Shown here in pieces: positions 1-34,907 of a stretch of 34,907 nucleotides of DNA. The stretch is from Bacteroidales bacterium (GTDB taxonomy: Bacteria > Bacteroidota > Bacteroidia > Bacteroidales > P3). The notes beneath the pieces are model-generated. The model searched no databases. It was not told the DNA's origin and worked only from the letters and a program-made list of their open reading frames with translations. A program made the position numbers and the translations under genes. Position 1 is the first letter of the stretch. Each line of letters opens with the position of its first letter. Where the stretch lies: the NCBI GenBank assembly GCA_017480145.1, contig JAFVBF010000003.1:1-34907 (forward strand). The letters are read 5' to 3'.

Positions 1-1
1 G

Positions 2-352
2 CCGCCTCGGACTATGGTTGAGCCCATTCACGATGAGACTCGAACCAGTTTTGCCGACAACACGCAAGGGGTTCCCTATGCCGTCTACAACATTGGAGGC
101 GGTCGGCCGGAGAACCTCTTGGACTTTGTGCAGACGCTGCAAGAGGAGTTGGTCAGGGCTGGAGTATTGCCCGAGGATTACGACTTCGAGGCGCACAAAG
201 AGCTTGCTCCGATGCAACCTGGCGACGTGCCCACCACCTTTGCCGACACCGAGGCACTGGACAGAGCCACTGGCTTCACTCCTCAGATACCCCTGCGCGA
301 AGGCTTGAGACGATTCGCCGAGTGGTATAAGGTGTTCTATGATGCAGATTAA
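2..352 (+). CDS. UDP-glucuronate 4-epimerase-like protein, C-terminal fragment
   Basis: This is the 3' end of a gene that begins before the window; the frame is open from base 2. The roughly 116 visible residues match the C-terminal part of extended SDR sugar-nucleotide epimerases of the CapI/UDP-glucuronate 4-epimerase type: YNIGGGRPENLLDFV, then MQPGDVPTTFADT, then GFTPQ and a final EGLRRFAEWYKVFY. In this family the enzyme interconverts UDP-glucuronate and UDP-galacturonate in the cytoplasm for capsule or EPS repeat units. The Rossmann NAD-binding half and catalytic residues lie outside the window, so the substrate cannot be confirmed. The gene is visibly G+C-richer than the pse genes that follow about 110 bases downstream. 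Confidence 0.85.
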   Translation, partial: PPRTMVEPIHDETRTSFADNTQGVPYAVYNIGGGRPENLLDFVQTLQEELVRAGVLPEDYDFEAHKELAPMQPGDVPTTFADTEALDRATGFTPQIPLREGLRRFAEWYKVFYDAD

Positions 353-461
353 TAAACACACACATCACTAAAATAAGAAGAGTATTCACCTTAATGCATG
401 AGCTCTTTTGTATTTATATGTTAAACAATAAATAGCAAATAATATATAAAAAAATATTGAT

Positions 462-1484
462 ATGCTTAATGGAAAAACAGTTCTAATTACTGGCGGTTCG
501 GGATCGTTCGGTAAGAAATTCGTGGAGGTAATTCTTAGAGATTACCCTAATGTAAAAAAAATCATCATCTACTCTCGAGGCGAGCTGAAGCAGTTCAATA
601 TGAAACAGCGCTGGCCAGAATGCAAGTACCCTCAACTTCGCTATTTTATTGGTGATGTACGTGATAGGGATCGGATGGTGCGGGCTTGCGAAGGAGTTGA
701 CGTCATTATTCATGCGGCAGCCATTAAGCAGGTCGACACAGCCGAGTACAACCCAGACGAATGCATCAAGACAAATGTTAATGGTGCCCAAAATGTCATA
801 GCTGCAGCTCTTTCTTGTGGAGTAAAAGATGTGGTTGCGCTGTCCACAGATAAGGCGTGTGCACCAATCAACCTATATGGTGCAACCAAACTGACCAGCG
901 ATAAGTTGTTCACGGCAGCAAACAACATTAAAGGAGCTAAAGATGTGCGGTTTTCTGTAGTCCGATATGGCAATGTGATGGGGAGCAGAGGAAGTGTTAT
1001 TCCATTCTTTATCAATAAGCGTGATAGTGGCGCTACGGAAATTCCAATCACGGATATGCGCATGACACGTTTTAATATCTCTTTAGAGGAAGGCGTGGCG
1101 TTGGTTATGTATGCACTTGGACATCATTTAGGGGGAGAAATATTTATCCCCAAAATTCCTTCGTATCACATCAAGGATGTTGCCACGGCCATAGCTCCAA
1201 ACCTGCCGCAGGTCGAAGTTGGAATCCGCCCAGGAGAAAAACTACACGAGGAGATGATAACTATTACCGATGCTCTTGATACAATCGATCTTGGGAAATA
1301 CTATGCTATTCTTCCTTCGGTGTCGTTCTGTTGGGGGAGGGAAGACTATATTAAGCACCACAATGCAAAGCCTGTTCCCTTTGGTTTTCATTATAGTTCT
1401 GATAGTAATGAACAGTGGGAGACAGTCGAATCAATGCGAGAAAACATTAGGAAGTATGTGTATCCTAACTTTGAAGTAAAATGA
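462..1484 (+). CDS. pseB: UDP-N-acetylglucosamine 4,6-dehydratase (inverting), PseB
   Basis: A 340-residue extended SDR enzyme, the usual length of PseB. The NAD(P)-binding GGSGSFG lies at residues 11-17, the STDKA segment gives D130 and K131, and Y139 with K143 form the YxxxK pair. PseB removes water from UDP-GlcNAc and inverts C-5 to give the 4-keto-6-deoxy-L-altro (arabino) sugar, the first step to pseudaminic acid. The D-K pair replacing the common T-D-E of retaining dehydratases supports PseB over a plain 4,6-dehydratase. Its stop overlaps the start of pseC (ATGA), so the two are translationally coupled. It is the first gene of the A+T-richer block. Confidence 0.93.
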   Translation: MLNGKTVLITGGSGSFGKKFVEVILRDYPNVKKIIIYSRGELKQFNMKQRWPECKYPQLRYFIGDVRDRDRMVRACEGVDVIIHAAAIKQVDTAEYNPDECIKTNVNGAQNVIAAALSCGVKDVVALSTDKACAPINLYGATKLTSDKLFTAANNIKGAKDVRFSVVRYGNVMGSRGSVIPFFINKRDSGATEIPITDMRMTRFNISLEEGVALVMYALGHHLGGEIFIPKIPSYHIKDVATAIAPNLPQVEVGIRPGEKLHEEMITITDALDTIDLGKYYAILPSVSFCWGREDYIKHHNAKPVPFGFHYSSDSNEQWETVESMRENIRKYVYPNFEVK

Positions 1485-2647
1485 TAGAGAAACCAATTCC
1501 ATACGGTCACCAGAACATTAACGATGAAGATGTGCAGGCTGTTGTAGCTGCTTTGAAGTCTGACTACATGACGCAAGGTCCGCTAATTAGACAGTTTGAG
1601 ATAGACTTTGCCAAGTACCTTGGGGTGGAGTATGCTTGTATGGTGAGTAATGGTACAGCAGCCCTGCACCTTTGTGCCATGGCATTGGATATTAAGCCCG
1701 GTGACAAGATTATCACAACACCTATTACTTTTGTTGCTTCTGCTAATGGCTTCCGTTATCAGGGAGCAGAAGTGGTATTCTGTGACATCGATTCCAAGAC
1801 CTTCTTGATGGATTTGGATAAACTTGAGCAGATACTCAAAGCGTCTCCGAAGGGAACTTACAAGGCCGTTGTACCCGTTGACTTTGCCGGTTATCCCATT
1901 GACGAGGAAAAACTTCGTAGATTGGCTGATGAATATGGCTTTGCCATTGTAGTTGATGCCTGCCATGCACCTGGAGGTAGCTTTGTGGATAGCAAAGGTG
2001 AGAAGCAGATGATTGGAAACTGCAAGTACGCAGACTTTACAGTATTTTCATTCCATCCTGTGAAGCATATTGCAACGGGTGAAGGTGGGGCTATTACCAC
2101 CAATCGCAAAGACCTTTATGACAAGGTTGTGCTCTTCCGTACTCATGGTATAACCAAAGACCCTGCCTTATTGGATACAAGCGATGGTGGCTGGTATTAT
2201 GAAATGCAAGAGTTGGGTTACAACTATCGCATTACCGAGATGCAGGCAGCCCTTGGCATCAGCCAATTGAAGCGTTTGAACTGGAGCATCCAGCGTAGAA
2301 ATGAGATTGCCAAGAAGTATGATGAGGCATTCAAAGGAATGGTTGTGAAGACTCCTTTCCGTCAGGTGGGGGTTACTCATGCTTTCCATCTATATGTTAT
2401 TCAGGTACCCACCGACAAGCGCAAGGGGTTGTACGACTACTTGCGAGCCAACAATGTCAATTCTCAAGTGCTGTATATTCCAGTCCATACTATGCCATAT
2501 TATCGGCAGTTTGGTTGGAAGAAGGGGGATCTGCCTGTGGCTGAAGACTACTATAGCAAATGTTTATCTCTACCCATGTTTCCGACGCTTACCGAGGAAG
2601 AACAGGATTGGATTATTGCAAAGGTTAAAGAGTTTTTTAATTTGTGA
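1481..2647 (+). CDS. pseC: UDP-4-keto-6-deoxy-L-AltNAc aminotransferase, PseC
   Basis: A 388-residue PLP-dependent DegT/DnrJ/EryC1 aminotransferase. VSNGTAALHL (about 55-64) is the cofactor phosphate region, D159 in VVDACH contacts the pyridine ring, and K195 in FSFHPVKHIATGEGG is the Schiff-base lysine. PseC converts the PseB product into UDP-4-amino-4,6-dideoxy-L-AltNAc, whose new amine becomes the C-7 nitrogen of pseudaminic acid. The FSFHPVKHIATGEGG signature and direct coupling to pseB separate it from other sugar aminotransferases. The next gene starts five bases after the stop. Confidence 0.93.
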   Translation: MIEKPIPYGHQNINDEDVQAVVAALKSDYMTQGPLIRQFEIDFAKYLGVEYACMVSNGTAALHLCAMALDIKPGDKIITTPITFVASANGFRYQGAEVVFCDIDSKTFLMDLDKLEQILKASPKGTYKAVVPVDFAGYPIDEEKLRRLADEYGFAIVVDACHAPGGSFVDSKGEKQMIGNCKYADFTVFSFHPVKHIATGEGGAITTNRKDLYDKVVLFRTHGITKDPALLDTSDGGWYYEMQELGYNYRITEMQAALGISQLKRLNWSIQRRNEIAKKYDEAFKGMVVKTPFRQVGVTHAFHLYVIQVPTDKRKGLYDYLRANNVNSQVLYIPVHTMPYYRQFGWKKGDLPVAEDYYSKCLSLPMFPTLTEEEQDWIIAKVKEFFNL

Positions 2648-2651
2648 CACA

Positions 2652-3185
2652 ATGGAAGTACCTGTATTAGACGGAGAGCAAATTTATCTTCGTCGCCTTA
2701 CCGAAGACGATGCGAGCGAAGCGTATGTTAGTTGGATGAACAATCCCGAGATCAACCAATATTTAGAGAGTCGTTTCTATACGCACACCATTGAGAGTAC
2801 AAAGGCATTCATCCGTTCGGTTTCTAATGATAGTAATTACCTGTTTGGTATATTCTTAAAAGACTGTGGTAAGCACATTGGAAACGTCAAAGTGGGGGGG
2901 ATAAATCATTATCATCGATATGCTGATATTGGCTTTCTGATAGGTGAAAAAGAATATTGGGGTAAGGGAATAGCAACTGAGGCTATTAAACTGGCAACTA
3001 GTTTCGCATTTGTCACATTAAGACTCCATAAGCTTTGGGGAGGCCTTTATTCACCCAATATAGGCAGTCTTCGTGCATTCCAGAAAAATGGCTACGAACA
3101 AGAAGGGGTAAAGAAGAGTCAGTATCTATTGAATGGTATTTATTATGATGATATAATGTTTGGAAAGGTCAATCCTAATGAGTAA
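2652..3185 (+). CDS. GNAT N-acetyltransferase (RimJ/RimL-like, possibly PseH-like)
   Basis: A 177-residue GNAT protein; the ATG at 2652 just after pseC is preferred to an in-frame start inside pseC. It begins with an IYLRRLTEDDASEAYVSWMNNPEIN segment typical of RimJ/RimL-type enzymes, and YWGKGIATEA (about 100) is the acetyl-CoA pyrophosphate loop. The C-terminal half has NIGSLRAFQKNGY, the usual GNAT motif B region. Its place between pseC and pseF suits acetylation of the 4-amino sugar nucleotide (PseH role), but a second GNAT at 7490 looks more like PseH, so this one may act on another position. A run of seven G (2894-2900) lies in the coding sequence and is in frame here. Confidence 0.82.
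   Translation: MEVPVLDGEQIYLRRLTEDDASEAYVSWMNNPEINQYLESRFYTHTIESTKAFIRSVSNDSNYLFGIFLKDCGKHIGNVKVGGINHYHRYADIGFLIGEKEYWGKGIATEAIKLATSFAFVTLRLHKLWGGLYSPNIGSLRAFQKNGYEQEGVKKSQYLLNGIYYDDIMFGKVNPNE
2894..2900 (+). repeat. Poly-G tract of 7 in the first GNAT gene
   Basis: Seven consecutive G encode part of KVGGIN in the GNAT gene at 2652-3185. In this copy the frame is intact. Any gain or loss not divisible by three would truncate the enzyme before its acetyl-CoA loop. Confidence 0.9.
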
Positions 3186-3903
3186 ACTATGTATAATCCC
3201 CGCTCGTGGCGGTAGCAAGCGCATCCCTCGCAAGAATATCAAGCTATTTATGGGTAAACCCATTATGGCGTATTCCATAGAGGCTGCTTTGAAAAGCGGA
3301 CTCTTTGATGAGGTGATGGTTTCTACCGACGATGAGGAGTTTGCTGAGGTTGCACGTCAGTATGGTGCAAGCGTACCGTTTTTACGTAGCGAGGCTACTG
3401 CCAACGACTATGCCACTACAGCAGACGTTCTAAACGAGGTGTTGGAGCGCTACAGAGAAATTGGAAAGGAATTTGATTCTTTCTGTTGTCTCTACTCCAC
3501 AGCACCTTTTGTTACCTCTGACCGATTAAAGAAGGCTAATGAGAAAATATCAGCAGACGTGGATGCTTGCTTTACGATGGTTCAGTATAGCTATCCCGCA
3601 CAGCGAGGCTTGCAGGTGAATGACAAAGGATATGTTGAAATGACAAATCCTGAATACCTTGGAATCCGTTCGCAAGATTTGAAATCTATTTATCACGATG
3701 CCGGTCAATTCTATTTCATCAAGACCAAAACATTCGAGACTGAGAAGACCTTGTGGGCCAAACGAACAGCTCCATTGATTCTTTCCGAACTTGAAATGCA
3801 AGACATTGATACAGAGACCGATTGGAAAATTGCAGAAATGAAGTATAAATTGTTAATTAACCCCGGGGGGGGGGAGAAGTTATGTAATACCTCTCCACGT
3901 TAG
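3178..3903 (+). CDS. pseF: Pseudaminic acid cytidylyltransferase, PseF
   Basis: A 241-residue NeuA/PseF-family CMP-nonulosonate synthetase. IIPARGGSKRIPRKN (about 5-19) is the CTP-binding signature, followed by MVSTDDEEFAE and LRSEATANDYATT. It would activate the final nonulosonate to its CMP form in the cytoplasm. The start at 3178 overlaps the upstream GNAT by eight bases. The family normally ends soon after the MKYKLL stretch; here ten G (3865-3874) follow at residue about 229 and set the last dozen residues. One G more or fewer would change the tail and stop codon but leave the catalytic body intact. Confidence 0.9.
   Translation: MSKLCIIPARGGSKRIPRKNIKLFMGKPIMAYSIEAALKSGLFDEVMVSTDDEEFAEVARQYGASVPFLRSEATANDYATTADVLNEVLERYREIGKEFDSFCCLYSTAPFVTSDRLKKANEKISADVDACFTMVQYSYPAQRGLQVNDKGYVEMTNPEYLGIRSQDLKSIYHDAGQFYFIKTKTFETEKTLWAKRTAPLILSELEMQDIDTETDWKIAEMKYKLLINPGGGEKLCNTSPR
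3865..3874 (+). repeat. Poly-G tract of 10 at the 3' end of pseF
   Basis: Ten consecutive G directly follow four C near the 3' end of pseF. It is the longest homopolymer noticed in the window. In the present length the frame ends at 3903; with 11 G a stop would come after only a few codons, and with 9 G the frame would run about 30 bases further. Confidence 0.9.
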
Positions 3904-3955
3904 CAGACCGAATGTCAGCTATCGTTATGCTGCATAATCATAGGAGGACAGCAGC

Positions 3956-4819
3956 ATGGCAAATACTGGCAAACTAGTACTTGGCACAGTACAATTCGGC
4001 ATCAATTATGGCATCAACAACACTTCTGGTCAAGTGCCTCTCAATGAAGTGTGCAAAATCTTAGAAATAGCTTCTGAGACAGGCGTCAAGACCCTTGATA
4101 CATCTTCTGCATATGGAGAGAGTGAGCGAGTCTTAGGTGAAGCCCTGAAACGCAGTAATAAACCTTTTAACATTGTTTCTAAATATCCTAAGTCCGATAT
4201 TGGGGTAAGGGAGACCTTCCAGAAGTCTCTGTCCCTCTTGGGAAGAGATGGCCTTTATGGCTATCTGGTGCATCATTTCGAGTTCTATCGGGAGCATCCT
4301 GAACTGTTCGATGAGATGACTGCACTGAAACAGGAGGGCAAGATACAGAAAGTTGGATTCTCTCTGTACAACACAGAACAGTTGCAGTATTTGCTTGACC
4401 GCAAGGTGAAGTTTGATATTCTCCAGTTCCCCTACAATATCTTCGATAAGCAGTTTGAAAGCTATATGTCCCAGCTGGTCGAGCTGGGCATTGAGATACA
4501 TACACGTTCAGCATTCTTACATGGATTGTTCTTTAGGGACACCAAGACCCTGCCTGAGAATCTGAAACCCTTAAAGAAATATCTTGATTACCTGCATATC
4601 TACTGCCAAAAACGAGGTCTCTCTGTAGAACAGTTGGCTTTGGGCTATGTGCTCTCCAATCCCTACGTGAAAGGTGCCTTGATAGGCGTAGACAACCACG
4701 AACAATTGGAAGCCAACCTGAAGGTGGCATCCGTAGAACTGACCAAAGAAGATATTGAGTACATTCATAATATAAATATTATTGAAGACTGGTTGTTAAA
4801 CCCTGTAAATTGGAATTAA
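3956..4819 (+). CDS. Aldo/keto reductase family protein of the nonulosonate cluster
   Basis: A 287-residue aldo/keto reductase with a TIM-barrel pattern. The expected tetrad can be read as D48 and Y53 in LDTSSAYG, K76 in IVSKYP, and H106 or H107 in YLVHH, so it should be an active NAD(P)H-dependent oxidoreductase. An AGGAGG ribosome site stands about ten bases before the ATG. No aldo/keto reductase is needed in the standard PseB-C-H-G-I-F route. Its position between pseF and an SpsF-like gene suggests it alters the carbonyl or hydroxyl pattern of a nonulosonate or a precursor. The substrate cannot be told from sequence. Confidence 0.85.
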   Translation: MANTGKLVLGTVQFGINYGINNTSGQVPLNEVCKILEIASETGVKTLDTSSAYGESERVLGEALKRSNKPFNIVSKYPKSDIGVRETFQKSLSLLGRDGLYGYLVHHFEFYREHPELFDEMTALKQEGKIQKVGFSLYNTEQLQYLLDRKVKFDILQFPYNIFDKQFESYMSQLVELGIEIHTRSAFLHGLFFRDTKTLPENLKPLKKYLDYLHIYCQKRGLSVEQLALGYVLSNPYVKGALIGVDNHEQLEANLKVASVELTKEDIEYIHNINIIEDWLLNPVNWN

Positions 4820-4823
4820 GGAT

Positions 4824-5603
4824 ATGGCAAAGATTTTAGCTATTACACAGGCTCGCTATGGCTCCACACGCCTACCGGCAAAGATACTGAAAAAAGTAGG
4901 AGACAAGACGTTGCTTGAAATTCACCTTAGTCGCATACTTCAAACTTACAGCATTGATAAGTTGAAGATAGCAACCACTGGAGAGGAAGGTTCTAAGTAT
5001 ATTGTTGAAGTGGCTAACAAAGTAGGAATAGAGTATCATAAAGGTTCTATAGAGGATGTGCTTACCCGTTTCTATGAAACAGCCGCACCAGAAAAACCTG
5101 ACTATATACTTCGCTTCACTTCCGATTGTCCGCTAATTGATCCTTCTGTCATTGATGACGTCGTAAACTTTGCAGTAACCCACCCAGAGTACGATTATGT
5201 TCATACCGACCCCAAGCAATTTCCTGATGGTCTCGACACGGAGATTATGAAATTCTCTGTTTTGGAAAAAACCTTCAAGGATGCCAAACTTAAGAGCGAG
5301 AGGGAGCATGTCACTTCACATATTTGGGAGAATGGTACAGCCAATGGGGGAACATTATTTAATACCTTCAATTTTCCAAATCGAGAGGGCGAGTACAATG
5401 CGAACGACTATCGCTTGACCATTGATGAGCCTGAAGACTTTGAGGTATTGAAAGTGTTGATTGAAAACCTCGGAGAAAACAAATATTGGAAAGATTACAT
5501 TGACTACTTGATTAAGCATAAAGACCTGTATGCCATCAATAGCAAGTTTGGTTACAATGAGGGATATGCTAAATCGCTTAGAAACGATAGTAAAATCAAA
5601 TAA
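4824..5603 (+). CDS. SpsF-like cytidylyltransferase family protein
   Basis: A 259-residue nucleotidyltransferase of the SpsF/CMP-KDO synthetase-like family. AITQARYGSTRLPAKIL at residues 6-22 is the nucleotide-binding signature, and LRFTSDCPLIDP (about 95-106) carries the metal-binding aspartates. SpsF of Bacillus subtilis spore polysaccharide is the name-giving member. Together with PseF this gives two likely CMP-sugar synthetases in one cluster, which suggests either two activated sugars or an activity other than nonulosonate activation. The start lies four bases after the aldo/keto reductase stop, and the aminotransferase follows 12 bases downstream. Confidence 0.83.
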   Translation: MAKILAITQARYGSTRLPAKILKKVGDKTLLEIHLSRILQTYSIDKLKIATTGEEGSKYIVEVANKVGIEYHKGSIEDVLTRFYETAAPEKPDYILRFTSDCPLIDPSVIDDVVNFAVTHPEYDYVHTDPKQFPDGLDTEIMKFSVLEKTFKDAKLKSEREHVTSHIWENGTANGGTLFNTFNFPNREGEYNANDYRLTIDEPEDFEVLKVLIENLGENKYWKDYIDYLIKHKDLYAINSKFGYNEGYAKSLRNDSKIK

Positions 5604-5615
5604 ACATTAGAAGCA

Positions 5616-6923
5616 ATGGGGAAAGGACAAGAGTTATATAAGAAAGCAAAAACAATGATTCCCGGAGGGACATCCCTCCTTTCAAAAAGGCCAGAACAAC
5701 TGTTACCTGAAAATTGGCCATCCTACTTTAGTAAGTCTAAAGGGTGTCATGTTTGGGACTTAGACGGTCACGAGTATATAGACTGTGGCTTGATGGGTGT
5801 GGGTACCAACACTCTTGGTTATGCCCGTGAAGAAGTTGATGAGGCTGTTATGAGAGTAGTTCGCGACGGAAATCTGACTACACTCAACTGCCCAGAAGAA
5901 GTCTATCTTGCAGAACGTTTGATTAAGATGAATCCTTGGGCAGGTGGTGTACGTTATACTCGAGGTGGAGGTGAAGCCAATTCTATGTGTGTTCGCATAG
6001 CGCGTGCCTATACAGGAAAAGACAAAGTGGCTATTTGTGGTTATCATGGTTGGCACGATTGGTATGTTTCTGTAAATCTTGGAGAGAATGATGCCCTTGC
6101 TGGTCACCTGTTGCCGGGCATACCTACAGCGGGTGTACCTAAAGGACTTAGGGGCACATCTATTCCATTCCATTATAACGACTTTGAGGAGATTGAAAAG
6201 ATTATTCGCAATACCCCTGATCTCGCTGCCGTTAAGATGGAAGTATGTCGCAACTTTGGCCCAGCAGAGGGCTATCTAAAGCACATCCGCAACCTCTGCA
6301 ATGAGTATGGTGTTGTCCTTATTTTTGATGAATGCACTTCTGGCTTCCGTGAGACCTTTGGCGGCCTGCACCAAAAGTATGGTATTTATCCTGACATGAC
6401 CATCTACAGTAAGACGATGGGTAATGGCTATGTGATTGCTGCAGTACTTGGTAAAAAAGAGATTATGGATGCTGCACAGGGAAGTTGGATTAGTTCAACC
6501 TTTTGGACAGACCGTATTGGTCCGACTGCCGCACTGGCCGCTCTTGATGTAATGGAAAAGACTAAGTCATGGGAATATATTACAGAGAAGGGCAAACAGA
6601 ATAAAATCCGCTGGCAGGCTTTGGCTGATAAATATAGCCTAAAGATTAACCAATGGGGTATACCTGCTTTGGCAGGATTTACTTTTGATCATCCAGACGC
6701 ACTGGCTTATAAGACCTATATCACTCAGGAGATGCTCAAGAAAGGGTATTTGGCAGGAAACCTGATGTACACCAGTCTTGCTCATACAGACGAGGTCTTA
6801 AACGGCTACTTCGAAGCACTTGATCCCATCTTCGCTGACATACGCGACTTCGAGGATGGCAAGGATGTGATGAAAGCTCTTGACGGCCCTGTATGTCAAG
6901 CTGGTTTTAAACGACTCAATTAA
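5616..6923 (+). CDS. Class III aminotransferase (glutamate-1-semialdehyde aminomutase-like)
   Basis: A 435-residue PLP enzyme of the class III fold. RGGGEANSMCVRIARAY (about 116-132) is the phosphate-binding region, CGYHGWHDWY follows, D238 in IFDECTSGFR contacts the pyridine nitrogen, and K266 in SKTMGNGY is the PLP lysine. It resembles glutamate-1-semialdehyde aminomutase but sits in a sugar cluster, far from heme genes, so a role in aminating a keto sugar is more likely. Paired with the adjacent aldo/keto reductase and SpsF-like genes it forms an extra three-gene set beyond the usual pse pathway. Its true substrate is unknown. Confidence 0.85.
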   Translation: MGKGQELYKKAKTMIPGGTSLLSKRPEQLLPENWPSYFSKSKGCHVWDLDGHEYIDCGLMGVGTNTLGYAREEVDEAVMRVVRDGNLTTLNCPEEVYLAERLIKMNPWAGGVRYTRGGGEANSMCVRIARAYTGKDKVAICGYHGWHDWYVSVNLGENDALAGHLLPGIPTAGVPKGLRGTSIPFHYNDFEEIEKIIRNTPDLAAVKMEVCRNFGPAEGYLKHIRNLCNEYGVVLIFDECTSGFRETFGGLHQKYGIYPDMTIYSKTMGNGYVIAAVLGKKEIMDAAQGSWISSTFWTDRIGPTAALAALDVMEKTKSWEYITEKGKQNKIRWQALADKYSLKINQWGIPALAGFTFDHPDALAYKTYITQEMLKKGYLAGNLMYTSLAHTDEVLNGYFEALDPIFADIRDFEDGKDVMKALDGPVCQAGFKRLN

Positions 6924-6932
6924 ATATTATTT

Positions 6933-7502
6933 ATGGCCCACTACAGGTGTCTTAAACAGCAGGAGTACACTCTTGGTGACCATTCCATTGTTCCACTCCG
7001 CTACGAGGATCGGTTTCTCATTATGAAGTGGAGAAATGAACAGATCTACCACTTGCGTCAAATTCATCCATTGACTGAGGGTGATCAACAGCGATATTTT
7101 GATAATGTTGTAGCCAAACTGTTCGATAACCCTAAACCAGAACAGATACTCTTCTCCTATTTGGAGAAGAGTATCTGCATTGGGTATGGTGGATTAGTGC
7201 ACATCAACTGGATAGACCGTAACGGAGAGATATCCTTCATTATGGATACAAAACTGGAGACAGAACACTTTCAAGAGCACTGGAGCAACTGGCTGACTAT
7301 GTTAAAGGATGTAGCCTTTACAAACTTGGGGTTGCATAAGATATATACTTACGCATTTGACTTGCGACCTCATCTATACAAAGTATTGGAAGCAAATGGT
7401 TTTATGCGCGAGGCTACATTGAAAGAACATTGTCTGTTCCAAGGAGAATACAAAGATGTTGTGTTGCATGGATTAATAAACCAAAAAGTATGCCCAAAGT
7501 AA
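6933..7502 (+). CDS. GNAT-like acyltransferase with degenerate acetyl-CoA loop
   Basis: A 189-residue protein whose plan follows GNAT enzymes: VPLRYEDRFLIMKWRNEQIYHLRQ near the N terminus, a central ISFIMD strand, and YKVLEANGFMREATLKEH near the C terminus. The usual Q/RxxGxG/A pyrophosphate loop is not visible after ISFIMD; the segment there reads LETEHFQEHWSNWLTML. It may therefore bind its cofactor in an unusual way, use another donor, or have no catalytic activity. It begins nine bases after the aminotransferase and overlaps the next gene by 13 bases. A perfect 15-base inverted repeat lies inside it at 7143-7177. Confidence 0.72.
   Translation: MAHYRCLKQQEYTLGDHSIVPLRYEDRFLIMKWRNEQIYHLRQIHPLTEGDQQRYFDNVVAKLFDNPKPEQILFSYLEKSICIGYGGLVHINWIDRNGEISFIMDTKLETEHFQEHWSNWLTMLKDVAFTNLGLHKIYTYAFDLRPHLYKVLEANGFMREATLKEHCLFQGEYKDVVLHGLINQKVCPK
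7143..7177. repeat. Perfect 15-base inverted repeat inside a GNAT gene
   Basis: CAGATACTCTTCTCC at 7143-7157 is followed by a five-base loop and its exact reverse complement at 7163-7177. As RNA this would be a strong hairpin in the middle of the coding region. There is no T-run after it, so it is not a standard terminator. Confidence 0.85.
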
Positions 7503-8034
7503 CATTTCGTCCCATCGATACAAAGGATTTGGAAATCTTACGCCAATGGCGTAATTCTCCAGAAATTGCTCGCAATATGTTCTCTTCAGAAATGATAACC
7601 GAAGAGCAACAACGCAAGTGGTACGAGAGTGTGTGTCGCGGAGATCGCGGTTATTGTTGGTTTGTTGAGAGCGACGAACAAGCGGTGGGATTTGCCTCAC
7701 TGGCATCTGCAGAACGTTCCAAGGATACGTATGAGTTTGGTTTATATGTTGGAAATCAAATATTAAGTAGGGGGGGTACGGATCGGCTATTCTATTCAAT
7801 ATCTTATGGGAAGCATTCGAAAAGTTACATGCTCATAAGGTAATTTGTCAAGTTCTTGCTTTTAATGCAGCAGCCATCCACCTTTATGAAAAGTTTGGAA
7901 TGCAGCAGCAAGGCTATTTTAAGGACTATTTAAAACGAGATAAAGAAAGAATAGATTGCATATCTTACGCCATATTTGAACAGGAGTGGCAGAAACTGCG
8001 AGATGACTTGTACAAGAGGTCCAGAAGTCATTGA
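7490..8034 (+). pseudogene. pseH: PseH-like N-acetyltransferase, frameshifted at a poly-G tract
   Basis: The first part reads MPKVTFRPID, ILRQWRNSPEIARNMFSSE and TYEFGLYVGNQILSRG, then the frame breaks at seven G (7770-7776). Reading on in the +1 frame from 7777 gives YGSAILFNILWEAFEKL, then AFNAAAIHLYEKFGM and a stop at 8032-8034. Joined, the protein is about 180 residues and closely follows known PseH (WRN..I start, EFGLY strand, acetyl-CoA loop, IHLYEKFG). Five G restore RGYGSA, a good RxxGxA loop; eight G also restore the frame with one extra glycine. It would N-acetylate UDP-4-amino-6-deoxy-AltNAc. The break lies exactly in a homopolymer, so phase variation or a sequencing error are both possible. 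Confidence 0.85.
7770..7776 (+). repeat. Poly-G tract of 7 at the pseH-like frameshift
   Basis: Seven consecutive G mark the exact place where the PseH-like reading frame is lost. Upstream the protein is read in the frame of the ATG at 7490, downstream in the frame ending at 8034. A change of minus two or plus one G would restore the full protein. Confidence 0.9.
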
Positions 8035-8078
8035 ATATAGATAGTTGTCTGCCTTTCCTTTAAAGACTGACAGACTCT

Positions 8079-8951
8079 ATGAATTATTGCATTTGTGCGT
8101 CAGGTTCACTTGGACTTACCGTCCTGCAACGCCTGGCAGCATCCCCCATTACGATTAAGTGTGTACTGACTGACCGCCACAGCGATAGTATTGTTGAATA
8201 CTGTGAGCGGATACTGTTGCCTGTGTTTGTAGGAAATCCCAGAAAACGGAAAGCAGTGGAATGGATGGAAGAAAGAAAAATTCAGTTCGAAAACTTGCTA
8301 TCTATCAATTATCTCTTTATCCTTGAATCGGATGTATTAAACAAATCAACTGAATATGCCGTGAACTTTCACGGTTCGTTACTTCCCAAATATAGAGGCA
8401 GAACACCTCACGTTTGGGCTATCATCAATGGAGAAAGAGAGACTGGTGTAACAGCACACCTAATGAACGTCAACTGCGATGATGGAGATATCGTACGGCA
8501 GGTGATAGTTCCAATTGAAGAGGACGATACCGGGGCTTCGATATTAGAGAAATATAAACAGCTATATCCAGATCTTGTTTTACAAGTGGTTAAGGATATA
8601 GAAAGTAAGAAGATTGTTTGTAGAAAACAGGATATAAGCAAAGCCAGCTATTTCGGTAAACGCACCCCTGAAGATGGTAAAATTTGTTGGGAATGGCAGA
8701 AAGAACGCATACGTAATTGGGTAAGAGCTCAAGCAAAACCTTATCCTGGTGCCTTTACATTTTTGAATAACGACAAAATTATTATCAATAAGATAGAATA
8801 TAGTGACTTAGGATTTGATGACACAATGAGTAATGGACTTATTGTGGCAGTGAAAGATGGTAAGCCGTACGTTAAGACACCCAATGGCGTAGTGAAAATG
8901 ATAGAATTTGAAACAGGTGCTATTATCAAAGAAGGAGATTTATTATCATAA
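8079..8951 (+). CDS. Sugar N-formyltransferase (methionyl-tRNA formyltransferase fold)
   Basis: A 290-residue formyltransferase. The catalytic triad of the family is visible as N96 and H98 in VNFHGSLLPKYRGRTP and D134 in the NCDDGD segment, so it should transfer formyl from N10-formyltetrahydrofolate to an amine. It is shorter than, and in a different context from, the tRNA enzyme Fmt. A C-terminal domain follows from about residue 200. In pathways to 7-N-formyl pseudaminic acid a formyltransferase called PseJ takes the place of PseH, and here the gene stands 44 bases after a broken pseH-like gene. I infer that it formylates the 4-amino group made by PseC; formylation of an amine made by the class III aminotransferase is the other option. 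Confidence 0.85.
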   Translation: MNYCICASGSLGLTVLQRLAASPITIKCVLTDRHSDSIVEYCERILLPVFVGNPRKRKAVEWMEERKIQFENLLSINYLFILESDVLNKSTEYAVNFHGSLLPKYRGRTPHVWAIINGERETGVTAHLMNVNCDDGDIVRQVIVPIEEDDTGASILEKYKQLYPDLVLQVVKDIESKKIVCRKQDISKASYFGKRTPEDGKICWEWQKERIRNWVRAQAKPYPGAFTFLNNDKIIINKIEYSDLGFDDTMSNGLIVAVKDGKPYVKTPNGVVKMIEFETGAIIKEGDLLS

Positions 8952-8959
8952 ATAGGAAT

Positions 8960-9967
8960 ATGAGCAAAACGTTTATAGTAGCTGAACTTTCAGCCAATCA
9001 TGGTCATAAGATTGAAGTAGCATTGGCATCAATTCGCGCTGCAAAAGAGGCAGGAGCGGATGCCATCAAGATACAGACTTATACAGCAGATACACTTACG
9101 ATAAACTGTAATAAACCTGATTTCCGCCTTGGCAAAGGATTATGGGAGGGGGAAACCTACTATACTCTGTACCAAAAAGCCTACACTCCATGGGAATGGC
9201 ATCAGGCCATTTACGATGAGGCCAGAAGACAGGGGCTTGTATGCTTCTCCACTCCGTTTGACAAAACAGCGGTAGATTTCCTCGAAGAACTGGGAAACCC
9301 AATCATTAAGATTGCCAGTTTTGAGATAACAGACGTTGGATTTCTGGAGCATGCTGCCAAGAAAGGCAAACCTATGGTGATTTCCACGGGTATTGCTACC
9401 CCCGATGATATTGAGTTAGCGATAAGGACTTGTAAGAATGCTGGCAATAACGATATTACGCTCCTGAAATGCACCTCCTCTTATCCGGCTCCCATCGAAA
9501 CTGCAAACCTGATGACGATGGTAGATATGAAACAACGTTACGGTGTAAAGGTAGGTTTGTCCGACCATACTATGGGACACGACGTGGCTGTAGCCGCTGT
9601 TGCATTAGGTGCAACTATGGTCGAAAAACATTTCATCGTGGATCGCTCTATCGGTGGACCCGATGCGGCTTTTTCAATGGAGAAAGATGAGTTTGACGCT
9701 ATGGTGAAGTCCATCCGAAATGTGGAGAAAGCTTTGGGTGAGGTGTTTTATCCTACCGACCCATCCCAAATTAAAGGACGTGAGTTAAGTCGCTCCCTGT
9801 ATGTTATTAAGGATGTTAAAGCGGGCGATATTGTTTCTGAAGAAAATATTCGCAGTATTCGCCCTGGATTGGGGCTTCACCCAAGGTATCTATCAGAAGT
9901 GATCGGGAAACAGTTTGTAAAAGATTGTACGATGGGAGATAGGTTTTCATTGGATATTATCAAATAA
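8960..9967 (+). CDS. pseI: Pseudaminic acid synthase, PseI
   Basis: A 335-residue NeuB-family synthase. The N-terminal TIM barrel starts FIVAELSANHGHKIEVAL and has GADAIKIQTYTADTLT (about 33-48), LLKCTSSYPAP and VGLSDHTMGHDVAVAA, and VEKHFIVDRSIGGPDAAFS. The last 60 residues form a SAF/antifreeze-like domain (SRSLYVIKDVKAGDIVSEENIRSIRPGLGLHP). PseI condenses a 6-deoxy-AltdiNAc type hexose with phosphoenolpyruvate. The SANHGH and TYTADTLT forms favour PseI over sialic or legionaminic synthases. It needs the free sugar produced by PseG, yet no pseG is in the window. It starts eight bases after the formyltransferase. Confidence 0.93.
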   Translation: MSKTFIVAELSANHGHKIEVALASIRAAKEAGADAIKIQTYTADTLTINCNKPDFRLGKGLWEGETYYTLYQKAYTPWEWHQAIYDEARRQGLVCFSTPFDKTAVDFLEELGNPIIKIASFEITDVGFLEHAAKKGKPMVISTGIATPDDIELAIRTCKNAGNNDITLLKCTSSYPAPIETANLMTMVDMKQRYGVKVGLSDHTMGHDVAVAAVALGATMVEKHFIVDRSIGGPDAAFSMEKDEFDAMVKSIRNVEKALGEVFYPTDPSQIKGRELSRSLYVIKDVKAGDIVSEENIRSIRPGLGLHPRYLSEVIGKQFVKDCTMGDRFSLDIIK

Positions 9968-10058
9968 ATAATAGAATAGAATAATGCATAATGAGATAGA
10001 CTATTGACGTTCGAGAGAGCGTAGTTCTTAAAGGCTTAAACATAAACAGATATTAAGG

Positions 10059-11252
10059 ATGAAACAAGTTGATGATATATTCCCAGCATATTTTAATGCG
10101 CCCATAGGTCCGTGTTCGTCACTTCGTCGATTTTATCGCAACAGAGAAACAATGAAAAAATATGGATATGATTGGTCATGGTATTCGTTGGACTATCTTT
10201 ATTCTGAGAGTGGGAATGACAGTCCCATTGATTTTTCAAAAGGACAAGATGTTCGGGCAAAACTAAAACAATACATCAAACGCTCACGATTTCTCTCTGT
10301 GTTATTCAACCTACGAACCCGACATCGAGACCACCAATTAGTCAAATCTTATATGAAGCTTGGCAGAAAACCCGATATCGTAGTATTCCATGAAAATAAT
10401 TGTGCAGAATATTTTCTAAAACATAATCCAAATTCTGGTGCCACAAAAGTACTTTTGTGGCACCAGGATGATGGTATCCGTATGAAAATGGAACTGCAAT
10501 CATATCCCAAACTTCAAGGTGGACTTTTCGCCAAATGGCTTCGTAAGAGAGCCTGCCACATCGACCATTCTGTTGATGGAATCGTACATATCTCTCACAT
10601 AGCTAACGATTGCTTCAGACAAGAGAATCCCGACATCTCGCAAAGCAAGTTGTGGTCGTTTCACAATGGAATTGACGATAGTCCTATCGTGCAGCGGGAA
10701 AAAGTCACCAAATTTAAATACAATCTGTGCACCACTGGCACAGTATGCCATCGCAAGGGGCAGTACTTGATTGTTGAGGCACTTGGAATGCTGACGGAAT
10801 CCGTCCGTTCCAAAATTCATGTAAGCATCATCGGTACAGGAAATGACCTATCCACACTTGTTAACAGAGTGGCGGAACTTGGCATCAGTGAAAACATAAC
10901 CTTCTGTGGAGTAATACCCAATTCGGAAGTACACAACTACTTATGCGGATGCGATATATACATACTAATGAGCAATAGCGAAGGGCTTCCTATCTCTATA
11001 ATTGAAGGTATGAGAGCGGGGTTAGGCGTGATAAGCACGCCTGTTGCAGGCATTCCCGAAATGGTTGGGACAGACAATGGATTACTAATCGAACCTGACG
11101 CTAATCAATTGGCAAATGTTTTACAAAACATTGACCATTATGACTGGGAACAACTGGGTAAGAATTCTCGAAAGAAGTTTGAGGAAGAATATACCTTTAC
11201 ACACATGCTGGCATCGTACTGCGATGTATTAGACAAACTGACGGCTCGCTGA
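10059..11252 (+). CDS. Glycosyltransferase family 4
   Basis: A 397-residue GT-B retaining glycosyltransferase. The C-terminal half has TGTVCHRKGQ (about 227), a VSIIGTGNDLSTL strand and EGLPISIIE, the EX7E motif of GT4 enzymes (E308 and E316). It would add one sugar to the lipid-linked repeat unit on the cytoplasmic face. Donor and acceptor cannot be read from sequence. It follows pseI after about 90 bases and precedes wzx. A 32-base perfect palindrome lies in its coding region at 10435-10466. Confidence 0.88.
   Translation: MKQVDDIFPAYFNAPIGPCSSLRRFYRNRETMKKYGYDWSWYSLDYLYSESGNDSPIDFSKGQDVRAKLKQYIKRSRFLSVLFNLRTRHRDHQLVKSYMKLGRKPDIVVFHENNCAEYFLKHNPNSGATKVLLWHQDDGIRMKMELQSYPKLQGGLFAKWLRKRACHIDHSVDGIVHISHIANDCFRQENPDISQSKLWSFHNGIDDSPIVQREKVTKFKYNLCTTGTVCHRKGQYLIVEALGMLTESVRSKIHVSIIGTGNDLSTLVNRVAELGISENITFCGVIPNSEVHNYLCGCDIYILMSNSEGLPISIIEGMRAGLGVISTPVAGIPEMVGTDNGLLIEPDANQLANVLQNIDHYDWEQLGKNSRKKFEEEYTFTHMLASYCDVLDKLTAR
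10435..10466. repeat. Perfect 32-base palindrome inside the GT4 gene
   Basis: The half-site CTGGTGCCACAAAAGT is followed directly by its exact reverse complement, with no spacer. The segment encodes the SGATKVLLWHQ part of the protein. A palindrome this long is unlikely by chance in a few kilobases. Confidence 0.9.
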
Positions 11253-11276
11253 TACAACTGAACTTTGGGGGCAGTA

Positions 11277-12557
11277 ATGAAGCTGAACATCGAATCATAC
11301 TTGTCTTCACTGAAGAAGATTGCGAAACGTAACAGGGTAATATTAGAGAACTTCTCTTATATTACCCTAATGCAGATGCTCCTTATTGTTGCGCCACTTA
11401 TCACATATCCATACTTGACGCGTGTTTTAGGAACTAAACTTTATGGGACCGTGCTAACAGCTCAAGTGCTTGCAAGTTATGCGACTATCATTGTTCGCTT
11501 CGGATTCGATTCGGTCAGTGCACGACACATATCGATGCATATGGATAACAAGGAAAAGCTTTCAGAAGTCATGTCATCCATAATGACCATGAGGGGATTG
11601 CTATGGATCGCTTGTGCTGCAATATACATTGCGGTTGTACTTGCTGTTCCAGTATACCGTGAACATTTTCTTCTATTTCTTTTCTCCTATGGACTAACAA
11701 TCAATGTACTGCTATTTCCGCAATTCTATTTTCAGGGGATTGAACAGATGAAGTTCATCACCCTTATCAATGTAGGAATACAAGCCTTATTTGTAGTATT
11801 GACGTTTATTGTAATCAAAAGCCCCAACGATTATATCTATGTGCCATTGTTGCACGCTGTAGGATACCTAATTGGTGGCGTAGCTGCACTTTTCATTATT
11901 TTCCATAGCCACAGGATAAAGTTTCGTTTTCCTCAGAGGTCGCAGGCTCTCTATTATGTCAAAGATGCTGCACCATTGTTTGCCACCGATGCCGTGTGTA
12001 CCATTAAGGATAAGTTCAATTACTTACTAATAGGCGTATGCGTTTCAATGAGCGAAGTGGTACCATATGATGTAGGGGCAAAACTAACCTCGTTATCCAT
12101 TCTGCCGTTGACCATCATCAATACGGTAGTCTTTCCAAAGATGGCTCGAGACAAAAGCAATCGTCAATTCCGTATGGTGGGACTAGTAATAGTTACCTGT
12201 ATCGTTACCCTGGTGCTATTGATAAATATCTTTTTGAGACCCATTGTCCATTTTCTAATTGGTTGCGATGTGGATTTATTTCCGATACGTCTTTACTTAC
12301 TATCCCCCATATTCCTTGGTTTGTCGTCCTATACAGCATCCTCGTTGATTGTGGCGCGTGGACACAATCGATATATGTTATATAGCATCTTGATTACAAC
12401 TGGAGTATACCTTGTATTGCTGATTGCATTGTACCTAACCTACCAACTTACTTCCATAACTTCTTTCATAATACTTACGGTTGTATCTTATTTCGCAGAA
12501 TTGATATATCGACTCGCCATAGGACGAAAGATAATCTGTAAAGAAAACATCAGGTAA
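11277..12557 (+). CDS. wzx: Wzx-type polysaccharide flippase
   Basis: A 426-residue MOP-superfamily membrane protein with about a dozen hydrophobic segments. The N-terminal ENFSYITLMQMLLIVAPLITYPYLTRVLG followed by LYG is the common start of Wzx/RfbX flippases. It would move the undecaprenyl-linked repeat unit across the inner membrane. The ATG at 11277 is preferred to a TTG four codons earlier. It starts 24 bases after the GT4 gene and contains an inverted repeat near its 5' end. Confidence 0.9.
   Translation: MKLNIESYLSSLKKIAKRNRVILENFSYITLMQMLLIVAPLITYPYLTRVLGTKLYGTVLTAQVLASYATIIVRFGFDSVSARHISMHMDNKEKLSEVMSSIMTMRGLLWIACAAIYIAVVLAVPVYREHFLLFLFSYGLTINVLLFPQFYFQGIEQMKFITLINVGIQALFVVLTFIVIKSPNDYIYVPLLHAVGYLIGGVAALFIIFHSHRIKFRFPQRSQALYYVKDAAPLFATDAVCTIKDKFNYLLIGVCVSMSEVVPYDVGAKLTSLSILPLTIINTVVFPKMARDKSNRQFRMVGLVIVTCIVTLVLLINIFLRPIVHFLIGCDVDLFPIRLYLLSPIFLGLSSYTASSLIVARGHNRYMLYSILITTGVYLVLLIALYLTYQLTSITSFIILTVVSYFAELIYRLAIGRKIICKENIR
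11334..11368. repeat. Near-perfect 17-base inverted repeat at the 5' end of wzx
   Basis: AGGGTAATATTAGAGAA (11334-11350) and TTCTCTTATATTACCCT (11352-11368) are reverse complements except for one mismatch, with a single base between them. It lies about 57 bases after the wzx start codon. Confidence 0.82.
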
Positions 12558-12672
12558 CGATATAATCTATGATAATACAATATAGGTCATTAACTCATAT
12601 TGGTTTCGTTCTATAGCATAATCAATTATCGATCTATATTATATATATTGTTTCTGAACAAAATAGTATGAA

Positions 12673-14052
12673 ATGTACATAATGAGACGAAATAGTGGGC
12701 TGATTTTTATATCAACTCTATTGGGGTTTATTTTTCTTCTATTTTACTTAATTGGAGATACATCATACCTAATGGTAAATATAGAGAGAGGAATTCTATT
12801 ATTGTCAGTATTAATTTTTTTTGTTTCATTACAATACGACAATAAGAAAGTTAGTTTGATTTATCTTTTTCTTTTTTCAACGACACTCTTTCTTTTAGGC
12901 AGAGTTATACTGTCCGTTTTTGATGACAAAGAACTATACGATTCGAATAAATATGTGTTTTATACAATGCATATGGAAACTGTCAGTAAAGTGCTATGTT
13001 TAATTGGAACTTCTCTTTCTTTTTCGGTTGTGGGATTTTGTACATACTCCGAAAAAAATAGGCATAATAGGACATATCAAAGAAAGGTATTTTTCCCTGG
13101 GATGGAGCAATACTGGAAGGTAATCATGTATATTACTATCCCATTATGTATCTATAAACAATATGTTGATTTATCAATGATAAGAATTGATGAATATCTT
13201 TCGATATATACACAGGACACAAAATCTCCTTTAATCGCCAAAGCTGGGTGGTGGCTTTTTTCTACATTATTTCCCGTGGGTTTGCTATTCATAAATTGTA
13301 AACGTGATTTTTTTAGAATGGTAGGTATTTATGCAGTTGCTAATTTTTTTAATTTAATAACAGGGAGTAGGTCTTCATTACTGGTTCCTATTCTATTTTT
13401 TACGTGGTATTATTATACATTCATAACAAATAAAGATATCCATTTGCTATATATCATTATTGGAATTGTACTCATAGCATATATTGCAGAATGGTTGCTC
13501 ACCTTACGAGAAGGTGTGTTCCAGAAAAATGGTGTAATAAAAATGCTATTGGAAACACAAGGCGTTCAGTATGTTTTTTTGGGAAATTATCTTGACATGA
13601 AAGATCAATTTGTGGTTAAAAGCCATTGGTATATATTATTCCCACTATACGCTCTAATACCCAGACTGACAAATCCTGTCTTTCGAACAGGACATTCCTC
13701 GGAAATGATAGAACAAACATTATCACTTGACCATCAATTGATGTATGCTTGCAATCCACAAGCATATCTTTCTGGAGCTGGGTATGGTAGTTGTTATATT
13801 GCCGAATTACATGCATTGGGTGGCATTCTGGCTGTTTTAATAGGCTCATTTTTGTTAGGGAGATTCATGGCTTGGTTTGAAAAAAAATGTGCAGATTTTC
13901 AGTCTCCATATATTATTGTATTATCTTTTTTCATTGTTTCACATATTTTTAGAATAGCTAGAGATCCTTTGTTTATTGAACCAATATCACTCCTATTTCC
14001 TTGCTTATTTTTATTACTTTTTCAGAAAAGAATCAATCCAAACAATGAATAG
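12673..14052 (+). CDS. wzy: Wzy-type O-antigen/capsule polymerase
   Basis: A 459-residue, very hydrophobic protein with ten or more membrane segments and little conserved sequence, as is usual for Wzy. NLITGSRSSLLVPILFF resembles the oligosaccharide repeat unit polymerase family, where a GSR or similar motif is common. It would join flipped repeat units in the periplasm. An internal ATG three codons in is an alternative start. The gene is the most A+T-rich of the locus. It follows wzx after 115 bases of A+T-rich DNA and overlaps the next gene by eight bases. Confidence 0.82.
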   Translation: MYIMRRNSGLIFISTLLGFIFLLFYLIGDTSYLMVNIERGILLLSVLIFFVSLQYDNKKVSLIYLFLFSTTLFLLGRVILSVFDDKELYDSNKYVFYTMHMETVSKVLCLIGTSLSFSVVGFCTYSEKNRHNRTYQRKVFFPGMEQYWKVIMYITIPLCIYKQYVDLSMIRIDEYLSIYTQDTKSPLIAKAGWWLFSTLFPVGLLFINCKRDFFRMVGIYAVANFFNLITGSRSSLLVPILFFTWYYYTFITNKDIHLLYIIIGIVLIAYIAEWLLTLREGVFQKNGVIKMLLETQGVQYVFLGNYLDMKDQFVVKSHWYILFPLYALIPRLTNPVFRTGHSSEMIEQTLSLDHQLMYACNPQAYLSGAGYGSCYIAELHALGGILAVLIGSFLLGRFMAWFEKKCADFQSPYIIVLSFFIVSHIFRIARDPLFIEPISLLFPCLFLLLFQKRINPNNE

Positions 14053-15046
14053 TTATTTCCCAAAAATGTCATTCGTACACAAGGTGTTTGCGTGGCTACT
14101 CAAAGAGTTTGAAGTGTCTTTGTTTTTCTATAATACTTTCTATCGGCTGAAAAACAAGAAAAAATTCTGGTCTGCCATCAAAGGACGAGAAGCATTGTCT
14201 ATTTTCGATTACGAGGCATTGTCCGAAGACATTCCATTCTACCCGTTAGAGAAAATAAAAGACACCAACTATTACGGACATGCCTATGTGATAAAAGAAT
14301 ATTCAGGAAGCAAGAAATTCATATTCTCGCTGGAACACGGTCTGTACTATGATGGATATGTATCGTTCGCAGAAAAGAGGAAAACTACCAAGCGTATTAT
14401 GACCATCTCGGATGTTCGCAAATCTGCATTGGAGAAAGTTGTTGCTAAACCAATAGTTTCTATAGGTCCTTACATTCATTATGCAACTCCTACTTTAGAT
14501 GAAAAAAGCATTGCAGAATTAAAGCAGCAGTTAGGGAAAGTTTTGCTTTTTTTTCCTTCACATAGCTGTACCGAAAACAACTCTCGATTCGATGTAGATA
14601 GTTTGATTGCTCGCATACAGGAATTTGCAAATCAATATAGGTTTGATACTATTATTGTAAATATGTATTTTCTCGACATTCAAGAGACAGATTATGCCGA
14701 GAAATACTTCAAGGCAGGCTTTAGGATTACCACCGCAGGACACCAAAACGACATCAATTTCATTCGGCGCCTAAAAACTATCATCAATCTGGCTGATTAC
14801 ACAATAGCCAACAGCGTTGGTACCCACCTTGGCTATTGTATCTATATGGGAAAACCTCACTGTATTATCGACAGCAAACAAACCGAAATGATGAATTCTG
14901 TCCAGATAAAGGAGATTGGGCGCACATTCTACAATTACCATGAGACCATTACGGAGGAGCAGTACAACATTGTTTCACAATACTGGGGCTTTAATTGCAT
15001 TAAGACGTCCGAAGAAATGTATTGGTTATTAAAAGATGGAAAATAA
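14045..15046 (+). CDS. Possible GT-B glycosyltransferase, candidate nonulosonate transferase
   Basis: A 333-residue protein that I cannot place in a named family. The ATG at 14045 overlapping wzy is preferred to an earlier in-frame one. Visible landmarks are FSLEHGLYYDGY (about 95-106), VLLFFPSHSCTENNSRFD (about 168-185), and a C-terminal YTIANSVGTHLGYCIYMGKPHCII. The last resembles the donor-site loop of capsule GT-B enzymes that use CMP-sugars (NS..G.....GKP pattern). Since the locus must contain a transferase for its CMP-nonulosonate and the other two are ordinary GT4 and GT2 types, this is the best candidate. This role is inference only. Confidence 0.6.
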   Translation: MNSYFPKMSFVHKVFAWLLKEFEVSLFFYNTFYRLKNKKKFWSAIKGREALSIFDYEALSEDIPFYPLEKIKDTNYYGHAYVIKEYSGSKKFIFSLEHGLYYDGYVSFAEKRKTTKRIMTISDVRKSALEKVVAKPIVSIGPYIHYATPTLDEKSIAELKQQLGKVLLFFPSHSCTENNSRFDVDSLIARIQEFANQYRFDTIIVNMYFLDIQETDYAEKYFKAGFRITTAGHQNDINFIRRLKTIINLADYTIANSVGTHLGYCIYMGKPHCIIDSKQTEMMNSVQIKEIGRTFYNYHETITEEQYNIVSQYWGFNCIKTSEEMYWLLKDGK

Positions 15047-15210
15047 TTCTTCTTTATATAGTATTTTCATTAAAAAAACACAGAATTCTATATAACAAGT
15101 CCCCTTCATGGTTTGAGATATTTATATGACAGAACGGTTTATCTGTCCATACTTAGGCATAGATAATCAAGAGACCAAACTATAATCCATATTTATCAAA
15201 GTGACATACC

Positions 15211-16026
15211 ATGAACAATCAGCTCTCAGTCCTGATATCAATCTATTATAAAGAGTCGCCGACGTATCTGCGGCAAGCGTTGGACAGCGTCTTTGCGCAG
15301 AGCGTGCAGGCAGAACAGGTGGTGCTGGTGGAGGACGGTCCGCTGACCGACGAACTCTACGCGGTGCTGGACGAGTATAGCGTCGCGCATCCAGAGCTGG
15401 AGCGCGTGCCGCTGAAAGAGAATGGCGGCTTAGGACTCGCCCTCAACGAGGGATTGAAACACTGCTGCCACAGCCTCGTTGCTCGCATGGACACCGATGA
15501 CATCTCGCATCCCGACCGCTTCGAAAAGCAACTGGCCTTCATGCGGAAGCACCCCGAGGTGGACCTACTCAGTAGTTGGATTGACGAATTTGTAGACGAT
15601 CCAAATCAGCCCCTCTCGGTACGTCGCCTACCCGAAAGCCACGAGGAACTCTATAAGTACGGCCGCAAACGTAATCCTGCGAACCACCCTGTGGTCATGT
15701 TCCGCAAAGAGGCTGTAGAGGCCGCCGGTGGCTATCAGCACTTTCCCTTCTTCGAAGACTATTACCTCTGGGTACGCATGCTGATGAATGGCGCCCACTT
15801 CCATTGCTTGCAGGAGTCACTCCTCTCCATGCGCACCAATCCGGACATGTTCACCCGTCGTGGCGGTTGGAGCTACGCCTGCACTGAGTTGAGGCTACAA
15901 CGTGAACTCCTCCACATGGGCTACACCAACGTGTGGCATTTCGTGGTGCTCGCCCTTCCTAAGTTCGCTGTCCGCCTGCTACCCAATAGCCTACGAACGG
16001 TGGTATATAGGAAATTGCTAAGATAA
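15211..16026 (+). CDS. Glycosyltransferase family 2
   Basis: A 271-residue GT-A fold transferase. LSVLISIYYKESPTYLRQALDSV starts the domain, VLVEDGP is at about 38-44, D94-T-D96-D97 is the metal-binding DXD, and PFFEDYYLWVRM is the acceptor-side ED motif. It resembles the AmsE-like group found in EPS clusters. It adds a sugar to the lipid-linked unit in the cytoplasm. It is clearly G+C-richer than the genes before it and is set off from them by 164 bases, so it probably belongs to an older, conserved flank of the locus. Confidence 0.9.
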   Translation: MNNQLSVLISIYYKESPTYLRQALDSVFAQSVQAEQVVLVEDGPLTDELYAVLDEYSVAHPELERVPLKENGGLGLALNEGLKHCCHSLVARMDTDDISHPDRFEKQLAFMRKHPEVDLLSSWIDEFVDDPNQPLSVRRLPESHEELYKYGRKRNPANHPVVMFRKEAVEAAGGYQHFPFFEDYYLWVRMLMNGAHFHCLQESLLSMRTNPDMFTRRGGWSYACTELRLQRELLHMGYTNVWHFVVLALPKFAVRLLPNSLRTVVYRKLLR

Positions 16027-16264
16027 TATTGAGAGAGACAGAAAAAAATGTGCATACTTATGGTTAGTTGCCTGCAAGCGTCAATATTGGGGGCGTGGCA
16101 TTTTTTTCAATGTTGGTAAAGTTGACGTATAGCAAGCGTATTCCCTGACATTGATAGCCATAAACGCAATAGTCGATCCGCATGTATTGTCCAAAGAAAC
16201 CTGGCTTACATACAGGAGTTAACAATGTACAATTTACACACAGACCCAAAAGAAACTGCAAACG

Positions 16265-17260
16265 ATGAACACCGACGACATCACGATGAATGAGTTGTCG
16301 AACGACGGCTCGGCGATATACATTTACAAGAGCAGCAAGATTGGCACTTGGACGGCCTACGGACGCAGTGGTTTTGCTTTAAGGGTGATGGCTTTGAAGG
16401 TTGGCATCGCACACCTCGTTTCGTTTGCTGATAGGCTGAAGCTGCCAGCGGTGACGGTGGACGAGGCAACATACTATAACTTTACCAAGGTCGTCCAAGC
16501 CACCAATGATGAGAATCAAAGTTTTCATTACATCAATCCTCTCGTTTTTGACGAACAGGCCTACGGTGACTGGGTATGTGAACTCACACCGCGAATCAGT
16601 GTACAGACTACGGCTACCATTGACGACATGGTGCCCGACATGCGGTTCATCCGCGACAACATGACCGTCTTCGAGCATGAAATAAAACGTCTCATTGACC
16701 TGTTTGTCTCTGCCGTCGTGATGCTCATCTTCTCACCACTCTTCATCGTCATATTCCTTGCCGTAAAATTAGAGGACGGAGGTCCAGCGATATATCGACA
16801 AGAGAGAATAGGCCGCTTTGGCCGCCCATTCTACATATTGAAATTCCGCTCCATGCGGACAGATGCTGAGAAGTTTGGTCCTGCATTGAGCCATCAAGGG
16901 GGTGACAACGATCCGAGACTGACAAAAGTAGGCAAGTTTATACGCTCGCATCACCTTGATGAATTGCCTCAATTGTGGAATGTCTTTAGGGGTGACATGG
17001 CCTTTGTGGGTCATAGACCCGAGCGGAAGTACTTCATCGACCAGATAAAACAAGTCGATCCGCGCTACGACTACCTGTATCAGATAAGACCTGGTGTGAC
17101 CAGCTATGCCACCCTCTACAACGGCTATACCGACACAATAGAGAAGATGGTCAAACGCCTTGAATACGACCTCTACTACCTTGAGCACAGGAGTCTATGG
17201 TTCGATATCAAAATCCTATGGCGTACCTTTACCAGCATCATCTTTGGAAAAAAGATATAA
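16265..17260 (+). CDS. Undecaprenyl-phosphate sugar-1-phosphate transferase (monotopic phosphoglycosyl transferase)
   Basis: A 331-residue protein. The C-terminal 190 residues form the bacterial sugar transferase domain: a hydrophobic re-entrant helix at about 143-167, EDGGPAIYRQERIGRFGRPF, KFRSMRTDAE with D200 and E202 as the likely catalytic pair, then LDELPQLWNVFRGDMAFVGHRPE and the RPGVTSYATLY stretch. It places the first sugar phosphate of the repeat unit on undecaprenyl phosphate at the inner membrane. The first 135 residues form an extra cytoplasmic domain of unknown function, without the four-helix membrane part of WbaP or WcaJ. It is preceded by 238 bases in which I see no gene. Confidence 0.92.
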   Translation: MNTDDITMNELSNDGSAIYIYKSSKIGTWTAYGRSGFALRVMALKVGIAHLVSFADRLKLPAVTVDEATYYNFTKVVQATNDENQSFHYINPLVFDEQAYGDWVCELTPRISVQTTATIDDMVPDMRFIRDNMTVFEHEIKRLIDLFVSAVVMLIFSPLFIVIFLAVKLEDGGPAIYRQERIGRFGRPFYILKFRSMRTDAEKFGPALSHQGGDNDPRLTKVGKFIRSHHLDELPQLWNVFRGDMAFVGHRPERKYFIDQIKQVDPRYDYLYQIRPGVTSYATLYNGYTDTIEKMVKRLEYDLYYLEHRSLWFDIKILWRTFTSIIFGKKI

Positions 17261-17344
17261 AACGTAGCCGCAAGTCCACATCAACTTCAGGATTGTATCC
17301 GTAACGATACGGAGCAAGTACAACTTAATTACCATCATCAAAAT

Positions 17345-17557
17345 ATGGAAGAGACAAACTATAAACAGCAAGACATCGAGGCTATAACATCCTATCTTCT
17401 CGGAAAGAAGAATGTTTCTGTTAGCGACATCATGGCACATAGTGGAGCGAACCGCCTACGGGTGTACAGCATCCTCTTCGAACTGGAGCAGGAAGGAAAA
17501 CTTATCGTGACCGAGAGAGAAACACTCGGTGCCGTCAAAACGGTAAGCTTGCTGTGA
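17345..17557 (+). CDS. Small winged-helix-like protein
   Basis: A 70-residue protein with the pattern of a small winged helix-turn-helix: a first helix (QQDIEAITSYLLGK), a VSVSDIMAHSGANRLRVYSILFELEQEGK segment that fits helix-turn-recognition helix, and a short wing (LIVTERETLGAVKTVSLL). I do not recognise a named family. Its position between the last polysaccharide gene and a recombinase-like gene suggests local control of the locus or help in recombination, but this is inference. Confidence 0.6.
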   Translation: MEETNYKQQDIEAITSYLLGKKNVSVSDIMAHSGANRLRVYSILFELEQEGKLIVTERETLGAVKTVSLL

Positions 17558-17673
17558 GACAATCGCAACATTTCCTTTTTTTATTACCGACCAATTTTTC
17601 GCATAATGCGAAGCCACCGATACTGAATTCTATTCATAGAAAGTAGAATCAGTGACGTATAAAACAACGGAAG

Positions 17674-18801
17674 ATGGGAAAGATACTTACATGTAAGACA
17701 ATTGAGGACTATGTGGCCATGCGGGACGATTGGAATTCCAAGTCGACACGGCAGGGCTATGAGGCTTTGGTTTGTCAATTGAGAGCCTTTGCAAACTTTG
17801 TGGGAGCACAACGTGGTGATGTTTTCTCTGAGTTGGGAAGAATCGGGGATGGCAATTATGTGTGGACGAAGGATGAAGGAAACGAGATTGGGGAAGATAA
17901 AACCAGAGGAATACGTCGCAGTCAGGAGGTGTCAACGAACGGAGCAGGAGGAGAACGTAACAAGGATGGAGCACAGAAAGGAGATGGTGTTGGTGTTCAA
18001 GGTCGAAATGGTAAACAAGGACAAAAGATCTCGGCAGAAAAAGCGCAGGAATTCTATCGGACGAGAGTCATAGATGCAGTCTTCTTTCAAGGCTTTGCTC
18101 AGTTCCTTTTGAGAAATGTTAAGCCGTCAACGGCGCGAGGCTATTTGGAGAAGTTGCGGGCACTCATTCGGCAGTTGATACGTCAAGGGGTCGTGGAAGA
18201 GATGCCTTTGCAGGATATATCAGATCTGTTCCCACAAAGTGAGGATGCAGAGAAGGTCTTTCTGACGCGAGAAGAGTTGCGGAGTTTGCGGCAGGCCAGT
18301 TGCCCGACAGAAAGCACAAAACAGGCTTTTCTTTTCTCATGTTACACGGGATTATTGAAAGGCGAGGTTAAAGAATTGCAGTGGGACAACATACGATATA
18401 GTGGAACAGGCCTTACGCTCAGCCGACCAGTGGAGAACAGCAGAGAGATGGTGAAAGTTCCGCTGATAGAGCCCGCACGAGAAATCATCAGCGCCTTGGA
18501 GCGCGATTATGCTTCTATTCCGCAGGCGCAGCGAGATGACCATGTATTTCATCTGTTGAGCAACACAACCATCAGTTCTCACTTGCGTTCATGGGCAAAG
18601 GAGGCTGGGATAAAGAAGAACATCAACTACATGACCAGTCGACACACGTTTGCTACCATAGCTTTGCGTGCCGGAGTGGATTTGTATGTGGTTGCAAAAT
18701 GGTGTGGGTACAGCAACGTGAGTTCGGCCGAGGTATATGCCGATTTGGTAGGACGCAACTTGCAAACAGACGGAGACGTCTTAGAAGCTGCTTTTGCATA
18801 G
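17674..18801 (+). CDS. Tyrosine recombinase family protein with altered catalytic residues
   Basis: A 375-residue protein with the plan of a phage-integrase family recombinase: an N-terminal SAM-like domain (split, 20-45 and 133-190) and a C-terminal catalytic domain. The first catalytic arginine (TGLR in relatives) is L228 in CYTGLLKGEVKELQW, the HxxR histidine is M320 in NYMTSRHTFAT, and the LGH position is Y346 in WCGYSN. R323, H324 and the nucleophile Y355 in AEVYADLV are kept. A Gly/Lys/Glu-rich, low-complexity stretch (about 66-120) interrupts the N-terminal domain. It may be inactive as a recombinase or work in an unusual way. A hairpin terminator follows. Confidence 0.85.
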   Translation: MGKILTCKTIEDYVAMRDDWNSKSTRQGYEALVCQLRAFANFVGAQRGDVFSELGRIGDGNYVWTKDEGNEIGEDKTRGIRRSQEVSTNGAGGERNKDGAQKGDGVGVQGRNGKQGQKISAEKAQEFYRTRVIDAVFFQGFAQFLLRNVKPSTARGYLEKLRALIRQLIRQGVVEEMPLQDISDLFPQSEDAEKVFLTREELRSLRQASCPTESTKQAFLFSCYTGLLKGEVKELQWDNIRYSGTGLTLSRPVENSREMVKVPLIEPAREIISALERDYASIPQAQRDDHVFHLLSNTTISSHLRSWAKEAGIKKNINYMTSRHTFATIALRAGVDLYVVAKWCGYSNVSSAEVYADLVGRNLQTDGDVLEAAFA

Positions 18802-18851
18802 GGGAGAGACAAAAATAAAGAAGACATAGTTTTATACATTTTGATGCAGGG

Positions 18852-18891
18852 AGGGGTGACTCGGAGAGAAAATCTCGTGTCGCCCTTTTTT
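18852..18891 (+). terminator. Rho-independent terminator after the recombinase gene
   Basis: An imperfect hairpin pairs AGGGGTGACTCGGAGA with TCTCGTGTCGCCCT and runs into six T. It lies about 50 bases after the recombinase stop codon. Confidence 0.62.
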
Positions 18892-19115
18892 GTTGAGAGA
18901 GGTACGGAATTGTGGATGGAAGGAACAAGTGTGACTTCAAGGACAAGGGCACATCTCTTTCGTTTTGAAGGGTGGAGTGTAGCTCGATGTCCGCATTTGA
19001 AGAAAGATGAAGTGCATTAGAAAACCGATAGTGGAGAAGGTTGTGGAGTAGCGAGACGGGAGGAAGTGCGTTGCTTCTCGGGAGGTAGAGCGTCTGATGT
19101 GCCTTCGGAAATGTT

Positions 19116-19152
19116 AAGCGGCGTGTCAAAAATGTTTTTTGACACGCCGCTT
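19116..19152. terminator. Strong bidirectional hairpin terminator
   Basis: A perfect 17-base stem, AAGCGGCGTGTCAAAAA (19116-19132) and its reverse complement (19136-19152), with a three-base loop. T-rich sequence follows on the plus strand. It can end the minus-strand lipoprotein transcript, whose stop is 66 bases away, and any plus-strand readthrough. Confidence 0.85.
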
Positions 19153-19217
19153 TGCTTTTCTTTTGAGAAACATTTACAGACACAAGTCAACGTTTCTCAG
19201 AGTGGGAAGCTCTGGCC

Positions 19218-19736
19218 TTACTGTTTGGTGGCAGTGTAGCTCATGGTTCCCGTCACGGGAATGTTCAAACCGCTGTAGGAAACATTTCCGTTGGCGTTCG
19301 AAGTCCAACTCATCTTGCCGTCAACAGGATTGGGGATAGTGTTGTGGGTGATGGTGAAGTCGATGGGCAGATCTTGCAAGAAGTCGATGGGGAGGTCCTG
19401 CATGGTCTCGCTGTAGCTTTGTTTGTCGAGATGCAACCCTTTTTCGTCAGCCACTCCCGTTGCGTTGTGTCCATCCATCAGAACTTTCACACGACCTTCG
19501 GTTCCGTCAAGGGTGATGGTTGCTGTTGTGTGCCGAGTGGGAACGTTCACGTTCCGTTCACCAATCATATCGGTGGTTACGGTGAGGTTTGCGGTGTAGT
19601 CCACGTTCCATTTTCCGACAAATTTTTCAGCCGGATTGGTGTTGGAATCATTTCCGTTCTTGTCATTTCCATCATCTGTACAGGCAGCAAAACTTAAAGC
19701 CAATGCCGTACAAAAACATACAATTAGTTTCTTCAT
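19218..19736 (-). CDS. Small predicted lipoprotein
   Basis: A 172-residue protein. The start at 19736 is chosen because MKKLIVCFCTALALSFAAC is a full lipoprotein signal with the lipidated cysteine at residue 19; a longer in-frame extension adds only A+T-rich promoter sequence. After an Asp/Asn-rich linker (TDDGNDKNGNDSN) comes FVGKWNVDYTANLTV, then strands rich in Thr and Asn ending in GTMSYTATKQ. This is the look of small Bacteroidetes lipocalin-like or beta-barrel lipoproteins. I do not recognise a specific family. It is transcribed alone from a clear Bacteroidetes promoter. Confidence 0.8.
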   Translation of the reverse strand: MKKLIVCFCTALALSFAACTDDGNDKNGNDSNTNPAEKFVGKWNVDYTANLTVTTDMIGERNVNVPTRHTTATITLDGTEGRVKVLMDGHNATGVADEKGLHLDKQSYSETMQDLPIDFLQDLPIDFTITHNTIPNPVDGKMSWTSNANGNVSYSGLNIPVTGTMSYTATKQ

Positions 19737-19768
19737 TTTTTGTTGTTTTTTGAGGTTTGTTAGTGATG

Positions 19769-19800
19769 CAAAGATACACATAAATATGTATGTGAACAAA
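19769..19800 (-). promoter_or_regulatory. Bacteroidetes-type promoter for the small lipoprotein
   Basis: On the minus strand, TTTG (19800-19797) is followed after 20 bases by TATCTTTG (19776-19769). This fits the Bacteroidetes -33 TTTG and -7 TAnnTTTG consensus and its usual spacing. The start codon is about 33 bases downstream. Confidence 0.75.
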
Positions 19801-19991
19801 AAAACGTTGTCGAGCTATCCTCGCTGAGTGTTCAGCGTTAGTTTTGCTCGTGACGTACACCTCGGTGGTTTTCCGGTTCGAGACAAAAGGCGTCGGTCCG
19901 CGCTATCGAATGTGCGGACGAAGTCGTCTGCGTTCACTTCGTGTCACTCCTGCCCGTACGGTGCGGGCTTGGTGGGGGAGGGGAAAAAGCG

Positions 19992-19999
19992 TATTTTTG
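19992..19999 (+). promoter_or_regulatory. Candidate -7 box upstream of uvrB
   Basis: TATTTTTG matches the Bacteroidetes -7 consensus about 47 bases before the uvrB start. A clear -33 TTTG is not seen at the right distance. Confidence 0.5.
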
Positions 20000-20046
20000 C
20001 ATCTTCTTTCGCAAATAGGTTTTGCATACAAAAGCGTAACGTAAGG

Positions 20047-22257
20047 ATGGACTTTGAATTGGTTTCGGACTTTGCTCCCATGGGCGATCAGCCGGAGGCT
20101 ATCAGGCAGTTGACCGACGGAGTCAGACAGGGTCAGCAGGCCCAGGTGTTGCTGGGTGTGACGGGCTCGGGCAAGACCTTTACGGTGGCCAATGTCATTG
20201 CTCAGTTGGGACGACCTACGCTGGTGATGAGCCACAACAAAACGTTGGCAGCACAGTTGTATGGCGAGTTCAAGCAGTTTTTTCCGCACAATGCGGTGGA
20301 ATACTTTGTTTCATATTACGATTATTACCAGCCGGAAGCCTATATTCCAGCCACAAATACCTACATCGAGAAAGACCTTGCCATCAACCAAGAGCTGGAC
20401 AAGTTGCGTCTGCGGGCTTCGTCGGCGTTGCTCTCTGGGCGTCGAGACGTGATTGTTGTATGTTCTGTCTCGTGCATCTATGGCATTGGAAATCCAGAGG
20501 AGTTCAAGCGAGGCACTTTGCACATTCGTCGGGGGCAGCGCCTCTCCAGAGATGGCTTGTTGATGGGGCTGCTGGAGGCCCAATATTCGCGCAACGAGAT
20601 AGAATTCATTAATGGGCGTTTCCGTGTCAAGGGCGATACGGTGGACATCTTCCCCTCTTTTGCCGACTTTTGTTACCGGGTGAGTTTGTGGGACGACGAG
20701 GTGGAGAGCCTGGAATGCTTCGACCCGGTGAGTGGTCAGCGGTTGGAACGGTTCGAGGAGGTGACGATTTATCCTGCGTCCAATTTTCTGACCTCCAAAG
20801 AGAGCTTGGCCGAAGCGTTGCTGCAGATACAACACGACATGTATGAGCGTCGAGACTACTTCAACAGCGTGGGAAAACATTTGGAGGCCAAGAGGCTGGA
20901 AGAGCGGGTGAACTACGATGTGGAAATGATTCAAGAGCTGGGCTACTGCAGCGGCATCGAAAACTACTCTCGCTACTTTGATGGTCGCAGTGCCGGTTCG
21001 AGGCCTTTCTGCTTGTTGGACTATTTTCCCGACGATTTTCTGCTGGTGGTGGACGAAAGCCACGTGACGGTGCCTCAGATTCGGGCCATGTTTGGAGGCG
21101 ACCGCTCTCGCAAAACGGCTTTGGTGGATTATGGCTTCCGGCTCCCTTCAGCTTTGGACAACCGTCCGCTGACCTTCGATGAGTTTCATTCCCTCACTGG
21201 TCAGACCATCTACATCAGTGCCACGCCAGCCGACTTCGAATTGGCCGAAGCGGAAGGGGTTGTGGTGGAACAGGTCATTCGGCCAACCGGTCTTTTAGAC
21301 CCCGTGGTGGAGGTGCGACCGGCCGTGAGCCAGGTGGACGACTTGTTGGATGAGATAGAAGACACCGTAGACAAGGGAGAACGTGTGTTGGTGACCACGC
21401 TGACCAAGCGTATGGCCGAGGAGTTGAGCAGCTATCTGGTCAACCTCGGCATCAAGACGGCCTATGTCCACTCCGATGTAGACACCTTGGAACGTGTGGA
21501 GATTATGCGCGATTTGCGATTGGGAGTCTATGACGTATTGGTCGGTGTCAATCTGTTGCGCGAGGGGCTGGATTTGCCGGAGGTTTCTTTGGTGGCTATT
21601 CTCGATGCAGACAAAGAGGGCTTTTTGCGCAGCGATCGCGCCATGATACAGACCATTGGTCGAGCCGCCCGCAATGTCCACAGTCGCGCCATTCTCTATG
21701 GCGACCACATCACCGGCAGTATGCAACGTGCCATAGACGAGACCAACCGACATCGGGAGAAGCAATTGCGATATAATATAGAGCATGGCATCGTGCCGCG
21801 TCAAATTGTGAAAAGCACCGCAGCCATCTTGGGACAGACCTCGGTGATTGAGCGAGCCGCCGAAGAGCGGGAAGACTACCACCCGGTCCCTCTTCCGGAG
21901 CAGGCCAACATTGCCGCCTCGCCTTATGCGATGAATATGCAGGCGTCGTCCGGAACCGGAGTGCGCGAGTCTCAAGCCCAGTACAGGCGCAGCAATTCGT
22001 CCCGTCTGCCTGTCGCAGATTCAGAAGCGCGTGCGGATGAGGACTGGGACGACGCCGTGGCAGAAAAAAAAGGAGACGTGGCAACCGCATCCGCGACCAT
22101 AGACCGACGGAGCAAGGAGCAATTGCGAAAAGATATTCGCGAGGCACAACGCAAAATGCAACGTGCCGCAAAAGAGATGGACTTCATGGCCGCTGCCCGT
22201 TATAGGGATGAAATCAAGTCGATGCAGGCCGCCCTCGAGACGGCGCGAGGCGAATGA
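20047..22257 (+). CDS. uvrB: Excinuclease ABC subunit B, UvrB
   Basis: A 736-residue UvrB. The start [19 protein letters not shown] is the standard N terminus, so the longer open frame upstream is not used. Walker A GVTGSGKT is at 37-44, the beta-hairpin [18 protein letters not shown] at about 90-107 inserts into [14 protein letters not shown] is the helicase motif II, and [21 protein letters not shown] with QTIGRAARN are later helicase motifs. The C-terminal UVR motif ([20 protein letters not shown] onward) binds UvrC. The protein works with UvrA and UvrC in nucleotide excision repair. It is longer than Escherichia coli UvrB because of a low-complexity linker of some 60 residues before the UVR motif. 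Confidence 0.97.
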
Positions 22258-22745
22258 CAGATTCTGTGCCACTTGAAGGCACGCAAGGCAGCCTCCATGA
22301 GCATGACGTGGTGGCCATCTGTCTCGCAAAATCACATGCGACCCACAGGTTCACCTCGTGTTGTAGAGTCTTATTGTTTTGCCATCCCTCCAAAAACAAT
22401 TCGGAGATAGGGGAGAGGCCTTGCTTCAAAGTAAGGTCGCATGTCCGTGTGGCGCTCGGAAGTAGCCGCATAAACGACGCATGCTCGTTCGACGATGTGC
22501 GTCATGACGGGTCGTCTCCTCAAGGAGGGCAGTTTTGACCAATCCGTAACAGCCGCTAAGGCATTCGTCGGAGTGTCTGTCGACATGAGGGAAACGTCAT
22601 CGTGGACATACTTCACGACAGATAAGAGAACGAAAATGAGATAATCTTCTGCATGACGGCAGTAAAGCCGGGGACTGTGTCAGAAAAAAGAAAGAGGGAG
22701 TTTCGCTTGCGAAACTCCCTCTTGTCAGATGTAGTCTGTGGTCGT
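22258..22745. other. Intergenic region between uvrB and the M13 peptidase gene
   Basis: About 490 bases between converging genes. It contains the pepO terminator near its right end and a broken hairpin at 22476-22503 (GACGCA with TGCGTC and an inner TCGT/ACGA). No gene is supported. Confidence 0.65.
22681..22723 (-). terminator. Rho-independent terminator of the M13 peptidase gene
   Basis: A perfect 15-base stem, AAGAGGGAGTTTCGC (22692-22706) and its reverse complement (22709-22723). Read on the minus strand it is followed by TTTCTTTTTTC. It lies 23 bases after the peptidase stop codon. Confidence 0.88.
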
Positions 22746-24791
22746 TTACCAGAGTTTGGCTCTCTTTTCGGGTGCCAGCCACATGCCGTTGCCTTCCTTC
22801 ACGTTCCAGGTCTCTATGAATTCCGTGATGTTCGGCAGGGTGGCGTTCACGCGCCAGCGTCCCAACGAATGAACATCGTTGTTCGTGAGGAAGATGATTT
22901 GCTCCGTGGTGATGTTCGAGGCCCAAACGTTGGCGTAGGCCAGGAAGAAGCGTTGCTCGGGCGTAAAGCCGTCCATTTCTTCTTTGTTCACCTGTTTGCG
23001 CTCCATGGCTTTTTGCATGGCAAGGAAAGCTAAATGTATGCCACCGTTGTCAGCGATGTTTTCACCCAGCGTAAGTTCACCGTTGGCGTAGGTTTCGGGG
23101 TCATCCAGCACTTTGATGGCGCTGAAGTGGTCGGCCAAGACCTTGGCGTTGGCCTTGAAGTTCTCGGCGTCGCTCGGTTGCCACCAGTCGCTGAGGTTTC
23201 CATCCTTGTCGTATTGACGGCCTTGATCGTCGAAGCCATGCGTCATCTCGTGTCCTATGACCACACCAATGGCACCATAGTTGGCAGCGTCGTCGGCATG
23301 GAGGTCGAAGAAGGGAGGCTGCAGGATGCCTGCCGGGAAGCAGATCTCGTTTGTCGTCGGATTGTAGTAGGCGTTCACCGTCTGCGGTGTCATTTGCCAT
23401 TCGTCACGGTCTGTGGGCTTATTGATTTTACTCAACATGTAGTCCACGTCGAAGCGGTTGCTACGAAGAATATTGGCGAAATAACTATCGTTGGAGACTT
23501 CCAGTTTCGAGTAGTCACGCCATTTGTCGGGATAGCCAACCTTCACGTAAATGGCTCCCAGCTTCTGCAGTGCAGCATCTTTGGTGGCTTGATCCATCCA
23601 AGTTGCCTGTTTGATGCGTTCGCCGAAGGCCTCTTGCAGGTTGTTGATGAGCGTCACCATGCGGTCTTTGGCCTCTTTTGGGAAGTATTTTGCCACGTAC
23701 ATCTGGCCAATTGCTTCGCCCGTGGCACCATTCAGAGCGTTGGTAACCCGTTTCCAACGGGGTCTTTGCTGCTGCTGACCGGAGACCAGACGGCCAAAGT
23801 ATTCAAAGTTGGCGGTCACAAAGTCGTCGCTCAAGTAAGAGGCGGCAGTGTTGATTACATTCCATGCATAGTAGGCCTTGATACTCTCCAGATTTTCCTC
23901 GGCCAATACCTTGGAAACTTCCGTCATGTACTCAGGCTGTGCCACGTTAAACTTGCCCACGTTTTCGACACCCATGGCAGGGAAGTATTCGTTGAAGCGG
24001 ATGTTCGGAGCCACAGCGTTTGCTTCGTTGGTGGTCATTTTGTGGAACGTTTTGTACGGGTCACGATTGGTGAGCTTGTCGTAGTGAGCTTTCGCCAGAC
24101 GGGTCTCGAGCTTCATCACCATCTGAGCCAAAGCTTCAGCCGGCAGTCCGCTGATTTTGTCGTAGCCAGCGAGGGCGAATTCGGCAGACATCAAGTTCAG
24201 GTACCCTTCGCGATGCTTGGCCGAGACTTCGTCAGTCTTCAGATATTCGTCACGGTCTCCCATGCCGAGTCCTGTTTGGTAGACCCAACCGATGGTCATG
24301 GAAGCGTCGTCGAAGTCGGCTTCACCAAAGATGCCGAAGTAGGGATCGATGCCTTGACGATGCAGGGCTATCATCTCTTGATAGGCGCCTTCACGATCTT
24401 TGATGTTGGCAATCTCGTTCAGCAACGGCTGAATGGGGGCTGCACCTTGCTCTTGCAAGGTCGTTGAGTCCATGCCTACATTGTAGAACATGGCAATTTT
24501 TTCGGCCAGCGACCCGGTAGCATTGTTGGCGGTCACGATGCTGTCGATGAGGTTACGCATCTGGTCGCGGTTGTCTTCGGCAAGTTTGTCGAACGTGCCG
24601 AAGCGTGCGTGCTCGGGATCCAAGGGATTGTTTGCCATCCAACCGCCGCAAGCGTACTGGTAGAAGTCCTCTACTGGGTTGGCTTGTGTGTCAAGGTTGT
24701 CGAGATAGATTCCCGAGGTCAGCTCGCCCTTCTTGGGACCGCAGGCTGCAAGGAGACTCACGCTCATGATTGTAATCAGTGTTTTTTTCAT
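22746..24791 (-). CDS. M13 family zinc metallopeptidase lipoprotein (PepO-like)
   Basis: A 681-residue neprilysin-family peptidase. The start at 24791 gives MKKTLITIMSVSLLAACGPKKG, a lipoprotein signal; upstream in-frame codons belong to the leader. The zinc site is HEMTH in GVVIGHEMTHGFDDQGR at about 512, and GENIADNGG at about 577 supplies the third ligand. The N-terminal domain starts with NPVEDFYQYACGGWM, typical of the M13 N-terminal lobe, and the protein ends in the M13 signature NEGNGMW-like KEGNGMWLAPEKRAKLW. It should cleave small peptides at the cell envelope. It forms a single-gene unit with its own terminator. Confidence 0.93.
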   Translation of the reverse strand: MKKTLITIMSVSLLAACGPKKGELTSGIYLDNLDTQANPVEDFYQYACGGWMANNPLDPEHARFGTFDKLAEDNRDQMRNLIDSIVTANNATGSLAEKIAMFYNVGMDSTTLQEQGAAPIQPLLNEIANIKDREGAYQEMIALHRQGIDPYFGIFGEADFDDASMTIGWVYQTGLGMGDRDEYLKTDEVSAKHREGYLNLMSAEFALAGYDKISGLPAEALAQMVMKLETRLAKAHYDKLTNRDPYKTFHKMTTNEANAVAPNIRFNEYFPAMGVENVGKFNVAQPEYMTEVSKVLAEENLESIKAYYAWNVINTAASYLSDDFVTANFEYFGRLVSGQQQQRPRWKRVTNALNGATGEAIGQMYVAKYFPKEAKDRMVTLINNLQEAFGERIKQATWMDQATKDAALQKLGAIYVKVGYPDKWRDYSKLEVSNDSYFANILRSNRFDVDYMLSKINKPTDRDEWQMTPQTVNAYYNPTTNEICFPAGILQPPFFDLHADDAANYGAIGVVIGHEMTHGFDDQGRQYDKDGNLSDWWQPSDAENFKANAKVLADHFSAIKVLDDPETYANGELTLGENIADNGGIHLAFLAMQKAMERKQVNKEEMDGFTPEQRFFLAYANVWASNITTEQIIFLTNNDVHSLGRWRVNATLPNITEFIETWNVKEGNGMWLAPEKRAKLW

Positions 24792-25221
24792 TTTAATATG
24801 TATTGATAATTTTTCTGTCGCTGTTTTCCTATGATGCTTCGTGCTGTTGTTTTTGAACGTCTGCATTTTGCTGGCGCCCTTCATACCTTTTACGACAGCA
24901 GAAACAAAGCGCAAAAATACACTTTTTTCTTAACAGACAGTGTTTCTTACGGTGTTTGTGTCGTGAAGAAACGTGTGTGGCCACCCATGAGGAGGTCTCG
25001 AGTCGCGTCTGGCGAGGCGTCTATGCTGTCAGAGTTTCATTTATCTTCAAAGGAAGTAAATGAGAAGTAAAGGAAATGAGGAAAATCTCTTCCGTCGACT
25101 GGCAACTCAGTGTGCTGGAAACAGCCAAAAGCAAAAGAGGATGGCTGTGAAAAAGAGGCACAACAAAATTTAGTTGTCAGGAAACGGGATGGAATCCGAG
25201 GAGAGGGAACGGGAAGAGGTG
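24792..25221. other. Intergenic region upstream of the M13 peptidase
   Basis: This 430-base stretch holds the candidate peptidase promoter near 24912-24919 and a weak hairpin ACAGCCA/TGGCTGT at 25121-25148 that could end the MATE transcript. No gene is supported; small open frames lack conserved sequence. Confidence 0.6.
24912..24919 (-). promoter_or_regulatory. Candidate -7 box of the M13 peptidase gene
   Basis: On the minus strand TATTTTTG matches the Bacteroidetes -7 consensus about 120 bases before the start codon, which would leave a long leader. No matching -33 TTTG is seen. Confidence 0.45.
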
Positions 25222-26628
25222 TTACTGCTGCGATTGTATTTCCATGCGATACAGTTTGCGATCTATCCAGATGGCAAAAGGAACGGCCAGAAGAAACGTC
25301 AGTACGTCGGCTACCGCTTGGGTCATCTCCACGCCATGAAGTCCATAGAGGCGTGGAAGGATGATGATGGCAGGAATGAAAAACAGACCCTGTCGGCCAA
25401 TGCTGAGCAGTGTGGAGCGAAACGTCATGCGTATGTTTTGGAAAAGCATGTTAGTTGTTGTGCTGAGGCCCACCAGCGGAAAAGCAAAACACTGCCACCG
25501 CAGGACGCGAGTGCCAACCTCTATCATCATGGGGTCCTGGTCGCGAAAGAGTGCGATGATTTGTGGCGCAAAGATGATTCCGCAGAGAGAAAAGAAGAGT
25601 AAAATCAAAGTGGAACCAGCCAATGCGAAGCGGTAGGATTGTCGCACTCGTCCGTATTTTCCAGCCCCGTAGTTGAAGCCGCATACGGGCTGAAACCCTT
25701 GGTCGAACCCTAAAGTGAACGAGAAGGCGAACATCATGGTGCGTGACACTACGGCAAAGGCTGCCACGCAAGAGGCTTCGTTGCCTGGGGTGGCCCATTT
25801 TGCCGCGGCATAGTTGAGCATGATGGCTGAGATGCAGTTGAATACTTGCCTACAGAGAGAGGGCAGTCCGCCCGCGGTTATTTCCCGTAGGATGTGTCCC
25901 GTGGGTTTGAAGGCCTTCAAACTGATGTGAACCGACCCGGGACGAAACGTACCCCACAACAACAAAGCCCAAGCAACAAACTGACTCACGGCGGTGGCGA
26001 TGGAGGCTCCGGAAATACCCAAGTGGAGTGTGAAGATAAAGAGGGGGTCGAGGATGATGTTCAGTACCGCTCCCGAGCCGATGCCTATCATTCCCAAAGT
26101 AGCGTTGCCTTGCAGTCGAAGCTGATTGTTAAGCGTGAAGGCGGTCATCATGAATGGGGAGGCCAGCAGGTTGTAGCGGAGATAATCGCAAGCTGCCGGG
26201 ACAACGTCTGGTGTGGCCCCCAACGCTATTGCCAATTGAGGAAGGTAGATGAGACCAACACAGCCGGTAATGATGCCAATGAACAGAGGGAGAAAGAATC
26301 CGACCGAAGCCATGGTTGATGCGTCGTCGAGTCGTCGGGCCCCCAACGCCCGTGAAATGTGGTTCCCACTTCCATGTCCGAAGAAGAAACCCATGGCTTG
26401 GATGAAGGTCATGTAAGCAAAACTTACGCCGATGCCAGCCGTAGCTTCCGTTGAAAGGTGGCCGACGAAAACAGCATCCACCACATTATAAATGGCAGTG
26501 ACCATCATGCTGATGATGGTGGGTATCGCCAGACGTATGACGAGTCGCGAGACTGGCATCTCTGTCATCTCGCGGTATTTGGCGTCTAATGCCAAATCTT
26601 CGTCGTTTCCGTACTGGTTGGAGTTCAA
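25222..26628 (-). CDS. MATE family efflux transporter
   Basis: A 468-residue membrane protein with twelve hydrophobic segments in two similar halves, the usual MATE plan. The first half has IPTIISMMVTAIYNVVDAVFVGHLS and GSGNHISRALG, and the second has FTLGFDQGFQPVCGFNYGAGKYGRVRQ, typical of the NorM/MepA/DinF group. It should export organic cations or other small molecules using an ion gradient. It starts 12 bases after the HtrA-like protease stop, so the two are probably co-transcribed. The substrate is unknown. Confidence 0.93.
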   Translation of the reverse strand: MNSNQYGNDEDLALDAKYREMTEMPVSRLVIRLAIPTIISMMVTAIYNVVDAVFVGHLSTEATAGIGVSFAYMTFIQAMGFFFGHGSGNHISRALGARRLDDASTMASVGFFLPLFIGIITGCVGLIYLPQLAIALGATPDVVPAACDYLRYNLLASPFMMTAFTLNNQLRLQGNATLGMIGIGSGAVLNIILDPLFIFTLHLGISGASIATAVSQFVAWALLLWGTFRPGSVHISLKAFKPTGHILREITAGGLPSLCRQVFNCISAIMLNYAAAKWATPGNEASCVAAFAVVSRTMMFAFSFTLGFDQGFQPVCGFNYGAGKYGRVRQSYRFALAGSTLILLFFSLCGIIFAPQIIALFRDQDPMMIEVGTRVLRWQCFAFPLVGLSTTTNMLFQNIRMTFRSTLLSIGRQGLFFIPAIIILPRLYGLHGVEMTQAVADVLTFLLAVPFAIWIDRKLYRMEIQSQQ

Positions 26629-26640
26629 GAAGGAAAGGGG

Positions 26641-27768
26641 TTAACGTTTCCGAACTACGTCTGTGTTTCCGTTCTCGTTGAGCAGCGTGACGTGGGCTGT
26701 CTGTGTTTTGTTTCCTCGCCGATAGGTAACCTCTACGCTTTCTCCGGGGCTGAAGAGAACCAAAGCTTCCATCATTTGAGAGTAGGAGTGGATTTCTTGC
26801 TCGTTGACCTTTAGCAGCACGTCGCCTTGGTGCAGTCCTGCATGTCCAGCGGCTCCTTGCGGGAAGACATGTGCCAAGAACAGGCCATCGCTGTTCTCCA
26901 AGCCAACCCGACGCATGAGTTCGGGCGTGACTTCCGATACCTCTACGCCTAAATATCCACGTTGTACCAGACCGTATCGAACCAGGTCGTTGTAGACTTT
27001 TATTGCAATGGAAGCTGGAATGGCAAAAGAGTAGCCAATATAGTTACCGGTACCGGAGGCAATGGCTGCGATGACGCCTATCAGTTCTCCCCGGGCATTG
27101 ACCAGTGCCCCTCCACTATTGCCGCTGTTTACGGCTGCGTCCGTTTGCAGGAACGATTGGATAGGGGTTTCGACGTCAGAATTGGAAAGGATATTGAGAT
27201 TGCGAGCTTTCGCGCTGATGATTCCAGCCGTCACGGTTGAGGTCAGGTTGAACGGATTGCCAATGGCCAACACGGGCTCACCCACCTGAACCAGGTCGGA
27301 GTTTCCGAAAGGAATGGTGGTCAGTCCCTCTGCCTCCACTTTGATGACAGCCAAGTCTGTGGCAGCATCCAAGCCGACAATTGTTGCAGGAAGCACACGA
27401 TTGTCGTTTAACGTGACCATGATGCTTTCGGCATCTTGTACTACGTGGTTGTTGGTGATGATATAGCCGTCGTGACTGATGATGACGCCCGAGCCAAATG
27501 CAGAATATTGCTGTTTTTGCATCCCTCGCTCGATGATAAATCCGAAGAAGGACTCGTAAAGGGGAGTCATTTTGGTCATGGTGGTCTTGATATGGACCAC
27601 AGCATTGATGGTTTGTGCGGCTACTTGAGTGAAGTCGGTCTGTACGATGGTGGCTTGTGCTATGGCTGTTTGGGTGCTTTCTTGCGTGGGCTGAGCCTGT
27701 GCCGGTTCGTGGTTTGGCTGGCAGCAGAGCATTGTGAGTGCTGAAATTACGAGCAGAAATCGTTTCAT
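26641..27768 (-). CDS. HtrA/Deg-family serine protease, lipoprotein
   Basis: A 375-residue trypsin-like Deg protease with one PDZ domain. MKRFLLVISALTMLCC is a lipoprotein-type signal, followed by a Gln/Thr/Ala-rich linker. The catalytic triad is H108 in TNNHVV, D138 in ATDLAVIKV and S218 in NSGNSGGALVN. The PDZ domain (about 275-365) starts RGYLGVEVSEV. It should degrade misfolded proteins in the periplasm, anchored to a membrane. It is shorter than DegP of Escherichia coli, which has two PDZ domains, and more like DegS in layout. Confidence 0.94.
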   Translation of the reverse strand: MKRFLLVISALTMLCCQPNHEPAQAQPTQESTQTAIAQATIVQTDFTQVAAQTINAVVHIKTTMTKMTPLYESFFGFIIERGMQKQQYSAFGSGVIISHDGYIITNNHVVQDAESIMVTLNDNRVLPATIVGLDAATDLAVIKVEAEGLTTIPFGNSDLVQVGEPVLAIGNPFNLTSTVTAGIISAKARNLNILSNSDVETPIQSFLQTDAAVNSGNSGGALVNARGELIGVIAAIASGTGNYIGYSFAIPASIAIKVYNDLVRYGLVQRGYLGVEVSEVTPELMRRVGLENSDGLFLAHVFPQGAAGHAGLHQGDVLLKVNEQEIHSYSQMMEALVLFSPGESVEVTYRRGNKTQTAHVTLLNENGNTDVVRKR

Positions 27769-27839
27769 GATTGTTTTTTGATTTGATTCTAAAACAGCGA
27801 AGAAATCTTTTTATTATGCTTTCCCCTCCTTTTTTTGTG

Positions 27840-27847
27840 TATTTTTG
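27840..27847 (+). promoter_or_regulatory. Candidate -7 box of the heptose operon
   Basis: TATTTTTG matches the Bacteroidetes -7 consensus about 60 bases before the start of the GT4 gene at 27909. The region 27769-27908 is shared with the divergent protease gene. A -33 TTTG at the right distance is not evident. Confidence 0.5.
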
Positions 27848-27908
27848 CATCTTGTTTCCGCACTCAATTTGAGTTACGGAGCATCGAAAACGATACACAG
27901 AACGCGAT

Positions 27909-29042
27909 ATGAAAGTAGTCATTGTCGGCACAGCTTATCCCTACCGTGGCGGTTTGTCTGCCTTCAACGAACGGTTGGCTGTTGAGTATCAGCAGCAGGG
28001 ACACGACGTGGAAATATACACTTTCACTGTGCAGTACCCTTCGTTTCTCTTTCCTGGCAAGACGCAGTACAGCACAGAGCCTGCCCCAAAAGGACTAAAG
28101 ATTCTGCGAAAAGTAAACTCGTGTAATCCGTTGAATTGGGTAAAAGTAGGTCGTGAGATACGTCGGAAAAAACCGGATGTCCTGCTGACAAAGTATTGGT
28201 TGCCTTTCATGGCTCCCTGCTTGGGAACCATAGAACGCATTGTGCGCCGAAATGGCAAAACACACGTCGTTGCCATCTTGGATAATGTCATTCCACACGA
28301 GCATCGGATAGGCGACCGACTGTTCTCGCGCTATTTTGTGAAGTCTACAGCGTGTTTTGTGGCTATGTCGCGAAGCGTGTTGTCCGATTTGGAAACGTTT
28401 ACGACATCCAAACCGCGCCTGTTCTGTCCTCATCCGCTGTACGACCACTATGGCGACATCCGGCCAGCTTCAGAAGCGAAACAAGCTTTGGGGCTGGCTC
28501 CCGACATGCGCTATGTACTTTTCTTTGGGTTCATTCGAAGCTACAAAGGTTTAGATCTGTTGCTGCGAGCTTTCGCGGAGTCGCAGGTGGCGGAGCTGAA
28601 CGATGTACGTCTTCTGGTGGCTGGCGAATTCTATGGAGAAGCGCAACCTTATCTCGATATCATAGCTTCGTTGGGATTGGAGAATCGGGTGATACTGCGT
28701 ACAGAATTCATTCCAGATAGTCGTGTTCGTGACTATTTTTGTGCTTCCGATTTGGTTGCACAACCCTACAAATCGGCTACGCAGAGTGGTGTGACGCAAA
28801 TTGCTTACCATTTCGAGCGACCGATGTTGGTGACTCGAGTGGGTGGGCTTCCCGAGATGGTCCCTGAGGGACGGGTGGGTTACGTTGTGGCTCCGGAGGT
28901 GAAGACCATAGCTGAGGCCATAGCCGATTTTTTTACTCATGACAGATTTGCCAGCATGGCTGAGGGGGTGAGAGAAGAAAAAAAGAAATATAGTTGGCGT
29001 TCCATGACAGACGCCATCAAGCAACTTACCGACGAGAGATGA
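27909..29042 (+). CDS. Glycosyltransferase family 4, first gene of heptose operon
   Basis: A 377-residue GT-B glycosyltransferase. VVIVGTAYPYRGGLSAFNERLA is the N-terminal glycine-rich loop, VLFFGFIRSYKGLDLLLRAF (about 204-223) the start of the donor domain, and SATQSGVTQIAYHFERPMLVT with VGGLPEMV the donor-site loop. Its stop overlaps the start of hddA (ATGA). Since it heads an operon making GDP-D-glycero-D-manno-heptose, it may be the transferase that uses this heptose; that is inference from context. Confidence 0.9.
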   Translation: MKVVIVGTAYPYRGGLSAFNERLAVEYQQQGHDVEIYTFTVQYPSFLFPGKTQYSTEPAPKGLKILRKVNSCNPLNWVKVGREIRRKKPDVLLTKYWLPFMAPCLGTIERIVRRNGKTHVVAILDNVIPHEHRIGDRLFSRYFVKSTACFVAMSRSVLSDLETFTTSKPRLFCPHPLYDHYGDIRPASEAKQALGLAPDMRYVLFFGFIRSYKGLDLLLRAFAESQVAELNDVRLLVAGEFYGEAQPYLDIIASLGLENRVILRTEFIPDSRVRDYFCASDLVAQPYKSATQSGVTQIAYHFERPMLVTRVGGLPEMVPEGRVGYVVAPEVKTIAEAIADFFTHDRFASMAEGVREEKKKYSWRSMTDAIKQLTDER

Positions 29043-30058
29043 TCATTAGAAGCAAAGCTCCGCTCCGTTTGGGGTTAGCCGGAGGAGGCACCGATGTTTC
29101 CCCGTATTGTGATATCTATGGTGGAGCGATATTGAACGCCACGGTAGACATGTTTGCCTACACATCCATAGAACCTACTGACGACGGAAAGGTCGTGTTT
29201 GAAGCGCCCGACAAAGGGTTGCAAGAGGTCTATTCCAATGCTGAAGAGGTGAATACGAACGGCTATTTCATCCTGCATAAAGGTGTCTACAACCGCGTGG
29301 TTCGTCAGTTTGTTGGCCATCCTCTCTCGCTCCGTATTGCCTCCTACGTGGATGTGCCGGCAGGCAGCGGCATGGGGACTTCGTCTACGTTAGTGGTCTC
29401 CATTTTGGGCGCTTATGTGGAATGGTTGAAGTTGCCTTTGGGTGAATATGACATTGCAAAATTGGCTTATGAAATAGAGCGAATCGATCTGGGACTGGCC
29501 GGAGGCAAGCAGGATCAGTATGCTGCAACCTTTGGCGGCTTCAACTACATGGAGTTTCGGTCCGAGAACGTCATCGTGAACCCGCTTCGTGTCCGTCAGC
29601 GCTGCCAAGACGAACTTTGCCACAATCTGCTGTTATATTATACCGACACGAGTCATGTCAGTGCTAACATTATTCGCGAGCAGCAGCAAAACGTGCAGGC
29701 GCATCGGGAAGAGAGCATAGCCTCGATGCATCGGCTCAAAGAGCAGGCGTCGCAGATGAAGGAGGCTTTGTTGAAAGGAGAAATCGATCGAATTGGTGAG
29801 ATATTGGACTTTGGTTGGCAGAACAAAAAACAGATGGCAAAGAGCATATCGAATCCCCGAATCGACAGTATATACGATACGGCGAAGCGTGCCGGCGCTT
29901 TAGGGGGTAAGATTTCTGGTGCTGGCGGAGGTGGATTCATGTTTTTCTACTGCCCCGGCAACACACGTTATGCCGTAGCGGAAGCTTTGCGCCAGTTTGG
30001 CGGTTCTGTCTTCCGTTACGAATTTGCTTCCGAAGGGTTGAAGACGTGGCGCTATTGA
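29039..30058 (+). CDS. hddA: D-glycero-alpha-D-manno-heptose-7-phosphate 1-kinase, HddA-like
   Basis: A 339-residue GHMP kinase. KAPLRLGLAGGGTDVSPY opens the protein, PAGSGMGTSSTLVVS (about 106-120) is the ATP-binding GHMP motif, and KISGAGGGGFMFFY (about 293-306) is the C-terminal motif. HddA phosphorylates D-glycero-D-manno-heptose 7-phosphate at C-1 to the 1,7-bisphosphate. L-fucose kinase-like relatives share the fold, but the neighbours gmhA and a sugar nucleotidyltransferase support the heptose role. It overlaps the GT4 gene by four bases. Confidence 0.88.
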   Translation: MIIRSKAPLRLGLAGGGTDVSPYCDIYGGAILNATVDMFAYTSIEPTDDGKVVFEAPDKGLQEVYSNAEEVNTNGYFILHKGVYNRVVRQFVGHPLSLRIASYVDVPAGSGMGTSSTLVVSILGAYVEWLKLPLGEYDIAKLAYEIERIDLGLAGGKQDQYAATFGGFNYMEFRSENVIVNPLRVRQRCQDELCHNLLLYYTDTSHVSANIIREQQQNVQAHREESIASMHRLKEQASQMKEALLKGEIDRIGEILDFGWQNKKQMAKSISNPRIDSIYDTAKRAGALGGKISGAGGGGFMFFYCPGNTRYAVAEALRQFGGSVFRYEFASEGLKTWRY

Positions 30059-30125
30059 GGACAGATGGTTCTGTGACGCGAGACACACCATAACAATACA
30101 AACTATAAATATAAGAGACAACATT

Positions 30126-30725
30126 ATGTTAGAAGATATGACGGCCCGAATTGCAGCGTGCATCGGAGAAAGTATTGATGTAAAGCAGCTGTTGTTGACC
30201 GATACGCTCTTCCATGAAAAAATAAGAAAGGCGGCTTCGTTCATGGTCGACACGTTGCGGTCGGACGGGAAGGTGCATTTCTGTGGAAATGGCGGCAGTG
30301 CCGCTGACGCACAACACTTGGCAGCCGAACTTTCTGGCCGATTTTATTTCGATAGGCCTCCACTGAACGCGGAGGCTCTGCATTGCAACAGTTCGTATCT
30401 CACGGCTGTGGGTAACGACTACGGCTATGAGCACATTTTCTCTCGCCTGCTGCGAGGAACCGGCAAGGCTGGAGATGTCCTTGTCGGCATCAGTACTTCT
30501 GGAAATTCGCAGAACATTGTCTTGGCTTTCTCTGTGGCAAAGGAAATGAATATACGTACGATAGCGCTTACCGGGCGCGGTGGAGGCGAGATGGCTTCGT
30601 TGAGTGACGTATTGCTCAATGTGCCAAGTTCCGATACGCCACGTATTCAAGAAAGCCACATCTTGATAGGACATATTATTTGCGAGCTTGTGGAGACAGA
30701 ACTCTTTGGGAAAAATCGGCTGTGA
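30126..30725 (+). CDS. gmhA: Phosphoheptose isomerase, GmhA
   Basis: A 199-residue SIS-domain protein, the usual size of GmhA. VHFCGNGGSAADAQHLAAEL (about 49-68) and LVGISTSGNSQNIV (about 119-132) are the sugar-phosphate binding stretches, and RIQESHILIGHIICELVE the C-terminal active-site helix. It converts sedoheptulose 7-phosphate into D-glycero-D-manno-heptose 7-phosphate, the first step of heptose nucleotide synthesis. It follows hddA after 67 bases and overlaps hddC by one base (TGATG). Confidence 0.94.
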   Translation: MLEDMTARIAACIGESIDVKQLLLTDTLFHEKIRKAASFMVDTLRSDGKVHFCGNGGSAADAQHLAAELSGRFYFDRPPLNAEALHCNSSYLTAVGNDYGYEHIFSRLLRGTGKAGDVLVGISTSGNSQNIVLAFSVAKEMNIRTIALTGRGGGEMASLSDVLLNVPSSDTPRIQESHILIGHIICELVETELFGKNRL

Positions 30726-31414
30726 TGCGTGAAGCTATTGTTCTGGCTGGAGGTTTCGGCACACGCTTGCGCAGTGAGGTCAGTGATGTGCCCAAGCCTT
30801 TGGCTCCGGTTCGCGGCACACCGTTTGTCTGCTACGTGTTGGACTACTTGGCCTCGGCAGGTTTTCGTCATGTTGTCCTTTCGACAGGGTACATGCATGA
30901 GAAGATTGAGTCGGCTTTGGGCGAGAACTATGCTGGCCTCGAGCTTTCCTATGCCGTGGAGGAGGTGCCTTTGGGCACAGGTGGTGGGATGTTGTGGGCG
31001 CTTCAACAGTGCAAAGAAGATGTCGTGACGGTTGTAAATGGAGACACCTTGTTTCGTGCCGACCTGTTAGCGCTGGCGGATAGTCATGAAAGACGCCAGG
31101 CGGAGTTATCCGTTATGTTGCGTTCTGTCTCCGATGCTTCTCGTTACGGCCGTGTAGAAATGGACGGCGACGGTCGCATCGTACGATTTGCTGAAAAGTC
31201 GGCCGTGTCGGCTCCCGGGCTTATCAACGGCGGCATCTATTGTCTTTGTCGTAGCCTCTTTGACGACTTCCAGCCTGGCTCCGCTTTCTCCTTTGAGCGC
31301 GATGTGATGCAGGCGTTTGTGGACAAACGCCGGTTTTACGGGATGGAGAGTGACGGCTATTTTATTGATATTGGTATTCCAGAGGACTATCGACGAGCCC
31401 AGCAGGAATTGTAG
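30725..31414 (+). CDS. hddC: Heptose-1-phosphate guanylyltransferase, HddC-like
   Basis: A 229-residue nucleotidyltransferase. AIVLAGGFGTRLRSEVSDVP with the KPLAPV that follows is the nucleotide-binding signature, VVNGDTLF (about 102-109) carries the metal aspartate, and GTGGGML is the base-binding loop. HddC joins GMP to heptose 1-phosphate to make GDP-D-glycero-alpha-D-manno-heptose. Sequence alone would also fit a mannose-1-phosphate guanylyltransferase-like enzyme, but the operon decides for heptose. The ATG at 30725 is preferred to an earlier in-frame one within gmhA. A terminator follows. Confidence 0.88.
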   Translation: MREAIVLAGGFGTRLRSEVSDVPKPLAPVRGTPFVCYVLDYLASAGFRHVVLSTGYMHEKIESALGENYAGLELSYAVEEVPLGTGGGMLWALQQCKEDVVTVVNGDTLFRADLLALADSHERRQAELSVMLRSVSDASRYGRVEMDGDGRIVRFAEKSAVSAPGLINGGIYCLCRSLFDDFQPGSAFSFERDVMQAFVDKRRFYGMESDGYFIDIGIPEDYRRAQQEL

Positions 31415-31470
31415 TGACGGGGGACATCCGGGATTCGGTGCGTCCATCTTGTCATAAGCCAACACAATAG

Positions 31471-31515
31471 GCGAGGGGCTGCTTCTTGAGAAAGAAGCAG
31501 CCCCTCGCTGTTTTA
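31471..31515 (+). terminator. Terminator of the heptose operon
   Basis: A perfect 17-base stem, GCGAGGGGCTGCTTCTT (31471-31487) and its reverse complement (31492-31508), with a four-base loop, is followed by TGTTTTAA. It lies about 57 bases after hddC. Confidence 0.85.
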
Positions 31516-31516
31516 A

Positions 31517-31552
31517 TTCATGAGGCCGAGACACTCGTCTCGGCCTCGTGAA
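31517..31552 (-). terminator. Hairpin downstream of the DUF2723 gene
   Basis: A 16-base stem with one G-T pair, TTCATGAGGCCGAGAC (31517-31532) against 31537-31552, four-base loop. It lies eight bases past the minus-strand stop codon and probably ends or protects that transcript, although no good T-run follows. Confidence 0.65.
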
Positions 31553-31559
31553 CTGATGT

Positions 31560-34500
31560 TTATTGTTGCTGGTAGAGCAGTCGGCTGTATTCGCCAAGGG
31601 CCGCCAGCGCTTGCTGTTTCAGCACCGTATCGTGCAGGTCACGTTCGGCATAGATACTCAAAGTGTACAGGATCTGGGCATCCTCTGTGATTTGAGCACG
31701 CACCCCGGCTACATACTGTCGGTTCTTGGAATTGTAGTACTGGGCCACGTAGTTCAAATCCTGGCGGTAGTATTCCAGCACATCCTGCCACAGCTCGCGG
31801 GCCTTGTCCTCTTGCTTGGCTGCGATGTAGATGGGGATGAACTGCATGCTGTACTTTTCACGGGGGAAATTGTAGGAGGGGAAGAAATAGTCGACCTGTT
31901 TCAGCAATTCCTGTGCCGACGCTGTGTCGCCTTTCCTCAGCTGTTCTTCTGCAACCAAGCCCATGGTCTGGCGTTGCACCAGCGACATGTTTTCGCTCAC
32001 GGGATCAATATAGATGTCGCTGTTCAGATTTCCCCATTCCAACGGAGTACGGGAGCCGTCGGCGTTTCGCACACCGTGGAGGAAGAAGTCGCAGGTTTCG
32101 TCGGTGAAGTTCTGCTGTGCCGGGTAGGGCAGCAATTTGAACAGCATGCCTTCGCCTATCGAATGGGTGTTGTGTATCGAGAACACTTTGCTGATGTAGC
32201 CGGCACTCATAAGCGTGATGTCGCGTTCGAAGCGGTTTGTACCAATGAGGTCAAGCATCATGAGTTCGTGGCGAAGCAACATCTCCCGTCCTTTATCCAG
32301 ATTCAGCGAGAAACGCACCTCGGGATTCACCCGGTCGCGTAACTCCTCAGGAATGACACCAAGGCTTACCAACTTGTCTACGTCGATAGTTACCTTAAAG
32401 TTTCGTGTGGGAAGATAGTGGATGGGGTCGCCGTTTTGTGCTCTGACGGTGAACTCATCGGGACGGTCTCTCAGCATGGCCAGGACCGACGACACTTCCA
32501 GATATTCGTCGGTACGGTCGATGATGAACACTTGGTCTTCTCCCAGGCCGTAGAAGTCGTAGGGTAAGGTCAAAGGCAACGGGTCGCTGTCGTAGAGTTT
32601 GTTGTACAATTGCTCTATGTACCAGTGCATGCCGGCCAGGGTGTAGTTCAGAATACGGACATCGGTGCGAACGCCTTCCACCTCTTGTGCGTACCAAAGC
32701 GGGAAAGTGTCGTTGTCGCCGAAGGTGACCAGTATGCTGTTGGGACGGACGCCGTTCAGATAGTTCTTTGCGAAGTCTCGTGCGGCCGTTTTCTGCGACC
32801 GATCGTGGTCGTCCCAGTTCTGCGAGGCCATGCGTACCGGCACAGCCAGCAGGCAGACCACGAAGACCACGGGCAGCACCACTTTGTAGAACTCCTCTTT
32901 CTTGGTCAGTTTTGTAATCCAATCGGCCAGGCCCATGATGCCAAGTCCAATCCAGATGGCAAAGAAGTAGAACGAACCCACAAAGGCGTAGTCTCGTTCG
33001 CGTGGCTGGCGTGGTGGCATGTTGAGGTAGATTTCGATGGCCAATCCTGTCATGAAGAACATGATGAAGACAATGAAGACATCCTTCTTGTTACGCAGGC
33101 AGTGGTACAAAAGCCCCAGCAGACCCAGCAAGAGCGGCAGCATGAAGTAGGTGTTGCGAGCCTTGTTGTTCTTCATGTGGTCGGGCAGGTTGTCCTGTGG
33201 CCCCAGTCGCATCTGGTCTATGAACTTGATGCCGCTTATCCAGTTGCCGTGCAGGTAGTCGCGGGTTCCGTCGTTGTTGAAGTAGTGTCCTTGTATGTCG
33301 TTCTGCCGACCGGCAAAATTCCACATAAAGTAACGCCAATACATGAATCCGCACTGGTAGCGGTTGAAGAACTTCAGGTTCTGGGACATGGTTGGCTTTT
33401 CGCCCCGAGGCGGTTCACCCGTCCAATATCTGTAGAACTGGGGATGCTGTCGGCTTCCGTCGTTGCTCCACATGCGGGGGAACGGGCCGCAGTGTTTTTC
33501 GCGGTAGACGTAGTTGGAGGCATAACTCTTGGCGATGTAGCGGTCACGTCCCTGCGAGTCGGTGCCACGCACATATTTTGCGTAGCCTTGCTTCACCTCG
33601 ATGGGGTTGCCTGCCGTGTAGTATTGTCCATAGAGCAGCGGCGTTTGGCCGTACTGTTCGCGGCCCAGATAGGCGCGTAGTGCCACTCCGTCGCGCGGGC
33701 AGTTTTCGTTCAGCGGCGTGTTGGTGTTGGCCCGGATGACCAGCATGAAGAAGGTGGTGTAGCCGATGATGAGCATCAGCAAGCCCAGTATGGAGGCATT
33801 GATGATGGGTTGGTTTTTCTTTCGTGTGTACCAAAGGCCCCAAGCAATGGCGGCAGCCAGCAGGACAAAGAAGAAGATGGTGCCGCTGTTGAAAGGCAGG
33901 TGAAGTTTGTTGACGAAGAACACGTCGATAGCCGAGTCAACATTGACGATGCCAGGTATGATACCCCACAGCACGATGGCCAACAGAACCACCGAGAGCA
34001 GTCCACTCAGGATAAATCCTTTCCAAGTGGTTTTGGGCCACTTCTTGAAGTAGACCACGTAAACGATGGCGGGAATGGTCAGGAGGTTCAGCAGATGGAC
34101 GCCGATGGCCAGTCCGACCAAGAAGCAGATGAGAATAAGCCAACGCAACGAGTGCGGGTCGTCGGCCTGTTCTTCCCATTTCAAAATGGCCCAAAAGACG
34201 ACGGCTGTGAAAAACGACGACATGGCATACACCTCGCCTTCCACGGCGGAGAACCAATAGGTGTCGCTGAAGGTGTAGGCCAACGAGCCAACCACTGCGG
34301 CGGCAAACACAGCCCATGTGCGTGCGTCTTTCAGCGAAGGTTCGCCTTTCAGCAGTTTTTTGCCCAGCAGCGTAATGGTCCAGAAGAGGAACATGATGCC
34401 AACTCCGGAGCAGAGCGCCGACATGATGTTGATGGCGTGGGCGGACTGTTCGGGCGAGCTGAACATGCTGAAGAGGCGTCCGATGAGCTGAAAGGTGGGG

Positions 34501-34661
34501 GCTCCCGGAGGGTGTCCCACTTCGAGTTTCTGTGCCGTTGCGATGAATTCTCCACAATCCCACCAGCTGGCGGTGGCCTCGGCGGTCAGGATGTAGACCA
34601 GGCAGGCTACCAGGCCGATGACCCAGCCGAGAATGTTGTTGACGAGTCGGTATTGTTTCAT
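31560..34661 (-). CDS. DUF2723 (TMEM260-like, GT-C fold) membrane protein
   Basis: A 1033-residue protein. Roughly the first 580 residues hold some 12 or more membrane segments, and WWDCGEFIA at 33-41 places an Asp and Glu in the first outer loop, as in GT-C transferases that use lipid-linked donors. This is the DUF2723 family, whose vertebrate member TMEM260 is a protein O-mannosyltransferase. NMPPRQPRERDYAFVGSFYF is the other well-conserved stretch. The remaining C-terminal part is soluble and ends in TPR-like helices. Bacteroidetes O-glycosylate many exported proteins, so a role in such glycosylation is plausible but not shown here. Confidence 0.9.
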   Translation of the reverse strand: MKQYRLVNNILGWVIGLVACLVYILTAEATASWWDCGEFIATAQKLEVGHPPGAPTFQLIGRLFSMFSSPEQSAHAINIMSALCSGVGIMFLFWTITLLGKKLLKGEPSLKDARTWAVFAAAVVGSLAYTFSDTYWFSAVEGEVYAMSSFFTAVVFWAILKWEEQADDPHSLRWLILICFLVGLAIGVHLLNLLTIPAIVYVVYFKKWPKTTWKGFILSGLLSVVLLAIVLWGIIPGIVNVDSAIDVFFVNKLHLPFNSGTIFFFVLLAAAIAWGLWYTRKKNQPIINASILGLLMLIIGYTTFFMLVIRANTNTPLNENCPRDGVALRAYLGREQYGQTPLLYGQYYTAGNPIEVKQGYAKYVRGTDSQGRDRYIAKSYASNYVYREKHCGPFPRMWSNDGSRQHPQFYRYWTGEPPRGEKPTMSQNLKFFNRYQCGFMYWRYFMWNFAGRQNDIQGHYFNNDGTRDYLHGNWISGIKFIDQMRLGPQDNLPDHMKNNKARNTYFMLPLLLGLLGLLYHCLRNKKDVFIVFIMFFMTGLAIEIYLNMPPRQPRERDYAFVGSFYFFAIWIGLGIMGLADWITKLTKKEEFYKVVLPVVFVVCLLAVPVRMASQNWDDHDRSQKTAARDFAKNYLNGVRPNSILVTFGDNDTFPLWYAQEVEGVRTDVRILNYTLAGMHWYIEQLYNKLYDSDPLPLTLPYDFYGLGEDQVFIIDRTDEYLEVSSVLAMLRDRPDEFTVRAQNGDPIHYLPTRNFKVTIDVDKLVSLGVIPEELRDRVNPEVRFSLNLDKGREMLLRHELMMLDLIGTNRFERDITLMSAGYISKVFSIHNTHSIGEGMLFKLLPYPAQQNFTDETCDFFLHGVRNADGSRTPLEWGNLNSDIYIDPVSENMSLVQRQTMGLVAEEQLRKGDTASAQELLKQVDYFFPSYNFPREKYSMQFIPIYIAAKQEDKARELWQDVLEYYRQDLNYVAQYYNSKNRQYVAGVRAQITEDAQILYTLSIYAERDLHDTVLKQQALAALGEYSRLLYQQQ

Positions 34662-34700
34662 TTATTATTTAGATGTAGAATGGTTAACGAAATTGAAAGG

Positions 34701-34907
34701 TTAGTCCCACGAGGTGTCGTCGCGAGAGATGGGGCAGGTCATGCAACGGGCGCCACCGCCACCGCGAGGCAGTTCGCTGGCTGCAAAGGTCACCACCGCC
34801 TTCTCGTAACTCCATGGGTCGCACTTGCCGTCGGCCACCTCCTCGGCTGTCAGCACGTTGAAGCCAGCATGGTCCAGCGCTTCTATCGTGTTGCGGTTGC
34901 GTCGGTA
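34701..34907 (-). CDS. Arginine deiminase-like protein, C-terminal fragment
   Basis: The window edge cuts this minus-strand gene; 68 codons and a TAA (34701-34703) are visible. The end reads ELPRGGGGARCMTCPISRDD, the C-terminal signature of arginine deiminase, in which the cysteine of ARCMTCP is the nucleophile. The full enzyme would hydrolyse arginine to citrulline and ammonia, or act on a related guanidino compound. It is 39 bases upstream of the DUF2723 gene on the same strand, so the two may be co-transcribed. The other active-site residues lie outside the window. Confidence 0.85.
   Translation of the reverse strand, partial: YRRNRNTIEALDHAGFNVLTAEEVADGKCDPWSYEKAVVTFAASELPRGGGGARCMTCPISRDDTSWD

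What the first reader, a model, noticed from the sequence alone, without database searches (positions are those of the whole stretch)
7490..8034. PseH-like acetyltransferase switched off at a poly-G tract
The reading frame with the best PseH likeness breaks exactly at seven G (7770-7776); sequence before and after is otherwise intact and well conserved. Two fewer G restore a good acetyl-CoA loop (RGYGSA). This is what a slipped-strand phase-variable gene in its OFF state looks like. Such poly-G switches are well known in Campylobacter and Helicobacter surface-glycan genes, while Bacteroidetes are mostly known for DNA inversion.
Basis: partly seen in the sequence, partly recalled or inferred. 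Interest (0 to 1): 0.75.

Follow-up and report, generated by a model that had tools for sequence, protein, structure and literature searches.

The report
Sugar acetyltransferase gene broken at G-run
In a bacterium's surface-sugar gene cluster, a gene resembling the acetyltransferase PseH is cut in two at a run of seven Gs; this is most likely a natural copying slip, but seven-G runs are not unusually common in this genome and a reversible on/off switch is not shown.

Summary
In detail: seven G lie at 7770-7776, and the PseH model (TIGR03585) matches at positions 2-91 before the tract and 91-155 after it, in another frame. Neighbours PseB, PseC, PseF and PseI are over cut-off. A slip at the tract is the best reading. 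Phase variation is not shown: the genome has 47 G7 tracts, 44 expected, the situation a review describes for the meningococcal siaD 7C tract. Tracts of 8 G or more do exceed expectation (46 against 10.7; 30.4 under the simplest model). Three more genes here are split at G tracts: an unassigned gene, a hexapeptide acyltransferase and, with weaker evidence, a PKD-like protein. Against a switch system: in-frame G7-G9 tracts also lie in likely housekeeping genes, and in a relative with more tracts 0 of 9 scored in-gene tracts were out of frame. No reads or second isolate were at hand. A B. fragilis paper already suggested slippage for a polysaccharide-locus acetyltransferase. New member of a known kind.

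The parts
7770..7776 (+). G7 tract at which the frame of the PseH-like gene breaks
7490..7843 (+). first half of the PseH-like GNAT gene plus out-of-frame tail to the stop; Acetyltransf_3, TIGR03585 positions 2-91
7774..8034 (+). second half of the PseH-like gene in another frame; TIGR03585 positions 91-155
462..1484 (+). PseB, UDP-GlcNAc 4,6-dehydratase (inverting), over cut-off
1481..2647 (+). PseC aminotransferase, over cut-off
2652..3185 (+). intact GNAT acetyltransferase containing an in-frame G7 tract (2894-2900); start chosen by hand inside a longer open frame
3160..3903 (+). PseF cytidylyltransferase, over cut-off; a G10 tract at 3865-3874 lies beyond the end of the model match
3956..4819 (+). 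aldo/keto reductase
4824..5603 (+). second cytidylyltransferase-family protein (CTP_transf_3)
5616..6923 (+). class III aminotransferase
6933..7502 (+). second intact GNAT; its end overlaps the start of the broken gene
8079..8951 (+). formyltransferase (Formyl_trans_N and _C); best solved matches are ArnA, weaker match to PseJ
8960..9967 (+). PseI pseudaminic acid synthase, over cut-off
11265..12557 (+). flippase-like polysaccharide biosynthesis protein (Polysacc_synt)
12673..14052 (+). oligosaccharide repeat unit polymerase-like protein (39.4 bits, cut-off 40)

Best explanation
The window holds a pseudaminic-acid-type surface glycan cluster of a probable Bacteroidota bacterium. A PseH-like GNAT gene in it carries a frameshift at a G7 tract, so the assembled sequence encodes only the first half of the enzyme plus an out-of-frame tail. 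The indel most likely arose in cells by replication slippage, and fairly recently, because the second half has no further stop. It works like the meningococcal siaD 7C case: a mutation-prone run that gives occasional loss, and perhaps regain, of a sugar modification, not a demonstrated evolved switch. Shown: tract, frame break, family likeness of both halves, cluster context, tract statistics. Inferred: slippage as the cause, recency, reversibility, effect on the glycan.
For: Break exactly at the tract with continuous profile coverage. Second half open for 85 codons after the tract, with the codon usage of a coding frame on both sides and 30-39% identity to five homologous loci. In-gene G/C>=7 tracts: 4 of 21 scored out of frame; I dropped one (L135) as a gene junction after reading it by eye, leaving 3 of 20. 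Random sites 24 of 1579 (p=0.004), G5 and G6 runs 3 of 134 (p=0.03); the control shifts were not inspected in the same way. One further split gene (L104) lies below the score threshold and is not in this count. A review passage says each meningococcal genome has about 40 7C/7G loci, many by chance, and sees no evidence of evolved mutability at siaD 7C (PMC11868660, passages); here 47 G7 tracts, 43.9 expected.
Against: Against A/T runs of 7 or more (1 of 33 out of frame) the difference is not significant (p=0.145). One draft genome only and no reads, so an assembly choice or a mixed population cannot be excluded. The excess of G8-G10 tracts hints at more than accident.
Confidence: 0.5

Rival explanations
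1. Evolved poly-G contingency locus: the tract is one of a set of slippage switches in surface genes of this lineage, now off in most cells.
For: Tracts of 8 G or more: 46 seen, 10.7 expected (order-4 Markov); G9: 20 seen, 1.7 expected. Other split genes: C30:4140 G9 (no Pfam match; homologues run through in one frame), C30:24934 G7 (hexapeptide acyltransferase), C9:28698 G8 (PKD-like below cut-off, open frames of 1271 and 1489 bases in different registers). Contig C30, judged a second glycan cluster, holds 5 tracts where 1.65 are expected (p=0.027, contig chosen afterwards).
Against: This tract is G7, the class not in excess. In-frame G7-G9 tracts also lie in an amino-acid kinase, a cytidylyltransferase-like protein, a semialdehyde dehydrogenase and an ABC-F-like protein. 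In relative G004, 0 of 9 scored in-gene tracts of 8 or more and 0 of 8 G7 were out of frame, and 53 of 67 of the longer ones were not in scored genes. Under order-0 and order-1 models the expectation for 8 or more is 30.4 and 28.9, so the excess is smaller (order 0: p=0.005).
Confidence: 0.22
2. Sequencing or assembly artefact: the true tract has another length and the gene is intact.
For: Draft assembly, 86 contigs, 81% complete, perhaps a metagenome bin; homopolymers are error-prone (general knowledge).
Against: A/T runs of 7 or more score in frame in 32 of 33. I noticed no other break among the main window genes, but did not test this systematically.
Confidence: 0.13
3. Stable pseudogene: function lost for good, with the other GNATs or the formyltransferase taking over.
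For: Two intact GNATs and a formyltransferase in the same cluster; no PseG match in the incomplete genome, so the pathway may be partly lost or different.
Against: No further stop in the second half; flanking genes open.
Confidence: 0.1
4. Recoding: ribosome or polymerase slippage at the G run yields some full-length enzyme from the sequence as it stands.
For: The run offers repeated GGG codons.
Against: The four split genes show two different frame relations (worked out by hand), so one recoding rule does not serve all; the homologues whose loop DNA was printed have no such run.
Confidence: 0.05

Closest known systems
Bacteroides fragilis 638R PSI/9 acetyltransferase frameshift (Patrick et al. 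2010, PMC3090145; passages read)
   Same: Bacteroides polysaccharide locus; acetyltransferase-related gene frameshifted in a mononucleotide run; the authors suggest slippage could vary the polysaccharide
   Different: there a run of 4 C, seen by comparing strains; here G7 in one draft assembly
Neisseria meningitidis siaD 7C tract (described in review PMC11868660; passages read)
   Same: seven-base G/C run in a capsule gene; many such runs in the genome are expected by chance
   Different: there capsule switching has been associated with tract changes; here no variation has been observed
Campylobacter and Helicobacter poly-G contingency genes (recalled; named in the finding)
   Same: G runs in surface glycan genes
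   Different: their switching has been measured (recalled); here nothing could be
PseH N-acetyltransferase (TIGR03585; solved 4xpk, 4ri1)
   Same: both halves match the model; pse cluster context
   Different: neither half reaches the cut-off and the halves were not joined
PseJ formyltransferase (6ci2, 6ci4)
   Same: the neighbour at 8079-8951 matches it over residues 72-169
   Different: ArnA is a closer match (110 bits against 40)

Membership tests
SSR-mediated phase-variable gene | reading frame interrupted at a simple repeat | tested here: met
SSR-mediated phase-variable gene | tract of a length that is more frequent in the genome than chance gives | tested here: not met
   G7: 47 seen, 43.9 expected with order 4, 93-97 with orders 0 and 1
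SSR-mediated phase-variable gene | reversible length variation within a population | not testable with these tools
   no reads or second isolate held
SSR-mediated phase-variable gene | tract kept at this site in homologues | tested here: inconclusive
   no run of 7 G in the distant homologues whose loop DNA was printed; no close homologue found in the sets searched
PseH | whole-protein score over the TIGR03585 cut-off | tested here: inconclusive
   60.3 and 47.3 bits for the halves, cut-off 93.1; halves not joined
PseH | sits in a pseudaminic acid cluster | tested here: met
   PseB, PseC, PseF, PseI over cut-off; PseG not found in the genome, 81% complete
PseH | acetylates the UDP-4-amino sugar | not testable with these tools
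   needs an enzyme assay

The most novel reading that the evidence does not exclude
This Bacteroidota lineage uses genome-wide poly-G slippage, not only DNA inversion, to vary its surface. In this cluster the GNAT's on/off state decides whether the nonulosonate carries an acetyl group (PseH-like enzyme) or a formyl group (neighbouring formyltransferase).
Probability: 0.1. Interest if true: 0.7.

Novelty: new member of a known kind. Interest (0 to 1): 0.38.

Why it matters
If the tract varies in a population, it would add slippage-based glycan variation to a group known for inversion switches, and it could be counted in existing sequencing reads. If it does not, it is a useful caution: a broken frame at a seven-base run can be an accident in a genome with 47 such runs.

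Tried and rejected
Close homologues of the broken gene: a DNA search of 61 genomes gave, besides the own genome, 3 short matches of 33-51 bases. The first-half protein matched 1 other of 149 family genomes at E<=1e-6 (G100, 30% identity), 4 distant loci in genome contigs, a scan that reaches close relatives only (three Chloroflexi, one labelled Desulfobacca), and 1 plasmid record (Paenibacillus, 26%). With TIGR03585, 1 of 190 family genomes was over the cut-off (G100). So tract conservation between close species could not be tested.

Relatives of other split genes: the C30:4140 gene had matches in 15 genomes besides its own of 189; in the 24 bases printed at the site none of the 15 had a run of 7 G. 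The hexapeptide piece matched in 121 of 189 genomes, own included; 29 loci besides the own were looked at and none had a run of 7 G in the 24 bases printed, but many of these are other hexapeptide proteins, so this is weak.

Replication in a second genome failed: G004 has 67 tracts of 8 G or more; 5 too near a stretch end, 53 not scored as in genes, 9 in frame, 0 out of frame; its G7 tracts 8 in frame, 0 out; random sites 84 of 2108 out of frame.

One programmed frameshift for all split genes: rejected, since they show two frame relations. DNA inversion: a tyrosine recombinase lies at 17674-18801, but inverted repeats found in 16900-19300 and 1-3000 were 25 nt or shorter and imperfect; not pursued. 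Organism name: not determined; Bacteroidota is inferred from a PorZ match and a CarbopepD_reg_2 plus Plug protein. A first classifier run saw only the window because the loci lay in other files; searches replaced it.

Literature, held library only: seven searches on slippage or phase variation listed 4, 2, 3, 1, 3, 0 and 4 papers; I opened passages of two (PMC11868660, PMC3090145) and saw the rest as listings only, among them PMC12003011, which holds the terms poly-G tract, phase variation and Bacteroides. None of these listings showed measured poly-G phase variation in Bacteroidota by title or abstract start. One search on PseJ gave 0 papers.

Full report
Observation. The window has seven G at 7770-7776. 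A gene starting at ATG 7490 reads into the tract and stops at 7843; the rest, 7774 to the stop ending at 8034, reads in another frame. The first piece matches the PseH model TIGR03585 at positions 2-91 (60.3 bits), the second at 91-155 (47.3 bits); the cut-off for a whole protein is 93.1. In the PDB the first piece matches one distinct sequence, PseH 4xpk (E=0.0003); the second matches 21, the PseH entry 4ri1 being the fourth (E=5e-5). Both pieces match the same five distant homologous loci.

Context. PseB, PseC, PseF and PseI are over their cut-offs. Between them lie an aldo/keto reductase, a second cytidylyltransferase-family protein, a class III aminotransferase, two intact GNATs and a formyltransferase, followed by a glycosyltransferase-like protein, a flippase-like protein and a polymerase-like protein. 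PseG was not found in the genome, which is 81% complete. The formyltransferase resembles ArnA (110 bits) and, more weakly, PseJ (40 bits). That it and the broken GNAT compete for one amino group is an inference.

Is the tract special? In this 1.91 Mb assembly there are 47 tracts of exactly 7 G and 46 of 8 or more. An order-4 Markov model trained on the fetched loci and window, tracts masked (368,305 bases), expects 43.9 and 10.7. The longer ones are 22 of G8, 20 of G9, 3 of G10 and 1 of G11, against 8.6, 1.7, 0.3 and 0.1 expected. The result depends on the model: orders 0 and 1 expect 97.0 and 93.2 of G7 and 30.4 and 28.9 of 8 or more; orders 2 and 3 expect 9.6 and 15.3 of 8 or more. Under all five, G9 is in excess (at most 5.5 expected) and G7 is not clearly so (39.6-97.0 expected). 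The finding's own tract belongs to the class without clear excess; the G10 at 3865-3874 to the surplus class. The density of tracts of 8 or more is third highest of 37 genomes of the genus searched; 24 genomes of other families had 0 to about 10 per Mb.

Other breaks at G tracts. The stretches fetched (57) and the window hold 70 of the 93 tracts: all 46 of 8 or more and 24 of the 47 G7, taken by contig order. Codon scores called 17 in one frame, 4 shifted and 49 not in scored genes. I dropped one shift (L135) as a gene junction after reading it by eye. The others: the window tract; C30:4140 G9, a gene without a Pfam match whose 15 homologous loci run through the site in one frame; C30:24934 G7 in a hexapeptide acyltransferase. 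A fourth, C9:28698 G8, has open frames of 1271 and 1489 bases meeting in different registers in a PKD-like protein (below the Pfam cut-off), but lay under the score threshold. Controls: A/T runs of 7 or more 1 of 33 shifted; A/T 6 3 of 89; G5 3 of 116; G6 0 of 18; random sites 24 of 1579; these were not inspected by eye. Fisher on 3 of 20: against random sites p=0.004, against G5 and G6 p=0.03, against A/T p=0.145. C30 is judged a second glycan cluster from glycosyltransferase and sugar-transfer ATP-grasp matches and by eye from its ORFs.

Against a genome-wide switch system. In-frame G8 or G9 tracts also lie in an amino-acid kinase, a cytidylyltransferase-like protein (NadD-like by recall) and a RapZ-C protein, and G7 tracts in an ABC-F-like protein (two) and a semialdehyde dehydrogenase. 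Most classified tracts are not in scored genes. In relative G004 none of 9 scored in-gene tracts of 8 or more was out of frame. Where site DNA was printed, homologues of the split genes had no run of 7 G.

Literature. A review of phase variation (PMC11868660, passages) treats the meningococcal siaD 7C tract as an accidental mutation-prone run, because many such runs in that genome are expected by chance; the same holds here. Patrick et al. 2010 (PMC3090145, passages) report in B. fragilis 638R a frameshift by an extra C in a run of 4 C in an acetyltransferase-related gene of a polysaccharide locus, and suggest slippage as a source of variation. So the idea in this group is not new. Measured poly-G switching there was not seen in the listings of seven searches of the held library.

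Verdict. A real lesion in the assembly, most likely a slippage product in a surface-sugar gene; phase variation is possible but unproven, and a tract of this length is ordinary for this genome. The surplus of G8-G10 tracts is the more interesting lead.

Noticed in passing
window 3865-3874: G10 tract near the end of pseF, beyond the PseF model match, before the aldo/keto reductase gene; belongs to the over-represented length class.
   Followed up: partly
L157, L158 (contig C30 of the same genome): A likely second polysaccharide cluster with five tracts of 7-9 G, two of them splitting genes.
   Followed up: partly
L104 tract (C9:28698): G8 tract where two long open frames of a PKD-like protein meet in different registers.
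   Followed up: partly
L117, L130, L132 and G004 loci L205-L257: 53 of 67 tracts of 8 or more G in G004 are not in scored genes; in the own genome three runs (in L117, L130, L132) have GA before and CTTC after. Cause unknown.
   Followed up: no
the four split genes (window 7770, L120, L151, L104): The G run is followed by TAC or TAT in all four; noticed afterwards, may be chance.
   Followed up: no
window 17674-18801: Tyrosine recombinase (Phage_integrase) beside the glycan cluster; only short imperfect inverted repeats found nearby.
   Followed up: partly
window 12001-14000: GC falls to 33% over the polymerase-like gene, against 41-54% in the other 2-kb windows.
   Followed up: no
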